Positions 1 to 64,000 of a stretch of 64,000 bases of DNA are shown one piece after another. This DNA is from Actinacidiphila sp. DG2A-62 (lineage in GTDB: Bacteria > Actinomycetota > Actinomycetes > Streptomycetales > Streptomycetaceae). The notes under the pieces were generated by a model. The model saw nothing but the letters and a program-made list of their open reading frames with translations, was not told where the DNA came from and made no database searches. Where the stretch lies: positions 7,516,001 through 7,580,000 of the forward strand of contig NZ_JAYMGI010000002.1 in assembly GCF_035825295.1 (NCBI RefSeq), given 5' to 3'. Made by a program: the position numbers and the translations under genes. Position 1 is the first letter of the stretch. Every line of letters begins with the position of its first letter.

Positions 1-1206
1 CCGCCATCGCGAACACGACGCGGTCGCCGGGGCGCACCGCGGGGACGGGCGCCGCGCGGGCCAACAGGTCCTTCGGCGTGCACAGTTGGCCGACGAAGGT
101 GACCGGTCCCGGACGGCCGGGCGGCCGGGGCCAGGGGTGCGGCCAGTCGGCCACGGGCAGGACGTGGCAGGGCTGGGAATGGCCGCGCGCCGCCGGTGTG
201 CGCAGGTGGTGGGTGCCGCCGCGGACCACCGCGAACTCCTCGCCGTGGCTGTGCTTCACGTCGAGCACGTCGGTGGCGTACCAGCCGCAGTACGCGGTCA
301 GCGCGCGGCCGGGCTCCACGCGCAGGCGCAGCTCGGGGCGGGCGTCGGCCAGGCGCGCGAGGGCGGCGCCGTAGCCGACCCAGTCGAACCGCGCGTCGGG
401 GTCGCCGTAGTCGACCGCCATGCCGCCGCCGACGTCGAGTTCGCGCAACGGGACGCGGTGACGCCGGGCGAGGTCGTCGGCCCAGGCCGCCACCGACCGA
501 GCCGCCGCCGCCAGTTCGGGCGCGGCCAGCCCGCTGGCCAGGTGGGCGTGCACCCCGGCGAACTCCAGCGGCGGACAGGAGCCGTCGGTGAGCATGCGCA
601 GCGCCATGTCCGCGTCCCGCGGGTCGAGCCCGAACGGCGAGGGCCGGCCGCCCATGGCCAGCGGGACGGACGCCAACAGGCCGTCGGCGACGGGCACGTC
701 GACGCGCAGCAGCACCGCGACGCGGGAGTTCGGGTTGCTGCCGGTGCCGGTGCGGGTGCCGGTGCCGGTGCCGGTGTGCGGGTGGGGGAGCCGGCCCGCC
801 GCCGGCCGGGGGCGCGCGCGGCGGCGAGGTGCGCGAGGACGCGCAGCTCGTGGACGCTCTCGACGTGGAAGCGCCGCACCCCGCGGTCGAGGGCCGCCGC
901 GATCTCCGCCGGGGTCTTGCCCGGTCCGCCGAACGCCAGCGGACGCCCCGGCAACACGCCCGCCACGTGCGCGAGTTCGCCGCCCGAGGCGATTTCGAAG
1001 CCGTCCACGTGCGGCGCCAGCGCGGCCAGCACCCGCGGCTCGGGGTTGGCCTTGGCCGCGTAGTACAGCTCCACGCGCGGCGGCAACGCGGCCCGCACGG
1101 CTGCCGCGTGAGCCCGCAGCGCCACCAAGTCGTAGAGGTACGTGGGCAGTCGGTCCGTCGGCAGGGCGAGGACCGCCTGACGCACCCGGGGGTCGACGGC
1201 GCTCAC
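1..1206 (-). CDS. PLP-dependent decarboxylase of an NIS siderophore locus (PvsE/SbnH-like), partial and frameshifted
   Basis: Fold-type III PLP decarboxylase of the diaminopimelate/ornithine decarboxylase family. The N-terminal part carries the PLP-lysine motif YAAKANP and the substrate-loop motif FGGPGKTPAE. The C-terminal part has EPGRALTAYCGWY and a GQLCTPKD cysteine motif. In siderophore loci such enzymes make an amine building block (for example ethanolamine from serine by PvsE), and that role is inferred here. The GTG start overlaps the stop of the upstream synthetase (GTGA). The reading frame changes once near 782-787, at a five-G run next to a hexanucleotide repeat. One missing base there restores a full-length protein. 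The C-terminus runs off the left edge. Confidence 0.8.
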
Positions 1207-3197
1207 CGCGCGGCTCCGCTGGCACAGCGTCGGTGGTCCGCGCCGCGCCGGTCGCTCGCGCCGGCCCGGTCCTCCGAGGCCGGCGCGGTCCCGTTCCCGA
1301 GCGGCCCGCCGTCCGCGGGGCCGGCCCGGCCACGCCGGCCACCGCGGCGGCACTCCCGCGGCGCGGTCCCAGCGGCGACGGCAGCCGTACGTAGGACGCC
1401 CGGCGGTCCGCCGAACGCTCCCACCTGGTCAGCAGGTTGGCCTTGGCCGGCAGCGGCGCGCCGGCCAGCAGGGCGTCCAGCCGAGGATGCCCGCCGTGCC
1501 GGTCGCGGTACTCGGTCAGCACCGCGCGCACCGTCCGCCACAGCGCCGCCTCGGCGCCCGGGCACAGATCGGCGAGCGCCGCCAGCATGTCGCCGACGTT
1601 GTTGACGAACAGGCAGTACGCGAGCCTGGTCCAGCCCTGCTCGGCGCCGTAGCTGAGCGGTTCTGCGACGTACCGGGGCAGCGCCGCCAGCGCGGCGGCG
1701 TGCCGCTCGGGCAGGAGTTTGGCGCCCTCCAGGTCGCGGAAGAGCACTTGGCAGGGCATCCCGTCGCCGTCGACGCACACCAGCACGTTCTGCAGGTGGG
1801 GTTCGAGGACCACGCCGTGGTCCAGGTACGCCGCGAGGACCGGCGGCACGAGCAGCGCCAGATACGCCCGCCACCAGCGCAGCACCGCCGCGGGGCCGGC
1901 GCCGGGCGGCAGCAGCCGGCGCGACGTGGGCGGGACCGGTCGGGTACTCGTCGGCGACCGCCGCGGCCAGCAGCGCGGTCGCGCCCGGCCGCAGCACCCG
2001 GGACAGTCCCTCGCGGACGATCACCCCGAAGCCCTCCAGCAGGTCCGGGTCCGGCGTCCCGTCGGACCCCGGCAGGGCGAGAGCGCGGTACGCCGGCTCG
2101 CGCAACACCGCGTTGCCCGGGAAGCGTTCGGCGAGGTCCGCGGCGACCGGACCGAGCAGCTGGGTCATCGCGACCGCGCCGGCCAGCTCGTACCGCGCGT
2201 TCTTGCGCAGGCAGTTGGTGATCCGCACGTTCAGGCTGAACTTCAGGAACGTCTCGCCGTCGTAGAGCGTGCGCACGGACGCGGTGGCCGCGAACGGCTG
2301 GTCGCCGGGCCCGAGGTCCCGCACCTCACCGCGCCGCAGTGCCGCCGCCAACACCGGGTGGCCGCGCAGCAGTTCGTACTGCCACGGATGCACCGGCAGG
2401 AGCGTGTGGCCGGCAGGTGCCCGGCCGAGCGCGTCGAGGGGCGCGGTCGCCCCGGGCTCCGCGCACTCCTGCACCACCAGGTCGTCGCGGACCGCGAGCA
2501 GCCGCACAGGGAAGGCGGCCCCGGCCTCGGGGGCGTACGCGGCCCAGGTCGCGGGACCGGCCTCGCGGGCCTTGGGGGCGGGGTGGAAGCGGTGGCCGAG
2601 CGGCAGGGAACGCTCCGAGGCGAGGTAGCGGGCGTGCGAGTCGACGGCGTGGGCTGTTCCGGCGGCTCCGGCGGCGGCGCCCGTCGTCGGCGCGGAGGCG
2701 GGCGACGGCCACAAGGGGTGCGCGAGGGCCGCGGTGACGCCCCGGTGGCTGGCCGCGACCTGCGCGGTGAACTCCTCGTTGGCACGGCCGGTGCGCGCAG
2801 CGAGTTCGGCGCGGACGTGCTCCGCGAGCCGCCGCCAGCCGATCGGGGACCACCGCCCCTCGTCGTACCGCGCCACCGGGCCGGTGAAGCGGTGCGCTCC
2901 CAGGAGCGAGGCGCGCCGCACCGCCACCCGCAGCCGTACCCCGGTGCGCGGCAGCCGCAGCGTCAGCGCTCCGCCCGCGACGACGGCGGTGCCTTCGGGC
3001 CCGGCGACCTCCCGCAGCAGGCAGTTGAGAAGGGTGTGGGCCACCGCCTCGCCCGCTGTGGGCAGCCGCGGCAGCGAGCCGGGCGCCGCGCCGGTTTCGG
3101 GCACGGCGTCCGGGGCGCCGGCGGCACGGTTCACGGCCCCTTTCGCGGTGCCCGGTGCGACCGTGGCGGGTGCGGGCGGTTCGTCGGTCGACGTCAT
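1203..3197 (-). CDS. NIS siderophore synthetase, IucA/IucC family (second copy), with apparent frameshifts
   Basis: ATP-dependent synthetase condensing a carboxylate (citrate or derivative) with an amine or alcohol. Visible family motifs are LLPVHPWQYE and KFSLNVRITNCLRKNARYE in the N-terminal two thirds, then HGVVLEPHLQNVLV and FRDLEGAKLLP in the C-terminal FhuF-like region. The frame shifts by one near 1930-1940 and must shift back near 1325-1375, because the original frame supplies the TGA that overlaps the decarboxylase start. The total length (about 664 aa) fits the family once both shifts are corrected. The ATG overlaps the upstream synthetase stop (ATGA). It probably corresponds to PvsD. 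Confidence 0.82.
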   Translation of the reverse strand: MTSTDEPPAPATVAPGTAKGAVNRAAGAPDAVPETGAAPGSLPRLPTAGEAVAHTLLNCLLREVAGPEGTAVVAGGALTLRLPRTGVRLRVAVRRASLLGAHRFTGPVARYDEGRWSPIGWRRLAEHVRAELAARTGRANEEFTAQVAASHRGVTAALAHPLWPSPASAPTTGAAAGAAGTAHAVDSHARYLASERSLPLGHRFHPAPKAREAGPATWAAYAPEAGAAFPVRLLAVRDDLVVQECAEPGATAPLDALGRAPAGHTLLPVHPWQYELLRGHPVLAAALRRGEVRDLGPGDQPFAATASVRTLYDGETFLKFSLNVRITNCLRKNARYELAGAVAMTQLLGPVAADLAERFPGNAVLREPAYRALALPGSDGTPDPDLLEGFGVIVREGLSRVLRPGATALLAAAVADEYPTGPAHVAPAAAARRRPRGGAALVAGVSGAARAAGPRGVPGPRRGPRTPPAERAGVRRRRRDALPSALPRPGGRQTPARAARRRAGGAAPVRRRTAQLRRRAGLDQARVLPVRQQRRRHAGGARRSVPGRRGGAVADGARGADRVPRPARRASSAGRPAGRRAAAGQGQPADQVGAFGGPPGVLRTAAVAAGTAPRECRRGGRRGRAGPADGGPLGNGTAPASEDRAGASDRRGADHRRCASGAAR

Positions 3198-5437
3198 CGG
3201 GGCTCGCGCAGAAGGTAGTTGGGGCCGAGGGTGTAGTGCTTGTTGATGTCGGACGCGCCCGAACGCTCCTTCGTCAGCAGCGTGCCCGCGGTCACCATGG
3301 CCTTGACCGGCAGGCGGTCGGACTCCAGGAGCGCGGCGCGCAAGGTGCGCCCGGGGCTGCCGGGGCCGTCGCCGAGGCGTTCGGTCGCCTCCGCGAGGCG
3401 CTCGCGGACCAGGCCGGTCAGGACGGGAAACGGCGCGCGGCCGGCGCTGGCCAGGGCCACGGCCAGAGCGCCCGCGCAGAGGTGGACGGTGACGGTGGTG
3501 AACAGGTCCACGAGCGGGCCGTCGTCGTCCACGGTGACGCGCGGGTCGTCGAAGGGGGGCGGGCCGTCCTGGGCACGCGAACCCCACGCGTCCGGCCCGA
3601 GCGTCTCGGCGAGGCGGCGCCGGTTGACGCGCAGCCCGTCGTCGTCCTTGAACAGCAGCCGCAGGCGCGGCGCGCCCGGACGGTCGTCCAGGACCAGCGA
3701 GATGTTCTGCTGGTGCGACTCGAGCGCGACGCCGTACCCGAACAGCGTGGTCTGCCAGTCCAGGAGCAGTGTCAGGACGGCGTCGAACAGCGCCACCGGA
3801 TCGCCGCCCGTGTGCCGGTCGGCCAGGTGGTCGGCGACCAGCCGGCCGTCGGGCGCGGTCGCGGCCAGCGCCGCCAGCGGCAGCACCGTGCAGCCGTCGA
3901 GGCCGGGCGGCAGCCGCCGCACCAGCACGGCGAGCACCGCGTGGCCCGCGTGCGCCCAGCGGGTCTCGTCGCAGTGCGGGACCAGCCCCTGGAACCGCGG
4001 CTCGCGGGCCGTGACGGCGGCGAGCAGGCGTTGCGCCGCCGCGCCGTCGACGAGCGTGCCCGGCTTGATGGTGCGGAGGTTGAGCCGGCCCAGCGTGGAG
4101 GTGGCGAGCGGCAGCTTCAGATGCACGCCGGGGTGCGCGGTGAGCGCCACGGTCCGCATGGACAGCGTCGGCGCCGCGCTCAGCCACGGCCGCTCGGCGA
4201 GCACCGCGCTGCCGAGCAGCCCCGTCGCGCGCAGCGCCTCGTGCAGCGGGCCGCCGGCCGCACCGGCCGCCGTCGACGGGTGCACGGGCAGGGCGAGATG
4301 GGTGTGGTCGAGACCCGCGAGGCCGAGGTCCGAGGGCGCGGGCCAGAACGGCGCGAGTGCGTCCGCGAGCGGATTGGTTCCGACGCCGCGTCCGCTTACG
4401 GGTGTTCCGGGGGTTCCGGCCGTCCCGGGTGTTCCGGGGGTTCCGGTCGTTCCGGACGCTCCGGGGGTTCCGGGTGACGTGATCGAGGCGGGCGGTCCGG
4501 AGGAGCCCCGTGGTCCGGACGGCGGGAGGTCCGGGACCGGGCCGCCGGCGACCGTGAGCGCCTCGCGCGGCACGGCGAGCCAGCGCAGGGCGAACGTCGC
4601 GCCGAACTCAGGTGCGTACGCCCGCAGGTGGTCGGCGGACAGGCCGGGGCGGGCGGCCCAGGTCGGGTAGAGCGGGTGTCCGTGCCGCGCGGCGAGCACG
4701 TCGAACGCGAGCGCAGCCTGGGGACCGCGCCAGTCCGCGAGGTCGTCGCCGTGCCGTGCGACGAGCCGTGCCACCGTCCCCTCACGGGTGGCCGCGTGGA
4801 GCCGGAGCGCGGCCAGCGCGTCGCGGTACTCGGCGGCGAACGCCTCGAAGCCCGGGGCGTCCTCGGCCGTGGCGTGCCGGGCGAGCGCGGCGATGACCTC
4901 CTCGCCGTCGGTCACCTCGCGACCGCCGACCACCATGAGCGGCGACCGCGCCGCGTACGCGCACTGGAAGCCGTCCTCCTCGACCGGCAGGAGGAGGTCC
5001 TGCGGCGTCCCGTTCGCGCTGTCGAACCGCGGAGTGTCGCCCCGCAGAGCGTCGCCCCGCAGAGCGTCGCCCCGCAGAGCGTCGCCTCGCGGACCGTCGC
5101 CCGCCGGGCCGTCGTCGGACCCGGCGTCCCCCGGCGCGCAGTCGCCGCCGGGCAGCCGCAGCCAGCGGCCGTCCGGCCGGTCCTCGACCGTGCTCCGCGT
5201 GCGCAGCCCGCACACGTCCTCCCGGAGCGTCGTGCTCAGCACCCGGGTCAGCAGCTCGCCCTCCACCGCCTCCCGCGAGCCCGCGTCGTGCGCCGCGTCC
5301 GCCGGGTCCCGCGAGTCCGTGCCGGGCGCCGCGTCCGCCGGGTCCGGGCTCGCGGCTCCCGCGCCTGCCGCGCCTCCCACCGCGCAGTCGCCGGCGGCGC
5401 CGTGCGCGGAGGCCTCCCCGCCTCCGGGGCGCGTCAC
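3194..5437 (-). CDS. NIS siderophore synthetase, IucA/IucC family (first copy)
   Basis: A 747-aa IucA/IucC-type synthetase. Recognisable blocks are LALPVHPS (the HPWQ position), LSMRTVALTAHPGVHLKLPL followed by TSTLGRLNLRTIKPGTLVDG, and near the C-terminus ESHQQNISLVLDD and LLFKDDDGLRVN. The GTG start overlaps the ATP-grasp stop (GTGA), so the two are translationally coupled. The protein is longer than usual because of two in-frame low-complexity insertions: an LRGDA-type repeat (5035-5098) and a Gly-Thr-Pro repeat (4400-4483). By position it matches PvsB. The substrate cannot be read from sequence. Confidence 0.88.
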   Translation of the reverse strand: MTRPGGGEASAHGAAGDCAVGGAAGAGAASPDPADAAPGTDSRDPADAAHDAGSREAVEGELLTRVLSTTLREDVCGLRTRSTVEDRPDGRWLRLPGGDCAPGDAGSDDGPAGDGPRGDALRGDALRGDALRGDTPRFDSANGTPQDLLLPVEEDGFQCAYAARSPLMVVGGREVTDGEEVIAALARHATAEDAPGFEAFAAEYRDALAALRLHAATREGTVARLVARHGDDLADWRGPQAALAFDVLAARHGHPLYPTWAARPGLSADHLRAYAPEFGATFALRWLAVPREALTVAGGPVPDLPPSGPRGSSGPPASITSPGTPGASGTTGTPGTPGTAGTPGTPVSGRGVGTNPLADALAPFWPAPSDLGLAGLDHTHLALPVHPSTAAGAAGGPLHEALRATGLLGSAVLAERPWLSAAPTLSMRTVALTAHPGVHLKLPLATSTLGRLNLRTIKPGTLVDGAAAQRLLAAVTAREPRFQGLVPHCDETRWAHAGHAVLAVLVRRLPPGLDGCTVLPLAALAATAPDGRLVADHLADRHTGGDPVALFDAVLTLLLDWQTTLFGYGVALESHQQNISLVLDDRPGAPRLRLLFKDDDGLRVNRRRLAETLGPDAWGSRAQDGPPPFDDPRVTVDDDGPLVDLFTTVTVHLCAGALAVALASAGRAPFPVLTGLVRERLAEATERLGDGPGSPGRTLRAALLESDRLPVKAMVTAGTLLTKERSGASDINKHYTLGPNYLLREPR
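4400..4483. repeat. in-frame 15-bp Gly/Thr/Pro-coding tandem repeat
   Basis: Imperfect copies of a GTTCCGG-rich unit (about 15 bp) within the first NIS synthetase gene, encoding a GTPGTPGT-like linker on the minus strand. It is multiple-of-three and keeps the frame open. It sits between family blocks, so it is probably an unstructured surface loop. Confidence 0.8.
5035..5098. repeat. in-frame 15-bp tandem repeat
   Basis: Three near-perfect 15-bp copies of CCCCGCAGAGCGTCG plus a degenerate fourth, encoding repeated LRGDA on the minus strand in the N-terminal part of the first NIS synthetase. Confidence 0.8.
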
Positions 5438-6657
5438 GGTGTGATCTCCCAGGTCCGGGAGGCCACGTACGCGTCGGCCGCGCGGCCCACGCGCGCCGGG
5501 TCGGGGCCGATCGCGCGCACCACGCCGAGCAGGTCGCGGTTGGTGTGGTGGACCGGGCGCCTGCTGCCGATCTCGCGCAGCGGCCGGTACGCCAGCCGCA
5601 CCCCGTCGACTTCGACGTCCTCCGGCCCCGGGGCGGCGGTGAGGACCCCGGCCGTGCGGGCGTAGGGATAGACGAGGCAGGCGGCGGCGTCCGGCGCCGG
5701 CCACGGGCCGGGCGGCAGCGGCTCGCCCAGGTGCACCCGCAGCACGAGGTCGAACAGCGGCACCCCGAGCAGCTCGGCCAGCAGCAGGTCGCACTGGTCG
5801 CCGATGGCGCGATAGTTGACCTCCACCAGCCGCGCCCGGTCGCCGTCCACCACGAACTCCGTGTGGCAGGCCCCGAACCCCACCCCGAGCGCGTCCAGTT
5901 GGACCAGCACCTGGTCCACCAGGGGCCGCGCCAGGTCGGGTTCCCAGGTCAGCCGCTCCTCGATGAAGTACGGCGGAGGGGAGAGGCGGGTGCGGAAGCC
6001 GCCCAGCACCCGGCGCGCCCGGCCGTCGCCGAGCGTCTCCAGCGTGTGCAGCCGCCCGGACACGAACTCCTCGACCACCAGGGCGTCGTGCGGGCGGCGG
6101 GCGCGGATCTCCCGGCAGCGGGCGGCGAGTTCGGCCGGGTCCGCGACGAGCACGACGTCCTCGCTCGCCACGCCCTCGCGCGGCTTGACCACGCACGGGA
6201 ACGGCACCTCCCGCACCTGCGGCCGGTCCAGCGCGTCCGACAGGTCCTGCTCCGCGGGGAGTTCGGCGGCGCGCACCGTCGTGCCGGGCGGCAGGCCGGC
6301 CGCGGCCAGCCGCCGTCGCATCTCGGCCTTGTCCTTCGTCCGCAGCGCCGCCCGCCAGTCCTTGCCGGGCAGCCCGAAGTAGTCCGCCGCCAGCGCCGCC
6401 TGGACCTGGAGGTGGTCGCTGTTGCTGAACACCGCGCCGGGGCGGCGGCCGGCCGAGATCCGGGACACGACCGCGCGGACGTCGCGCACCGCGCACCGCG
6501 CCACCTCCACGTCCTCGTCGCCGGCCGCGGCGACGGCGCGGTGCGCGTCCGGCTGGTCGGTGAGCACGGTGACGGTCAGGCCGAGCCGGCGGGCGGCGGG
6601 CAGGAAGCCCTCGGTCACCGAGTCCGTCGGGTTGAGGGCCAGCAGGTACATCTGCAC
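5434..6657 (-). CDS. ATP-grasp amino-acid ligase of the siderophore locus (PvsA-like)
   Basis: A 407-aa ATP-grasp protein. The central FPCVVKPREGVASEDV block is the ATP-binding lysine/glycine loop, VVEEFVSG is the ATP-grasp strand, and RLVEVNYRAIGDQ holds the Mg-binding Glu/Asn. Such ligases attach an amino acid such as alanine in vibrioferrin-type pathways. It is the first gene of the leftward operon ATP-grasp, NIS synthetase, NIS synthetase, decarboxylase, with every junction overlapping. Either ATG 6657 or ATG 6651 could be the start. The upstream region carries an iron box, so iron-repressed expression is expected. Confidence 0.85.
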   Translation of the reverse strand: MQMYLLALNPTDSVTEGFLPAARRLGLTVTVLTDQPDAHRAVAAAGDEDVEVARCAVRDVRAVVSRISAGRRPGAVFSNSDHLQVQAALAADYFGLPGKDWRAALRTKDKAEMRRRLAAAGLPPGTTVRAAELPAEQDLSDALDRPQVREVPFPCVVKPREGVASEDVVLVADPAELAARCREIRARRPHDALVVEEFVSGRLHTLETLGDGRARRVLGGFRTRLSPPPYFIEERLTWEPDLARPLVDQVLVQLDALGVGFGACHTEFVVDGDRARLVEVNYRAIGDQCDLLLAELLGVPLFDLVLRVHLGEPLPPGPWPAPDAAACLVYPYARTAGVLTAAPGPEDVEVDGVRLAYRPLREIGSRRPVHHTNRDLLGVVRAIGPDPARVGRAADAYVASRTWEITP

Positions 6658-6733
6658 AGATGCGTCGGCTTTCCACGCGCGGGAGCTGGTCCGGCCGCCG
6701 CGGGCGGCGACGGGCCGAAGTGGTGTGACGACC

Positions 6734-6752
6734 CTAGGTTAGGCATACCTAA
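6734..6752. promoter_or_regulatory. iron box (DmdR/IdeR-type), siderophore side
   Basis: CTAGGTTAGGCATACCTAA matches the actinobacterial DmdR1/IdeR consensus TTAGGTTAGGCTAACCTAA at 16 of 19 positions. It lies about 80 bp upstream of the ATP-grasp start, within the divergent region shared with fhuF. Iron-loaded repressor binding is inferred. Confidence 0.88.
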
Positions 6753-6806
6753 TATTGTCAACTCGATTCCGGGTGACCCCAGTTGGACCGGCCCGGAAGA
6801 AGGTGA

Positions 6807-6825
6807 TTAGGTTTGCCTAACCCGA
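6807..6825. promoter_or_regulatory. iron box (DmdR/IdeR-type), fhuF side
   Basis: TTAGGTTTGCCTAACCCGA matches the same 19-bp consensus at 15 positions, with an intact left half. It lies 53 bp upstream of the FhuF-like start. Two separate boxes suggest that each divergent promoter is repressed independently. Confidence 0.8.
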
Positions 6826-6877
6826 CGCCCTCCGGTGTCGGCATGGACTGACGCATCCGAGGGTCCGGGAGGACTCC

Positions 6878-7759
6878 ATGTCCCTGGCCCGCGCCTACCG
6901 GCGGCTCGCCGCGCTGTGCCCCGCGCTGCGGCTGACCATCGCCGCGCCCGCCGCCGGGCCCTGCGCCGCACCCCGCACCGCCGCCGACGCGCACGCCCCC
7001 GGCTGGACCGACGGGCGCCTCCTGGCGTACGACGACGCGGCGCGCCGGGCATGGCTGGACGCCGAGGCCGCCCGCGTCCGCGACGTCTACGGCGTGCGGG
7101 CCCGCGAGGACGTCGTCGCCACCAAGGCCCTGCACGGCTACCTCTGGTCGGCCGCCCTGCTGATCAGCGGCCCCTGGTACCTGCAGCGACGGGTGCCGTA
7201 CCTGCGGCCGCGGGACGTCGAGGTCGGGCCCGGCGGGGCGTACCGGGTCGTCGTCCCCGGCGCCTTCGCGTGCCTGCCCGGCGACCCGGCGGCCGGCAGC
7301 GCGCGGGCGACCGTGCGGGACCGCGAGGAGGACCTGCACGCGGAACTGCGGCAAGCGGTCGCCGAGCACGTCGGCCCGCTGCTGGAGGCCCTGCGGCCCC
7401 GGGTGCGGCGCGGCGCCCGCGCGCTGTGGGGCATGGTCGGCGACGACCTGGTCTCCGGACTCTGGCACCTGGGCCGCGCGCTGGGCGAGGAGGAGCGCGG
7501 CGCGGAGCTGGCGACCCGGGTGCTGCCCGCGCCGCTCGCGCCCTTCCCCGCCGGCGCGCGCTTCCGCCGGCTGCCCGACGACCACCCCGGACCCGACCGG
7601 CTGACCCGGACCCGTATCGGCTGCTGCCTGCACTACACCGTGCGCGGCGACGAGGTCTGCGCCACCTGCCCGCGGCTGCGCGCGCTCGCCCCGCGCGCAG
7701 CCGGCCCGGCGGCGCCCATACCCGCGCCGCCCCGGCCCGCGGAAACAATCCGTTTGTGA
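6878..7759 (+). CDS. fhuF: FhuF-type (2Fe-2S) ferric-siderophore reductase
   Basis: A 293-aa protein ending in the diagnostic FhuF cluster-binding motif CC-x10-C-x2-C (GCCLHY ... EVCATCP). FhuF proteins reduce the ferric iron of imported siderophores in the cytoplasm. The ATG at 6878 has a GGGAGGA ribosome site just upstream. It is divergent from the siderophore operon and preceded by its own iron box, so production and iron release are probably co-regulated. No importer gene is visible nearby. Confidence 0.85.
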   Translation: MSLARAYRRLAALCPALRLTIAAPAAGPCAAPRTAADAHAPGWTDGRLLAYDDAARRAWLDAEAARVRDVYGVRAREDVVATKALHGYLWSAALLISGPWYLQRRVPYLRPRDVEVGPGGAYRVVVPGAFACLPGDPAAGSARATVRDREEDLHAELRQAVAEHVGPLLEALRPRVRRGARALWGMVGDDLVSGLWHLGRALGEEERGAELATRVLPAPLAPFPAGARFRRLPDDHPGPDRLTRTRIGCCLHYTVRGDEVCATCPRLRALAPRAAGPAAPIPAPPRPAETIRL

Positions 7760-7788
7760 GCACCGCACGACCGGACCACCATGGGCGC

Positions 7789-8349
7789 ATGAGCGACCAG
7801 CCCGCGCGATGGACCCAGGCGACCGTGTACCCCGACATGTGGGCCGACCCGGCCGACGACCCCCGCAACAGCGAGGGCCCCAGCCCGGACGGCGAACTGG
7901 CCACGCTGCGGGACTTCCTGACCGACTACCGGCTGACCCTGCGGATGAAGTGCGAGGGCCTGGACGCGGAGCAGCTGGCCCGGCGCTCGGTGCCGCCCTC
8001 CACGATGTCGCTGCTCGGGCTCGTCCGCCACCTCGCGGAGGTGGAGCGCGACTGGCGCAACTGGATCGGCGACGCCGAGCCGCTGCCCAAGCTCTACGGT
8101 CCCCGGGACGCCGACTTCGACGGCGCGGTCGCCGACCAGGCCGTGGTCGACGCGGCCTTCGCCGACCTCGCACGCGAGCAGGAGGCCACCGACGCCGCGC
8201 TCGCCGCCCACCCCGACCTCGGCGAACGCGTCGGCAAGGACGCGCTGTCGATCCGCGAGATGCTCGTGCACGCCATCGAGGAGTACGCCCGCCACTGCGG
8301 GCACGCGGACCTGCTGCGCGAGTGCGTCGACGGCAGAGTCGGCCAGTAG
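7789..8349 (+). CDS. DinB-superfamily protein (DUF664)
   Basis: A 186-aa protein with a four-helix DinB/DUF664 pattern: a metal-site histidine in LVRHLAEVERDW and a second histidine pair in MLVHAIEEYARHCGHADLLRE. Family members include mycothiol-, bacillithiol- and other thiol-dependent S-transferases and many uncharacterised proteins. The substrate here is unknown. It lies 29 bp after fhuF on the same strand but has no obvious functional link to it. Confidence 0.75.
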   Translation: MSDQPARWTQATVYPDMWADPADDPRNSEGPSPDGELATLRDFLTDYRLTLRMKCEGLDAEQLARRSVPPSTMSLLGLVRHLAEVERDWRNWIGDAEPLPKLYGPRDADFDGAVADQAVVDAAFADLAREQEATDAALAAHPDLGERVGKDALSIREMLVHAIEEYARHCGHADLLRECVDGRVGQ

Positions 8350-8356
8350 GCTCCGC

Positions 8357-8377
8357 GGCCCGGCCCCGCGCCGGGCC
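8357..8377. terminator. hairpin between convergent genes
   Basis: A 7-bp inverted repeat, GGCCCGG and CCGGGCC, with a 7-nt loop sits between the convergent DUF664 and DUF5713 genes. There is no T-tract, as is common in streptomycetes. Confidence 0.5.
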
Positions 8378-8719
8378 TCACCACTCGCGGGGCGCGATCA
8401 GCTCCTCCACGTCCGCCTCCTCGAAGCCGTACGCCGACGCCACGAACCAGAAGTCCTCGGCTATCTCCTCACGCGCGACGGTCTCGATCTCGCTGCCGGC
8501 GGCCTCGAACGCGGCCTCCAGCGCGTTGAACTCCTCCGTCGCCGCGTGCGTCAGCGTGTAGAGGCCGGGCAGGTCCGCCGGGCGCTCGGCCTCGATCCGC
8601 GCGCACAGCCGCATGAGCACGGCCCGGCCCTGGTCCACGACGTGGTCGGGGTAGTAGCCGTCCGCGTACAGCGTGCGCAGGAACGCGTGATCGGTCACCT
8701 TCGGATTCGTGATCGTCAT
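8378..8719 (-). CDS. DUF5713-like small protein
   Basis: A 113-aa acidic protein of unknown function resembling the DUF5713 family (pattern LYADGYYPDHVVDQGRAVL followed by LCARIE). The start is placed at ATG 8719 (MTITNPKV), because the upstream in-frame Met lacks a ribosome site and family homology appears to begin here. No catalytic motif is evident. Confidence 0.65.
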   Translation of the reverse strand: MTITNPKVTDHAFLRTLYADGYYPDHVVDQGRAVLMRLCARIEAERPADLPGLYTLTHAATEEFNALEAAFEAAGSEIETVAREEIAEDFWFVASAYGFEEADVEELIAPREW

Positions 8720-8819
8720 GCCGCCGATCATGCACCGGGCCACTGACAATCCGGTCCTGGGCGGGCGGGAGCGGGCCGGGACGGGGCCGGCGGCGGGCCG
8801 GGAACGAGTCCCCGGACGC

Positions 8820-9518
8820 TCAGGACCAGGCGACCGGGCCGTGGCGGTCGACGAACCGCCCGGTGCCGGCGTCCGGCGGCTCGGTGGCCAGGCGCACGAT
8901 CGCGTCGGTGCCCTCGGTGACGGTCTGCGGCCCGCTGTGCCCGTTGAGGTCGGTCGCGGTGTAACCGGGGTCCGCGGCGTTGACGCGGATGCCCTTCAAG
9001 CCCTTGGCGTACTGCGTGGTGAGCATCGTCAGGGCCGCCTTGGACGCGGTGTACGCGGGCGCCACCACGGACGACTCCGGCCGCGACGGGTCCTGGGTGA
9101 GGGCGATCGAGCCCATGCCGCTGCTGACGTTGACGATCACCGGGTCCTGGGAGCGGCGCAGCAGCGGCAGGAAGGCGGCGGTGGCGCGGACCACGCCGAC
9201 CACGTTCACATCGAGGACGGCCAGCACGTCCGCGCCGGTCAGCGCGCCGGGGTCGCCGTGCGGGCCGTGCACCCCCGCGTTGTTCACCAGGACGTCGACC
9301 ACGCCCTCGTGAGCGGCGACGTCGGCCGCCGCGGCGGCCACCGACGCGTCGTCGGTGACGTCGATGCGGACGAAGCGCGCGCCGAGCGCTGCCGCCGCCG
9401 CCTCGCCCCGCTCCGGGTCGCGGGCCCCCGCGATCACGGTGTGCCCGAAAGCGATCAGCCGCCGGGCGGTCTCGTAGCCGAGCCCCTTGTTGGCTCCGGT
9501 GATGAAGGTGATGGTCAT
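8820..9518 (-). CDS. short-chain dehydrogenase/reductase
   Basis: A 232-aa classical SDR. It has the NAD(P)-binding motif TGANKGLG at the N-terminus, NNAG in the middle, an SSGMGS serine and the YTASK catalytic pair. Arg/Lys placement hints at NADPH, but the substrate is unknown. It is divergent from an MmyB-type regulator (9840), a pairing seen repeatedly in streptomycetes, where the regulator probably controls the SDR. Confidence 0.85.
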   Translation of the reverse strand: MTITFITGANKGLGYETARRLIAFGHTVIAGARDPERGEAAAAALGARFVRIDVTDDASVAAAAADVAAHEGVVDVLVNNAGVHGPHGDPGALTGADVLAVLDVNVVGVVRATAAFLPLLRRSQDPVIVNVSSGMGSIALTQDPSRPESSVVAPAYTASKAALTMLTTQYAKGLKGIRVNAADPGYTATDLNGHSGPQTVTEGTDAIVRLATEPPDAGTGRFVDRHGPVAWS

Positions 9519-9839
9519 GCCCCGATCGTCGGCCCGCGGCCGGGGCCGCGCCAGAGACGCCCCGACCGTAGGACCGCGGGTACCACCCAGCTCCCCGGCC
9601 TGCGGCCCCGCGAACGGCGGCGGCACCAGGCGCCGGTCGTCCCGCTCCTCCGGCCGGCGGCCGGTCGCTCACGGCCGGCGTTCCGATTCCGCCCGCGCCC
9701 GCGCCCGTGGGCGCCGCCGACCCGTCCGGGGTGCGGCCCGGGGGCGCTGGTCCTGACGACGCGGGGCCCCGGGCGTCCACGGGCGCGGTTGTCCACAGGC
9801 GTCCGCACGGGTGTGCGCGGGGTGCGGCAGGATGGAGGT
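9519..9839. other. divergent promoter region
   Basis: Non-coding region between the SDR (leftward) and the MmyB-type regulator (rightward). A GGATGGAGGT ribosome site precedes the regulator start. No convincing operator palindrome was seen. Confidence 0.5.
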
Positions 9840-10781
9840 ATGGCACAGAAGGACGCCGCGGGGCTCGGCGCGACGATCCGCGCGTGGCGGGAGCGGCTGT
9901 CGCCCGCCGCGGCCGGGCTGCCCTCCGGGCCTGGGCGGCGGGCGGCCGGGCTGCGCCGGGAGGAACTCGCCGAGCGCGCCGGGCTGTCGGTGGACTACGT
10001 GGTGCGGCTGGAGCAGGGCCGCGCCACCGCGCCGTCCGCGCAGGTGGTCGGCGCGCTCGCGCACGCGCTGCACCTGTCCGGCGCCGAGCGCGAGCACCTG
10101 CACCGGATGGCCGGACTGGCGCCGCCGGACGCCGGCCCGGTCCCCGACCGGCTGCCGCCCGGCGTCCGCCGGGTGCTCGACCGGCTCGGCGACGTCGCGG
10201 TCGCCGTGTTCGCCGCCGACTGGCAGATGATCTGGTGGAACCCCGGCTGGGCCGCGCTCCTCGGCGACCCGGCGGCGGTGCCGCCCCGGCTGCGCAACTT
10301 CGCCCGTGAGCGGTTCCCGGTCGGCCCCGAGCCGGTGCGGATCTCCCGCTGGCCGGTGGCCACCGACGACGCCGAGCAGTCCGATCTCGCGGTCGTCTCC
10401 GACCTGCGCCGCGCGACCGGCAGGTTCCCGCACGACGCGCGCCTGGCCGCGCTGGTCCGCGAGCTCACCGCGGGCAACGCCGGCTTCGCCCGCCTCTGGG
10501 CGAGCGGCACGGTCGCCGCGCACCGCGAGGACCGCAAGGTCGTACGCCACCCGGACGTCGGCTCCGTCGAAGTCGACTGCGACGTCCTCACCGACGGCGA
10601 TTCCGAGCTGAAGATCGTGATCCTCACCCCGTCCCCGGGCACCGCGGACGCGGCCCGCTTCCACCGCGCCCTCGCCCAGTGCGAGGCAGGCACCGCGGCG
10701 TCCGCCCCGCACCTCGCCCCGGACGCCCCCGGCACGCCTGCCGACGCGTCCTCCGCGACGGACGCGGTCTCCTCCCGCTGA
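9840..10781 (+). CDS. XRE-family regulator with MmyB-like ligand-binding domain
   Basis: A 313-aa protein. The N-terminal helix-turn-helix (GLRREELAERAGLSVDYVVR, about residues 37-65) is typical of XRE/MmyB regulators. The remaining 200 residues match the MmyB-like ligand-binding domain (WNPGWAALLGDP ... FARERFP ... VRHPDVGSVEVDCDVL). It probably controls the divergent SDR gene. The last 40 residues are Ala/Pro-rich and likely disordered. Confidence 0.85.
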   Translation: MAQKDAAGLGATIRAWRERLSPAAAGLPSGPGRRAAGLRREELAERAGLSVDYVVRLEQGRATAPSAQVVGALAHALHLSGAEREHLHRMAGLAPPDAGPVPDRLPPGVRRVLDRLGDVAVAVFAADWQMIWWNPGWAALLGDPAAVPPRLRNFARERFPVGPEPVRISRWPVATDDAEQSDLAVVSDLRRATGRFPHDARLAALVRELTAGNAGFARLWASGTVAAHREDRKVVRHPDVGSVEVDCDVLTDGDSELKIVILTPSPGTADAARFHRALAQCEAGTAASAPHLAPDAPGTPADASSATDAVSSR

Positions 10782-10811
10782 TCCGCTGATCAGGCCGCGC
10801 GGCGGGGGCGC

Positions 10812-11171
10812 TCAGGGGGTGCAGCGGGAGGCCTCGCGGCGGCGGCGCTTGCCGAGGGCGGCCTGCGAGAGGTCCTCGGCCTGGGACCGCAGGTTCTTGT
10901 AGCCGTAGCCGCGGTCGTCGAGCCACGCGCGGGCCGCGGCCTCGGCGCGCCCGGACGCCGCCACGATGTCCTCCTCGGCCTCGCCCGACTCCAGGAAGCG
11001 GAAGGTGAAGGCGGACCGCGCGGCCAGGTCGTAGCTCAGGTGTCCCTCGGGGGTGAAGGCCGCGCGCAGGACGTCGTGCTCCGCCGCGTCCGCCGACAGC
11101 TCCGCCCGCTGCTGCGGGCTCAGCCCGTCGAAGACGCCCCGGACGGTGACGCGGAAGGTGCGAGTGCTCAT
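10812..11171 (-). CDS. DUF6204-like protein
   Basis: A 119-aa protein beginning MSTRTFRVTVRGVFDGL with an FTFRFLE core, as in the actinobacterial DUF6204 family. Function unknown. It converges on the MmyB-type regulator. The C-terminus is basic (GKRRRRE). Confidence 0.65.
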   Translation of the reverse strand: MSTRTFRVTVRGVFDGLSPQQRAELSADAAEHDVLRAAFTPEGHLSYDLAARSAFTFRFLESGEAEEDIVAASGRAEAAARAWLDDRGYGYKNLRSQAEDLSQAALGKRRRREASRCTP

Positions 11172-11355
11172 GCCGCGGACCCTACGCGGGCGCAGCGGCC
11201 CGCTCCACCGGGTTTCCCGGACCCCGGCGGCCGGTCCGCGACGACGCCCGACGTGCCGCGGGCCCGGTCCGGCCGTCCCCGGCCGGGCCGCTGACCTGAC
11301 GAGACGTCAGTGAGCGCCGCGCCGGGGTCCGTCGGGGCGTTCGCGGTGATCGGGA

Positions 11356-11378
11356 TTGTCAGTGCCCGGCGGTACTTT
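11356..11378 (+). promoter_or_regulatory. RecA-NDp (PafBC-type) DNA-damage promoter
   Basis: TTGTCAGTG, eight bases, then TACTTT: a perfect match to the LexA-independent DNA-damage promoter motif TTGTCRGTG-N8-TANNNT known from mycobacteria and other actinobacteria. It lies 72 bp upstream of the SWIM gene start and points into the five-gene operon. Confidence 0.85.
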
Positions 11379-11450
11379 CGATCACGTCCCGCCGGGAGAC
11401 GGTGGGCGGGACACCCCCCTTTTCCATGCCCTGGACGCAGAGGAGTCGGC

Positions 11451-11966
11451 ATGTCGTCGCAGTGGGAGCGTTCGAGTACGGCACGGGTCGTGGCGCCGGC
11501 CCGGCCGCGCAAGCTCGCCAAGGTGCCGTTCGTGGAGTTGGCGGACGGACGGCTGCAAGGCGTGGTCTCCAGCGGTTCGGACGCGGCGCGGGTCTACGTG
11601 TCGTCCGTCGCCGCGGGCGACTTCGCGTACGCGTGCAGCACCAACAACAACCGGCCGTGCGGCGGCGCCCGGGGCGGCTTCTGCAACCACATACGGGCGC
11701 TGCTCGGCGAGGCGGTGCTGCAGTACGGCGGTGCGCGCGTCGCCCGCTACCTGCGGGTCGAGGCGGAGGAGGGGGAGCAGGGCGAGCCCGGCCCGGCCGC
11801 GATCGAGTACGCGATCTCGCTGACCCGCCCGCCGATGGCGGACCGGACCGACGCCGCGCCGGTCTTCAGCCGGTTCCTGCGTCACCTGGCGTATCTGGAG
11901 TTCGCCCCGGCCACCGAGCCGCTGCCGGAGATGACCTGGTTCCCCGCGAACAGGGCGGCGGCATGA
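11451..11966 (+). CDS. SWIM-type zinc-finger protein
   Basis: A 171-aa protein with a Cys/His cluster at C62-x7-C70-x7-C78-x-H80. This is a variant of the SWIM finger (usually C-x-C-xn-C-x-H) and keeps the diagnostic terminal CxH (FCNH). SWIM fingers bind DNA or protein and occur in recombination and chromatin factors. It is the first gene of an operon with a RecA-NDp promoter, and AGGAG precedes the ATG. Its stop overlaps the next start (ATGA). Confidence 0.8.
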   Translation: MSSQWERSSTARVVAPARPRKLAKVPFVELADGRLQGVVSSGSDAARVYVSSVAAGDFAYACSTNNNRPCGGARGGFCNHIRALLGEAVLQYGGARVARYLRVEAEEGEQGEPGPAAIEYAISLTRPPMADRTDAAPVFSRFLRHLAYLEFAPATEPLPEMTWFPANRAAA

Positions 11967-13759
11967 TGCGCGCCGACCTGCTCACCGCTCCCGTCGAGGG
12001 ACTGGACGAGGCGCTGGCCGCCGCGGACGCCTTCGACCGCGCGCTCGTCGCCGGGCTGCTGCGCCCGCAGGCCGACCAGGCCGCGGACCTCGCGCTGTTC
12101 GCGCAGGCGCTGGGCGGCTCGCCGCTGGCCTCGCGGGTCGCCGAGGCCGCGGAGAAGGCGTCGGCCGGCGCGGCCGGCGAGGACCACTTCGTGGCCCTGG
12201 CCGCCGCCCGCACCGCGCTGCTGGGCGCGGCGGCCGACGCGCTCACGGCACGGGCCGCGGAGGCGATCGGCCGTCCGCTCGGTGCGGTCGCGGACGCCGC
12301 GGCGGCCGATCCGGCGGGCACGGAGGGTCCCGGGGAGACGGTCCGTCCGGCGGGGGAGCCTGGCGCGGCGCGGGCGAACGGCGACGCGAAGGCCACCGGC
12401 GCACTGGGCGGTGGCGCACCGGGCGGCGGCGAGTCGGGCGGCGGCGAGTCGGACGGCGGCGGGCCGGCGCAGACCGGCACGCCCCAGGGGGCCACCGCGG
12501 CCATTGCGGCCAATCAGGCCACTGCGGCAACCAACGCCTCCGGGGCTTCCGGGGCCTCCGGGGCCGCCACCTCCTCGGACACGCCCGCGGGAGGAATGCC
12601 GGCGAATCTGGCCGCCGCCGCGCGCTCCTGGCTATGCGACCTGGCGCGGGCCGGCTGGCGCGGGCTGGACCACGAGCTGGCGGCCGGCGCGGCCCCCGTC
12701 GTGTCCGCGATGCTGCCGGACCCCGCGCTGCGCCGGGCGGCGGCCCTGCTGGACGGCTTCGCCGCCGAGCTGGCCGCCTCCTGCCCGGGCGCGACGCTGG
12801 AGCGGATACCCGCGCGCCGCTGGGGCGATCTGTGGGCGCGCGCCATGGTCCTCACCCTGCCCGGCGCCATGGCGGCGCCCGCGCCCGGCGCCGCCACCGG
12901 CCGGCTGCTGCCGCTCGGCGTGGACCTGCACGAGCACGCGACCGCCGCACAGGCGCAGGTCCACGCGGTGTTCGAACCGGCCGACGGCGGCCCGGCGCGG
13001 CTGGTCCGGGCGAGCGTCTCGGCGCCCAAGCCGGACACCGTCGTCGGCGCGGGCGTGTGGCAACTGCTGCGCCCGCACATGTCGCTGCTGGCCGCCGCGG
13101 CCGAGGGCCGCTCGATGGACCTCGCCGACATGCCGCTCACCGCCGAGGGCGACCTGCTGTGGGACGACGCGCGAGCCCGTACCGGCGAGCCCGCGGACGC
13201 CTTCGCCACCGCCCGCGTGGCGCTGCCCGCCGCGCGGGCCGCGGCCACCGCGCCACTGGACCGGCACCCGGCGCGCCTCGCCGTCCCCGTCTTCCTGGAG
13301 GGATACGCGCCGCGGCGCGGCGACGGGGGCACGCTGGAGTTCGTCTTCCCCGGCCGGGGGGCCGCGGCGGCCGCGACCCCGACCGGGGAGGGAGCCGCCG
13401 CCGGAGCGGGCGGAGACGCGGAGGCAGCGTCCGCCGTGCCCGTCACGCCCGCCGCGTCCGCGCAGGACACCGGCGCCGCCGTGGCCGTGGACGCCACGCG
13501 GGTGCCGTCGGCCGGACCGCTCACCCCCGAGGCCGTCGCGGCCTCGACCGCCTGCATCGCGCTGCTGCGGTGGGACGCCGGGACGTTCCGGGTCCAGCCG
13601 CTCGCCGTGCGGACGGCCGTCCGCAAGAAGACCGTCGCGGTGCACGCCGGGGCATGGGCGGCCGGCACCACCGACAAGCTCGGCGCCAAGGCGGAGAAAG
13701 CCGCCACCGACGCCGTCGCCGTGCTGCGCGAGCGCAGCGGGAAGCTGCTGCGGAAATGA
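11963..13759 (+). CDS. uncharacterised Ala-rich 598-aa protein of the SWIM/MoxR/VWA operon
   Basis: Not recognised as a named family. Residues 1-100 are helical and Ala-rich. A Gly/Thr/Ala-rich low-complexity insert follows (about residues 115-205). A long conserved-looking region then begins with ARSWLCDLARAGWRGLDHEL and contains DLWARAMVLT, LGVDLHEHATAAQAQVH and LRPHMSLLAAAAEG. The C-terminus (TFRVQPLAVRTAVRKKTVAVHAG) looks beta-rich. It is coupled by ATGA overlaps to the SWIM gene upstream and the VWA gene downstream, so it is probably a structural partner of that system. Confidence 0.75.
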   Translation: MMRADLLTAPVEGLDEALAAADAFDRALVAGLLRPQADQAADLALFAQALGGSPLASRVAEAAEKASAGAAGEDHFVALAAARTALLGAAADALTARAAEAIGRPLGAVADAAAADPAGTEGPGETVRPAGEPGAARANGDAKATGALGGGAPGGGESGGGESDGGGPAQTGTPQGATAAIAANQATAATNASGASGASGAATSSDTPAGGMPANLAAAARSWLCDLARAGWRGLDHELAAGAAPVVSAMLPDPALRRAAALLDGFAAELAASCPGATLERIPARRWGDLWARAMVLTLPGAMAAPAPGAATGRLLPLGVDLHEHATAAQAQVHAVFEPADGGPARLVRASVSAPKPDTVVGAGVWQLLRPHMSLLAAAAEGRSMDLADMPLTAEGDLLWDDARARTGEPADAFATARVALPAARAAATAPLDRHPARLAVPVFLEGYAPRRGDGGTLEFVFPGRGAAAAATPTGEGAAAGAGGDAEAASAVPVTPAASAQDTGAAVAVDATRVPSAGPLTPEAVAASTACIALLRWDAGTFRVQPLAVRTAVRKKTVAVHAGAWAAGTTDKLGAKAEKAATDAVAVLRERSGKLLRK

Positions 13760-15330
13760 CCGAGCCGACCGAGCCGACCGAGCCGACCGAGCCCACCGAG
13801 CCGACTGGGCCCACCGAGCCGACTGGGCCGACTGGGCCGACTGGGCCCACCGAAGCCGCCGCGGGCGTGCCCGCCGCCGCGACCGTATCCGTCCCGGACC
13901 CGGCGTCCGCGCCGCGCCCGGCGTCCGCGCCGCGCGCCGCGTCCGACGACGCCCAGGAGCACCGCCGCCAGGTGCTGTACTGGCGGCTGTTGTCCCGGCT
14001 GTTCGACCAGGAGGAGCAGATCGCGCTCGAGGCGGCGAGCGTCGCCGTGGTCGAGGACGCCGGTCTGCCGCCCGCCCTGCTGGACCCGAAGACCTCCGTC
14101 GACTCCCTGGTGCAGCGCCACCCCGAGCTGATGGCCGAGCTGGACGGCCTGATGACGCCGGAGCCCGCGGCCGACGGCGCCCGCGACCGCGCCGCCGAGG
14201 TGCGCCGCGCCGCGCTCGCCTCCAAGCTGCTGCTCAACGTCTTCGCCGCGGGCTCCGGCCCGGTCAGCGCCGCCCAGCTGGGCCGCTGGCAGTCCGACGC
14301 CGGGTGGCTGGAGCGGGCGCTCGGCTGCGCGCCGGGCGGACTGCGCGGCAGCCGGCCGGGGCGGAACAGCGGGGGCCGCGCCGCGAGCCCGACCGGCACC
14401 GGCGGCGGGGGAGCGACGCCGGACCTCAGCCGGCTCGTCCCGCCGATCGGTCCCGACCTCGCCGCGATCGAGGCCGACCTGGTCAGCCGGATGCGGCTGC
14501 GCGAGGTGCTCGCCGACCCGCGGCTCGCCGCGGGACTCACCCCGAGCATGTCGCTGATCGAGCAGTTGCTGCGGGACAAGAACAACCTGGACGGCGTGGC
14601 GTTGGCCAACGCCAAGTCGCTGATCCGCCGCTTCGTGGACGAGGTCGCGCAGGTCCTGCGCACCCAGGTGGCGAAGGCGTCGGCGGGCGAGCTGGACCGC
14701 TCGGTGCCGCCCAAGCGGGTGTTCCGCAACCTCGACGTCGACCGCACGATCTGGAAGAACCTCACCAACTGGGACCCGGAGTCCGAGCGGCTCTACGTCG
14801 ACCGGCTCTACTACCGGCACACCGCCCGCAGGACGACGCCGCAGCGACTGGTGGTGGTCGTCGACCAGTCCGGCTCGATGGTCGACTCCATGGTCAACTG
14901 CACCATCCTCGCCTCGATCTTCGCCGGCCTGCCCAAGGTGGACGTCCACCTGATCGCGTACGACACGCAGGCGCTGGACCTGACGCCCTGGGTGCACGAC
15001 CCGTTCGAGACGCTGCTGCGCACCAACCTCGGCGGCGGCACCGACGGCACGGTGGCCATGGCGCTGGCGCAGCCGAAGATCGCCGAACCCCGCAACACCG
15101 TCGTGGTGTGGATATCCGACTTCTACGAGTGGCGCAGCGAGCCGCTGTTCGAGTCGATGGCGGCGATCCACCGCTCCGGCGCGAAGTTCATCCCGGTCGG
15201 CTCGGTCACCAGCGCCGGTCGCGGCAGCGTCAACCCCTGGTTCCGCGAGCGCTTCAAGGACCTGGGCACCCCGGTGATCTCCGGGCACATCCGCAAGCTC
15301 GTCCAGGAACTGAAGACCTTCCTGACCTGA
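13756..15330 (+). CDS. VWA-domain protein (partner of MoxR-like ATPase)
   Basis: A 524-aa protein. After an N-terminal Glu/Pro/Thr repeat (residues 2-33) comes a helical region and a C-terminal von Willebrand factor A domain. A complete MIDAS is visible: D370-x-S372-x-S374 in VVDQSGSM, a Thr in GGGTDGT and an Asp in WISDFYEW. VWA proteins next to MoxR ATPases act as metal-dependent adaptors in chaperone-like or conflict systems. The start overlaps the upstream stop (ATGA). Confidence 0.88.
   Translation: MTEPTEPTEPTEPTEPTGPTEPTGPTGPTGPTEAAAGVPAAATVSVPDPASAPRPASAPRAASDDAQEHRRQVLYWRLLSRLFDQEEQIALEAASVAVVEDAGLPPALLDPKTSVDSLVQRHPELMAELDGLMTPEPAADGARDRAAEVRRAALASKLLLNVFAAGSGPVSAAQLGRWQSDAGWLERALGCAPGGLRGSRPGRNSGGRAASPTGTGGGGATPDLSRLVPPIGPDLAAIEADLVSRMRLREVLADPRLAAGLTPSMSLIEQLLRDKNNLDGVALANAKSLIRRFVDEVAQVLRTQVAKASAGELDRSVPPKRVFRNLDVDRTIWKNLTNWDPESERLYVDRLYYRHTARRTTPQRLVVVVDQSGSMVDSMVNCTILASIFAGLPKVDVHLIAYDTQALDLTPWVHDPFETLLRTNLGGGTDGTVAMALAQPKIAEPRNTVVVWISDFYEWRSEPLFESMAAIHRSGAKFIPVGSVTSAGRGSVNPWFRERFKDLGTPVISGHIRKLVQELKTFLT
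13759..13851 (+). repeat. 9-bp tandem repeat coding for Glu/Gly-Pro-Thr
   Basis: About ten copies of a CCGACCGAG / CCGACTGGG unit at the very start of the VWA gene, encoding a (E/G)-P-T repeat. It is in frame with the VWA protein and gives an extended, charged N-terminal tail. Confidence 0.85.
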
Positions 15331-15400
15331 GCTGACCCGAGCTGACCTGATGTGACGTGAAGCTGACCCGATGTGACCTGGCTTGACCTGACCTGCTGAA
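15331..15400. repeat. intergenic TGACC/TGACG pentamer-rich repeat
   Basis: Immediately after the VWA stop codon the sequence is an irregular run of GCTGACCTGA-like units. A similar array follows a different gene at 22161-22255. Neither encodes a protein. The 141-bp gap before the MoxR gene otherwise holds only its ribosome site (GAAAGG). Confidence 0.7.
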
Positions 15401-15471
15401 CCGGCCCGCGCCGCCCGCCGCGGCCCCTCCCGCACACCACCTCCGAACCCCCCTTCGCGAAAGGCACCGAC

Positions 15472-16584
15472 ATGTCCGAACTGCTGCGCGCCCCCGCCGA
15501 GATCAAGTACGCCGAGGAACTCGACTGGCTGGAGTCGATCGACGACGGCCCCAAGCCGTTCTCCTGGCGGCTGTCGCCGAAGATGGTCCGCCTGTTCATC
15601 CTCGGCTCCGAGCGCGCGGACGGCCTGGACCGGGAGATCTCCCAGAAGTGGTTCGGCGACCGCAGCTTCGTCGAACGCTCCGTCGTCACCCTCGCCTCCG
15701 ACCGCGGCCTGCTGCTCATCGGCGACCCCGGCACCGGCAAGAGCTGGCTGGCCGAGCTGCTGTCGGCGGCGATCTCCCGCAACTCCACGCTGGTCGTGCA
15801 GGGCACCGCCGGCACCACCGAGGACCACATCAAGTACTCGTGGAACGTCTCGATGGTGATCGCCAAGGGACAGTCGCGGGAGTCGATGATCCCCTCGCCG
15901 ATCATGACCGCGATGGAGACCGGCCGGATCGGCCGCTTCGAGGAACTCACCCGCTCCACCAGCGACGTCCAGGACGCGCTGATCTCGATCCTGTCCGAGA
16001 AGTACATCTCGGTGCCCGAACTCGACAGCGACAACATCGTCTTCGCCCAGCCGGGCTTCTCGATCATCGCCACCGCCAACTCCCGCGACCGCGGCGTCAA
16101 CGACCTGTCCTCGGCGCTCAAGCGGCGGTTCAACTTCGTCCGCATCCCGGTGGTGACGAACAAGAAGAGCGAGGCGGAGATCGTCCGGTTCCGCACCGAG
16201 GAGCTGCTGCGCCGCCACCGGATCGAGCTGGACGTGCCGCCCACCCTGCTCGACGTGCTGCTGCAGAGTTTCGCCGACCTGCGCGCCTCGGCCGCCGCGG
16301 CCGGCAGCGACGACGAGAAGCTGGAGTCCGCGCTGTCCACCGCCGAGCAGATCGGCGTGCTGGAGGACGCGATCCTGCACAGCACCTTCTTCGGCGACCG
16401 CGCGCTGACCGCCCGCACCCTCGCCGCCTCGCTGGTCGGCTCGCTGGCCCGGCGCGCGCCGGAGGACCTGGCCATCCTCAACACGTACCTGCACGGCGTT
16501 ATCGAGCCCCGCGGCAAGGACCTCGGCGGCGCCTGGCCGGAGTTCCTCGAAGGCGGGCGCGACGCGATCGCGACGCTGTCGTGA
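15472..16584 (+). CDS. MoxR-like AAA+ ATPase
   Basis: A 370-aa AAA+ ATPase. Walker A is GDPGTGKS (G84-S91), an IGRFEELTR acidic strand stands in for Walker B, sensor 1 is IIATANSRDRG, and an arginine-finger-like SSALKRRFNFV follows. The architecture fits MoxR/RavA-type ATPases, which remodel client proteins together with VWA partners. Its stop overlaps the DUF5682 start (GTGA). Confidence 0.88.
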   Translation: MSELLRAPAEIKYAEELDWLESIDDGPKPFSWRLSPKMVRLFILGSERADGLDREISQKWFGDRSFVERSVVTLASDRGLLLIGDPGTGKSWLAELLSAAISRNSTLVVQGTAGTTEDHIKYSWNVSMVIAKGQSRESMIPSPIMTAMETGRIGRFEELTRSTSDVQDALISILSEKYISVPELDSDNIVFAQPGFSIIATANSRDRGVNDLSSALKRRFNFVRIPVVTNKKSEAEIVRFRTEELLRRHRIELDVPPTLLDVLLQSFADLRASAAAAGSDDEKLESALSTAEQIGVLEDAILHSTFFGDRALTARTLAASLVGSLARRAPEDLAILNTYLHGVIEPRGKDLGGAWPEFLEGGRDAIATLS

Positions 16585-19510
16585 CCGGCGCACAGACGGC
16601 CGCCGCCGGCGGCCCGGCACTCGACCAGGCGGCCGAAGCCTCGGCGTTCGGCGCGCTGCGCACCCAACTGCAGGACGCCGCCCGCGCGTTCGCCGGCGGC
16701 CAGGACGCCCTGGAGGACATCCTGCTGGGCATCGTCGACGACGTCGACCGTGCCCGGCGCGAGCCGCTGGAGATCTTCCCGGTCTGCCACCACTCGCCCG
16801 CCTCGGCGCTCGCGATGGCCCGGCGGCTGCGCGAGAAGCAGCCCGCGGTGGTGTACCTGGAGCTGTGCGAGGACATGGCGCCGCTCCTCACCGAACTGCG
16901 CAACTGCCGCCTGCCGGTGGCGGTCCAGGCGTTCGCCGGCGAGGTCGACGGCTTCCCCGCCGACTGGTCGCCGCTGTCGGTGGTCGCGCCGATCACCGAG
17001 GCGTCCGCGGAGTACCAGGCGATCGCGTACGCGCTGGACACCCCCGGCGTCGACCTCGTCCTGGTCGACCGCTCCTCCGACCACGTCTTCCAATGGGACG
17101 CCAGAGCCGGGCGGCGGGAGCAGGCCGCGCCGCCCGCCGACCCGGACGCGAGCCCCGCCGACCCCGCGCAGCAGCCGCCGGAGGAGGAGGCCGGACTGCA
17201 CGGCGACGCGGTCGGCGTGGAGATCGGCGACCTGCGGCCGCGCTTCGCGGAGCTGGAGGAGCACCTGCTGCGCCACGGCCGGGTCCGGCACTGGTCGGAG
17301 TGGTGGCACCAGTACGTGGAACTGCCGCTCGGCGACAGCGACCACGACACCTACCGGCAGGTGATGTTCCTGATCGGCAGCCTCTTCCGGCGGCTCGCGC
17401 CCGGCGACCGGGACCGGCTGCGGGTGGACGAGGACCGCGAACGCCACATGTGGACCCGGATACGCGAGCACCTGGCCGCCACCGGCGCCGATCCCGCGGA
17501 CTGCCTGTACGTGTGCGGCGCCTTCCACGCGGCCAGCCGCGTCGCGGAATTCGGCGTGCACGGCGCCGACGGCTTCGTGATCGGCCCGCCCACCGCGACG
17601 GTCTGGCAGCACGGCCTGATTCCCTCCAGCCACACGGCGGTCGAGGCGCAGTTCGGCCTCGCACCGGGATCGGTGTCGATCGCCGCCACCCAGTGGGCGA
17701 AGAACCTCAAGCGCACCCGCGTACGCCCGTACCGGCTGGCCGGCCAGGCCGGCGGGAAGCAGACGGCGGCGCGGACGGCGGCGACGGCGCTCGCCTCGGG
17801 CCCGCGGCGCGCCGCGGCGGCCGGGCCGGGCGGGGCCGGCCCCGCGGACCGGCCGGACGCCGGCGCCGCCGACCGGCTCAGCGGGTTCCTGCGGCGCCCA
17901 CCGGTCCTCGACCCGCTGGACGAGGCGGAGCTGCTCGGCTGGTCGGTGGAGATCGTGCGGGCCGCCCGCAGGAACAACTACCTGGCGTCCACGGCCGACG
18001 CCATCGCGGTGTTCGAGACGTCGATCCTGCTCGCCGGGATGCGCGACCGGGCCCGTCCCACGCCGTACGACTTCCAGGACGCCGCGGTCACCTGCATCGA
18101 GAAGGACACCGTGGTCGGCCGGCGCGACGTGCGCCGGCTGGTGGAGATCATGATGGGCGGCGACCGGATCGGGCAGGTCGGCTACGACGCGCTGCCGCCG
18201 CTCGCCCGGGACGTGCACGACCGCCTCGCGCCGCTGGGCCTCAAACTGCAGCAGCGCGGCGTGCAGCGGGCGTTGCTGGACATCGCCGGCCTGCCGAACT
18301 GGCCCGCTGCTCCGACGCGCTGTGGATCCTGCGCCGCCTCATGCCCGACGGCGCCGCCCGGCCGATCATGGGCGAGCGCGCTTTCGGCGAGCGGGCCATC
18401 CAGGAGTCCTGGGACCTGTCGCTCGGCACCCACCAACGCGCCCTGATCGAGCTGGGCTACGAGGGGGTGAGCATCGAACAGGTCCTGGAGCAGCGGCTGC
18501 GGCGCACCGCCTACCACCCGCAGGCCACGGTGGCGGACGTGCTGCAGACCGTCGAGGACGCGGTGCTGTACCTGCGCAGCCGCCGCCTGGCCGACGAACT
18601 CGGCGCCCGCGCACTGGAGGTGCTGGCCGCCGAGCGGAGCGTCGACGGCGCGCCGGAGGTGCTGCGGCGCACCCGCCGGCTGCTGGCGTACTACCGCACC
18701 GCCGAGCCGGTCCTGCCGGCCTGGATCGAGTCCTTCGTGACGGCCGGCTACGCGCACTACTGCACGCTGCTGCCGACCGCCTTCACCGACGAGGACGCGA
18801 CCGTCCGGCAGGTCGCGGCGACGCTCGGGTTCCTGTTCAGCATGGAGGGGCTCGCGCTGTCGCTCGGCTGCGACCGCACCCAACTGGAGCTGGCCGTCGC
18901 GCAGTCGCACCCCCGGGAGCCCGCGCGCACCGCGCTGCTGTGGGCCGCCCGGAACCACCTGGGCATCCTGTCCCGCGCGGACCTGCGCTCGCGCACCGAC
19001 GAGTTGCTCGGCAGCCCGATGACGCTGCCGGGATACCCGCGCTATCTCAGCGGGTTCCTGGAGGCCCTCGTGCCGGTGCCGGGGCTCACCGACTTCGTGG
19101 TGGAAGCGGTGTCGAACGCCTTCGCCCGGCTGCCCGACCACGTGCTGCTGCCCTGGCTGCCGACGCTGATCACGACCGTGCGGGAGAGCGGCGCCGAGAC
19201 GGTGCCGCTGCTGGTCCGCGAGGCCGGCCGGATCTTCCCCGCCCGGCTCGACGCGCTGGACGCGTGGACGCCGCCGTGGCAGCGGGAGGCCGCGCCGGCC
19301 GCCGCTCCCGCACCCGGCCCGGCCGGCGGCGCCGGCGGCGTCGCGCTGCTGGCCGCCCACCCGGCGGCGTGCGACGCGGTGGCGGCGCTGCTGGGCTGCG
19401 ACGACGGGTGGCGGACGCCGGACACGGCGTCCCCACCGCGGGGCGCGGCGCTGCCGGCCCGCCACCCCGACACCGCGGTCGCGCTGGACGCGCTGCTAAG
19501 CGCGCTCTGA
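16581..19510 (+). CDS. DUF5682 protein (ChaN/EreA/TIKI-like N-terminus), one frameshift
   Basis: A protein of about 976 aa. The N-terminus has VCHHSPASALAMARRL (H70-H71), then VVYLELCEDM and a YVCGAFHAA histidine, the pattern of DUF5682 proteins related to the ChaN/EreA/TIKI hydrolase-like fold. The C-terminal half is helical, with no catalytic motif recognised. The frame changes near 18300 (after GLPN): adding one base joins VQRALLDIAGLPN to LARCSDALWILRRL, so a one-base deletion is likely. It is the last gene of the SWIM/VWA/MoxR operon and may be its effector enzyme (inference). Confidence 0.82.
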
Positions 19511-19518
19511 CCGCCGCA

Positions 19519-19583
19519 CCGCACGGGGCGCCTCCCACCGCACGGGGCGCCTCCACCGACCGGGCGCCTCCACCGACCGGGCG
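19519..19583. repeat. intergenic tandem repeat
   Basis: Four imperfect 17-19 bp copies of a CCGMCCGGGCGCCTCCA-like unit after the DUF5682 stop. No coding potential. The 186-bp gap also holds the upstream region of the secreted hydrolase. Confidence 0.6.
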
Positions 19584-19696
19584 GCGCCCGGGCGCGCGAC
19601 CGGCACGACCCCGCGGCCTCCGAACGACCCCGTGCGGCGTGGCCGTTCGGACGCCGCGGGGCAACGCGGCAGGCGGGCAAGGCGGTCAGCACAGAT

Positions 19697-20841
19697 ATGA
19701 GACAGCGCAACCGAACCACGCAACGCCTCTCCGCCGTCCTGCTGCTCCTCGCCGCCCTCCTCACGGCCGGCGCCCAACTCCCCGCCGCCGCAAGCGGACC
19801 GGGCTCCCGCACGGCCGGGGACCCCGGCGCGGCGGCGGGGCCGGCCATGCCGCGCCCGCCGTCGCGACCGCCCGCTACGACCTGGGCGACACCGCGTTCA
19901 CCGACCCGCAGAGCGGCACGGTCAGCGAACTGCGCGCCGTGGTGCACTACCCCGCGACCCTGCGCGGCCGACTGCCGCTCATCGTCATGGCGCACGGCTC
20001 CTGGTGGGCGTGCGACAGCCAGGACGCCTACGACTGGCCGTGCGAGACCGGCTCTCCGTTCCCCAGCTACCGCGGCTACGACTACCTCGGCGCGGCGCTG
20101 GCCGCCCGCGGCTTCGTCGTGGTCTCCATCAGCGCGGACGGCATCAACCAGACGTCCTTCGACTACGGTGACCGGGCCCGGCTGGTCAACGAACACCTGT
20201 CGCTCTGGCAGCAGTTGGCCGCGCACGGCAGCGGCCCGCTGGCCGGGCACTTCACCGACGAGGCAGGGCGCCCGGTCGCACCGGCCTTCGCCGGCCACGT
20301 CGACATGAGCCGCGTCGGCACCCTCGGCCACTCGCGCGGGGGCAAGGGCGTGATGTGGCAGGCGTCGGACAAGCACCGCGCCGAGTGGCCGGCCGGCGTC
20401 CGCGTCCGCGCCGTACTGGGCCTCGCGCCGGTGAAGTTCGACGACCCCGAGGGCGACCACAGCGACACCCTCACCACCACCGTCCCGTTCGCCGTGGTCA
20501 CCGGCGGCTGCGACGGCGCGGTCCACGAGGCCGGCCAGGAGTACCTCGACGACCTCGCCGGACAGAACACCGTCACCGACTTCTCGGTGTCCCTGACGTA
20601 CGCCAACCACAACTACTTCAACACCCAGTGGACGCCGCCCGCCCTGTTCGGGGAGGACGACAGCACCTGCCCGGCCACCGAACTCACCCCCGCGCGGCAG
20701 CAGGACGCCCTCACCGCGTATGCCACGGCCTTCTACCGCTACGAATTGTACGGCGACCGCGGCGGACTGCCGCTGCTCACCGGCGCCCGGCCGCTGCCCG
20801 GCGCCGCCTCCGTCACCCGCGTCGTCCCCGCCGGACGCTGA
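19697..20841 (+). CDS. secreted alpha/beta hydrolase, one frameshift
   Basis: The N-terminus MRQRNRTTQRLSAVLLLLAA with a hydrophobic core and an Ala-x-Ala region is a Sec signal peptide. In a shifted frame follow ELRAVVHYPATLRG, LIVMAHGSWW, the nucleophile elbow GHSRGG, GGCDGAVH and a late NHNYFN histidine, as in secreted lipase/esterase-like or dienelactone-hydrolase-like enzymes. The two parts join if one base is added near 19840-19850. Substrate unknown. The mature domain is about 310 aa. Confidence 0.75.
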
Positions 20842-20974
20842 CGCGGGTCGCTGACGCCGGCCGCCGACGCCGGCCGCACCCCCCGCCCGCCTCCCGCGCG
20901 GGCCCGCCTCCGCGCCCCGCCCGGTCGTGACACCCCGGGCGGGGCGCACGATGATGGGGTGGGAGGAGGTGCTC

Positions 20975-22162
20975 ATGGTGCGGGAGCGTGCGGAAGGCAC
21001 GGGGACGGGAAGCGGCCCGGACGGGGCCGGGGAGCGGTCCGGGGACCGGATACGGAACGTGCGGGTGTCCTCGGTGCGGGTGCCGCTGCCCACCCCGGTC
21101 AGCGACGCCAAGGTGCTGACCGGAGTGCAGCGGCCGATGACCGAGGTCGCGGTGCTGGTCGCGGAGATCAGCACGCACGACGGGCACCAGGGGATCGGCT
21201 TCAGCTACTCCAAACGCGCGGGCGGCGACGGCCAGTTCGCGCACGCCGTCGAGGTCGGACCCGCGCTGGTCGGGGAGGATCCCAGCGACATCGGCCGACT
21301 GTGGACCAAGCTGGTCTGGGCCGGCGCGTCCGTCGGCCGCAGCGGACTGGCGACCCAGGCGATCGCCGCGTACGACATCGCGCTGTGGGACCTCAAGGCC
21401 CGGCGCGCCGGACTGCCGCTGGCCAAACTCCTCGGCGCGCACCGGGACTCGGTGCGCTGCTACAACACCTCCGGCGGCTTCCTGCACACCCCGATCGAGC
21501 AGGTGCTCGACAACGCGACCGCCGCGCTGGAGCGCGGCATCGGCGGCGTCAAGATCAAGGTCGGCCAGCCGGACAGCGCCGCCGACCTCAAGCGCCTGGA
21601 GGCCGTGCGCACCCGCCTGGGCGACGCGGTGCCGCTGATGGTCGACGCCAACCAGCAGTGGGACCGCGCCACCGCGCTGCGGCTCGGCCGCGCCCTGGAG
21701 CCGTTCGGGCTGACCTGGATCGAGGAGCCGCTCGACGCCTACGACGCGCAGGGCCACGCCGCGCTCGCCGCGGCCCTGGACACGCCGGTCGCCACCGGCG
21801 AGATGCTGGCGAGCGTCGCCGAGCACACCACGCTGATCGAGGCCCGCGGCTGCGACATCATCCAGCCCGACGCGCCGCGCGTCGGCGGCATCACCCAGTT
21901 CCTCAAGCTCGCCGCGCTGGCCGAGCACCACCGCCTCGACCTCGCGCCGCACTTCGCGATGGAGATCCACCTGCACCTGGCCGCGGCCTATCCGTACGAG
22001 CCGTGGGTCGAGCACTTCGAGTGGCTGGAGCCGCTGTTCGCCGAGCGCCTGGAGATCCGCGACGGCCGGATGCGCCTGCCGACGCGGCCCGGCCTCGGCA
22101 TCACCCTCACCGAACAGGCCCGCGCCTGGACCACGGCGACGGCGGAGATCCCCACGGCGTGA
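20975..22162 (+). CDS. enolase-superfamily dehydratase, talarate/galactarate dehydratase-like
   Basis: A 395-aa member of the mandelate racemase subgroup. Visible are the N-terminal capping loop VRVPLPTPVSDAKVLTG, a Lys-x-Lys base in GVKIKVGQ, the three Mg ligands in VDANQQW, IEEPLD and TGEMLA, and the catalytic His in LAPHFAMEIH. These fit L-talarate/galactarate dehydratases, which dehydrate C6 aldarates. The exact substrate is inferred. ATG 20975 was chosen because GGGAGGAGGT precedes it directly, whereas the further-upstream Met codons lack a ribosome site. Confidence 0.82.
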   Translation: MVRERAEGTGTGSGPDGAGERSGDRIRNVRVSSVRVPLPTPVSDAKVLTGVQRPMTEVAVLVAEISTHDGHQGIGFSYSKRAGGDGQFAHAVEVGPALVGEDPSDIGRLWTKLVWAGASVGRSGLATQAIAAYDIALWDLKARRAGLPLAKLLGAHRDSVRCYNTSGGFLHTPIEQVLDNATAALERGIGGVKIKVGQPDSAADLKRLEAVRTRLGDAVPLMVDANQQWDRATALRLGRALEPFGLTWIEEPLDAYDAQGHAALAAALDTPVATGEMLASVAEHTTLIEARGCDIIQPDAPRVGGITQFLKLAALAEHHRLDLAPHFAMEIHLHLAAAYPYEPWVEHFEWLEPLFAERLEIRDGRMRLPTRPGLGITLTEQARAWTTATAEIPTA

Positions 22163-22255
22163 CCTGACCTGACCTGACCTGGCCTGGCCGGACCTGACGT
22201 GACCCGACGTGACGAGACCTGACGAGACCTGACGAGACGTGACGCGGCCTGACGC
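22161..22255. repeat. intergenic TGACCTGACG repeat array
   Basis: Starting at the stop codon of the dehydratase, about 95 bp consist of GACCT, GACGT and GACGA units on a 5/10-bp rhythm. It resembles the array after the VWA gene (15331-15400). It ends just before the convergent saccharopine-dehydrogenase-like gene and may serve as a bidirectional 3' element. Confidence 0.7.
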
Positions 22256-22283
22256 GGCCCCCCGTGCCCCGGCCGTCGCGCGC

Positions 22284-23446
22284 TCAGCCGAGGATGAAGC
22301 GGCCCCCGGCCGCCTCCGCCAGCTCCGGGCCGAACAGCGCGCCCGGCGTGTACGCGCCCGGCCGGCCCTCGCCGCGGGCCAGCCGCGCGGCGACCTCGGC
22401 CGCCGCACCGCTGGTGAACGACATGGCGTCGCCCGCGCACATCCAGCCCTCGCGGACCGAGCCGTCCGCGTCCTCCACCCGGGCCCGCGCCCAGGTGGAC
22501 TCGCGCCGCATCGGGCCCGGCTTGACGGTGACCGTGGCCAGACGGCGCTTGGCGGCGTTGCCGAGCGCCGGCATCGCCAGCAGCCGGGCGGCGACCGGGA
22601 TCACCACGCGCAGCACCCGCGAGGTCGGGATCTCGCTGGACCCCGACACGACGTTCGGCGCCCCGCTGGCGCGCCGGGCCGCCTCCAGTTCGCCGCTGGG
22701 CACCCGGCCGGTACGCACCGCGACGCCGTCGGGGAGGGTGAGGGACTCGACGTCCCCGCCGACCGCCGCGCGCACCAGCCGCCCGTTCGCGTACTGCCGC
22801 CCGCCGGCCGCGAGCCCGTCGACGAGCGACCCGGCCAGCGCCGCGCCGACCGCGCCCCCCTCGTTCACCAGCGCCGGCACCGCGTCGACCCGGACCCGGT
22901 GCGGCCGGGCCGGCCCTGGCACAGCTTCAGCAGCACGCTCTCGGTGCCGAGCACGCCGTAGCCCGCGCCGGTCACCAGGCAGCTCCCGGCGGCGACCGCC
23001 CGCTCGTGCCGGTCCAGCAAGCTCGTGACGGCGGGCAGCTCGTTCGCCAGGTCGAGGTAGTGCGTGCCGGGCGGGCACGCGTCCAGCACCGGAGCGGCCG
23101 TGCGGGTGAACGGTCCGACGGTGTTGACGACGACCGCGGGCGCGCCGTCCGCGACGCGCGCGGCGACCGCCTCGACGGACCCGGCGACCACCGTGCGCGG
23201 CAGCCCCGCCCGCCCGGACCCGCCCTCGTCCCCGACCCGGGACCCGCGCGCGCTCCCGGAGCCGCCCGCGTCTCCGGAGACGTCGTCCGGTCCGCCGTCC
23301 GCCCGCGCGGCCAGCTGCCGGGCCGTCTCCCGCAGCCGCTCCTCGTCACGCCCGACCAGCACCGGCGTCACGCCCGCCGCTACCAGCCGCTGGGCGATCG
23401 CGCGTCCGGACCGCCCGGTGGCGCCCAGAATCCAGATCTCGTTCAT
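22284..23446 (-). CDS. saccharopine-dehydrogenase-like NAD(P)-binding protein, one frameshift
   Basis: The N-terminus MNEIWILGATGRSGRAIAQR is a Rossmann motif, followed by LVGRDEERL, VVNTVGPF and THYLDLANE, the pattern of the saccharopine-dehydrogenase-like/trans-acting enoyl reductase family. The C-terminal half (DAVPALVNEGGAVG to the end) is in another frame. One base added near 22911-22920 joins LLKLCQG to PARPHRVRVD. The product would be about 387 aa. It is divergent from a LysR regulator that probably controls it. Substrate unknown. Confidence 0.75.
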
Positions 23447-23625
23447 GGCCCGCTTCCGCTCGTACTCGTGGGACCGGCCTGTGCCGTCCGTGTCTCCACG
23501 GTGGCGGCGGACGGCGGGCGAGGTCCAATGAGTGTTCCGGGCCGCGCATCCCGATCCGCGCATCACCGCAGCTCACAGCCGATCGCCGGGCGACACGGCG
23601 ACTCGTGGCGCGTTACGGTGAACGC

Positions 23626-24636
23626 ATGAAGGCTCCGACCCCGCCGTCAGCCGCAGGTCCGGGCCCGCGGTCATCCGCGCCGCCGGCCGCACCGCTTGCG
23701 CCGTCGGCCGCACCGCCGGCATCGCGGGACCGGACCCCGCCCGTTCCCGCGGACCTCGACCTGCGACTCGTCCGCAGCTTCACCGTCGTCGCCGAGCACC
23801 GCCACTTCGGGCGCGCCGCGGCCGACCTGCACCTCACCCAGTCCTCGCTCAGCCGCCAGATCGCCCGCCTCGAACAGCAGGTGGGCGCGCGGCTGCTGGA
23901 CCGCACCCCGCAGGGCAACGAGCTGACCGAGGCCGGACAGGCGTTCCTCCCGGCGGCCAGGGCGGTGCTGCGCTCGGCCGCGCAGGCCGCCGCGCGGGCC
24001 AGGGCGGCCGCCGAGCCGAGCCGCGTCACGATCGGCTACATCTCCGGCACCATCGTCACGCCCGCGGTGCGCGCCCTGCGCCGCCGCCATCCCGACGCCG
24101 ACGTGCGCACCGTGCACCTAAACTTCGGCGACGTGGCCGGGGCGCTGCTCGACCACCGGGCGGACGCGGCGGTGGGCCGGCTGCCGTTCCCCACCGAGGG
24201 CCTGCACGTGACGGTGCTGTACGACGAGCCGCGGGCGCTGATGATGCCGCGCGACCACCGGCTGGCCGGCAAGGACTCGGTGAGTCTCGACGACGTCGCG
24301 GACGAGCCGATGCCGCGGATACCGGACCCCGAGCTGGACGCCTTCTGGCGCGTCGACCCCCGGCCCGACGGCCGCCCCGCGCCGGACGGCCCGCTGATCG
24401 GCGCGGTCGAGGACAAGATCGAACTCGTCGCGTCGGGGCAGGCGCTGGCGATCGTCCCGCTCGGCGTCGGCACGGCCGTCTTCCGCACCGACCTCACCCT
24501 GGTGCCGCTGCGCGGCGTCGACCCGAGCCATGTCGTCCTGGCCACCCGGGCCGGCGAGCGCGGCCGGCTGGTCACCGCCTTCCGCTCCTACGCCGAGGCG
24601 CTGCTCAACGGCGGCCCGGCCGCCGCGCAGGCGTAG
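23626..24636 (+). CDS. LysR-family transcriptional regulator
   Basis: The winged helix-turn-helix spans roughly residues 45-105 (LRLVRSFTVVAEHRHFGRAA, then LTQSSLSRQIARLE). The effector domain begins around VTIGYISG. There is an unusual 40-residue Ala/Pro-rich N-terminal tail, so a start closer to the helix-turn-helix is possible. It is transcribed away from the saccharopine-dehydrogenase-like gene, the classic LysR arrangement. Confidence 0.85.
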   Translation: MKAPTPPSAAGPGPRSSAPPAAPLAPSAAPPASRDRTPPVPADLDLRLVRSFTVVAEHRHFGRAAADLHLTQSSLSRQIARLEQQVGARLLDRTPQGNELTEAGQAFLPAARAVLRSAAQAAARARAAAEPSRVTIGYISGTIVTPAVRALRRRHPDADVRTVHLNFGDVAGALLDHRADAAVGRLPFPTEGLHVTVLYDEPRALMMPRDHRLAGKDSVSLDDVADEPMPRIPDPELDAFWRVDPRPDGRPAPDGPLIGAVEDKIELVASGQALAIVPLGVGTAVFRTDLTLVPLRGVDPSHVVLATRAGERGRLVTAFRSYAEALLNGGPAAAQA

Positions 24637-24684
24637 GCGCCCGGGACGCCTGCCGCCGCGTGCTCGTAGGTCCCCAGGACGCCT

Positions 24685-24714
24685 GCCGCCCCGGGCCCGG
24701 ACTTCCCGGGCGGC
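24685..24714. terminator. hairpin between convergent LysR and iolG genes
   Basis: GCCGCCCCGGG and CCCGGGCGGC form a 10-bp stem with one bulge and a 9-nt loop in the gap between convergent genes. Confidence 0.55.
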
Positions 24715-24729
24715 CCCTGTCTCGCGCCC

Positions 24730-25749
24730 TCACTCCGCGGTCGCGGCCGGGGCCGGCGGGACCGCCACCGGGCGGGACTCCGCGCGGGAGCGCGACGCCG
24801 CGTCCGCGACCGCGAGCGCCGCGCGGGCGTCGAGCGCGGTGCACGGACTCGGCCGCAGCCCCGCCGCCATCTCGGTGAACGCGATCAGCTCCGCCCGGTA
24901 GGCGTCCGCGAAGCGCTCCATGAAGCCCGGGTGCGGCGCGCCGCCCGGCCAGGACGCGCCCTCGGCCGACACCAGCGGGGTCTGGTCCGTCAGGCCTGCC
25001 ACCAGCGTGCCCTTGGAGCCGCACACCTCCAGCCGCACGTCGTAGCCCGCGCCGTTGTAGCGGGTCGCGGTGCAGGTGGCCAGCGTGCCGTCGTCCAGCG
25101 TGAGCACGCTGACGCCGGTGTCCACGTCGCCGGCCGCCGCGAAGAATTCCTCGCCGCGGTTGGCGCCGGTCGCGTAGACCTCGACGACCTCCCGGCCGGT
25201 CACCCAGCGCACCGCGTCGTAGTCGTGCACCGAGCAGTCGCGGAAGATGCCGCCGGAGCCGGGGATGTAGGACGCGTGCGGCGGCGTCGGATCGGAGGTG
25301 CAGGCGCGCAGGGTGTGGGTCCAGCCCAGCCGGCCGCTCGCCACCGCCTCGCGCGCCGCCAGGTAGCCGGCGTCGAAGCGCCGCTGGAAGCCGATGTGCA
25401 GCGGCGCGCCGGCGCCGTCCGCGCCGCCGAGCGCGGCGAGCACCGCGTCGGTCTCGGCGAGCGTCCCGGCCACCGGCTTCTCGCAGAAGGTCGGCAGCCC
25501 CGCGCGCTGCGCGGCCAGGATCAGCTCGGCGTGCGCGCCGGTCGGCGCGGCGATCACCACGCCGTCCAGCCCATCGCCGAGCAGCCCGTCCAGGTCGCCG
25601 GCGACCCGCGCGCCGACCTTCTCCGCCACCGCGCGCGCCGAGCGGTCGTCGGCGTCGTGCACCACGAGCGAGGTCACCGCCGGCAGCCGGGCCAGGGTCG
25701 CGGCGTGGAACGCGCCGATGCGGCCGGTGCCGATGAGTCCGATGCGCAT
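24730..25749 (-). CDS. iolG: myo-inositol 2-dehydrogenase (Gfo/Idh/MocA family)
   Basis: A 339-aa NAD-dependent dehydrogenase. It has the Rossmann motif GLIGTGRIGAFHA at the N-terminus, FCEKPVAG (the catalytic-site lysine of Gfo/Idh/MocA enzymes), IFRDCSVHDYDAVRW with the catalytic Asp/His region, and a C-terminal beta-sheet domain. It oxidises myo-inositol to 2-keto-myo-inositol. It is divergent from the GntR regulator and the iolE-C-B-D genes, whose products complete the pathway, which supports the assignment over other oxidoreductases of the family. Confidence 0.85.
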   Translation of the reverse strand: MRIGLIGTGRIGAFHAATLARLPAVTSLVVHDADDRSARAVAEKVGARVAGDLDGLLGDGLDGVVIAAPTGAHAELILAAQRAGLPTFCEKPVAGTLAETDAVLAALGGADGAGAPLHIGFQRRFDAGYLAAREAVASGRLGWTHTLRACTSDPTPPHASYIPGSGGIFRDCSVHDYDAVRWVTGREVVEVYATGANRGEEFFAAAGDVDTGVSVLTLDDGTLATCTATRYNGAGYDVRLEVCGSKGTLVAGLTDQTPLVSAEGASWPGGAPHPGFMERFADAYRAELIAFTEMAAGLRPSPCTALDARAALAVADAASRSRAESRPVAVPPAPAATAE

Positions 25750-25839
25750 GCCTGGAGCCTTTCGTGCGGTGCGGTGCCGTGACGGTGCGGTGACCTTCTG
25801 CTTTCTACGTCGTGGTGGACGGCCCAGGCAAGTATTTGT

Positions 25840-25848
25840 TATGACATA
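25840..25848. promoter_or_regulatory. candidate GntR operator
   Basis: TATGACATA is a 9-bp palindrome with a central base, in an AT-richer stretch of the iolG/GntR divergent region. GntR/HutC regulators bind such short palindromes. No second copy was found upstream of iolE. Confidence 0.35.
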
Positions 25849-25919
25849 CGGACGTGCGGCACTCCGGAGGAACCGCGGTGGGCCGGCGCGCACACCCGCG
25901 GCCGGCTGGGAGGGGTGGC

Positions 25920-26663
25920 GTGGATTCGTACGCGAGGATGATCACCATCGACCGGAGCAGCCCGGTCCCGCTGTACTTCCAGTTCGCCCAGCAGCTCCAG
26001 CGCCTGATCGAGACCGGGGTGCTGCCGCCCGGCACCCGGCTGAGCAACGAGATCGCCATGGCCGGCGAGTTCGGGCTGTCCCGCCCGACCGTGCGGCAGG
26101 CCATGCAGCACCTGGTGGACAAGGGCCTGCTGGCGCGCAGGCGCGGCGTGGGAACGCAGGTCGTCACCGACCGGATACGCCGCCGGGTGGAGTTCACCAG
26201 CCTCTACGAGGACCTGGAACGCGACCGGCGCGGGCCGCGCACCGAGGTGCTGTCCTTCGGCACCGTCCCGGCGGGACCCGCGGTGGCCGCCGCGCTGCGC
26301 GTCGAGGAGGGCGCGCAGGTGGTGGCCTTCCGCCGGCTGCGCTACGCCGACGACCAGCCGATCGCCCTGCTGCACAACCACCTGCCGGCCGCCCGCGACA
26401 CCGTCACCGCGCAGGCCCTCGCCGAGACCGGCCTGTACCGGCTGCTGCGGCAGTCCGGCGCGGGGCTGCGCACCGCCCGCCAGTCCATCGGCGCGCGCCG
26501 CGCCACCGCCGCGGAGGCCCGGCTGCTCGGTGAGACCCGCGGCGCGCCCCTGCTGACCATGACCCGCACCGCGTACGACGACTCCGGCCACCCGGTCGAG
26601 TACGGCGCGCACGTGTACCGCGCGTCCCGCTACTCGTTCGAGATGTCGGTGGCCGCCTACTGA
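25920..26663 (+). CDS. GntR/HutC-family regulator of inositol catabolism
   Basis: A 247-aa protein. The N-terminal GntR winged helix contains SRPTVRQAMQHLVDKGLL, followed by a UTRA effector domain (FRRLRYADDQPIALLHNHLP ... YGAHVYRASRYSFEM). It probably represses the iol genes in the absence of an inositol-derived ligand. GTG 25920 was chosen because GGGAGGGG lies 5-12 bp upstream. The internal ATG 25938 is an alternative. Confidence 0.82.
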   Translation: MDSYARMITIDRSSPVPLYFQFAQQLQRLIETGVLPPGTRLSNEIAMAGEFGLSRPTVRQAMQHLVDKGLLARRRGVGTQVVTDRIRRRVEFTSLYEDLERDRRGPRTEVLSFGTVPAGPAVAAALRVEEGAQVVAFRRLRYADDQPIALLHNHLPAARDTVTAQALAETGLYRLLRQSGAGLRTARQSIGARRATAAEARLLGETRGAPLLTMTRTAYDDSGHPVEYGAHVYRASRYSFEMSVAAY

Positions 26664-26735
26664 CTCACTGACTCGCGGCCGGCGTACCCGGCCCGCCCCG
26701 CGCACGCCGTGTCCGACCACGATGGGAGACCGCTC

Positions 26736-27670
26736 ATGACCGCGTCCCTCGCCCCGCGCATCGCCGGCGCGCCGATCTCGTGGGGAGTGTCGGAGGTGCC
26801 CGGCTGGGGCCACCAGCTCGCCCCCGAGGCGGTGCTGCGGCAGATGCGCGACGTGGGACTGGCCGCCGCCGAGTTCGGGCCCGAGGGCTTCCTGCCCGAC
26901 GCGCCGGCCGAGAAGGCCGCGGTCCTGGCGGCCCACGGGCTGCGCGCCGTCGGCCAGTTCGTGCCGGTCGTGCTGCACGACCGGGACCACGACCCGCTGC
27001 CCGGCGTCGAGGCGGCGATCGCCGGACTCGCCGCCGCGGGCGCCGGCACGCTCGTCGTCGCCGCGGCCTCCGGCGCCGACGGCTACGACGGCCGGCCGCC
27101 GCTGGACGCCGCGGGCTGGGAGCGGCTGCTGGCCGCCCTCGACCGGATCGCCGACGCCGCCGCGGCGGCCGGCCTGGTCGCGGCGCTGCACCCGCACGTC
27201 GGCACCCTGGTCGAGTCGGGGGAGGAGACCGGGCGGGTGCTGGACGGCTCCCGGATCGGCCTCTGCCTGGACACCGGCCACCTGGTCATCGGCGGCGGCG
27301 ACCCCGTCGAGGTCGCCGCGCGCCGGCCCGAGCGCGTCGCCCACGTCCACCTCAAGGACGTCCGCCGCGACCTGGCGCTGCGGGTGCGCACCGGCGCGCT
27401 CACGTACACCGAGGCGGTACGCCGCGGGCTGTACGCGCCGCTCGGCGCCGGGGACGTCGACATCGCCGCGATCGTCGGCCTGCTGGAGGCCCGCGGGTAC
27501 GCCGGCTGGTACGTGCTGGAGCAGGACACCGTGCTCGCGGCGGCTCCCGGCGAGGGCGGCGCCCCCGATCCGGCCGACGACGTCCGCGCCTCGCTCGCGT
27601 ATCTGCTGTCGCTGGCCGACCCGGTGGGCTCCGCCGCCTCCGGCGGCGCGCCGGCCGGCGGGAGGGCTGA
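26736..27670 (+). CDS. iolE: inosose dehydratase, end uncertain
   Basis: TIM-barrel xylose-isomerase-like protein of about 310 aa. It begins with IAGAPISWGVSEVPGWG, typical of IolE, and metal ligands are suggested by AALHPHVGT, CLDTGHL and HVHLKDV. It dehydrates 2-keto-myo-inositol. As read, the frame has no stop before 27956 and would run 280 bp into iolC. A single missing base near 27640-27665 would bring in the TGA at 27668, three bases before iolC, so that end is given here. GGGAGA precedes the ATG. Confidence 0.85.
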
Positions 27671-27673
27671 GCG

Positions 27674-28708
27674 ATGGCCCACGACCTGCTCGCGATCGGA
27701 CGCACCGGCGTCGACGTCTACCCGCTGGACCACGGCGTCGGCCTCGACGAGGTCAGGACGTTCGAGAAGTTCCTCGGCGGCAGCGCCACCAACGTCGCGG
27801 TGGCCGCGGCCCGGCACGGCCGCGACGCCGCGCTGGTCACCCGGGTCGGCCGCGACCCGTTCGGCCGCTATGTCCGGGCCGAGGCCGCGCGCCTCGGCGT
27901 CGACCCCGCGTACATCACGCCGATCACCGCGCCGGACGGCCCGCCCACGCCGGTGACCTTCTGCGAGGTGTTCCCGCCGGACGACTTCCCGCTGTACTTT
28001 TACCGGCACGGCGGCGCGCCCGATCTGATGATCGAGCCGGACGAGCTGCCGCTGGACGCGATCCGCGCGGCGGGCGTGCACTGGTCGACCGTCACCGGCC
28101 TGTCCGCCGAGCCCAGCCGCGCCGCGCACTTCGCCGGCTGGCGGGCCCGCGCCCGCCGCCCGTACACGGTGCTCGACCTGGACTACCGGCCGATGTTCTG
28201 GACCGGGCCCGAGGAGGCCGCGGCGCAGGTCGGCCGGGCGCTGGAGCACGTGACCGTCGCGGTCGGCAACCGCGAGGAGTGCGAGGTCGCGGTCGGCGAG
28301 CGCGACCCGCGGCGCGCGGCCGACGCCCTCCTCGACCGCGGCCTGGAGCTGGCGGTGGTCAAGCAGGGGCCCGGGGGCGTGCTCGCGGCCACCCGCGAGG
28401 AGCGCGTCGAGGTCGCGCCGTTCCCGGTCCGGGTGGTCAACGGGCTCGGCGCGGGCGACGCCTTCGGCGGCGCCCTCGTGCACGGCCTGCTCAGCGGCTG
28501 GGACCTGCGCCGGGTGATCGAGTTCGCCAACGTCGCGGGGGCGCTGGTGGCCGGCCGGCTGGAGTGCTCGACCGCGATGCCCACGACCGAGGAGGTCGAG
28601 GCGGCCCTGGCCACCGGCTCGCCGGCCTCCGGGGGGCCCGCCCGCGACCGGCGGGATCCGCCGCCGCGCCCCGGCGGAGCGCCGGTCCGCGCGGACGGAC
28701 CGGCGTGA
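27674..28708 (+). CDS. iolC: 5-dehydro-2-deoxygluconokinase (PfkB family)
   Basis: A 344-aa ribokinase-fold kinase. The N-terminal substrate motif is FEKFLGGSATNVAVAAARHG and the ATP/catalytic motif is NGLGAGDAFGGALVHGLL. It phosphorylates 5-dehydro-2-deoxy-D-gluconate in inositol degradation. It starts three bases after the presumed iolE stop. A Pro/Arg-rich tail of about 30 residues follows the fold. Confidence 0.88.
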   Translation: MAHDLLAIGRTGVDVYPLDHGVGLDEVRTFEKFLGGSATNVAVAAARHGRDAALVTRVGRDPFGRYVRAEAARLGVDPAYITPITAPDGPPTPVTFCEVFPPDDFPLYFYRHGGAPDLMIEPDELPLDAIRAAGVHWSTVTGLSAEPSRAAHFAGWRARARRPYTVLDLDYRPMFWTGPEEAAAQVGRALEHVTVAVGNREECEVAVGERDPRRAADALLDRGLELAVVKQGPGGVLAATREERVEVAPFPVRVVNGLGAGDAFGGALVHGLLSGWDLRRVIEFANVAGALVAGRLECSTAMPTTEEVEAALATGSPASGGPARDRRDPPPRPGGAPVRADGPA

Positions 28709-28877
28709 CGGGCGCGGGCGTGGGCCGCGCGGACGGCGGCGGCGGACCCCGCGGCGGGGACGGCCACCGCGCGAGGGCAGACCGCATGAGGGACGGTGGC
28801 ATGAGGGACGACGGTACGGCGGTACGACGGACGGCGGCGGGGCATCCGGTCCCGCGGCGGACGAGGGAGGCGCGCAC

Positions 28878-29921
28878 GTGACCCACCACCACGTGGCCGG
28901 CGACGGGCTGCCCGACGGCGGCGTCAGCCCCGGCCGCACGCCGGGCGCGGGCGCGGCCCATGACCGGGGCCGCGCCGGCCGTGGGCGCTCGGCGGCGGGC
29001 GGCGGCGGGGTGGACGCGGCCGGGCTGACCGAGATCAGGGCGCGTGAGCCGGAACGGATCGGGCGCGCCTGGCAGAAGCGGGCCCGGCGGCCGCTGTGCG
29101 GCGAGGACGGACGGCTGCTGCTGGTCGCCGCCGACCACCCGGCCCGCGCCGCGCTCGGCGTGCGCGGCGACCACCGGGCGATGGCCAGCCGCACCGACCT
29201 GCTGGACCGGCTGGCGACCGCGCTGTCCCGGCCCGGCGTGGACGGCGTCCTCGGCACCCCCGACCTGCTGGAGGACCTGCTGCTGATGGGCGCGCTGGAG
29301 GACAAGGTCGCCATAGGGTCGATGAACCGCGGCGGGCTGCACGGCGCGGTCTTCGAACTGGACGACCGCTTCACTGCCTGCACGCCGCGGTCGATCGCCG
29401 CGCAGGGACTGGACGGCGGCAAGGCGCTGACCCGGATCTGCCTGGACGACCCCGGCACCGCCGCCACCTTGGCGGCCACCGCCGCGGCCGTCACGGACCT
29501 GGCCGAGCTGGGCCTGATGGCGCTGGTCGAGCCGTTCCTGTCGGTGCGCGAGGGCGGGCGGGTGCGCAACCTGCTGGACCCCGACAGCGTGATCACCTCG
29601 ATCGCGGTGGCCGCGGGACTCGGCGCGAGCAGCGCCCACACCTGGCTGAAGCTGCCGGTGGTCGACCAGCTCGACCGCGTCCTGGACGCCACCACGCTGC
29701 CCACCCTGCTGCTCGGCGGCGACCCGCAGGGCGACCCGCACGACACCTACGAGGGCTGGCGGGCGGCGCTGGCACTGCCCGCGGTGCGCGGCCTGGTCGT
29801 CGGGCGGGCCCTGCTCTACCCGCCGGACGGCGACGTCGCCGCGGCCGTCGACATCGCGGCGGGGCTCGTCCACCCCGCGGCCCGCCCGGCCGCCCGCACC
29901 GCCCCGGGGAGCACCCGGTGA
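28878..29921 (+). CDS. Cgl0159-like aldolase-fold protein of the iol operon
   Basis: A 347-aa protein annotated in related iol operons as Cgl0159-like or deoxyribose-phosphate-aldolase-like. Recognisable parts are LLLVAADHPARAALGV, GVLGTPDLLEDLLLMGAL, NRGGLHGAVFELDDRFTA, HTWLKLPVV and GLVVGRALLYPPDGDV (a TIM-barrel phosphate site). It probably cleaves 2-deoxy-5-keto-gluconate 6-phosphate, the IolJ step, since no iolJ is visible (inference). The GTG start has GGGAGG upstream. The 169 bp before it hold nothing recognised. Confidence 0.72.
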   Translation: MTHHHVAGDGLPDGGVSPGRTPGAGAAHDRGRAGRGRSAAGGGGVDAAGLTEIRAREPERIGRAWQKRARRPLCGEDGRLLLVAADHPARAALGVRGDHRAMASRTDLLDRLATALSRPGVDGVLGTPDLLEDLLLMGALEDKVAIGSMNRGGLHGAVFELDDRFTACTPRSIAAQGLDGGKALTRICLDDPGTAATLAATAAAVTDLAELGLMALVEPFLSVREGGRVRNLLDPDSVITSIAVAAGLGASSAHTWLKLPVVDQLDRVLDATTLPTLLLGGDPQGDPHDTYEGWRAALALPAVRGLVVGRALLYPPDGDVAAAVDIAAGLVHPAARPAARTAPGSTR

Positions 29922-30957
29922 CCGCGGGCGACGCGCGCTGGGTGCTGCCGTACGGCACGGCCGCCGCGGCCGGCTGGCAGGTGGTGGCCGAGCCGGGCGG
30001 CGTGGGCGGCGGCTGGCGGCACACCAGCCTGCGGGTGGGGACGCTGACCGACGCCCCCGGAGCCGCCGAACCCCCGCGCCGGCTCGAACTGCCGCCGGAC
30101 GACTGGGAGTACGTGGTGGTGCCGCTGTCCGGCGCGGTGCGCGTCGAGGCGGCCACGCCCGACGGCGCCGGCCACGCGGCGCTGCTGGCCGGACGCGCGG
30201 ACGTCTTCGCCGGGCCGACCGACGTGGCGTACGTGCCGGCCGGGTCGCGGCTGGCGCTGAGCGCGGCGGGCGGCACGGCCCGCGTCGCCGTGGCCGGCGC
30301 GCTGGTCCACCGGGGCGGGGACCCGAACGCCGCCGCGCCGGACCTCGACGGCCGTGCGCACCAGGGGAGTCCGGGTCCGGCCGCGCCCCCGCGGGCCTTC
30401 CGCCACGTGGCCGCGGCCGACGTGCCGGTGGAGCGGCGCGGCGCCGGCGCAGCCTCGCGCGAGGTGCGCAACTTCGCCACCCCCGCCGTGCTCGACGCGG
30501 ACGCGCTGATCGCCTGCGAGGTGATCACCCCCGCCGGCAACTGGAGTTCCTGGCCGCCGCACAAGCACGACGTCGAACGCCCCGGCTCCGAGAGCGAGTT
30601 GGAGGAGATCTACTACTTCGAGACCGCGCCCGCGGTGGCCGGCGCGGCCGATCCGGCCGGCTACCACCGGGTGTACGCGTCCAGCCCCGACCGGCCGATC
30701 GACGTGCTGGCCGAAGTGCGCACCGGCGACGTCGTCCTGGTCCCGTACGGCTGGCACGGGCCGTCGGCCGCGCCGCCCGACGCGCACCTGTACTACCTGA
30801 ACGTGATGGCCGGTCCCGGTCCCGAACGGGCCTGGCTGATCTGCGACGACCCGGCGCACGCGGCGGTCCGCGCCACCTGGCCCGGCCTGCCCTTCGATCC
30901 CCGGCTGCCGCTGCACGGCGGCGCCGGCCGGCCCGACACGCCCCCTGGAGGCACTGC

Positions 30958-30961
<4 letters not shown>
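29918..30961 (+). CDS. iolB: 5-deoxy-glucuronate isomerase
   Basis: A 347-aa bicupin-like protein. The second cupin carries PAGNWSSWPPHKHDVE with the metal histidines, then ELEEIYYFE and PYGWHGPSAAPP, the IolB signature. It isomerises 5-deoxy-glucuronate to 5-dehydro-2-deoxygluconate. The GTG overlaps the upstream stop (GTGA) and its stop overlaps the iolD start (ATGA). Confidence 0.9.
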
Positions 30962-33078
<2,117 letters not shown>

Positions 33079-33139
33079 TCGTTCGGCAGCGGATCGGCTC
33101 TTCGGCGGCGACCGGGCGGCGGCACGCCGAGAAGGGAAG

Positions 33140-33178
33140 GTCCGGGCCCGCCGCGCGGGGGTCGCGACGGGCCCGGAC
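33140..33178. terminator. bidirectional terminator
   Basis: A perfect 11-bp inverted repeat, GTCCGGGCCCG and CGGGCCCGGAC, with a 17-nt GC-rich loop between the convergent iolD and LLM genes. Confidence 0.75.
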
Positions 33179-33198
33179 GTCTCAGGGGGACGCGCCGG

Positions 33199-34242
33199 TC
33201 AGTCCTCGGCCCGGTCCTCGACGTAGGCGAACGTCTCGCACAGCGCCTGGATGTTGTCGCGCAGGTATGCGGTGGGCAGCGCCGCGTTCGGCGAGTAGAG
33301 CATCGGCTGCTCGTAGAGCGTTTCGTAGCGCTCCTGGTAGCGCTCCATCGCCTCCTTCGGCGTGCCGAAGACCGCGATGTCCTCTAGCATCCGGTCCGAG
33401 ACGGCCGCCGTCATGGCCAGGTAGTCCTTGGCCGCGAAGGCCGAGCGGATCGCCGCGGTCTCCTCGGTGTAGCCGTTGAACTCCAGCATCGCGTCGGAGG
33501 CGCGTCGGGTGGCGTACGCGGCGATCTGCACCGCCGCGGCCCGCCGCGCCACCGCCGGGTCGTCGTCGACCGCGCAGATGATCATGCCGTTGACCGGCAC
33601 GTCCTCCTCGCGGCCGGCCCGCCGCGCGCCCGCCGCCAGCGACGGGCGCACGACCTCCTCGATATAGCGGGGGGTGTACAGCGGGTGGCCCACCAGCCCG
33701 TCGGCGACCGCGCCCACCGCGCGCAGCATGGCCGGCTGCACGGCGGCCATGAGCACCGGAAGCGGACCGGCCGGCGGCGGGACGGACGGGTCGGCGGGCA
33801 GGTGACATTGGTAGAACCGGCCGTCATGGTCCACCGGTTGCTCGCTCAGGTGCCAGATCTCCCGCACCAGCCGCACGAACTCCTCGGCACGCGGGGCGGG
33901 ATGGGGTTCCGACATGCCGTGCCAGTCCGACATCGACTGCGGGCTGCCGGTCCCGATGCCGAGCTGGAACCGGCCGTTGCTGAGATCGTCGAGCGACCGC
34001 GCGTCGGTGGCCAGGGTGAGCGGGCTGCGCCCGAACGCCCAGGCCACCCCTGAGCCCAGGCCGATCCGGGTGGTCGCCGCGGCCATCGAGGCCAGGGTCA
34101 CGACGGCGGACCTGTTGTAGTACTCCGTGGTCCACACGGACGCGAAGCCGTGCCGCTCGGCCGTCACCGCGGCCTCGGTGACCAGCGCGACGTCACCGCC
34201 CTGCACGCTCAGCGCGGGGCGGCGGTTCAAGATCTTCTCCAT
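33199..34242 (-). CDS. LLM-class (luciferase-like) flavin/F420-dependent oxidoreductase
   Basis: A 347-aa luciferase-like TIM barrel. ALVTEAAVTAERHGFASVW, GLGSGVAWAFGRSP and FQLGIGTGS are typical N-terminal blocks, and VDGxVGHPLYTP-like residues follow. F420 or FMN use cannot be decided by eye. It is transcribed in the same direction as the adjacent P450 gene with a 79-bp gap, so the two may form a small oxidative unit with the MFS pump upstream. Confidence 0.8.
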   Translation of the reverse strand: MEKILNRRPALSVQGGDVALVTEAAVTAERHGFASVWTTEYYNRSAVVTLASMAAATTRIGLGSGVAWAFGRSPLTLATDARSLDDLSNGRFQLGIGTGSPQSMSDWHGMSEPHPAPRAEEFVRLVREIWHLSEQPVDHDGRFYQCHLPADPSVPPPAGPLPVLMAAVQPAMLRAVGAVADGLVGHPLYTPRYIEEVVRPSLAAGARRAGREEDVPVNGMIICAVDDDPAVARRAAAVQIAAYATRRASDAMLEFNGYTEETAAIRSAFAAKDYLAMTAAVSDRMLEDIAVFGTPKEAMERYQERYETLYEQPMLYSPNAALPTAYLRDNIQALCETFAYVEDRAED

Positions 34243-34321
34243 GGTGAACTCCAGACTCCGGACGTTGTCTCACGGACGATCACGTGGACGGCGATGCTCC
34301 GCCGCGCGGGCGTGCCCACCG

Positions 34322-35533
34322 TCACCAGGTCACGGGCAGCTCGTAGATGCCGTAGAAGTTGGCGTCGTGTTTGAAGGGGATGCGGTCGAAGGGAACGGCG
34401 AGCCGGAGCCCCGGGATCTTGCGGAAGAGCGTGTCGTAGACGATCTCCAGCTCCAGCCGGGCCAGGTTCTCGCCGACGCAGCGGTGCGGCCCGTAGCCGA
34501 AGGCCAGGTGCTGGTGGGCGTCCCGGGAGATGTCCAGCCGGTCGGGATCGGCGAACACCCGCTCGTCGCGGTCGGCCGCGTTGCCCGCGACGATGATCCC
34601 GTCACCCGCCTTGATCAGCACATCGCCGACCCTGACGTCCTCCTTGGCGACCCGCGCGGTGACCGTCTCCACGATGGTGAAGTAGCGCAGCAGCTCCTCC
34701 ACCGCCCGCGGCGTGCGCGACGGGTCGGCCGCGATGTCGGCGCGCACGTCCGGGTTCTGCAGCAGCGCGAGCACCCCGAGCGAGATCATGTTCGCGGTGG
34801 TGTCGTGCCCGGCCAGCAGGATCAGGAACGCCAGCCCCACCAGGTCCTCGTGGTCGGGTTCCGCTCCCTTCGCGCGGTGCTTGAGGATCTGCCGGCCGAG
34901 GAAGTCGTCGCCGGGGGCGCGCTCCTTGGCGGTCACCAACCGGTCCAGGTACGCCCGGAGTTCGCCGACCAGGGCGACCCGTTCCTGGTCGGTGGTGTCC
35001 CGCTGCAGCAGCCTTATCGACATCCGCTCGAACATCGGATGGTCGTCGTACGGGATGCCCAGGTGCTCGCAGATCACCAGCGTGGGCACCGGCAGCGCCA
35101 GCGCCTGCACCAGGTCCACCGGGCCGCCGTGCCGCAGTATGGCGTCCACGAACCGGTCCACGATGCGCTGGATGTACGGTCGCAGCACGCCGATGCTGCG
35201 AGTGGTGTACTCGCCGATGACGGATCGCCGGGCGCGCGCGTGCTCCTCGCCGTCCAGGGTGATCATCAGCGGGCGGGTCTGGGCGACCACTTGCCGGCCC
35301 TGGATGCCGCCGGGGAAGTTCGGATGCCGCCGGTCGGCGCTGAAGCGGCGGTCGCTGAGCACGACCTTCGCCTCCGGGTGGCCGGTGACCAGCCACAGTT
35401 CGAGACCGTCGGCCATCCGGACCCGGCTGACCGGCTCCTCCTTCGTCAGCCGCCGGTGTTCCGGCGGCGGGTCGAAGGGGTGCGCCCGTGGCGCGGGATA
35501 CGCCGGTAGGGGCCTGACCGTCGTGTCGGACAC
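34322..35533 (-). CDS. cytochrome P450
   Basis: A 403-aa bacterial class I P450. The I-helix oxygen-binding motif is LLAGHDTTANMIS, the K-helix ExxR is EELLR, and the heme-binding loop is FGYGPHRCVGENLARLE with the cysteine ligand. The length and FSADRRHPNFP-type N-terminus resemble CYP105-like enzymes. No ferredoxin gene is adjacent. GTG 35533 was chosen because CAGGAG lies seven bases upstream. An in-frame ATG at 35596 would add a 21-residue charged extension. Confidence 0.87.
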   Translation of the reverse strand: MSDTTVRPLPAYPAPRAHPFDPPPEHRRLTKEEPVSRVRMADGLELWLVTGHPEAKVVLSDRRFSADRRHPNFPGGIQGRQVVAQTRPLMITLDGEEHARARRSVIGEYTTRSIGVLRPYIQRIVDRFVDAILRHGGPVDLVQALALPVPTLVICEHLGIPYDDHPMFERMSIRLLQRDTTDQERVALVGELRAYLDRLVTAKERAPGDDFLGRQILKHRAKGAEPDHEDLVGLAFLILLAGHDTTANMISLGVLALLQNPDVRADIAADPSRTPRAVEELLRYFTIVETVTARVAKEDVRVGDVLIKAGDGIIVAGNAADRDERVFADPDRLDISRDAHQHLAFGYGPHRCVGENLARLELEIVYDTLFRKIPGLRLAVPFDRIPFKHDANFYGIYELPVTW

Positions 35534-35651
35534 GTCGTCACTCCTGTCTCCGGGCCGGTCCCGCGGCCCGGTGGTGGCGTTGCTCGGACGAGTCATCGCC
35601 CGGATGTACGCAAAAGAGTCGGCGGTTGTTCAGTTGCGGCGCTGTGCGCGT

Positions 35652-35679
35652 GCCCGGTGCCGTGGGGACGGCACCGGGC
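35652..35679. terminator. terminator downstream of the MFS gene
   Basis: A perfect 11-bp inverted repeat, GCCCGGTGCCG and CGGCACCGGGC, with a 6-nt loop. It lies 60 bp beyond the MFS stop codon and upstream of the P450, so the two are probably separate transcripts. Confidence 0.75.
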
Positions 35680-35738
35680 GGACTAACGATCTTCGGACGA
35701 AGAGGGAACGCGCGCCGTGGCCGCGACCGCCGCCGCCC

Positions 35739-37241
35739 TCACGCGGCGGCGGTCGCCGCCCGCTGTGCCGCGGCCACCGCCGCGGCCCGCCTGGCCCGCA
35801 GCAGCGATCGGGTCAGGAAGCACCCGGCGACCACCCCGACCAGGGCGAACGCCGCCATCCAGAAGGAGGAGACGGCCAGCGAGTGACCCGAGTCGTGCGG
35901 GGAGTAGGTACCGACCTTGGACAGGAAGAGGGTGCCGTAGGCGGCGACGCCGATCACCTGGCCGAGTTGCATGGTGGTGGTCACCAGGCCGCTCGCGTCG
36001 GGCGCGTTGGCCGGTTGCACGCCGGAAAGCGACTGTGCCACCAGGGGGCTCAGACCGCCGCCCAGACCGGCGCCGAGGACGCTCAGCACCACCCACAGCA
36101 GCACGTTGTTCCGCGCGCCGTCATGCATCGCCACGCCGAGACCGACGTACGAGACCGCGCACAGCGCCAGGCTGACCGGGCCGAGCAGCGGCTGGAAGGA
36201 GGACGGCAGCCGGCGCCAGTAGAAGCCGACCAGGCCGAACACCACCGACATCGGGACGAAGGTGAGACCGGCCCGCAGCGCGCTGAAGTGCAGGCCGTAC
36301 TGCATGTGCAGGGCGAACACGAACAGGAAGCCGCCATAGGGGATCATCGAGCCGGTCAGGGTCAGCATCGCGGCGCCCAGGCCCGGCGAGCGCAGCACGT
36401 CGAGCCGCATCAGCGGTGCGCCGCCACGGGCCGCGACACGCTGCTCCACGGGCACGAAGACCGCGGCGAGCAGCACGCCGACCGCCATGCAGACGAACGT
36501 CCAGGCCGGCCAGCTCTCCTCGTGCCCGAGCACCAGCGGCAGCACGATCAGGAAGACCGCGGGCACCGCGATCGACAGGCCGGCCAGGTCCAGTTTCGCG
36601 CCGCCGCGCGGGGCGTCGGCCGGCACCAGGCGCGGCACCATCGCGACGACCAGCAGCCCGATCGGCACGTTGAGGAAGAAGATCGGCCGCCAGGTGTAAC
36701 CGGCGATGTCGGCGTTGACGATCACACCGCCGAGCACCATGCCGAGCACGCTGCCCAGCGCGAGCACCGAGGCGTAGCCGCTCAGCGCGCGGGCCCGCTC
36801 CTTACCCTCGAAGCGCATCTGGATGACGCTGAGGATCTGCGGGACGAGCAGCGCGGCGGCGGCGCCCTGCACGAACCGGAACACCACCAGCGTCGTGGTG
36901 TTCGGCGCCAGGCCGCAGACGAGGGAGGACCCGGTGAAGCCGATGGTGCCCCACAGGTACATCGTCCGCCGCCCGAACATGGCGCCCAGGCGCGCACCGG
37001 TGATCAGCAGCATGGCATAGGCGACGGTGTATCCGGCGACCACGAGTTGCAGTGATGCCCCGGACGCGTCCAGATCCCGGCCGATGGTGGGCATGGCGAC
37101 GTTGACGATGCTGACGTCCAGCAGGGCCATGAACTGACCGAGCAGCAGCACGATGAGCATCAGCCACCGGCGGTCGTTCTGCGGCGGCGCGGAAGAGATC
37201 GTTCCGGCCGCTGTCTGGGATCTCGTGAACATACCGATCAC
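35739..37241 (-). CDS. MFS drug/metabolite exporter, DHA2 (EmrB/QacA) family
   Basis: A 500-aa membrane protein with about 14 hydrophobic segments. Motif C-like and antiporter regions are visible (LLDVSIVNVAMPTIGRDL; GARLGAMFGRRTMYL; RFVQGAAAALLVPQILS), which identify proton-driven DHA2 exporters. It is divergent from an MmyB-type regulator that probably controls it in response to a ligand. The start could be GTG 37241 or ATG 37232, and neither has a strong ribosome site. Confidence 0.87.
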   Translation of the reverse strand: MIGMFTRSQTAAGTISSAPPQNDRRWLMLIVLLLGQFMALLDVSIVNVAMPTIGRDLDASGASLQLVVAGYTVAYAMLLITGARLGAMFGRRTMYLWGTIGFTGSSLVCGLAPNTTTLVVFRFVQGAAAALLVPQILSVIQMRFEGKERARALSGYASVLALGSVLGMVLGGVIVNADIAGYTWRPIFFLNVPIGLLVVAMVPRLVPADAPRGGAKLDLAGLSIAVPAVFLIVLPLVLGHEESWPAWTFVCMAVGVLLAAVFVPVEQRVAARGGAPLMRLDVLRSPGLGAAMLTLTGSMIPYGGFLFVFALHMQYGLHFSALRAGLTFVPMSVVFGLVGFYWRRLPSSFQPLLGPVSLALCAVSYVGLGVAMHDGARNNVLLWVVLSVLGAGLGGGLSPLVAQSLSGVQPANAPDASGLVTTTMQLGQVIGVAAYGTLFLSKVGTYSPHDSGHSLAVSSFWMAAFALVGVVAGCFLTRSLLRARRAAAVAAAQRAATAAA

Positions 37242-37412
37242 GGTGACACGTGAGGCGTATGTGCAAGTAGAGCGCGCTTACACTGTTACTGCCACTACCA
37301 TTGTCAGGAGCGCCCGGTGCATTCGCTGCTGAGCAAAGGGAGCCATGGGGACTGTCGCTGCGACGCCGGGACTTCAGCCGTCCGGACTCATCCGCGAGCG
37401 AAGGATTCATCC

Positions 37413-38315
37413 ATGAGCAGCCCCAGCGCACTGGCCGAGACCACCGGTGCGGACGCCGCTGCGCGTCGCAGATCCGAACTCGGACAGTTCCTCAAAGCCT
37501 GTCGTGCCCGCCGAACACCCCAGGAAGCAGGGCTGCCGCCCGGCACACGGCGGCGCACCACCGGCCTGCGCCGAGAGGAGGTGGCGATGCTCGCGGGCGT
37601 GGGGTTCACCTGGTACAGCTGGCTGGAACAGGGCCTGCCCATCAACGTCAGCAGCCAGGTCCTCGACGCCGTCGCCAGGACCCTGGCCATGGACCACGCC
37701 GAACGGCGCCACCTGTACCGCCTCGCCGACGCCACACCCGAGCGCGCCGGTGTCAACACCGCAGTGGTGACACCGGAGTTGAGGGCTGTCATCGACAACC
37801 TCGACCCGCTGCCCGCGGTGCTGGTCAACGGCCGGTTCGACGTCGTCGCCACCAACGAGGCGCACGACGACATGCTCTGGCAGTGGCACTCGATGCCGTG
37901 CGTCCACAAGAACACGCTGTGGTGCCACCTCACCGAGCCGCTGGCCCGCGAGAAGCTGCTCAACTACGACGAGGAGATCCCCTACGCGGTGGCCCGGCTG
38001 CGGGCCGACTACGCCCGGCACGTGGGCGAACCGGAATGGGAGGGCGACCTGCGCCGGCTGATGTCCATCAGCGAGGAGTTCACCGAGCTGTGGGAGCGGC
38101 ACGAAGTGGCCGGGCCGGAGACCCGGGTGCGCCGGCTGTCCAACCACGACGCGGGCGAACTCACCCTGATCGTCAGTGAGTTGGCGGTCGCTGTGGCGCC
38201 GGGCATGCGCATCGAGGTGTACACCCCGGCCGACGAGGACAACCGTGAGCGGCTGAAACTGACCCGCGGCCGCTCCCGTGCCGCCTCCGGGGAAGCGCGC
38301 GAGCTCCAGTACTGA
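37413..38315 (+). CDS. XRE-family regulator with MmyB-like ligand-binding domain
   Basis: A 300-aa paralogue of the regulator at 9840. The helix-turn-helix includes TTGLRREEVAMLAGVGFTWY, and the MmyB-like sensor domain has VLVNGRFDVVATNEAHDDML and AGELTLIVSELAVAV. It is divergent from the MFS exporter. ATG 37413 is preceded by GAAGGA. A longer form from 37317 is possible but lacks family similarity. Confidence 0.83.
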   Translation: MSSPSALAETTGADAAARRRSELGQFLKACRARRTPQEAGLPPGTRRRTTGLRREEVAMLAGVGFTWYSWLEQGLPINVSSQVLDAVARTLAMDHAERRHLYRLADATPERAGVNTAVVTPELRAVIDNLDPLPAVLVNGRFDVVATNEAHDDMLWQWHSMPCVHKNTLWCHLTEPLAREKLLNYDEEIPYAVARLRADYARHVGEPEWEGDLRRLMSISEEFTELWERHEVAGPETRVRRLSNHDAGELTLIVSELAVAVAPGMRIEVYTPADEDNRERLKLTRGRSRAASGEARELQY

Positions 38316-38344
38316 CGTCCTGTCGGCAGACGGCTCGTCAGGCG

Positions 38345-38362
38345 CCGTGCGCCTCCGCACGG
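38345..38362. terminator. short hairpin between convergent genes
   Basis: CCGTGCG and CGCACGG form a 7-bp stem with a 4-nt loop, followed by a doubled GGTACGGCGC. It sits in the gap between the MmyB-type regulator and the convergent phosphopantetheinyl transferase gene. Confidence 0.45.
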
Positions 38363-38509
38363 TACGGCGCGGTACGGCGCGGCCGGGCACCACCGCGGGG
38401 GCCGGGGTGCGACGAGGACGACGACGCAGTGGCGTATGAGACCGCGCGATGGGGCGGCGCACGGCGGGGGGAACGACGGAGGGGGCGGCGCGGCTGGGGC
38501 GGCGCCCGA

Positions 38510-39448
38510 TCACAGGGCGCGGCGGCGGACCGCGGCGAGCGGCGCCGCCGACGCCAGCGCGACGGCGTGGCCCGCGGGGGCGGGCAGCGAGGTCAGGTAC
38601 GGGGACTCGGCCGGCCAGCCGGGGACGCCCGGGGCGGCGGCGCGGTGGCCGGAGACATCGATGCGCGGCGGCGGTGCGGCAAGGCCGAGGGCGGCCAGCT
38701 TCATCGCCGCCTCCTTGCGCACCCACGCGGCCAGGAACGCCGCGCGCCGCGCGTGCGCGGGGAGCTTGAGATAGGCGGCGTGCTCGGCGGGCGTCAGCGC
38801 CGCCGCCGCGAGCCCGTCCGCGTCCTGGCCCGGCGCCAGCGCGTCGATGTCCGCGCCGATCAGCCCGGCGCGGGAGGCGGCGGCGCGCGGGTGCGGGCGC
38901 GCGCGGGGGCCCGGGGCGGTGTCCGGGCTGCCGGCCGTGTCGCAGGCGGCGGCGTCCCGGCCGCGTGCGGCGCCCGGCGCGGGAGGGGCGTCCGCGCTGG
39001 GACGGGTCTGCGGCGTGCGGCCGGTGTCCGGCGCCGGAGGGGTCTTCGCGGTGGGACGGGTGTCCGGCGCCGGACCGGTGTTCGCGGCGACCACCGCCAT
39101 CAGCAGCCAGCGCGCGGTGTGCGAGACCGAGTAGTCCACGGGGGCGCCGGGGATGCGCGGGCGGCCGTGGCGCGGGTCGCCGCAGTGCGCGCAGGAGCGG
39201 TCCACGGCCAGCTCGCCGGGCGCGGCGTCCAGGTAGCGGGCGGCGACGAGGCGCTGCGCCCCGCGCGAGGTGAGGAAGACCGCCGCGGCCGGGCTCGCGC
39301 CCAGCGCCGCCAGCCGCTCGCGCTCGGCGTCGGAGAGCAGGCACTCCCACCGCGGCCGCGGCCGCACCTCCACCAGCCACACGTCGCACACGCCGGGACG
39401 CGGCGGCGCGATCCGGGAGGCGTGCGGCGCGGCCTGCGCCGCCGTCAC
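38510..39448 (-). CDS. 4'-phosphopantetheinyl transferase, Sfp type
   Basis: A 312-aa enzyme that converts apo carrier proteins to holo form. Core motifs are VDYSVSHTARWLLMAV, IGADIDAL (the Mg site usually GVDIE) and FLAAWVRKEAAMKLAALGL (the WxxKEA motif). A Pro/Thr/Ala-rich insert of about 65 residues splits the first two motifs. It is the last gene of the leftward operon, and its GTG overlaps the tricorn stop (GTGA). Likely clients are the two ACPs and the PKS in this window. Confidence 0.87.
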   Translation of the reverse strand: MTAAQAAPHASRIAPPRPGVCDVWLVEVRPRPRWECLLSDAERERLAALGASPAAAVFLTSRGAQRLVAARYLDAAPGELAVDRSCAHCGDPRHGRPRIPGAPVDYSVSHTARWLLMAVVAANTGPAPDTRPTAKTPPAPDTGRTPQTRPSADAPPAPGAARGRDAAACDTAGSPDTAPGPRARPHPRAAASRAGLIGADIDALAPGQDADGLAAAALTPAEHAAYLKLPAHARRAAFLAAWVRKEAAMKLAALGLAAPPPRIDVSGHRAAAPGVPGWPAESPYLTSLPAPAGHAVALASAAPLAAVRRRAL

Positions 39449-42400
39449 CGTGCCTCCCGGTGCGCCGCGCGCCGCGACCGGTCCGCGGGCGGTCGTGCGA
39501 CGGCGGGCGCTCCCGAACCGCCGAGCGCTCGGGGGTCGTCGGACGAGCCGGAGCCGGCCGTCGGCCCGTCCGTTCGTTCGGCGCGGGTCCGTTCGGCGCG
39601 GGTCCGTTCGGCGTCCGCCCGTTCCGCGCGCGCCGTCGCACGACCGCCGGTGTCCGCCGTCGCGCCCGCCAGCGCCCGCGTCGTCGCCCCGCCGGCCGCC
39701 ACCCCGTCCACTGTCGCCAGCAAGTGCCGTACGGCCGCGGCCAGTTGCGCGTCCTGGACCGGCGTCGGGCCCTGCGGCGGGACCTCCACCACGATGTCCG
39801 GGTCGACGCCGCGGTTCTCCAGCCCCGCGCCCACCCCCGAGAAGTAGTAGGCGAACTCCGGCTGCGTGGTGACCGTGCCGTCGACCAGCTCGTGCCGCGG
39901 CCAGGTGGCGATCGTGCCGCCCCAGGTGCGGGTGCCGATCAGCGGCCCGAGACCGCGCTCGCGGAACATGTGGCAGAAGATCTCGCCGTCCGACCCCGTC
40001 TGCTCGTTGACCAGCGCCACCATCGGGCCGCGCGGCGACTCCAGCGGGTACGGCACCTCGCCGCTCCACCGGCCGTGCTCCGCGCCGGCCCGCCGCCGCG
40101 ACAGCCGGTCGAGCAGCAGCGGCGAGGCGTGCCCGCCGCCGTTGAACCGCACGTCCACCACCAGGCCCTCCCGGTCCAGGCCGGTCAGGAACTGCCCGAC
40201 GAAGTCCGCGTACCCGGTCCTGAACATGTCCGGCACGTGCAGGTACGCCAGACGGCCGCCGGACGCCCGCGTGACGTAGGCCCGGTTGGCGGCCACCCAG
40301 TCCAGGTAGCGGGCCCGGTCCTCGCTGCGCGCGGCCCGGACCACCACCCGGCGCGGCGCCGCGCCCGGCCGCCGCACCGACAGCTCGACCTCGCGTCCGG
40401 CCAGCCCCACGAGCAGCTCGGCCGGGCCCAGCGGCCCGACCGCGCGGCCGTCGACCGCGGCGATCTCGTCGCCCGGCCGCACGTCCACGCCCGGCAGGTC
40501 CAGCGGGGAGGTGGCGTCCGGGTCCCAGGGCGCGCCGCGCAGCACCCGGCCCACCCGCCAGCGCCCGCCGGGACCCGCGGCGGCGTCCCAGTCCACGCCG
40601 AGGAAGCCGTGCTCGCGGCCGGCCGGCGGGCCGTAGTCCCCGCCGCGCTCGTACGCGTGCGAGGTGGCCAGTTCGCCGTGCATCTCCCAGAGCAGGTCGG
40701 ACAGTTCGGACCGGGTGGCGACCCGGTCCAGCAGCGGCCGGTAGCGGTCGTGCACGGCCTGCCAGTCCACGCCGGACATCGCCGCGTTCCAGAAGCTCTC
40801 CCGCTGCAGCCGCCACGCCTCGCGGAACATCTGCCGCCACTCGGTGGCGGGTTCGAACGGCACGGTGATCCGGTCCAGGTCCACCCAGCCGGTCTCCCGG
40901 CCCGGCGGCGCCACCGGGTGGTCGTAGTCCTCCACCGCCTCCCGCGGCAGACCCGCGGGCACCACGCGCAGCCGGTGGTCGTGCCGGTAGAGCAGCGTCG
41001 CGCCCGACGGGTCGGTGCCGATCTCGTCCACCGGCCGCAGATACTCCTCGGTGGCGTCGCCGGTCGCCAGGTCGACCAGGGTGACCTGGCCCTCGGGCTG
41101 CCGCTTCACGTCGGCCGGGTCGGGCGCGGACAGCGGCACGCCCAGCACCAGCACGGCCTCCGGCAGCCCGGCCACCGCCGCGTACCGGCCCTGCGGCACC
41201 GGCAGCGGCACGATCCGCCGCTCGACGCCCTCGAAGTCGATCTCCACCGCCGCGCCCTCGTCGGGCTCCGGCAGCGTCCGGCCGGCGAACGGCGGCGGCG
41301 CGTCGGCGGTCAGCAGCACCGCGTACGGCCGCGCGCCGAACGGGAAGCCGACGTCGAACTGCACCTGGTCGTGCTCCGGGATCAGGTCGCGCTGCCCGAT
41401 GAAGTACAGGTAGCGCCCCAGCGGGTCGAAGGCCGGCAGCGCGTCGCGCAGCACCGGCTCGGTGACCCGCCCGGTCCGGCCGGTCGCCGGCTCGCACACC
41501 TTGACCGCCGTGGTCCGCAGCGTGTCGGGATAGGTGTACGCGACCCAGCGGCCGTCCGGCGACCAGGCCAGGTCGTCGATCCGCTCGTACGGACTGCTGT
41601 CCAGCAGCCGCGGCGCGAGCACGGGCGCGTCGGTGTCCACCGCCCACAGCTGCTGGCGGTTGGTGGCGAACGCCACCTGTCCGCCGGCCGGCGCGGCGGC
41701 CAGCGCGGTCACGTACCCCAGCTCGTCCAGCCGCAGGTGCCCCAGCTCCGCGCCGCCCGCCGCCGGCAGCAGCACGAGACGCTCGCCCGGACCGTCGTCG
41801 CCGGCCACCGCCACCAGCCGGCGGCCGTCGGCGAGCCAGTGCAGCAGCCGGTAGCGCACCCCGTCGGCGGCGCCGTGCCGCCGCACCGGACCGGTCCACG
41901 GCGCGAGCGTGAACGCCTTGCCGCGGGCGCCGACCGCGAGCCTGCTGCCGTCCGGGCTGAGCCGGGCGCCGTCGAGGAAGCCCGAGGCGGAGACGATGCG
42001 GCGCTGCGCCTGCGCGCCCGAGGGAGTCAGCGCGACCGGCACCCGGCGCACCGAGCCGTCCGCGGGGTCCAGCACGTACAGTTGCGCGCCGCAGTGGTAG
42101 ACCAGCCGGCTGCCGTCGCCGGTCAGCCCGCGGGCGTAGTGCTCCCGGTGGTCGGTGTGCCGGGTCAGGCCGGAGCCGTCCGGGCGGCAGGAGTAGACGT
42201 TGCCGGTGCCCTCGTGGTCGCTGAGGAAGAAGATCCGCCCGGCCGCCCAGCACGGGGACGCCGGGTTGCCCGCGGGCACGTCGAGCCGCACGAAGTCGCC
42301 GGTGCCGGCCGCGTCGGCCCACAGCTCGCCGGCGGCGCCGCCGCGGTAGCGCTTGCGCCGGGCCGGGTCGGCGATGCTGCGGCCGATCACCGCGGCGCCG

Positions 42401-42867
42401 CCCGGGCCCAGCGCGAGCGAGGCGGCGGGCGCCGCCTCGACCAGTCGCGGCGGGCCGCCCTCCGGGCGCACCGCGAACAGCCGCGCGCCGAAGGACGGCG
42501 GCAGGCCGGCGGTGGAGGAGTAGACGATCTCGCCGGTCACCGGGTGCCAGCCGGTCACCTGGCAGGCGCCGGCCTGGCTGGTCACCCGGCGCACCGGGCC
42601 GCCGTCGACCGAGATCAGGCAGATCTCCGGCACGCCCTCTGGCGTGCCGGTGAACGCGATCAGCCGGCCGTCCGGCGACAGCCGCGGCCCGCTGCACACC
42701 GCCGTGCCCGAGGTCAGCCGGCGCGCGTCGCCGCCGCCGGCCGGGACCGCCCACAGGTCGTCCTCGCACACGAACACCACGAGGTCCCCGGCGATCGTCG
42801 GCTGGCGGAGATAGCCGCCCGCCGGGCCCGGCCCCGCGGCGGGCGCCGCGGCGCCGCTGCCGTTCAT
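39445..42867 (-). CDS. tricorn protease homologue
   Basis: An 1140-aa protein. The N-terminal beta-propeller repeats (GPRLSPDGRLIAFTGTPEG, LAWSPDGRWVAYTYPDT) are followed by a core with TSHAYERG (the Ser-His of the active site), a PDZ domain (GDEIAAVDGRAVG), and the C-terminal serine hydrolase with EQTGSDGEIFCHMF (nucleophile region) and ENRGVDPDIVVE. Tricorn trims oligopeptides to di- to tetrapeptides. It is translationally coupled to the GNAT gene upstream and the phosphopantetheinyl transferase downstream, an unusual place for a housekeeping peptidase, so a pathway-specific processing or resistance role is possible. Confidence 0.88.
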   Translation of the reverse strand: MNGSGAAAPAAGPGPAGGYLRQPTIAGDLVVFVCEDDLWAVPAGGGDARRLTSGTAVCSGPRLSPDGRLIAFTGTPEGVPEICLISVDGGPVRRVTSQAGACQVTGWHPVTGEIVYSSTAGLPPSFGARLFAVRPEGGPPRLVEAAPAASLALGPGGAAVIGRSIADPARRKRYRGGAAGELWADAAGTGDFVRLDVPAGNPASPCWAAGRIFFLSDHEGTGNVYSCRPDGSGLTRHTDHREHYARGLTGDGSRLVYHCGAQLYVLDPADGSVRRVPVALTPSGAQAQRRIVSASGFLDGARLSPDGSRLAVGARGKAFTLAPWTGPVRRHGAADGVRYRLLHWLADGRRLVAVAGDDGPGERLVLLPAAGGAELGHLRLDELGYVTALAAAPAGGQVAFATNRQQLWAVDTDAPVLAPRLLDSSPYERIDDLAWSPDGRWVAYTYPDTLRTTAVKVCEPATGRTGRVTEPVLRDALPAFDPLGRYLYFIGQRDLIPEHDQVQFDVGFPFGARPYAVLLTADAPPPFAGRTLPEPDEGAAVEIDFEGVERRIVPLPVPQGRYAAVAGLPEAVLVLGVPLSAPDPADVKRQPEGQVTLVDLATGDATEEYLRPVDEIGTDPSGATLLYRHDHRLRVVPAGLPREAVEDYDHPVAPPGRETGWVDLDRITVPFEPATEWRQMFREAWRLQRESFWNAAMSGVDWQAVHDRYRPLLDRVATRSELSDLLWEMHGELATSHAYERGGDYGPPAGREHGFLGVDWDAAAGPGGRWRVGRVLRGAPWDPDATSPLDLPGVDVRPGDEIAAVDGRAVGPLGPAELLVGLAGREVELSVRRPGAAPRRVVVRAARSEDRARYLDWVAANRAYVTRASGGRLAYLHVPDMFRTGYADFVGQFLTGLDREGLVVDVRFNGGGHASPLLLDRLSRRRAGAEHGRWSGEVPYPLESPRGPMVALVNEQTGSDGEIFCHMFRERGLGPLIGTRTWGGTIATWPRHELVDGTVTTQPEFAYYFSGVGAGLENRGVDPDIVVEVPPQGPTPVQDAQLAAAVRHLLATVDGVAAGGATTRALAGATADTGGRATARAERADAERTRAERTRAERTDGPTAGSGSSDDPRALGGSGAPAVARPPADRSRRAAHREAR

Positions 42868-43442
42868 GTCCGCGCCCCCGCCCTGATCCGCTCCGCGACC
42901 TCCCGGCGGCGGCGCGCGGCCTCCTCCTGGCGGCGGCGCACGTCCTCGTCGGTCTCGGTCCAGTAGCACGCGGTCCGCCACCGGCCCACGGTGTACGAGT
43001 CGTACCCGCAGCGCACCCGCCGCTTGTCGGTCAGCTCGCCGGCCGACACGAGCATGGTGTTGTGCTCCAGCACCTGGTTGACCACCACGCGCATGTTCAG
43101 CTCCTCGCGCACATACGCGTGCGCGGCCCCCACCGCCGCCGCCCCGAACGCGCCGCGGTAGCGCGGCAGCACGCCGAAGGACAGCTCGCAGGTCTGGCTG
43201 CGCCAGTCGATCGAGGTGATCCAGGCGAAGCCGACGGTGTCGCCGCCCGGGCCGCACAGCGTGAAGATCCGCTTCACGTCGTGCTCCTCGGCGATGGTAC
43301 GGCGCTGGCCGGTGGCCAGCGCGTCGTCGGAGCTGACCGCGGCGAAGTCCGTCAGGTTCGCCTGGAAACGGGACTCGCGCAGCAGCGCGGTGCGCACCGG
43401 GACGTCGTCCTCGGTGAAGTGACGGATCGTCACGAGCGGCAT
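42864..43442 (-). CDS. GNAT-family N-acyltransferase (GNAT 4 of the operon)
   Basis: A 192-aa GNAT. VGFAWITSIDWRSQTCELSFGVLPRYRGAFG contains the beta4 strand and the acyl-CoA pyrophosphate loop. The C-terminus is a charged helix rich in Arg and Glu. It is the last of four consecutive GNAT genes, and its stop overlaps the tricorn start (ATGA). Acyl donor and acceptor are unknown. Confidence 0.82.
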   Translation of the reverse strand: MPLVTIRHFTEDDVPVRTALLRESRFQANLTDFAAVSSDDALATGQRRTIAEEHDVKRIFTLCGPGGDTVGFAWITSIDWRSQTCELSFGVLPRYRGAFGAAAVGAAHAYVREELNMRVVVNQVLEHNTMLVSAGELTDKRRVRCGYDSYTVGRWRTACYWTETDEDVRRRQEEAARRRREVAERIRAGART

Positions 43443-43445
43443 GCC

Positions 43446-43949
43446 TCAGCCCTCCCGGCCGTGGTCGTCGGTGTCCGGCCGGCGCACCAACGCGTGCACG
43501 TGGACGTCGACATGGCGCCCGGACCTGAACAGGTGCCCGGGCAGCACGCCGCGCGAGGTGAACCCGCACGCCTCCAGCGCCGGCAGCACCGGGGAGTCCG
43601 CGGGAGTCTCCGCGACGAACGAGAAGCAGCGGTGGTAGGTCCGCAGGAACTCCAGCAGCGCCAGCAGCGGTTCGGGGTCGGGCGAGGTGGTGGCGACGCG
43701 CGCCTGGCGCGGCTGCAGCGGGTTGGGCGCGTAGCCGAGCAGCGCGTCGCCGCGGCGCAGCACCCGGGCGTCCTGCGCGGCGAGGTGACGGGCCGTCAGC
43801 TCCGGGTTCTGCGTCACCGGGTCGGCGCCGAGGAACCCGCGGGCGGCGGCGCGCGGCGCCGCGTCCAGCGCCCGGGCGGCGCCGAGCGGGTCGAGCAACT
43901 CGACGTCCGCGGCGGCGGCTGGCGCGGCCTCGGGCAGGGTGTCAGTCAT
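43446..43949 (-). CDS. GNAT-like protein (GNAT 3), divergent
   Basis: A 167-aa protein with a GNAT-like C-terminal half (LLEFLRTYHRCFSFVAE ... ALEACGFTSRGVLPGHLF, as in the beta5/alpha4 region). The canonical R/Q-x-x-G-x-G/A loop is not evident, so acyl-CoA binding is uncertain. Its ATG lies 8 bp inside the upstream GNAT gene. Spacing to the next gene is 3 bp. Confidence 0.68.
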   Translation of the reverse strand: MTDTLPEAAPAAAADVELLDPLGAARALDAAPRAAARGFLGADPVTQNPELTARHLAAQDARVLRRGDALLGYAPNPLQPRQARVATTSPDPEPLLALLEFLRTYHRCFSFVAETPADSPVLPALEACGFTSRGVLPGHLFRSGRHVDVHVHALVRRPDTDDHGREG

Positions 43950-44547
43950 GGCGGAACACTCCCCAGATCTGGCGGTCGACCGGCCGCCCGTCGAGCCACA
44001 GGGCCTGCGGCACGTCCGCCTCCGGGGACAGGCCCGCGGAGCGCAGCAACTCCTCGGCGGCGGACGGGCGTTCGCCGCCACGGGGGTCGTGCGGGTGGGC
44101 GTCGTCGGCGCCGCGCGGGTGCGCGGCGGCCCTCCCGGGCGCGTCGTGGGCGTCGTGCGGGTGCGCGGCGCCGGGCGTGAACCAGCCGTACACGCGGCGC
44201 AGGTTGAGCGTGCGGTGCGCGTGGGCGAGCGCCGCCCGGAGCAGCGGGCCCGCGACCGCGGCGGCGCCGGGCCGCAGCCCGATCTCCAGCCGCGCCCTGC
44301 GGTGCACCCAGTCCAGCTCGCTGAACCGCACGAAGGCGGTCTCCGGCAGCACGAGCACCTCCTCGGCGAGGCCCCGGCCGGGCGAGGGCGGCGGCACCGA
44401 CGCGGGGTCGGCCAGCGCGGGCCGTCCCGGCACGGGCAGCCCGAGCAGCTCCCCGGGCAGCCAGTCGCCGCTGAGCAGCGGCAGGTCGACGGCGCGGTAG
44501 CCGCGCAGGCGCAGTGCGGCCGGAATCGTCACGGCGGGGGCGGTCAT
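43942..44547 (-). CDS. GNAT-like protein (GNAT 2)
   Basis: A 201-aa protein. FVRFSELDWVHRRARLEIGLRP followed by LLRAALAHAHRTLNLRRVYGWF matches the central GNAT beta4/alpha3 segment. A His/Asp/Ala-rich insert (HPHDAHDAP ... DDAHPHDP) interrupts the C-terminal part. Coupled on both sides by overlaps. Confidence 0.72.
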   Translation of the reverse strand: MTAPAVTIPAALRLRGYRAVDLPLLSGDWLPGELLGLPVPGRPALADPASVPPPSPGRGLAEEVLVLPETAFVRFSELDWVHRRARLEIGLRPGAAAVAGPLLRAALAHAHRTLNLRRVYGWFTPGAAHPHDAHDAPGRAAAHPRGADDAHPHDPRGGERPSAAEELLRSAGLSPEADVPQALWLDGRPVDRQIWGVFRHD

Positions 44548-45110
44548 GACGCGGGCTCCCAGATCCGTGAGAAGAAGACCTGCCCGCCGCGGCGCGCCTC
44601 GCGCACCACCAGACCGGGCAGCTCGCCCTCCTCGGTGAAGCCGGCCAGGCGCGCGGCGGCCAGGCCGCGCTCGTCGTACGACCCGACCACGACCGCGAGC
44701 CTGATCACCTCGCGCCGCCAGCGCAGCGCGCGGATCACCTCCGCGTAGGCGGCGGCCCACGCGGCCGGCGGCAGCGCTGCGGTCAGCCGCAGGTGCAGCA
44801 CCACGTGGCAGGCGTGCGCCGCGCCGTTCTCCTCGACCGCGTACAGGCCTGGCTCGCCGTCCAGGGTGAGCAGCCGGGTGTCCTCGTCGAGCAGCGCGAG
44901 CAGCTCCCACTCGGGTCGGGTGTCCGGCCACGGCGTGCGGAAGTGGAAGTCGGGCTCGGTGAAGAACGCCAGCACGGCGTCGTGGTCCGCGGCGCCGACC
45001 GCGCGGGCGGCCCAGCCGGAGCCGGCCGGGGCGCCGCGGTCGGCCGGCGGCGCCGCGCCGGGCGCTCGGCCCGGCGGCGCGGGCGGCGCCGGGAGTGTCG
45101 AGGCGGTCAT
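44544..45110 (-). CDS. GNAT-like protein (GNAT 1)
   Basis: A 188-aa protein. After a Pro/Ala-rich 35-residue leader come FFTEPDFHFRTPWPDTRPEW, GLYAVEENG, a beta4-like HVVLHLRLT and LAAARLAGFTEEGELPGLV (the C-terminal GNAT strand). The ATG overlaps the acyl-CoA dehydrogenase stop. It is the first of the four GNATs downstream of the ACP and dehydrogenases, which suggests use of the acyl chain they make. Confidence 0.72.
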   Translation of the reverse strand: MTASTLPAPPAPPGRAPGAAPPADRGAPAGSGWAARAVGAADHDAVLAFFTEPDFHFRTPWPDTRPEWELLALLDEDTRLLTLDGEPGLYAVEENGAAHACHVVLHLRLTAALPPAAWAAAYAEVIRALRWRREVIRLAVVVGSYDERGLAAARLAGFTEEGELPGLVVREARRGGQVFFSRIWEPAS

Positions 45111-46270
45111 GTCCGCACCTTCCGTGAAGCGTTGCTCGGGGTGGTCCGCGCCGCGACGTCGCCGGTGATGTGCAGGCGCTGGATGTTGCTGGTGCCGTCC
45201 ATGAACTCGAAGGCGCGCACGTCCCGGCTCCACTTCTCCAGCAGGGGGTGCTCCAGCAGCGCGCCCGGGCCCAGCGCCCGCGCCGCCCAGTGGGTGGTGC
45301 GCACCGCCAGGTCGGTGGCGTGCAGCTTGGCCGCGGCCGGCGGGCGGCGCGCGTCCGGGTCCAGGTCGATCGCCGCCGCCGCGTCGTACAGCAGCTCGCA
45401 GGCCGCCGCCAGCCGCGCCGACGCCACCTCCTGGCCCGGTGCGTCCGGTCGCAGCAGCGCGACCTCGTCCCGTACGGCCAGGGCGGTGCCCAGCGCCAGG
45501 GCCGCGATCTGCAGCCGCATCGCGTTGAACGTGCGGCCGATGCCCCACAGTCCGCGCCGCGAGGCCGGCAGGTGCGCGCCCAGCATCATCCCCGGCGGCA
45601 CCTCCACGCCCTCCAGGTCCAGGTGGCAGATGCGGGCGCCGCGCAGGCCGATCATGTCCAGCGGCTCGGCGGCGAAGCCGGGCGCGGGCAGCGGGACCAG
45701 GGCGCCGCGGATGGACAGCGGGGTGCGGCCGGTGCGGCCGAAGACCACGCCGATCGAGGCCCGCGAGGCGTTGCCGACGTAGCGCTTGGCGCCGGTCAGC
45801 AGATGGCCGTCGGCCGGGTCGGGATACGGGTCGAGGCACGTCTCCATCGCGGTGGCGTCGCTGCCGTGCTCCGGCTCGGTCATCCCGAAGAAGGTCCAGG
45901 CGCGGCCGTCGGCGATGGCGTCGTAGAACAGCTCGCGCTGGGCCTGGCTGCCGAGGGTGTCGACGGCCACGCCGGCCAGCGACGGCCCGGTGTTGGAGCA
46001 CACCACGCCGGCGTCGCCGCGGGCGAACTCCACGGTGGCCACCACGCGCGACCGGCAGTCGTCCGCGGAGCCGCCGACGTCCGGCATCGAGGCGTCGCGG
46101 AACTCCTTGGGCGTGGCCGCGGCGCGCATCAACGCCAGGACATCGGTGTCCAGTTGGGGCTGCGGACCACCGGGGTCGGCGTCGACGGCCAGCGCGTGGC
46201 CGCGCAGGGACCGGGCCGCCTCGCGGCAGGTGTCGCGCAACTCCCGCAGGGGCGCTTCCAGTTCGGTCAT
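45107..46270 (-). CDS. acyl-CoA/acyl-ACP dehydrogenase
   Basis: A 387-aa flavin-dependent acyl-CoA dehydrogenase. FFGMTEPEHGSDATAME and a YVGNASRASIGVV block form the middle beta domain. The C-terminal helical domain ends with FEFMDGTSNIQRLHITGD. At the usual catalytic Glu of YEGT the sequence has Asp (FMDGT), a conservative change worth noting. It probably introduces an alpha-beta double bond into an acyl group, perhaps on the adjacent ACP. The ATG overlaps the upstream stop. Confidence 0.85.
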   Translation of the reverse strand: MTELEAPLRELRDTCREAARSLRGHALAVDADPGGPQPQLDTDVLALMRAAATPKEFRDASMPDVGGSADDCRSRVVATVEFARGDAGVVCSNTGPSLAGVAVDTLGSQAQRELFYDAIADGRAWTFFGMTEPEHGSDATAMETCLDPYPDPADGHLLTGAKRYVGNASRASIGVVFGRTGRTPLSIRGALVPLPAPGFAAEPLDMIGLRGARICHLDLEGVEVPPGMMLGAHLPASRRGLWGIGRTFNAMRLQIAALALGTALAVRDEVALLRPDAPGQEVASARLAAACELLYDAAAAIDLDPDARRPPAAAKLHATDLAVRTTHWAARALGPGALLEHPLLEKWSRDVRAFEFMDGTSNIQRLHITGDVAARTTPSNASRKVRT

Positions 46271-47106
46271 GACGTCCGCACCTCCTCGTTCGCCGGGCTC
46301 GCGACGGCCCGCAGGGCCGCCGGCCGCGGACGCTCACGCCCGGACCCGGACCGGTCCCGCGGCGACGGCTTCGGCGCGTGACGCGCCGCGGGCATGCCGT
46401 CGGCGGGCAGCCAGGTCTGCGCGACCAGCCAGCCGACGTAACCGGGCCGCGCCGCGCCGTCGGCGACGAAGCCGGACGCGCCGAGCAGCTTGGCGGCCTC
46501 CCAGTCCAGCGCGGTGATCCGGTCGTGCGCGTCGGCCACCGCGGCCGGCACGTCCCCGGCCACGCGCAGCAGCCGCAGCACGGCCTCCAGGCCGGTGTGC
46601 ACGTCGGCCACCGTCCCGCGCACCATCTGCTTGCGGCTGATCGGCTCGCCCTCGGCGACACGGCCGGACAGATGCGCCACCGCGTCGTCGAGCAGCCGGC
46701 GGGCCAGGCCCGCGCGCACCGCCCCGAGCAGGGCGGCCAGCCGGTGCGCGCCGGCGTCGGCGCCGTCCGGTCCGTCCGCGTGGTCCGCGGCGTCCGGGGC
46801 GTATGCGTCGTTCGGGGCGTATCCGCCGTGTGCGCTGTCCGCGTCGTACGTGTTCTCGGGGGCGTTCGTGTCGTCGGGGGCGTCCGTGCCGTCCGGCGTC
46901 AGCGGCCACCGCACGAAGCTCACGCCCTCGCGCTCGGCCAGCCGGTGCGGCACGACGCGGGCCGCGGCCGGCACCGAGGACGTCGGCAGCGCGGCGACCG
47001 GGCCGGGCGGCGCCGGGACGCCGGCCTCGGCCAGCGCCAGGGCGAGCCCCGACGCCAGACCGCCGGCGTGGGCGGCGGCCTCGCAGGCCGCGATCATGTC
47101 GCTCAT
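46267..47106 (-). CDS. acyl-CoA-dehydrogenase-like protein, short
   Basis: A 279-aa protein whose second half resembles the C-terminal helical domain of acyl-CoA dehydrogenases (LDDAVAHLSGRVAEG, then ISRKQMVRGTVADVHTG). The N-terminal alpha domain and the TEP...GSD flavin motif of the middle domain are not visible, and an Asp/Ala-rich insert (PDDTNAPENTYDADS) occupies the centre. It may be a non-catalytic partner forming a heteromer with the next gene, as seen for paired dehydrogenases. Coupled by ATGA. Confidence 0.65.
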   Translation of the reverse strand: MSDMIAACEAAAHAGGLASGLALALAEAGVPAPPGPVAALPTSSVPAAARVVPHRLAEREGVSFVRWPLTPDGTDAPDDTNAPENTYDADSAHGGYAPNDAYAPDAADHADGPDGADAGAHRLAALLGAVRAGLARRLLDDAVAHLSGRVAEGEPISRKQMVRGTVADVHTGLEAVLRLLRVAGDVPAAVADAHDRITALDWEAAKLLGASGFVADGAARPGYVGWLVAQTWLPADGMPAARHAPKPSPRDRSGSGRERPRPAALRAVASPANEEVRTS

Positions 47107-47131
47107 GTCGTCCTCCGTACGGCCGGGTCCG

Positions 47132-47398
47132 CTATCCCGCGGCGCGGGAGAGTTCCAGACGCGCCCCGATGTAGTCGGCGAATGCGCCGGCGGACCGGAA
47201 CACCTCGGGTTCGAGGGATTCCGGGTCCACGTCGAGGCCGATGGTGTCCTCCAGGCTCATCAGGAGTTCGATGAACCGCATGGAGTCGATGTCCAGGTCC
47301 TCCAGGATCCTGGTCTCCGCGCCGAATTCGGGAAGCGGCCGGTCGAGGATCACGGAGAGGGAATTGCGCAGGTGCTCGATGATCTCGGCGCGTTCCAC
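47132..47398 (-). CDS. acyl carrier protein (ACP 1)
   Basis: An 88-aa ACP. LEDLDIDSMRFIELLMSLED carries the phosphopantetheine serine (S39 from the GTG start). The fold matches stand-alone ACPs of biosynthetic loci. GTG 47398 has AAAGGA upstream. It lies between the repeat-peptide gene and the acyl-CoA dehydrogenases, so it likely carries their substrate. Confidence 0.88.
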   Translation of the reverse strand: MERAEIIEHLRNSLSVILDRPLPEFGAETRILEDLDIDSMRFIELLMSLEDTIGLDVDPESLEPEVFRSAGAFADYIGARLELSRAAG

Positions 47399-47582
47399 CG
47401 GTCCGTCCTTTCCGGTTGGTCTCGGGTCGGTCTCCGATTCGTTTTCCGGCCGACAGTCGCCGCGGGCCGCGGGGAATTCCCCGCGTGCCGCCGCGCCTGT
47501 CGTCGGAAATGGTGCCCGTTCGGTTTCCCCTGTCCCGGGGGAGTCCTTGAGAGGTGCTGCTCCGTGGTTCCGCGGTGCGGGC

Positions 47583-47650
47583 GCCGGCCGCCCGGTGAGG
47601 GGCGGCCGGCACCGGATCAGCCGCCGGCCCGGCGGAGACCGCCGGCCGGC
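47583..47650 (-). terminator. tandem GC hairpins (attenuator-like) after the repeat-peptide gene
   Basis: Two adjacent stems. GCCGGCCGCC / GGCGGCCGGC (47583-47592 and 47601-47610) is a perfect 10-bp stem. A second stem at 47623-47635 / 47639-47650 has one bulge. They lie 20-90 bp downstream of the repeat-peptide stop and 185 bp before the ACP start, as expected for partial termination that makes the peptide mRNA more abundant than the enzyme mRNA. Function inferred. Confidence 0.65.
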
Positions 47651-47670
47651 GACGGGTGGTGCGGGCCGTG

Positions 47671-47844
47671 TCAGGCGGCCTTGACCGCGGCCTTGACGGC
47701 CGCCTTGGACGCCGCCTTGCTGGCGGCCTTGGACGCGGCCTTCACCGCGGCCTTGCTGGCCGCCTTGCTCGCGGCCTTCGACGCGGCCTTGGAAGCGGCC
47801 TTGCTCGCGGCCTTCACAGCGGCCTTCGAAGCAGCCTTCGACAT
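47671..47844 (-). CDS. 57-aa peptide made only of fourteen [S/V]-K-A-A repeats
   Basis: After the initiator Met the protein is exactly fourteen uninterrupted tetrapeptides, ten SKAA and four VKAA, giving 14 Lys and no acidic residue. Lys every fourth residue would draw a slowly spiralling positive stripe on a helix. Repeats differ at synonymous sites (Ser as TCG, TCC and AGC; Ala as GCC, GCG, GCT), so the protein rather than the DNA repeat appears conserved. The start is ATG 47844 with GGAAGG ten bases upstream. ATG 47862 would add six residues. It leads the operon of ACP, dehydrogenases, GNATs, tricorn and PPTase. Possible roles: acylation scaffold or multi-core precursor, antimicrobial peptide, or nucleic-acid-binding peptide. 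It matches no family I know. Confidence 0.8.
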   Translation of the reverse strand: MSKAASKAAVKAASKAASKAASKAASKAASKAAVKAASKAASKAASKAAVKAAVKAA

Positions 47845-48123
47845 ATGAATCACACCTTCCATGATTACCTGGGACAGGAATTCGACTCCCCGAAGAGGAG
47901 CCGATCGCGCCGGTTCCGATGTCGTCCGGCTCCATGAGATTCGCCGATTCCGTCAGGCACCGTCAACCCTTCTCCGTGACCCCTCCACGTCGGCGCGGTG
48001 GCAGCAAGTTGCCGTCATCCAGTGGCCATCGCGGAATGCTGCCGCTTTTCCCCGCGGGCCCGATCCTGGAAGGGCCGGGAAAGGCCCGGGGGCCTGTGAC
48101 GGCCGGGAAAGAGGAGGCGGACG
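47845..48123. other. divergent promoter region of the two biosynthetic operons
   Basis: 279 bp between the repeat-peptide gene (leftward) and the condensation gene (rightward). It is less GC-rich than its surroundings near 47845-48000. AAAGAGGAGG at 48108-48117 is the ribosome site for the rightward gene. No clear SARP heptamer array was found here. Confidence 0.55.
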
Positions 48124-49987
48124 ATGGACCAGCCGGGCGGGTACGCGAGGGCCGGCGCACGCGAGAGCGCCGGCGCCGGCACGGGGGATACCGGCGGGCC
48201 CGGGGAGCGGCGGTGCGCAGCGCCGAGCTGTGCTGGGGGCAGCGCTACCACTGGCTGCGCTACCAGTCCGTGCCGCCGGCCGCCCGGCACGACGCGCACA
48301 TCGTCGTCAACTGCGCCCTCCCCGAGGGCCTTTCACTGCCCGCGCTGCGTTCCGCGCTGGACTACCTGGTGCGCCGCCACGAGGGCCTGCGCACGGTGGT
48401 GGACCCGGCCGGCCGGTCCGGGCCGCGCCAGGTCGTGCAACCGCCCCGGCCGCTGCCGCTGCACACCGCGACCACCGAGGCGGACGGCACTCCCGCGCCC
48501 GCCGAGGTGATCGCGGGGCTGAGCCGGACGCCCTTCGACCTGGAGCGCGACTGGCCGATACGGGTCTGCGCGGTGACCACCGCGGGCGCGCCACGCCGAC
48601 TCGCCGTGGTGCTCCACCACATGACCTTCGACGACTGGGGACTCGCGCTGTTCCAGCGGGAGTTCGGCGCGCTCCTGGACGCGCTCGGCAGCCGCCGCAG
48701 GGCGCAGCTGCCGCCGGTCGCGCAGCAGCCCGCGGACCTCGCCGCCGCCGAGACCGCCATGGCCCCGCCCGACCGCGCGGCGGCCCTGCGGCACTGGGAG
48801 CAGACCATCCCACTGCTGCCCACCGACCCGTTCGCCCGCCGGCGCCGCGCGCCCCGCCCGGACCCGGGCAGGCCGGCCCGGAGCCGCAGGCCGCCGCCCG
48901 CGGCCCGGTGGCGCACACCGCGACCCTCACCTCGCCCGGGATGCTCGCGGCCGTACGCGACATCGCCGCGCGGCTGAAGGTGTGGCCGTCCGCGGTGCAC
49001 CTCGCGGCCTACGCGACCGGCATGGCGGCCTACACCGGCGAGGCGGTGGTCGCGCACCGGTGGCTGGCCAGCCACCGCGAGGGCTCCCGGATGGACGTCC
49101 TGTCGTGCATGTTCTCGCCCGCTCTGGTCCGCGTCGATCTGTCGGGCGACCCGGGGTTCGGGGAGGTCGCCGCGCGGGTCGCGCGGGCGCTGCGGACCGC
49201 GCAGCGGCACGCCTACGCGCCCTGGGACGAGGTGGCCGAGCTGGTCGCCGCGGAAGGGCACCGGCGCGGCCGGCTGCTGCGGGTCACCTCCGAGGCCAAC
49301 TTCCTGACCAGCCCGGCGCAGCACTGCGGCAGCCGCAGGGACCGCCTGGTGCGCGGCGCCGAGCCGTACGACTGGGCGCTGTCCGCCACCGACACCTACC
49401 TGCGGGTGCGCGAGCTGGCGGACGGCGTGAGCGTCGGGCTCAACGCGCTGGACGAGGTGATGGACGCCTACGCGGTCGAGGCTTTCCTGCACGGGTACGC
49501 CCGGGTGATCGCCGCCCACGCCGACCCGGCCGTCGACCTGCGATTCTCCGACGCGGCGGCGCTGTTCGGCTTCCCCCCACCGGGCGGCCCGGCCGCGAGT
49601 GGCCCGGCCGTGAGTGACCTGGCCGCGATCGACACGGCCGCGATCGACCCGCACGTCGCGCGGGCGGCGGCCCGCGACGACCGCGGCGGCCCCGCGCGGG
49701 CGGCGCTCCTGCGGGCCGTCGCCGAGGCCAACGCACTGGATGCGGTGGAGCCCGGACTGCCGTACGTGCCCGCGGGCGGTCGGCTGCTGCGCGCGCCGTA
49801 CGCGCTCGCGCTGCTGCGGGACCTCGGCTGGGCCGGCGTCGCACTGCCCGACCTGGCCGGCGTCCGCCCGCTCGCCGAGCTGGCCGACGCGCTGGTTCCC
49901 GCCGAGCCGGCGCAGGACCCCGCGCGGCACGGCTCCGCCGCTGCCGACGCCGGCCCCGCGCCGGTACGCGTCACCCAACCGGCCTGA
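48124..49987 (+). CDS. stand-alone condensation-domain protein, two frameshifts
   Basis: NRPS-type condensation domain. Visible are SAELCWGQRYHWLRYQ, the active-site HHMTFDDWG (HHxxxD), LASHREGSRMDVLSCM and DWALSATDTYLRVRE. The strong ribosome site AAAGAGGAGG points to ATG 48124. The frame then changes near 48205-48212 and near 48845-48900, and each change is repaired by one added base. The C-terminal 120 residues include PYALALLRDLGWAGVALPDL and VRPLAELADALV, which resemble a carrier-domain tail lacking the serine. It may join an acyl group to an amine. About 621 aa when corrected. Confidence 0.72.
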
Positions 49988-50220
49988 CGCGTACGCCGGT
50001 TGCGACCGACCCGCGGACCCGTTGACCCGCCGGCCGCAGCCCCCGCCGGCCGCGGCCCCCGCCGACCCGCCCACCGCGGACCCCGCCGACCCCCGGCCCC
50101 GCCGCCCCCGGCTCGGCGGACACCGCGGACCCCGCCGACACCGCGGCACGGCCGCGCGTGCCGCCGCGTGCCGCCGCGTGCCGCCGCCGCGACAACCGCT
50201 CGCACACCCGCGCCGCGGCG

Positions 50221-50268
50221 CACGGCTCGGCGTCGGGCGCGGGGCACGGCTCGGCGTCGGGCGCGGGG
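50221..50268. repeat. 24-bp direct duplication
   Basis: Two identical adjacent copies of a 24-bp unit beginning CACGGCTCGGCG. Non-coding. Confidence 0.9.
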
Positions 50269-50276
50269 CACGCGGA

Positions 50277-50316
50277 AGGGGCCCGCGGCCGGGAGGGGAT
50301 GCGGCAGCGGGCCCCT
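50277..50316. terminator. terminator between the condensation and LuxR genes
   Basis: AGGGGCCCGC and GCGGGCCCCT form a perfect 10-bp stem with a 20-nt loop, 20 bp from the LuxR stop. Confidence 0.7.
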
Positions 50317-50336
50317 GGCAAGGGGAGCGCGGGGGC

Positions 50337-51443
50337 TCAGGCGACGACGGACTCCGCGGACAGGCGCTGCGCGAGCTGGACGCCGGCCTGGAAGCGGCTG
50401 ACCGAGTCCAGGCTGCGCATCAGCGCGGCGATGTGCCGGCGGCAGGTCCGCACCGACATGCCGAGCCGGCGCGCCACCGCCTCGTCCGTCAGCCCCTGCG
50501 ACATCAACTGGGCGATGGAGCGCTGGAAGTCGTCCGCGATGTCCTCCGCGTAGCCCGTGTCGTCCGGGACGAAGGGCGACGCGGACTCCCACAGCACCTC
50601 GAACATGTCGATCAGGCAGCGCACCATCGCCGGGTCGGTCACCGGGCGCGCGGTTGGCGGCCGGACCCCGTCGCCGGGGTCGACCACGACGGCCAGCGCC
50701 CGGTCGAAGACCACCGCGGCCTGGGGCACCGCGCGGACGGTGCGCAGTTCGGCGCCGCCCTCGACCAGCCGGGTGGCCCGGGTGCGGGAGGCGAAGTCGG
50801 CGCGGTCGCGGTGCGGCGCCAGGACCCGTACGCCGATCGCGCCGTCCAGCGCGCCGCAGCAGCCGTCGAACAGCGCGCTCACCGGGGTCGCGCCCTCGGC
50901 CGCGGGCACGTCGCCGCCCGGCCTGAGCACCGCGGCCTCGGTGTGGCACTCCGCGGCGGCCAGCCGCAGCAGGCCGCGCACCTCCGCCTCGCCCTCGACC
51001 TGGTCGATCACCCCGAGCGGCCCCGGAGCGGCCCCGGCCGGGCCGGCGATGGAGTCTATCCGCGCCCGCAGCCGGTCGGCGACCTCCCGCTGCTGCAGGA
51101 TCGCCCGCTCGATCGGCGAGATCAGCAGCGTCGCCGCGGCCCGCGGGTCCAGCGGCACCAGGGTGCCGTCGCCCTCGTCGCCGGTGCGCAGCATGTGCAG
51201 CTCCACCAGGCGCGCGGCGGCGGCGAAGACCTCGCCCGGGGACAGGCCCAGCTCCGCGGCGACCCCGTCGAGAGCGGAGGGGGAGAGCGCGCCGCGGCGG
51301 GTCGCGTACTGGTAGACGACGACCAACGCGTCGCTGTCCGGCGGCCGTTCCGGCAGCCCGGCCCGCTGCACCGCGCCGTCCGGGCGCACCACGCCGAGCC
51401 GGGCCGCGGCCGGCGGCGCGGCGTCCGTTGTCCCCGTGATCAT
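50337..51443 (-). CDS. LuxR-type transcriptional regulator
   Basis: A 368-aa protein. The N-terminus looks like a winged-helix module (ALSPSALDGVAAELGLSPGE), the centre is a phospholipase-D-like or sensor region (VRVLAPHRDRADF), and the C-terminal LuxR helix-turn-helix is LMSQGLTDEAVARRLGMSV plus RTCRRHIAALMRSL. This layout matches orphan streptomycete LuxR regulators of biosynthetic clusters. ATG 51443 was chosen for the CAGGAGG ribosome site 8-14 bases upstream. The SARP-like heptamer array lies 125 bp upstream, so it may itself be under SARP control. Confidence 0.8.
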   Translation of the reverse strand: MITGTTDAAPPAAARLGVVRPDGAVQRAGLPERPPDSDALVVVYQYATRRGALSPSALDGVAAELGLSPGEVFAAAARLVELHMLRTGDEGDGTLVPLDPRAAATLLISPIERAILQQREVADRLRARIDSIAGPAGAAPGPLGVIDQVEGEAEVRGLLRLAAAECHTEAAVLRPGGDVPAAEGATPVSALFDGCCGALDGAIGVRVLAPHRDRADFASRTRATRLVEGGAELRTVRAVPQAAVVFDRALAVVVDPGDGVRPPTARPVTDPAMVRCLIDMFEVLWESASPFVPDDTGYAEDIADDFQRSIAQLMSQGLTDEAVARRLGMSVRTCRRHIAALMRSLDSVSRFQAGVQLAQRLSAESVVA

Positions 51444-51567
51444 CGAGTGGCCCTCCTCCTGTCTCGGGCTGACTGCTGCCCCCATCGTGGCCGCGCCCGC
51501 CATCACGCCGCCCTCGCCGCCCGGCCGCCGCCGCGCGGCCCGCTCCCGCCGCGCTCCCGTCCTCCTA

Positions 51568-51607
51568 TCGGTCCGCTATCGGTCCGCCGTCGAACCGCCG
51601 TCGAACC
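51568..51607. promoter_or_regulatory. SARP-type operator: four heptamers on an 11-bp period
   Basis: TCGGTCC at 51568 and 51579 and TCGAACC at 51590 and 51601, each separated by exactly 4 bp. SARP regulators (ActII-ORF4, DnrI) bind TCGAGSN-like heptamer direct repeats with this 11-bp phase. The array lies between the LuxR gene and the ACP operon, and a SARP is encoded at 55262-58233. Confidence 0.72.
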
Positions 51608-51803
51608 GCCGTGCGCCGTCCGGCCGCGCCCCGGCCGCCGCCGCGCGCACCGCCCCCGACCTGCGCCGCCGTGTGGCGACAGCCGGGCGATGGCCGAACG
51701 AGAGCCGTCAACGGTGATCTGTGTACGCGAACGGGAGACCCGACCGCACCCGAAGGACCCGCGAGAACCCGACCGAGTCCGGTGGACCCGGACCGGACGT
51801 GCA

Positions 51804-51857
51804 CCCGAAGAACCCGAAGAACCCGAAGAACCCGAAGAACCCGAAGAACCCGAAAGA
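51804..51857. repeat. 9-bp tandem repeat directly upstream of ACP 2
   Basis: Five perfect copies of CCCGAAGAA and a degenerate sixth that merges into the purine-rich ribosome site of the ACP gene. It would lie in the 5' untranslated leader. Confidence 0.85.
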
Positions 51858-51872
51858 AAGGGCCTGACCGTC

Positions 51873-52160
51873 ATGGCTGACACGGAGATTCCGCGTTCCT
51901 TCCAGGAGGTGCTGCTGCCGCATCTTCCGTACGCCGAGGCGAGCGAGCTCTCGGCGGCGGACGATCTGGCGGCGCTCGGCCTGGACTCCATGGGCGTGGT
52001 CCAGCTGCTCGCCGAGCTGGAGGACGCGTTCGGCGTCGAGCTGCCGGACGAGGCGCTGACCGAGGAGACCTTCGAGACCGTCGGCTCGCTGTGGTCCGCG
52101 GTCGACGCGCACACGGCGGCCGGCGCGTCCGCCGCGCCGGAACCGGCCGGCCATGAGTGA
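51873..52160 (+). CDS. acyl carrier protein (ACP 2)
   Basis: A 95-aa ACP with the phosphopantetheine serine S39 in LAALGLDSMGVVQLLAELED. It starts the rightward ACP/acyl-ligase/decarboxylase operon, and its stop lies 8 bp inside the ligase gene. In comparable cassettes the ligase loads an amino acid onto this ACP and the decarboxylase acts on the tethered substrate. Confidence 0.88.
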   Translation: MADTEIPRSFQEVLLPHLPYAEASELSAADDLAALGLDSMGVVQLLAELEDAFGVELPDEALTEETFETVGSLWSAVDAHTAAGASAAPEPAGHE

Positions 52161-53751
52161 CCGGATGACGGCCGCCGCCCCGGCCGGCGCCCCGCTGACC
52201 CGCCTCGACCGGCTGGTCGGACAGGGCGCGCCGGGCCGCCCGGCACTGACGTTCAAGGAGCGCACCGTCAGCTACGGCGAACTCGCCGAGCAGGTCGCCT
52301 CCGTCGCCTACGGCCTGTACCGGCTGGGCGTGCGGCGCGGCGACCGGGTCGCGGTCTACGCCGAGAAGCGCGTCGAGACGGTCGTGGCGATGCTGGCCAC
52401 CGCCGCGGCGGGCGCCGTGTTCGTGCCCGTCAACCAGCTCTTCAAGGGCCGCCACCTGGCCCGGGTGACCGAGGACTGCGCGGCGGTCGCCCTGGTCACC
52501 ACCGCGGAGCGGCTGGACACCGTACGGTCCGCGCTGGCCCCCGACACCTCGGTGCGCCACCTGGTGGTGATCGGCGACAGCGGCGAGGCCCCGCCGGTCG
52601 ACGACCGCTGGCAGGTCACCGCGTGGGAACGGCTGGGCGAGAAGGGCCCGGTGCCGGTGCCCGGCGCGCACGCGGTGATCGACGCCGACGTGGCCGCCAT
52701 CTTCTACACCTCGGGCAGCACCGGCGGCCCCAAGGGCGTGGTGCTCTCGCACCGCAACCTGCTGGCCGGCGCCGACAGCGTGGCCACCTACCTCGGCCAC
52801 ACCGGCGACGACGTGCTGCTGGCCGCGCTCCCGCTGAGCTTCGACGCCGGCTTCAGCCAGCTGACCACCGCGCTGATCCGCGGCGCGCACGTCGTGCTCA
52901 CCAACTACCTGCTGCCGCGCGAGGTGGTACGGCTGTGCGCCCGGCACGGGGTGACCGGCCTGACCTGCGTGCCGCCGCTGTGGATGCAGCTGGCCGCGCT
53001 CGAATGGCCGCTGGAGGCCACCGGGCGGCTGCGCTACTTCGCCAACACCGGCGGCCGTATGCCGCGCGCGACCCTGGCCCGGCTGCGCGAACTGCTGCCA
53101 CAGGCACGGCCGTTCCTGATGTACGGGCTCACCGAGGCGTTCCGCGCCACCTATCTCGACCCGGCCGAGGCGGACCGGCGGCCGGACTCCATCGGCAAGG
53201 CGATCCCCAACGCCGAGGTGCTGGTGGTGCGCCCCGACGGCACTCCCTGCGTGCCCGGCGAGCACGGCGAACTGGTGCAGCGCGGGGCGCTGGTGGCGCT
53301 CGGCTACTGGAACAACCCCGAGGCGACGGCGCTGCGCTTCCGCCCGGCGCCCGGAGGTGTGCCGTCGGGCCTGGCCGAGCGCGCGGTGTGGTCGGGCGAC
53401 ACCGTCTACCGCGACGAGGAGGGCTTCTTGTACTTCGTCGGCCGCGCCGACGACATGATCAAGTCCTCCGGCTACCGGATCAGCCCCACCGAGGTCGAGG
53501 AGGCCGCGTACGCCACCGGGCTGGTCACCGAAGCGGTGGCGCTGGGCGCGGCCGACGAGCAACTCGGCCAGCACGTCCTGCTGGTGGTGGCCGGCCCCTG
53601 CGACACCGGACGGCTGCACCAGGCGATGGCCCGCGAGGTCCCCGCCTATATGCTGCCGCGCCGCACGGTCGTGCTGCCCGGCCTGCCCCGGTCGGTGAAC
53701 GGCAAGTTCGACCGGGTGGAGCTGCGCCGGATGGTGGAGGCGGAGCAGTGA
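52153..53751 (+). CDS. AMP-forming acyl/aminoacyl ligase
   Basis: A 532-aa ANL-superfamily enzyme. The P-loop is YTSGSTGGPKGVVLSH, the A5-like motif is LMYGLTEAFRATYL, and the C-terminal hinge and lysine are GRADDMIKSSGYRISPTEVE and SVNGKFDR. Its closest recognisable relatives are acyl ligases that pair with an ACP and a PLP decarboxylase (exosortase-A-associated loci, or VinN-type starter activation in macrolactams). Coupled by overlap on both sides. Confidence 0.85.
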   Translation: MSDRMTAAAPAGAPLTRLDRLVGQGAPGRPALTFKERTVSYGELAEQVASVAYGLYRLGVRRGDRVAVYAEKRVETVVAMLATAAAGAVFVPVNQLFKGRHLARVTEDCAAVALVTTAERLDTVRSALAPDTSVRHLVVIGDSGEAPPVDDRWQVTAWERLGEKGPVPVPGAHAVIDADVAAIFYTSGSTGGPKGVVLSHRNLLAGADSVATYLGHTGDDVLLAALPLSFDAGFSQLTTALIRGAHVVLTNYLLPREVVRLCARHGVTGLTCVPPLWMQLAALEWPLEATGRLRYFANTGGRMPRATLARLRELLPQARPFLMYGLTEAFRATYLDPAEADRRPDSIGKAIPNAEVLVVRPDGTPCVPGEHGELVQRGALVALGYWNNPEATALRFRPAPGGVPSGLAERAVWSGDTVYRDEEGFLYFVGRADDMIKSSGYRISPTEVEEAAYATGLVTEAVALGAADEQLGQHVLLVVAGPCDTGRLHQAMAREVPAYMLPRRTVVLPGLPRSVNGKFDRVELRRMVEAEQ

Positions 53752-55049
53752 CCGCGACGCACGCGCCGGCCCCGGCGCTCCCGGACCTCCCCGCGGCGCC
53801 GGCCGCCGAACCGCGCACCGGGCCCGCGCTGTTCGGGCGCGTCGACGGCGAACTGGCCGTCGGCGGGGTGCCGGCCGGGCTGCTGGTCGAACGCTCCGGC
53901 GGCACACCGCTGTTCGCCTACGACCGCGCTCTGGTCGCCGAGCGGATCGCCGCGGTGCGTGCCGCGCTGCCCGACGCCGTCGCGCTGAGCTACGCGGTCA
54001 AGGCCAACCCGATGCCCGCGCTGCTGCACCACATGAGCACGCTGGTCGACGGCTTCGACGTCGCGTCGTCCGGCGAGATGCTCGCCGCCCTCGACACCGG
54101 CCTCGGCGCGGCGCACACCGCCTTCGCCGGCCCCGGCAAGACCGCCGCGGAGCTGCGGCAGGCCGTCGCCGCCGGCGTCCTGGTCGAACTGGAGTCGGCC
54201 ACCGAACTGGCCAGGCTGCGTGCGGCCGGAGACGAACTCGGCGTCCGCCCGCGAGCGGCACTGCGCGTCAACCCGCCCTTCGCGGTGCGCGGTTCGGGCA
54301 TGCGGATGGGCGGCGGCCCGCAGCAGTTCGGCGTGGACGCCGAGCAGGCGCCCGCGCTGCTGGCCGAACTCGCACGCGGCGATGTGGCGTTCGAGGGCTT
54401 CCATGTCTTCGCCGGCTCGCAGAACCTGGACGCCGAGAGCATCTGCGCCGCCCAGCGGGCCACCGTCGACCTGATCGCCGACCTCGCCGGGCACGCCCCC
54501 GTCCGCTACCTCAACCTCGGCGGCGGCTTCGGCATCCCGTACGGCCCCAAGGACCGGCCGCTGGACCTGCGGCCGATCGGCGAGAACCTGGCGAAGCTGC
54601 TGGACACCACGGTCCGCGACCGGCTCCCGCAGGCGCGGCCGGTGATCGAACTGGGCCGGTACCTGGTCGGCGAGGCCGGGGTGTACCTGACCCGGGTGGT
54701 GGACCGCAAGCAGTCCCGCGGCACCACCTACCTGGTCGTCGACGGCGGCCTGCACCACCAACTGGCCGCCACCGGCAACCTGGGCCGGGCGCTGCGCCGC
54801 AACTACCCCATCTGCGTGGCTCGTTCGGCACCCGCGCAGACGCCGGCGAGCGACGCGGCCGACGCGACCGAGGTCGTGGACGTCGTCGGCTGCCTGTGCA
54901 CGCCGCTGGACCTGCTCGGCAAGGACGTCACGCTGCCCAGGGCCGAACCCGGCGACCTGGTCGCGGTGTTCCAGGCCGGCGCCTACGGGCTGACCGCCAG
55001 TCCCACGGCGTTCCTCGGCCACCCCGCACCCCGCGAAGTCCTGGTCTGA
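53748..55049 (+). CDS. PLP-dependent decarboxylase, ACP-cassette type (VinO-like)
   Basis: A 433-aa fold-type III decarboxylase. SYAVKANPMP has the PLP lysine, and AFAGPGKTAAEL, FHVFAGSQNL, LNLGGGFGIPYG, ELGRYLVGEAG and VVGCLCTPLDLLG are family blocks. The GTG overlaps the ligase stop. The pairing with a ligase and ACP suggests decarboxylation of a carrier-bound amino acid to give an amine starter (as VinO does). The substrate is unknown. It is a distant paralogue of the siderophore decarboxylase at the left edge. Confidence 0.85.
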   Translation: MTATHAPAPALPDLPAAPAAEPRTGPALFGRVDGELAVGGVPAGLLVERSGGTPLFAYDRALVAERIAAVRAALPDAVALSYAVKANPMPALLHHMSTLVDGFDVASSGEMLAALDTGLGAAHTAFAGPGKTAAELRQAVAAGVLVELESATELARLRAAGDELGVRPRAALRVNPPFAVRGSGMRMGGGPQQFGVDAEQAPALLAELARGDVAFEGFHVFAGSQNLDAESICAAQRATVDLIADLAGHAPVRYLNLGGGFGIPYGPKDRPLDLRPIGENLAKLLDTTVRDRLPQARPVIELGRYLVGEAGVYLTRVVDRKQSRGTTYLVVDGGLHHQLAATGNLGRALRRNYPICVARSAPAQTPASDAADATEVVDVVGCLCTPLDLLGKDVTLPRAEPGDLVAVFQAGAYGLTASPTAFLGHPAPREVLV

Positions 55050-55186
55050 GCGGGAGACCCGCGGTGAACCACCGGCCCACGGCCGTATCCCGGCCCGCCG
55101 CACCACCATCCGGGACCCGGACGCGGGACCGGTCCCGGGCGCAGGACCGGACGCCTGCCCAGGCCGGCACCCGGACCCGCACACGC

Positions 55187-55234
55187 GACGACCCGCACGA
55201 CGACCCGCTTGACGACACACACGACGACACACAC
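55187..55234. repeat. 12-bp tandem repeat upstream of the SARP start
   Basis: Four copies of GACGACMCRCNY. In the frame of the SARP gene they would encode an Asp/His-rich extension if translation began at GTG 55063-55065. More likely they are in the 5' leader. Confidence 0.75.
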
Positions 55235-55261
55235 GAGGCATACGAGGAAGGCGAACGGACC

Positions 55262-58233
55262 ATGGCGACAGCCACGCAACCCTCCGCCGGCGCGCCGGCG
55301 GACCCCGCCCCGCCACCCGAGACGGCCGTGCCCTTCCGGGTGCTCGGGCCGCTGGAGGTGCACGTGGCCCGCCCGGTGCCGGTCACCGCGCGCCGCCAGC
55401 AGGTCGTCCTGGCGCTGCTGCTGCTGGAGGCCGGCCGCGGCGTCACGCTGGACGCGCTGGTCTCCGCGGTGTGGGGCGGCGCGCCGCCGGCCACCGCCCG
55501 CTCGCAGGTCCAGACCGCCGTCTCGGCGCTGCGCCGCTCGCTGGAGCGGGCCGGTCTCGGCCGCCGCATCCGGATGCAGGGCCAGCGGTACACCCTGGAG
55601 TTGGCGCACGGCGAGGTCGACCTGCACGTCTTCGACGACCTCGCGGCCCGCGGCCGGGCGGCGGCGGCCGAGTCCCGGCCCGAGGCCGCCCGCGCGGCCT
55701 TCCGCCGGGCGCTGGAGCTGTGGCGCGGCGACCCGCTGGCCGGCATCGACAGCCCGGCGGTGCAGGCGCGCGCGGTGCCGGTCGCCGAGCGCCGCTTCAC
55801 CGTGCTGGAAGCCTGCTTCGACGCCGAGCTGAAGCTCGGGCTGCACCACGACGTGGTCGGTGAGATCGCCGCGCTGGCCGCCGAGTTCCCGCTGCGGGAG
55901 CGGCCCGCCGAGCAGCTGATGACCGCGCTGTACCGGTGCGGACGGCAGGCCGAGGCGCTGGCCGCCTACCACCGGGTGCGCCGCACCTTCATCGACGAGC
56001 TGGGCATCGAGCTGAGCCCGGCGCTGCGCCGCCTCGAACTGGCCATACTCAACGGCTCGCCCGAACTCGACCAGCCGCGCACCCGCAGCGCCGCGCCCTC
56101 CATACCGGCCGTCGTGCCCCTGCAACTCCCCGCGCGCCAGGCGGACTTCACCGGCCGCCAGGAGCACCTGCGGGAGCTGTGCGGCCATGTGACGGCGGGC
56201 GTGGGCGCGGACCGGCCCACCGATGCGGACCGTCTCGCCGGTGCCGACCGGCTCGCCGGTGCCGACCGGCTCACGGGCGTGGATCGGCTCACGGGCACGG
56301 CGGCGCATGGCCGGGGCGCACCCGGCGGACCCGGCCCGGTCGCGCTGCTCGCCGGCGCGCCCGGCACCGGCAAGTCCGCGCTGGCCGTCGAGGCCGCCCA
56401 CATCCTCGCCCCCGCCTTCCCCGACGGCCAGTTGTACGCCGCGCTGCCCGCCGGCGACCCCGCGCGCGCCGTCGAACAGGTGCTCGCGCACTTCCTGCGC
56501 GCGCTGGGCTTCCCCGCCTCCGCCGTGCCGGGTCCCGTCGCCGACCGGGCCGCGCTCTTCCGCGGCGCGCTGGCCGAACGGCGGGTCCTGGTGGTGGTCG
56601 AGGACGCCGCCGACGCCGCCCAGCTCCACGCCCTGCTGCCCGCCGCGCCCGGCTGCGCCCTGCTGGCCACCGGACGCCGCCGGTCCGCCGCCCCGGCCGG
56701 CGCGCGCGTCGTCGACGTGGCCGCGCCCAGCGTCCCCGACGGCGTGGAGCTGCTGGCCGCGATGGCCGGCTGGGAGCGGGTGCGGGCCGAGCCCAGCGAG
56801 GCGATCGAACTCACCGAACTGTGCGACGGGTTGCCGCTGGCGCTGCGCGCCGCCGCGGGCCGGCTCGCCGCGCACCCGCAGTGGAGCCTCGCCGACCTCA
56901 CCGCCCGGCTGCGCGACGAGCGCCGCCGGCTGGCCGGGCTCGCCCACCGCGACGTCGACCCGCGGGCCGTGCTGGCCGGCGCGTACCGCGCGCTCACCGA
57001 GCCCGCGAGGACCCTGCTGGCCCGGCTCGGCGGGCTGCCCACGCCGGAGTTCGCCGCGTGGTCGGCCGGTCCGCTGCTGGACGCGCCGCCCGCCGAGGCG
57101 GCGCGGGCGCTCGCCGAGCTGGCGGACGTGCGGCTGGTCGAGCCGGTCGGACCGGCCGCGACGGCCGGTCCTGGCCTCGCGATCCCGGGAGCCGCCGCTT
57201 TCGGCGCGTACGGCGCGGCCCGCAGCCCCGGCGTGACCGACGTGATGGGTGCGGTCGGCGGTGTCGACGGCGGTTCGCCGGGCGGGTACGGCCTGGTCGA
57301 CGCCGGGGGCCCGGACGGCGCGGGGTCCGGCGACGGCTCGGCCGCCGGCCCGGGGGCGCCCTTCCCGGCGGCGCGGGCGGCGCCGGGGTCCGGTACCGGA
57401 TACCGGGCCTGGTGCGGCTGTTCGCCGCTGAGCAGCTCGCCGAGCGCTTCGCCGCCGACCCGCGCGAGGAGCGCGGCGCCGGGCGGCGGATGCTGGACGT
57501 CTGGCAGACGCTCACCGAGGAGGCCGTGCTGCGGCTCGGCGGCGCGCCCGCGCCCGGCCTGCACCACCCGCAGCGCTGGCCGCTGGACCTGCCGACCGTG
57601 ACCGCCGTGCTGCACGACCCGGCCGGCTGGTACGCCGCCGAGCGCGACGCCCTGCGCGCCGCGGTGCGGTACGCCGCCGACGCCGACGAGACCGAGCTGC
57701 ATCGCAGGCTCGCGGTCGCGGTGTGCTCGCTGGCCGCGACCCAGCGGGCGTACGAGGACTGGCGCGACTGCGCGACGCAGGCGCTCACCGCGGCGCGCGA
57801 GGCGGGGGACCGGCTCGGCGAGGCCGCGCTGCTGTACTCGCTCGGCGCGCTGGACGAGGAGCAGGGCCGCGAGGACGAGGCCAGGGCCCGGCTGCGCGGC
57901 GCGCTCGGCGCCTTCGAGCAGCTCGGCGCCGACGCCTGGTGCGAGCTGGCCGCCGAGGCGCTGGAGCGGCTGGACCACGCCGCGCGGCCGGCCGCTGGCT
58001 ACCCGGCGCGTCCGGCCGGCCGCACCCCGGGACGGCCGGGCGTCACCCCGGTTGCCGGCCAACCCCGCTGGACCCAGGGCCAGTTCGGCAAGGCGGCGCG
58101 CGGCTACGACGGCGCCCAGCCGCGTACCGCGGGCGCCGCGGGCGGCTGGGGCGGCACCGCCAGGCACCGGCCGGTCGCGCCCTCCGGGCCGTTCCCGAAC
58201 CGGCACCGCAACGACCCGATGGAGGACCGATGA
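55262..58233 (+). CDS. SARP-family regulator, large form (BTAD plus NTPase), one frameshift
   Basis: The OmpR-like DNA-binding domain (residues 20-110: FRVLGPLEVHVA ... LVSAVWGG ... RSQVQTAVSALRRSLE) is followed by the bacterial transcriptional activation domain (to about 265). Next comes an STAND-like NTPase with Walker A GAPGTGKS near residue 368 and LCDGLPLALR, then helical repeats. The frame changes between 57350 and 57390, near two G-runs. One added base joins it to IPGLVRLFAAEQLAERF. An 18-bp in-frame repeat (ADRLAG/TG) precedes the NTPase. It probably activates the locus through the heptamer array at 51568. Confidence 0.83.
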
Positions 58234-59565
58234 GCATCCAGGCCCCGACCCCGCCGGCGCCCGCCCGGCCCGGCGGCCACAAGCCGGCCGGCGGCGGGAG
58301 CGACCGGCGTGACGGCCCGGCCCGCGGCCGGCGACGGCGGCGAGGGCGGTGCCGAGCCCGTGCGCGAGCCCGTGCGCGAGTCCGGCCGCGGCCGCGAGGA
58401 CCGTGCGCGCCGTCCGCGCGGCCGGGTCCGCGCCGCCGGCGCCGCGTCCGCCGGGACGCCTGCCGCGCAGCCCGCCGCCGATCCGGCCGCGCACACCGCG
58501 CGGACCGGCCCGCGTGTCCGTGCCGCCGCCCGCGAGTCCGCCCGCAAGCCCGCGGACGACTTCGCGAAAGACCCCGCGGACGCCTTCGCGGACAACTTCG
58601 CGGACAACTCCGCCAACACCCCTGCGAACGCCCGCGCGCGCGGCGCCCGCGGGGACGGCGCCCACCCGCACGACGCCCACCCACACGACGCCCGCGCGCA
58701 CGACACCCGTACGCCGGCCGCGTCCCCGGTCCTCCAGGTGAGCGGACTGGCCAAGCGCTACGGCGACGTCGACGCGCTGGCCGGGTTCGACCTGACCGTG
58801 CGGCCCGGGGAGATCGTCGGACTGGTCGGCCACAACGGCGCCGGCAAGACCACTTTCGTGGAGGTCGTCTCCGGGCTGATCAGGGCCGACGCCGGCACCG
58901 CGCTGGTGGACGGCGCCGATCCGGTCGCCGCCCGCGGCGTGATCGGCGTGTCGCCGCAGCACATCGCGCTCTACCCGTCGGTGACCGTCCGCGAGCACCT
59001 GCGGCTGTTCGGCGGGCTGTCGGGGCTGCGCCGCGGCGCGTTGCGCGCCGCGGTGGACGAGGTGGCGGACGACCTGCGGCTGACGGAGTTCCTCGACCGG
59101 CCGGCCGGTGTGCTCTCCGGCGGCCAGCAGCGCCGCGCCCAGGCCGGCGTCGCGCTGATCCACCGCCCCCGGCTGCTGCTGCTGGACGAGCCGACCGCGG
59201 GCGCCGACCCCGAGACCCGCCAGGCGCTGCTCGACGCGGTGCGGCGGCGCGCCGCCGAGGGCGCCGGCGTCGTCTACACCACGCACTACCTGGCCGAGCT
59301 GACCGAGCTCGACGCCACCATCGCCGTCGCCAAGCGCGGCCGGGTGGTGGCCCGCGGCACCGCCGCCGAACTGCTGGCGGGCCTGCCCGGCGAGGTCGCG
59401 CTGACCTTCGCCGACGGCAGCGAGCAGCGCCGGTCCACCGACGACCCGACCGCCGCGCTGATCCGGCTGCTGGCCGAGGCGACGCAGCCGGTCACCTCGG
59501 TCGACGTGCGCAAACCCGATCTGGACGACCTCTACCGATCCCTGGCGGTGCTCGATGAAGCATGA
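58230..59565 (+). CDS. ABC transporter ATP-binding protein, drug-export type
   Basis: Walker A GHNGAGKTT, Q-loop VSPQH, signature LSGGQQRR, Walker B LLLLDEPTAG and the H-loop TTHY are all present, as in DrrA-like exporters. A long basic, low-complexity N-terminus precedes the domain. ATG 58230 overlaps the SARP stop (ATGA) behind GGAGGACCG, but its frame must change near 58325-58340 to reach the ATPase. The alternative GTG 58309 gives an intact 418-aa frame without correction. Pairs with the permease at 59686. Confidence 0.82.
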
Positions 59566-59685
59566 CCCGCGGCCCCCCGCCGCGCCCGCGCGGCCCCTGC
59601 CGCCCGCGGCGACCCCGGCGGCTCCGGCCCCGGCGGTGACCCCGGCGGTGACCGCGCCCGCCGCGCCCCGCGAAGGCGGTGCCCG

Positions 59686-60441
59686 ATGAACGCCGAGGCC
59701 CTGCACCGCACCGGACTGCTGGTCCGGCACAACCTGGTCCTGCGGCTGCGCGACCCCAGCCAGCTGATCAGCTACGTGGTGATGCCCATGGTGCTGATGA
59801 CCGTACTCAAACCGCTCTACGTCAAGGCGCTGTCCAGCGGCACCGTGCAGGCCGTCACCGGGCCGCTGGTGATGTTCTCGGTCTTCGCGCTGGCCGTCGT
59901 CGGCCACTCGATCATGGTCGAGCGCGAGTGGCGCACCTGGGACCGGCTGCGCGTCACCCGGGCCTGCCGCACCGAACTGCTGCTCGGCAAGACCGTGCCG
60001 GCGTTCCTGATCCTGCTGCTCCAGCAGACCGTGGTCCTCGGCTTCGGCTGCCTGGTGCTGGGCCTGCGGCTGCCCGCGTCGGTCGGCTGGGTGGTCCTGG
60101 CCGTCGCGATCTGGGGCTTCACCCTGCTGTCGGTGGGCGCGGCGCTGGCCACGCTCGCCCGCACCCGCGGCGACCTCAGCGTGGTCTCCGACCTCGGCGC
60201 CGTCGCCGTCAGCGCGCTCGGCGGCGCCCTGGTGCCGGTCAGCCTGATGCCGGCCTGGGCCCGCCACATCGCGCCGGCCTCGCCCGGCTACTGGGCGATG
60301 TCCCTCATCCGCGCGGCGCTCGAAGGGGACGGGTCGGCGATGGTCCGGCCCGCCCTGGTGTGCCTGTCCATCGGCGTCGCCTTCGGGACGCTCGCCGCCT
60401 ACCGGCTGGCGCGCGGCTGGGGCCGCAGCCGCCTGTTGTGA
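59686..60441 (+). CDS. ABC-2 type permease
   Basis: A 251-aa membrane protein with six hydrophobic segments and the ABC-2 signature region (VEREWRTWDRLRVTRACRTELLLGK; PVSLMPAWARHIAPASPGYW). With the preceding ATPase it forms an exporter, probably for the product of this locus or for self-resistance. A 120-bp Pro/Arg-biased gap separates the two genes and shows no further gene. Confidence 0.87.
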   Translation: MNAEALHRTGLLVRHNLVLRLRDPSQLISYVVMPMVLMTVLKPLYVKALSSGTVQAVTGPLVMFSVFALAVVGHSIMVEREWRTWDRLRVTRACRTELLLGKTVPAFLILLLQQTVVLGFGCLVLGLRLPASVGWVVLAVAIWGFTLLSVGAALATLARTRGDLSVVSDLGAVAVSALGGALVPVSLMPAWARHIAPASPGYWAMSLIRAALEGDGSAMVRPALVCLSIGVAFGTLAAYRLARGWGRSRLL

Positions 60442-60452
60442 GGAAGGAAGCC

Positions 60453-63400
60453 ATGAATCACGTCGTGACCGACGACGCGTTCGACCGGTACGAGTCCGCG
60501 GTGGCGCTGGTCGGCATGTCCGGCCGGTTCCCCGGCGCACCCGACGTCGCCGCCCTGTGGCGCAACGTGCTGGCGGGCGCGAGCGGACTGCGCGAGATCA
60601 CCGCGGACGAGCTGGCCGCGGCGGGCGTGCCGCTCGAGGCCGCCGCAGACCCGCACTACGTCAGGGTCGGCGGACCGGTCGACGGCCTGGCCGAGTTCGA
60701 CGCCGCCGTGTTCGGCTTCTCGCCGCGCGAGGCCGAGACGATGGACCCGCAGCACCGGCTGTTCCTGGAATGCTGCTGGGAGGCCCTGGAGAGCGCCGGC
60801 TACCCGCCGGTCGCGCCGCCCGGACGGGTCGGAGTGTTCGGCGGCGCCGCCTTCCCCGACTACCTGATGGACAACGTCGCCCACGTGGTCGACGAGCCCG
60901 GCGGCCGGCTGCTGGTCGGCGTCGGCAACGAACGCGACTCCTTCACCTCCCTGGTGGCGTACAAGCTGGGGCTGCGCGGACCGAGCCTGAGCGTGCAGAC
61001 CTTCTGCTCCACCTCGCTGGTCGCGGTGCACCTGGCGGTGCAGAGCCTGCTGACCTTCGACAGCGACATGGCGCTGGCGGGCGGCGCGTTCCTGCCGCTG
61101 CCGCAGCCGGCCGGCTACCACTACGAGCCCGGCGGCATCACCTCGCCGCTGGGCCGGCCGCGCAGCTTCGACGCCGCCGCCGACGGCACCGTGATGGGCT
61201 CGGGCGTCGGCGTGGTCGCCCTGAAGCGGATGACCGACGCGCTCGCCGACGGCGACCTGGTCCACGCGGTGATCCTCGGCTCGGCGGTCAACAACGACGG
61301 CCGGGAGAAGGTGGGTTACACCGCGCCCGGCGTCGACGGCCAGGCCGAGGTGATCCGCACCGCGCTGGACGTCGCCGACGTCGCCCCCGAGACGCTGGGC
61401 TACGTCGAGTGCCACGCCACCGGCACCGCGCTCGGCGACGGCATCGAACTCGCCGCCATGGCACGGGTGTTCCGCAACGCCCCCGAGCGCCCCGCGGTGC
61501 TCGGCACCGCCAAGGCCACGCTCGGCCACCTGGACCGCGCGGCCGGCGTCACCGGCCTGATCCGCGCGGCGCTGAGCGTACGCGAGGGGGTTCGCCCCGG
61601 CGTGCCCGGCTTCGAGACGCCCAACCCGGCGCTGGCCGCGGCGGCCGACCGGTTCACCGTGCAGCCCGACACCCGGCCCTGGCCGCGGGGCGAGGGCCCG
61701 CGCCGGGCCGGCGTCAGCTCCTTCGGCCTGGGCGGCACCAACGCCCACGTGGTGCTGGAGCAGGCCCCGCCGCGGCCGGAGCGCGGCACGCCGTACCCGG
61801 GCCCGCACCTGCTGGCGTTCTCCGCCAACGACGCCGCGGGCCTGGACGCGATCGGCGAACGCCTGCGCGCGCACCTGGGCGAGCACCCCGAACTCGACCC
61901 GGCCGACGTCGCGTTCACCCTCCAGGTCTCCCGCGGCCACTTCGCGCTGCGCCGCACCGCCGTGGTCGCCGACCTCGCCGACGCGGTGGCCGCGCTGGCC
62001 GACCCGGCCCGCTGGACCGACGGGGAGACCGTCCGCCGCGACCCGCTCGTCCGGCTCGCCCCGGACCCGGCGGCCCCGGCCGCCTGGTGGGCGGAACTCG
62101 CCGACGCCGTACGGGAGATGCTGCCGGCGGCCGAGGACGACGCGGCCGCGGCGGACGCGGCGTCCTCGGCGGACGCCGACGGGGACGCGTCGGCGGTCGC
62201 GGCCGACCGGGACCGCGCTCTCGCCGCGCTCGCGGAGGGCCTGCGCGCGCTCGGCGTGCGCGTCGCCGACGCCGCGTCCGGGGCGGACGCCCGGGGCCAC
62301 GTCGAGACCCTCACGGTCGGCCCGGCGGCGGCCGGTCCGGGCCCGGCGGGCTCGTCCGGCGGTGTCGGGACCATCGGCGCCGGCGCCGACAGCGGTGCGG
62401 GCCGTGACGCCGGCGACCGCGGCCGGGCGCGGGAGTGGATCGCCGGCGCCCTGGGCCGGCTCTGGCTGGCCGGCGCGAGCCTGGACTGGGCCGCGCTGCA
62501 CCGCGGCGAGGGCCGCCGGGTGGAGCTGCCGACGTTCCCCTTCCGGCGCAGCCGCTACTGGGTGGACCCGCTGCCCGGCGCGGCCCGCGACAAGGCCGCC
62601 GCGGCCCCCGTCGAGGGCCGGGTGGACGACCTGGACCGGTGGACGTACCTGCCGGTGTGGCGCCGCCGACCGCTGCCGACCGCCGACCTGGACGAGCGGC
62701 TGCGCGCCGCCGGGCCCTGGCTGGTGCTGGCCGGCGAGGAGCGGGCCGAGGCGCTGGTCCGGCGGCTCGCGCGGGCCGGCGCCGAGGTCGTCACCGCGCG
62801 GCCGGGCGAGACCTTCGGCCAGGACGACGCGGGCGACTTCACCGTACGGCCCGACAGCGCGGACAGCCTCGGCGAGCTGCTCGCCGCGCAGTTCGTCGCG
62901 CCGCGCACCGTCGTGCACGGCCTGGCGCTCGCCTCGCCCGAGGGCGACGGCGCCGCGCACTTCACCGCCGAGCTGGACCGCGGCGTCTACGCGGCGCTCG
63001 CCCTGGTCAAGGCGCTGGCCGACGACCCCCTCGCGCCGCCCGCCGAGGTGGTGCTGCTCACCGGCGGCGCCGCGGCCGTCGCCGGCGCGGACCTCGACCA
63101 CCCCGAGCACGCGGCGCTGGCCGCCCTCGCGCCCACCATCGCCCAGGAGAACCCGCACCTGACGTGCCGTCACATCGACCTGGAGGCGGGCGGACCGGCC
63201 GGAGCGGCCGGAGCGGCGCGGCCGGGCGGACCGGACGCGGCCGCCGGCATCGCGGACGAGGACGTCGAGCAGGCGCTCGCCGCGATGGTCCACCCGCACG
63301 AGGGCCCGGCCGCGGTGCGGTCCGGCGAGCTGTGGGTGCGCGACTACCAGCAGCACCCGCTGCCCGCGCCCGATCCGGCGCGGCCGCTGTTCCGCGCCGA

Positions 63401-64000
63401 CGAGACCGTGCTGATCACCGGCGGCCTCGGCGACGTGGGCCTGGTGCTCGCCCGGCACCTCGCCGAGCGCTACGGCTCCCGGCTGGTGCTCACCGCCCGC
63501 ACCGCCCTGCCGCCGCGCGAGCGATGGGCGGAGCTGGCCGGCGGGGAGGGCCGGCAGGCCCGGCACATCCGCAACGTGCTGGCGCTGGAGGCGGCCGGCG
63601 CGCAGGTGCTGGCGGCCGGCGTGGACGTCGGCGACGAGGAGGGCATGCGGGCCGTGGTCGCCGCCGCCGACGCGCGCTTCGGCGGCGTCGACGTCGTGGT
63701 GCACGCGGCCGGCGTGCAGGACCCGAGCTGGTTCAAGCTGGCCCACCTGTCCGACCGCGAGTGCTGCGAGACCCATCTGCACGCCAAGGTGCGCGGCTTC
63801 CACACCCTCCAGGCGGTGCTCGGGGACCGGGCCAGGGACCGGAGGATCACGCTCTCCTCGCTGTCCGCGGTGCTCGGCGGCATCGCGCTCGGCCCCTATT
63901 CGGCGGCCAACGCGGCGCTCGACGCCTACGCCCGGCGGGCCAGGCGGCGCGGGCAGGGACGCTGGATCACCGTCGACTGGGACACCTGGGACATCGATCC
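60453..64000 (+). CDS. type I polyketide synthase, AT-less KS-KR module, partial
   Basis: The frame is open from ATG 60453 (GGAAGGAAG ribosome site) to the window edge (1182 residues). The KS domain (about 15-440) has the active Cys C185 in QTFCSTSL, H321 in ECHATGTALGD and K354/H359 in KATLGH. After SSFGLGGTNAHVVLEQ a linker follows, but instead of an acyltransferase there are only about 250 residues ending in the post-AT motif VELPTFPFRRSRYW. Then come a structural pseudo-KR (about 715-985) and a KR with the NADPH loop TGGLGDVG near 988 and the YSAANAALDAY catalytic Tyr (1149). The KS sequence is of the hybrid NRPS-PKS type. Extender loading must come from a trans AT or elsewhere. Confidence 0.88.
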   Translation, partial: MNHVVTDDAFDRYESAVALVGMSGRFPGAPDVAALWRNVLAGASGLREITADELAAAGVPLEAAADPHYVRVGGPVDGLAEFDAAVFGFSPREAETMDPQHRLFLECCWEALESAGYPPVAPPGRVGVFGGAAFPDYLMDNVAHVVDEPGGRLLVGVGNERDSFTSLVAYKLGLRGPSLSVQTFCSTSLVAVHLAVQSLLTFDSDMALAGGAFLPLPQPAGYHYEPGGITSPLGRPRSFDAAADGTVMGSGVGVVALKRMTDALADGDLVHAVILGSAVNNDGREKVGYTAPGVDGQAEVIRTALDVADVAPETLGYVECHATGTALGDGIELAAMARVFRNAPERPAVLGTAKATLGHLDRAAGVTGLIRAALSVREGVRPGVPGFETPNPALAAAADRFTVQPDTRPWPRGEGPRRAGVSSFGLGGTNAHVVLEQAPPRPERGTPYPGPHLLAFSANDAAGLDAIGERLRAHLGEHPELDPADVAFTLQVSRGHFALRRTAVVADLADAVAALADPARWTDGETVRRDPLVRLAPDPAAPAAWWAELADAVREMLPAAEDDAAAADAASSADADGDASAVAADRDRALAALAEGLRALGVRVADAASGADARGHVETLTVGPAAAGPGPAGSSGGVGTIGAGADSGAGRDAGDRGRAREWIAGALGRLWLAGASLDWAALHRGEGRRVELPTFPFRRSRYWVDPLPGAARDKAAAAPVEGRVDDLDRWTYLPVWRRRPLPTADLDERLRAAGPWLVLAGEERAEALVRRLARAGAEVVTARPGETFGQDDAGDFTVRPDSADSLGELLAAQFVAPRTVVHGLALASPEGDGAAHFTAELDRGVYAALALVKALADDPLAPPAEVVLLTGGAAAVAGADLDHPEHAALAALAPTIAQENPHLTCRHIDLEAGGPAGAAGAARPGGPDAAAGIADEDVEQALAAMVHPHEGPAAVRSGELWVRDYQQHPLPAPDPARPLFRADETVLITGGLGDVGLVLARHLAERYGSRLVLTARTALPPRERWAELAGGEGRQARHIRNVLALEAAGAQVLAAGVDVGDEEGMRAVVAAADARFGGVDVVVHAAGVQDPSWFKLAHLSDRECCETHLHAKVRGFHTLQAVLGDRARDRRITLSSLSAVLGGIALGPYSAANAALDAYARRARRRGQGRWITVDWDTWDID

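Follow-up and report, generated by a model that had tools for sequence, protein, structure and literature searches.

A predicted PafBC-type DNA-damage promoter in front of a mobile five-gene MoxR/VWA/DUF5682 cassette in Streptomycetaceae

The window (the whole 64-kb stretch of Actinacidiphila sp. DG2A-62 DNA analyzed here) carries a cassette of five genes on the forward strand. Gene 1 (11451..11966, +) encodes a 171-aa SWIM-like putative zinc protein with the arrangement C-x7-C-x7-C-x-H, and gene 2 (P2; 11963..13759, +), which overlaps gene 1 at an ATGA, encodes a 598-aa protein of unknown family. P2 is about 463 aa long in orthologues, the additional length here consisting of low-complexity insertions; its assignment as a DUF5691 homologue was tried and rejected, as no profile match was obtained. 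Gene 3 (13756..15330, +) encodes a CoxE-type VWA protein (PF05762, 2.8e-29) that is 31% identical to E. coli YehP, and gene 4 (15472..16584, +) encodes a MoxR-type AAA+ ATPase (PF07728, 5.9e-37) that is 42% identical to E. coli YehL. The N-terminus of the VWA protein (13756-13880) is a TEP/TGP low-complexity repeat, and short TGACCTG/AGCTGACC-like repeats occur at 15330-15420, between the VWA and MoxR genes. Gene 5 (16581..19510, +) encodes a DUF5682 protein homologous to E. coli YehM, which may be a TraB/TIKI/EreA-like hydrolase in view of its HHSPA and CGxFHA motifs. Its frame is interrupted by a 1-nt deletion relative to orthologues near 18,300 (about 18296-18304); 77 of the 78 orthologues have one uninterrupted frame. 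Because two genes elsewhere in the assembly, for a helicase (L017) and a reductase-like protein (L005), also look split, this frameshift is likely an assembly error. AlphaFold models were of too low quality for fold searching (pLDDT 47 for the DUF5682 protein and 50 for P2), profile searches returned no convincing solved homologue, and our literature search found no paper with the word DUF5682 and none pairing SWIM with MoxR.

The sequence-only reading that preceded this analysis had labeled gene 1 as a SWIM protein. The label was retained in the weaker form SWIM-like, since the CxC of SWIM is missing from gene 1 and Pfam gave no match to it, PF04434 (SWIM) included. The spacing of its cysteines differs from the defining CxCx(n)CxH, and comparison with SWIM yielded a weak profile alignment only, unlike SWIM2 encoded elsewhere in this genome, YehQ and a Rhizobium protein, all of which have a Pfam SWIM match. 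No match for gene 1 was found in phages.

Upstream of gene 1, a complete RecA-NDp/PafBC-type promoter site, TTGTCAGTGCCCGGCGGTACTTT, is present at 11356-11378 (+). It is composed of a -26 element TTGTCAGTG (11356-11364, +), an N8 spacer with the letters CCCGGCGG, and a -10 element TACTTT (11373-11378, +), which differs from the TAnGTT of most orthologues. A ribosome-binding site GAGGAG (11440..11445, +) follows, with AGGAG invariant in our upstream alignment A2, and the ATG of gene 1 (11451) starts 95 nt downstream of the promoter motif, in agreement with the plausible promoter-gene distance noted in the sequence-only reading. The site has the form TGTCAG-10N-TA-3N-T, which has been described as one form of the PafBC motif in M. 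tuberculosis (PMC8151990), the source of the consensus, and TGTCRG-10N-TA-3N-T was found on the coding strand upstream of gene 1. When the window was searched with TTGTCRGTG-N7-9-TANNNT, this site was the single match, and dinucleotide shuffles of the window gave 0 matches; sequence, pattern search and shuffles thus confirm the exact consensus match that had been claimed. No LexA box (GAACN4GTTC, one mismatch allowed) was detected between 10,897 and 15,138.

Across the 8.62-Mb genome the motif has 16 matches, every one with an 8-nt spacer, and the reversed control pattern has 0. Sites precede recA and ung, and further sites lie before genes for UvrB-domain, AlkZ-like and DNA_pol_A proteins. 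Several of the 16 precede genes without an evident repair role (an ABC transporter, a DPPIV-domain protein and an isochorismatase), so the list is enriched for repair but not exclusive to it. The chance of one of these 16 sites landing in a given 120-nt interval is ~1e-4. An exact site was also seen at L007 1501, 874 nt upstream of a DEAD-helicase gene resembling cas3. In the wider family, the motif was found in all 101 Streptomycetaceae genomes searched (17 genera), mostly at 10-30 copies each, with nearly none for the reversed control, and named Streptomyces genomes also carry it. Many genomes have an almost identical site, TTGTCAGTGCnnGGCGGTAAAAT, whose -10 is AT-rich, and the window's genome lacks it.

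A LexA study of S. venezuelae reported, from an initial search, that the PafBC motif of mycobacteria did not seem to be conserved there (PMC9380542). The strong enrichment of the motif in 101 Streptomycetaceae genomes bears on the question left by that study, whether a PafBC-type response exists in Streptomyces. In S. coelicolor, the UV-inducible SCO6735 gene is preceded by a RecA-NDp promoter (PMC5087735), and our literature search returned no report of PafBC dependence for such promoters in Streptomycetaceae. The genome analyzed here encodes both pafB and pafC at the pup-proteasome/tat locus, PafB with WYL and WCX domains and PafC as an open frame adjoining pafB, identified by position and sequence. 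A PafB orthologue was present in 61/61 family genomes (17 genera), and PafBC is activated by ssDNA (PMC11804915). The motif might instead be recognized by another WYL-domain activator, given that SiwR and others respond to genotoxic stress (PMC10693628) and that Streptomycetaceae contain several weaker PafB homologues per genome. However, SiwR binds a palindrome (PMC10693628), while the window site has no palindromic symmetry and agrees with the PafBC consensus (PMC8151990), and we consider another activator improbable. PafBC dependence of the window promoter is predicted.

Conservation of the motif upstream of orthologous first genes had been proposed as a check on the damage-promoter claim, and the result was clear. 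In a first set of Streptomycetaceae loci, the exact site was present in 22 of 30, and at least 10 of 12 positions were kept in all 30. In a second set, made up of 80 named loci and two phylum-sample loci and partly overlapping the first, 73 of 82 loci had the exact site upstream of gene 1, with 11/12 positions in five more and 10/12 in two. Over the ~3.0 million positions of orthologous loci, 73 of 75 exact matches fall in the promoter zone, and the motif columns are kept where the upstream columns outside them are poorly conserved. The loci are related, so that these counts are not independent trials; the contrast with the flanks is strong nonetheless. Two loci were without a site. In one of them, L098, the promoter zone contains a run of N; an exact match at -307, outside the zone, is probably the same promoter shifted by that run. 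The other, L133, belongs to a genome that has no exact site anywhere. Three genomes (G346, G526 and G496) had no exact site genome-wide and none before the first gene either, G377 had 12 genome-wide including one before its first gene, and G518 had only two, one of them before its core SWIM gene. Since one short motif may arise by accident, a chance match or resemblance to an ordinary housekeeping promoter was also weighed. With no reversed-pattern match in the genome and 73 of 82 loci conserved, we regard this as extremely improbable for the window site, and chance is refuted as an explanation of the conservation. In the three Embleya-type loci (L027, L028 and L103) the first base of the motif was G (GTGTCGGT), and Embleya has few exact sites genome-wide (0-3 per strand); together these observations suggest a shifted motif in that genus.

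Alignment covariation identified a conserved 5'-leader hairpin between the promoter and the ribosome-binding site (11387..11411, +; TCCCGCC / GGCGGGA here). In the alignment, 92.6% of cells were paired, four of the seven pairs were changed on both sides, and 12 compensatory cells were counted compared with 4.6 in shuffles, all slid versions being far worse. The hairpin would begin at about the start of transcription, ~7 nt past the -10 element. Its variable loop length suggests an RNA hairpin, perhaps one that stabilizes the transcript, and it may alternatively be a DNA operator.

Of 150 family genomes, 46 have a gene 1 orthologue (a marginal one in one genome), and orthologues were also recovered from Saccharopolyspora, Amycolatopsis and Streptoalloteichus. 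All loci of sufficient extent preserve the order gene 1 - P2 - VWA - MoxR - DUF5682, the window's neighboring genes occur in none of the orthologous loci, and in 55 of 77 loci the upstream flank is collinear with no other locus. The five genes (SWIM-like, P2, VWA, MoxR and DUF5682) move as one unit, and a plasmid of Streptomyces fungicidicus has a copy, with a gene for an N-6 DNA methylase close by. This mobile and sporadic distribution, including the unshared flanks and the plasmid copy, would suit an anti-phage or anti-mobile-element MoxR-vWA conflict system, in which the damage promoter would raise expression upon DNA damage by invaders or by prophage induction. A MoxR+VWA core of this type is described for predicted conflict systems, which are enriched in multicellular bacteria (PMC7159879). 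Against this, no component of the cassette gave a confident PADLOC match (weak generic AAA/VWA similarity only), and the main text of PMC7159879 makes no mention of SWIM. The flanks also lacked clear defence enrichment in a test of modest size, with 14 loci and 85 flank proteins set against 99 matched control proteins. The two groups were much alike, with mostly scattered single-model matches in both, which does not support a defence-island gene. The distinct defence models matched numbered 29 in flanks and 12 in controls, many of the former being PD-T4-6 models, and there may be a weak defence enrichment of the flanks. We consider a conflict system fairly unlikely.

A second cluster in the same genome, here called the core cluster, has VWA and MoxR2 genes divergent from SWIM2 and DUF5691 genes, and the interval between VWA and MoxR2 has the size of a DUF5682 gene and is a candidate for one. 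Its intergenic region holds an exact site directed toward SWIM2 and an 11/12 site directed toward MoxR2, and both are conserved in 11/11 Streptomycetaceae loci. This divergent RecA-NDp-like pair lies at about 2850-2980 of the reverse complement of L017, between MoxR2 and SWIM2, and the -10 of the MoxR2-facing site reads CAnnnT in every one of the 11 family loci. Outside Streptomycetaceae the core-cluster match decays, in places in which the motif is rare overall. The core copy was present in 10 of 10 g9 genomes sampled, which is unlike a typical defence gene and is a further point against a conflict system. The two clusters also bear on another possibility, that the MoxR/VWA pair acts as a general chaperone (in metal or cofactor insertion, for instance, as for CoxD/CoxE) whose induction simply accompanies DNA damage. 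Gene 3 has its best Pfam match in VWA_CoxE, and roles in enzyme assembly are cited in PMC7159879 for MoxR-VWA pairs such as RavA-ViaA. However, no client enzyme is apparent in the cassette, which moves alone, and the occurrence of damage promoters in accessory and core clusters alike points to a dedicated role, which makes a general chaperone unlikely.

The conserved motif, the sites before repair genes, the presence of pafB and pafC, the second cluster and the lack of a LexA-box-like sequence all support the prediction of a PafBC-type, LexA-independent damage promoter made in the sequence-only reading. The promoter is, with high confidence, predicted to be damage-inducible, and the operon is very probably part of the DNA-damage response, because the motif is kept in nearly every relative though the operon has moved around genomes. 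As a whole, we think it likely that a RecA-NDp promoter drives an accessory five-gene cassette after damage, with MoxR/VWA remodeling in repair or tolerance. The damage mechanism involving PafBC and sigma-A RNA polymerase is known in mycobacteria. In the window's genome, ssDNA arising from DNA damage would activate PafBC, and sigma-A RNA polymerase would then start at the RecA-NDp site. The resulting transcript would cover a self-contained cassette for the MoxR AAA+ ATPase with its CoxE-type VWA partner, the DUF5682 protein, the SWIM-like zinc protein and P2. This cassette is an accessory second version of the cluster whose core copy in this genome likewise has RecA-NDp control. The MoxR/VWA pair may remodel protein or nucleoprotein substrates in an ATP-dependent manner during DNA repair or damage tolerance, with the SWIM-like zinc protein as a possible targeting subunit. 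SWIM proteins take part in eukaryotic recombination (SWS1), and this parallel is suggestive only, since gene 1 departs from the SWIM definition. Remodeling in repair or tolerance is favored over phage defence because the flanks show no clear defence enrichment, and the assignment of this ATP-driven role to the cassette is tentative, somewhat below an even call.

The cassette can be compared with several known systems. Like the MoxR-vWA ternary conflict systems (VMAP, iSTAND, FtsH), it has a MoxR+VWA core, is sporadic and mobile, and is actinobacterial. It differs from them in having no clear defence neighborhood, and scans with Pfam, NCBIfam and PADLOC, whose libraries may lack relevant models, gave no match to any known third component or effector family. 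Clusters of SWIM-DUF5691-AAA-DUF5682-VWA on Rhizobium and Deinococcus plasmids share its five-part make-up with MoxR, VWA and DUF5682, as does this genome's core cluster, whereas P2 has no profile match to DUF5691. Among the clusters examined, the RecA-NDp site was found in actinobacterial loci only; inspection of the upstream regions by eye revealed neither a radiation-response motif for the Deinococcus cluster nor a LexA-type repeat for the Rhizobium one. The E. coli yehLMPQ cluster (MoxR - DUF5682 - VWA - SWIM) encodes homologues of the MoxR (42% identity), VWA (31%) and DUF5682 proteins, the last with 30% across the ~100 N-terminal residues, and the sequence upstream of yehL showed no LexA-like box. 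The cassette thus has the MoxR + DUF5682 + VWA composition of a yehLMPQ-type cluster without its canonical SWIM protein; its gene order differs, gene 1 is short, and P2 has no counterpart in E. coli. It is conceivable, though we would not presume it, that MoxR/VWA/DUF5682 clusters including yehLMPQ form an undescribed class of AAA+ machine of the DNA-damage response, of which Streptomycetaceae keep a core version under paired PafBC promoters and exchange a compact five-gene version with its own damage promoter and leader hairpin. For this uncharacterized, widespread set of proteins (cf. YehL, YehP and YehM), the present analysis gives a concrete, testable condition of use, DNA damage. The predicted window promoter resembles the RecA-NDp/PafBC promoters of actinobacteria in sequence, spacing, orientation and distance to the gene, and also in its co-occurrence with sites before recA and other repair genes.

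Follow-up and report, generated by a model that had tools for sequence, protein, structure and literature searches.

In a stretch of 64,000 nucleotides from Actinacidiphila sp. DG2A-62 (in the following called the window) a short gene encodes a leaderless peptide in which a lysine recurs at every fourth residue. With 12 homologous peptides in equivalent clusters, it belongs to a gene family that is conserved and apparently undescribed. Together with four GNAT-like proteins and a tricorn protease the peptide forms one co-inherited module, which is joined to an aminoacyl-ACP machinery that exists also without this module. Probably the peptide serves as ribosomal backbone for the construction of an unusual small molecule, which is later cut free.

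The peptide gene and its repeat array

The peptide ORF comprises 174 bp and runs on the minus strand from the ATG at position 47844 to the TGA ending at 47671. A first sequence-only reading had described these coordinates and a translation of 57 aa made of methionine and 14 units of [S/V]KAA; both are correct, with the addition that the gene lies on the minus strand (47844->47671). The product MSKAASKAAVKAA...VKAAVKAA contains 14 lysines and no acidic residue. A Shine-Dalgarno sequence, GGAAGG, can be read 10 nt 5' of the ATG (47855-47860, minus strand) and a purine-rich ribosome binding site also precedes the peptide gene in the homologues examined. The alternative in-frame ATG at 47862, adding MEGVIH, was rejected as start codon because it overlaps the Shine-Dalgarno sequence, is replaced by ACG in the homologue from A. 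alni, and because the homologues begin with M-[SA]-K. Directly 3' of the stop codon folding revealed two strong GC hairpins (47580-47653, minus strand), which resemble a terminator or attenuator without a T run. This region folds at -74.5 kcal/mol (z -3.4) and lies in the gap of 272 bp between the peptide gene and the following ACP1 gene; strong hairpins were also found 3' of the peptide gene in 6/6 homologues folded (z -1.7 to -5.0). Hairpins after a precursor gene often allow an excess of the precursor over its enzymes.

The serine codons of the 57-aa peptide alternate between TCN and AGC, and the differences between its repeat units amount to 56, 56 and 126 at codon positions 1, 2 and 3, corresponding to a pN/pS of 0.37. 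It is therefore the protein that is kept rather than the DNA, in agreement with what the serine codons had suggested at first reading, and a DNA-level repeat without coding function is ruled out by this codon-position pattern. A pN/pS below 1 was obtained for 12/12 arrays tested, and in the array from Streptomyces sp. YIM 98790 (L061) the units differ 82 times at the third codon position and never at the first or second.

Across the family of 13 peptides the length varies from 29 to 97 aa, with 7-24 lysines and a charge of +7 to +22. The unit occurs in variants such as SKAA, TKAA, SKVA and GKVS or, with a period of five, ATKAV/ATKVI, and a lysine is present in every repeat. Its register is unbroken at period 4 in ten peptides and at period 5 in three, two of the latter showing a single 4-residue step close to the start. 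The three period-5 peptides (L060, L061 and L062) fall together in a single supported branch of the GNAT4 tree and represent a natural experiment on the requirements of the modifying enzymes. The residues other than lysine are 98% A/S/V/T/I/G, and the C-terminus always reads K-x-A or K-x-x-A, with alanine as last residue in all 13 peptides. As the unit length and the side chains drift and the lysine stays constant, selection keeps each lysine and not the exact unit; lysine is the invariant element of the peptide family. The earlier idea of a defined modified tetrapeptide as product had to be abandoned, since the unit has four or five residues and its other positions drift freely. That the peptide is leaderless was borne out in 13/13 cases, in which no leader or other non-repeat segment was found and the repeat sets in within the first few residues and extends to the C-terminus; a globular part is likewise missing in all 13. 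The lysine vector on a helix is only 0.07-0.27, the lysines thus not being clustered on one face, and on the basis of this near-zero vector and the period changes an amphipathic helix was rejected. A short divergent variant, MVKSSGKVSGKKQGKVSGKKQGKVSGKKQGKVA (L063:6372-6473), retains the period-4 register and shows an extra lysine every eight residues.

Distribution of the module

A search of the genus with ACAD homologues led to 12 clusters. Five of them, G000, G003 (Actinacidiphila alni), G012, G017 (Streptomyces sp. CBMA29) and G023, possess GNAT1-4 and the peptide, and the seven clusters without GNATs (L048-L054) have neither peptide nor tricorn. The latter result rests on stretches of 20 kb and on genome-wide GNAT4 and K-pattern searches, in which the seven genomes gave no GNAT4 and no ten-unit period-4 lysine array. 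Genes for an ACP, a PLP decarboxylase, an ACAD, an ATP-grasp protein and a KS III are common to these clusters and some of the peptide clusters. In detail, the seven clusters encode an ACP, a BtrK-like decarboxylase, a pre-ATP-grasp ligase, a KS III, a split ACAD and an unannotated protein of ~290 aa, and three of the seven also carry genes that, named from their sequence, resemble SbnA/SbnB and a carbamoyltransferase. Judged by these genes, the set may provide an uncharacterised aminoacyl-ACP building block common to several pathways.

Relatives of GNAT4 led to seven additional loci, from Streptantibioticus parmotrematis, Streptomyces sp. ICBB 8177, an actinomycete MAG, S. sp. NBRC 109706, S. 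sp. YIM 98790, S. aidingensis and S. sp. TBY4, and a lysine-array peptide is encoded at the equivalent place in 7/7. In S. sp. XM83C the contig with GNAT4 (L064) is cut upstream, from which we predicted that the peptide should be encoded elsewhere in this genome. It was found on the contig carrying GNAT1-3, which encodes MTKAATKAASKAA... / MTKAATKAASKAASKAAAKAA...; no tricorn was seen on the two contigs read, over which the operon is split. All 13 clusters with the GNAT set, which share ancestry and are non-independent observations, therefore encode a short leaderless lysine-periodic peptide and none of them lacks it. It is located upstream of the ACAD and GNAT genes in 12/12 contiguous clusters, and tricorn accompanies peptide and GNATs wherever the locus is contiguous. 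Both the proposal of a conserved gene heading the operon and the proposed co-occurrence with GNATs and, in contiguous loci, tricorn are thus supported.

GNAT4 was detected in 7/395 Streptomycetaceae genomes, all seven encoding the peptide at the operon, and in 5/35 genomes genus-wide, again with the peptide in 5/5. The strict DNA pattern of five [x]KAA units occurs in four of the 395 Streptomycetaceae genomes and in all four at this operon, a distribution that goes beyond chance. In a class-wide sample of 395 genomes only the genome analyzed here encodes GNAT4, and the system is thus rare. Generic arrays with a lysine at every fourth position were found in 40/346 genomes of the family and 16/346 of the class, mostly as linkers (of KPEP type in the family) or basic tails. 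We therefore rejected this periodicity alone as a unique feature and base our reasoning on the occurrence as a stand-alone ORF and on its genetic coupling. Eight small-residue K-arrays outside the operon were opened and all eight lie inside larger open frames, and no stand-alone peptide was found outside the operon. We are nearly certain that the peptide ORF is a real gene that is functionally tied to the GNATs.

The enzymes encoded next to the peptide

On the minus strand the peptide gene is followed by genes for ACP1, a partial ACAD-like protein, an ACAD, GNAT1-4, tricorn and a 4'-phosphopantetheinyl transferase. ACP1 (47132-47398) is a stand-alone acyl carrier protein with a DSM motif (Pfam PP-binding, 1.4e-8). 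Of the two ACAD-like proteins that had been proposed, one (45107-46270) is indeed a flavin acyl-CoA dehydrogenase-like protein, whose NCBIfam matches include prolyl-carrier-protein dehydrogenase, and the other (46267-47106) corresponds to the C-terminal domain only (Pfam Acyl-CoA_dh_1, 5.5e-7). The four proteins proposed as GNATs are all GNAT-like by profile or fold, even if GNAT1-3 have no GNAT match in Pfam or NCBIfam. AlphaFold (AF2) models of GNAT1 (44544-45110; pLDDT 72, fold assigned by Foldseek) and GNAT3 (43446-43949; pLDDT 86.5) show the GNAT fold. GNAT2 (43942-44547) is SpeG-like, its profile matching spermidine N-acetyltransferase in the PDB with 3.6e-9, and GNAT3 shows a weak match to SpeG (2e-3). 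GNAT4 (42864-43442) is the best conserved of the four (Pfam Acetyltransf_3, 1.1e-6) and has a diamine N-acetyltransferase as best PDB match (4e-3). The best solved relatives of GNAT2-4 are thus spermidine and diamine acetyltransferases, weakly so for GNAT3 and GNAT4, which points to primary amines as acceptors. By eye the CoA pyrophosphate loop is not obvious in GNAT1-3, and these may be inactive partners.

The tricorn protease (39445-42867, minus strand) is the third paralogue in the genome, which has two further copies. It aligns with 1k32 over its length (2.6e-131) and contains the Tricorn C1, PDZ and S41 domains. The catalytic motifs S745/H746, S965/D966 and E1023 are conserved in all cluster copies examined, and the C-terminal anchor R131/R132 is not, making the cleavage mode uncertain. 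The tricorn gene is followed by that of the 4'-phosphopantetheinyl transferase (38510-39448; Pfam ACPS, 8.8e-11). Beside the operon, genes for a luciferase-like monooxygenase, a P450 and an MFS protein (33199-37160) probably belong to a separate cluster, as in A. alni they were not observed together with the GNAT module.

Divergently from the peptide gene a stand-alone NRPS condensation-like protein is encoded (48215-49987, plus strand; Pfam Condensation 1.7e-4, below cut-off), a homologue of which adjoins the peptide gene in most clusters. A non-ribosomal product, to which the peptide would be a mere accessory, could instead be formed via this condensation-like protein, joined by a KS pair in two clusters. 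A LuxR/HTH regulator (50337-51443, minus strand) was identified by family scan, and the plus strand continues with ACP2 (51873-52160; Pfam PP-binding, 9.7e-12), an AMP-forming ligase (52165-53751; TIGR03098 above cut-off) and a PLP decarboxylase (53748-55049; TIGR03099 above cut-off). The best solved relative of the decarboxylase is the L-Glu-[ACP] decarboxylase BtrK with 3.5e-72, compared to 6.4e-45 for the best diaminopimelate decarboxylase, placing it by sequence closer to the BtrK-type aminoacyl-ACP decarboxylases than to the diaminopimelate decarboxylases. These genes and the ACPs substantiate the suggestion that an ACP-borne aminoacyl machinery is encoded beside the peptide. In the gene of a SARP-family regulator (55262-57601, plus strand; family scan) the reading frame changes at 57150-57390 when compared with the A. 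alni homologue, frame 2 being used to residue 599 and frame 1 from residue 606; this is either a genuine frameshift or an error in sequencing. An ABC transporter ATPase (58309-59565, family scan) and a permease (59686-60441, assigned from sequence and position) follow on the plus strand, and their homologues are adjacent in G003 and G017. In the clusters of G023 and G012 a MATE exporter gene is present, suggesting a small final product. The operon of the G023, G012 and XM83C clusters also encodes a protein of ~270-300 aa (L046:63-956, L064:48-848), with 273-297 aa in the G023-type clusters, for which we dropped a 'BtrH-like' identity because the scanned L046 copy has no match in Pfam or NCBIfam.

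Proposed biosynthesis and alternative explanations

The module brings together acceptor amines on the lysines, transferases related to enzymes with primary-amine substrates, and a protease, and the simplest reading of this combination is acylation of the backbone followed by processing. From the enzyme families and the genetic coupling we infer the pairing of substrates and enzymes, the identity of the acyl group, the sequence of reactions and their product as follows. In this cluster the AMP-forming ligase would load an amino acid onto a stand-alone ACP, and the ACP-bound amino acid would be decarboxylated by the BtrK-like enzyme, a type of reaction described for VinN/VinL/VinO in vicenistatin biosynthesis (PMC11284099). 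The split ACAD pair might then desaturate the decarboxylated aminoacyl group, which the SpeG-like GNAT set would transfer to many lysine epsilon-amines; acylation of a lysine in a ribosomal peptide by a GNAT has precedent in NpuN (PMC13060382). The new primary amine on the acyl group may in turn serve as acceptor for further GNATs. The dedicated tricorn would cleave the backbone, once decorated, to short fragments that contain lysine and are exported by the ABC or MATE transporter, and the hairpins 3' of the peptide gene would yield the precursor in excess of the enzymes. That the lysines are the acylation sites we consider likely. For the full mechanism, a leaderless peptide backbone with multi-site lysine acylation by ACP-fed GNATs and trimming by tricorn, we see the chances as evenly balanced.

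The peptide might instead be a reusable carrier or scaffold, whose lysines tether the intermediates so that only the acyl group is released and tricorn turns over the spent scaffold. Conservation of the lysine and small spacers alone, with a drifting unit, is what one would expect if the backbone residues are not part of the product, and carrier-peptide logic is established (PMC9303977). An amidase or a dedicated acyl-lysine hydrolase, however, was not recognised in the operon, and a dedicated tricorn with intact active site suggests that cutting of the backbone belongs to the pathway, which makes a scaffold rather unlikely. It is less probable still that the intact, multiply acylated peptide is the product, for example a cationic or lipidated antimicrobial or a surface polymer, with tricorn serving self-protection. 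The high charge of +7 to +22 and the existence of GNAT-lipidated RiPPs (PMC13060382) would fit such a product, but there is no single helical face of lysines (vector 0.07-0.27), the length varies from 29 to 97 aa, the MATE exporters in two clusters fit small molecules and the presence of the decarboxylase points to a short amino acid rather than a lipid chain.

Very improbable in our opinion is a histone-H1-like peptide that binds nucleic acids or has a regulatory function and tunes the cluster, its charge being adjusted by the GNATs. Two homologues give weak Hc2/H1-like matches (22 vs 40 bits, below the curated cut-off) and Lys-rich tails are frequent in actinobacteria. The peptide from the window, however, gives no Hc2 match, it is strictly coupled to four GNATs and, where the locus is contiguous, to tricorn, the period changes from 4 to 5, all eight small-residue K-arrays opened outside the operon lie within larger open frames, and regulators (LuxR and SARP) are already present in the cluster. 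The antimicrobial and the nucleic-acid-binding alternatives considered in the sequence-only reading are both weakened by these results. A spurious ORF in a GC-rich repeat can practically be dismissed, as simple repeats in high-GC DNA do yield long ORFs in several frames but this one is found at 13 loci, has a ribosome binding site in those examined, is under purifying selection between its units and survives the period change.

Relation to known systems

Backbone acylation followed by processing shares elements with several described pathways. In the selidamides and nostolysamides, which are GNAT-acylated lanthipeptides, a GNAT acylates the side chain of Lys or Orn in a ribosomal peptide (PMC13060382). 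As in the selidamides, where a GNAT-family maturase is encoded with the precursor, four GNAT-like proteins are encoded in the operon described here, but the selidamide-type precursor is a lanthipeptide with leader and core, whereas all 13 peptides of our family are leaderless. Nostolysamide carries one lysine that is acylated from a long-chain acyl-CoA, in contrast to 7-24 lysines, a supply by ACP, decarboxylase and ACAD, and a tricorn in the system described here. A lanthionine synthetase, present in the characterised examples (PMC13060382), was not found among the cluster genes scanned. Multi-core RiPPs such as microviridin AMdnA, cyanobactins and ustiloxins have tandem repeats in one precursor and shared processing enzymes (PMC5934393). 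Tandem near-identical units are also a feature of the array peptide, but multi-core RiPPs keep a leader or signal as well as fixed core and cleavage motifs, and here neither a leader nor, apart from the lysine, a fixed unit exists.

In the pearlins (TglA, AmmA, TmoA) a ribosomal carrier peptide acts as scaffold through an amide linkage, and a dedicated protease belongs to the system (PMC9303977). Their C-terminus is loaded from aminoacyl-tRNA via a PEARL, whereas the presumed sites here are internal lysines, and no PEARL (LanB-like peptide aminoacyl-tRNA ligase) was found among the cluster genes scanned. Pearlin carriers and amino-group carrier proteins both tether through a terminus, unlike the scaffold considered above, which would use lysines. 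The amino-group carriers (LysW/AmCP) also possess a globular domain and a C-terminal Glu for attachment, whereas the peptides here are non-globular and end in Ala. A stand-alone ACP, a ligase and a BtrK-like PLP decarboxylase, as found here, also lead to aminoacyl-ACP in the biosynthesis of butirosin (BtrI/J/K) and vicenistatin (VinL/N/O) (PMC11284099). In those pathways an aminoglycoside or a polyketide receives the acyl group, whereas the candidate acceptor linked to the genes described here is a ribosomal lysine array. The system thus blends elements of selidamides, multi-core RiPPs, pearlins and amino-group carriers and is a member of none of these four, because in every case one or more of the defining features tested (leader, lanthionine synthetase, PEARL or globular carrier) is missing here. 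In the open-access literature we found nothing relevant on this operon, on tricorn in RiPP clusters or on Lys-repeat precursors, and set against this literature we regard the system as a class of its own among the RiPPs in the broad sense. With more reserve, falling somewhat short of an even chance, we propose as the chemistry of a new ribosomal product class that a leaderless lysine homo-array is elaborated by ACP-fed GNATs, possibly with iterative amide chains on each lysine, and then processed by tricorn, the backbone replacing the assembly-line carrier and the repeat being the sole recognition sequence.

Conclusion

Since they are leaderless, of low complexity and short, such peptides would be hard to catch for annotation or RiPP miners, and a lysine-array micro-ORF next to SpeG-like GNATs and tricorn can serve as a rule for gene mining. 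If the proposed biosynthesis is true, carrier-protein chemistry and ribosomal peptide synthesis would be linked in a novel manner and a RiPP-like substrate would be recognised without a leader. Tricorn, which is not mentioned in a review of RiPP leader proteases, would then gain a biosynthetic role.
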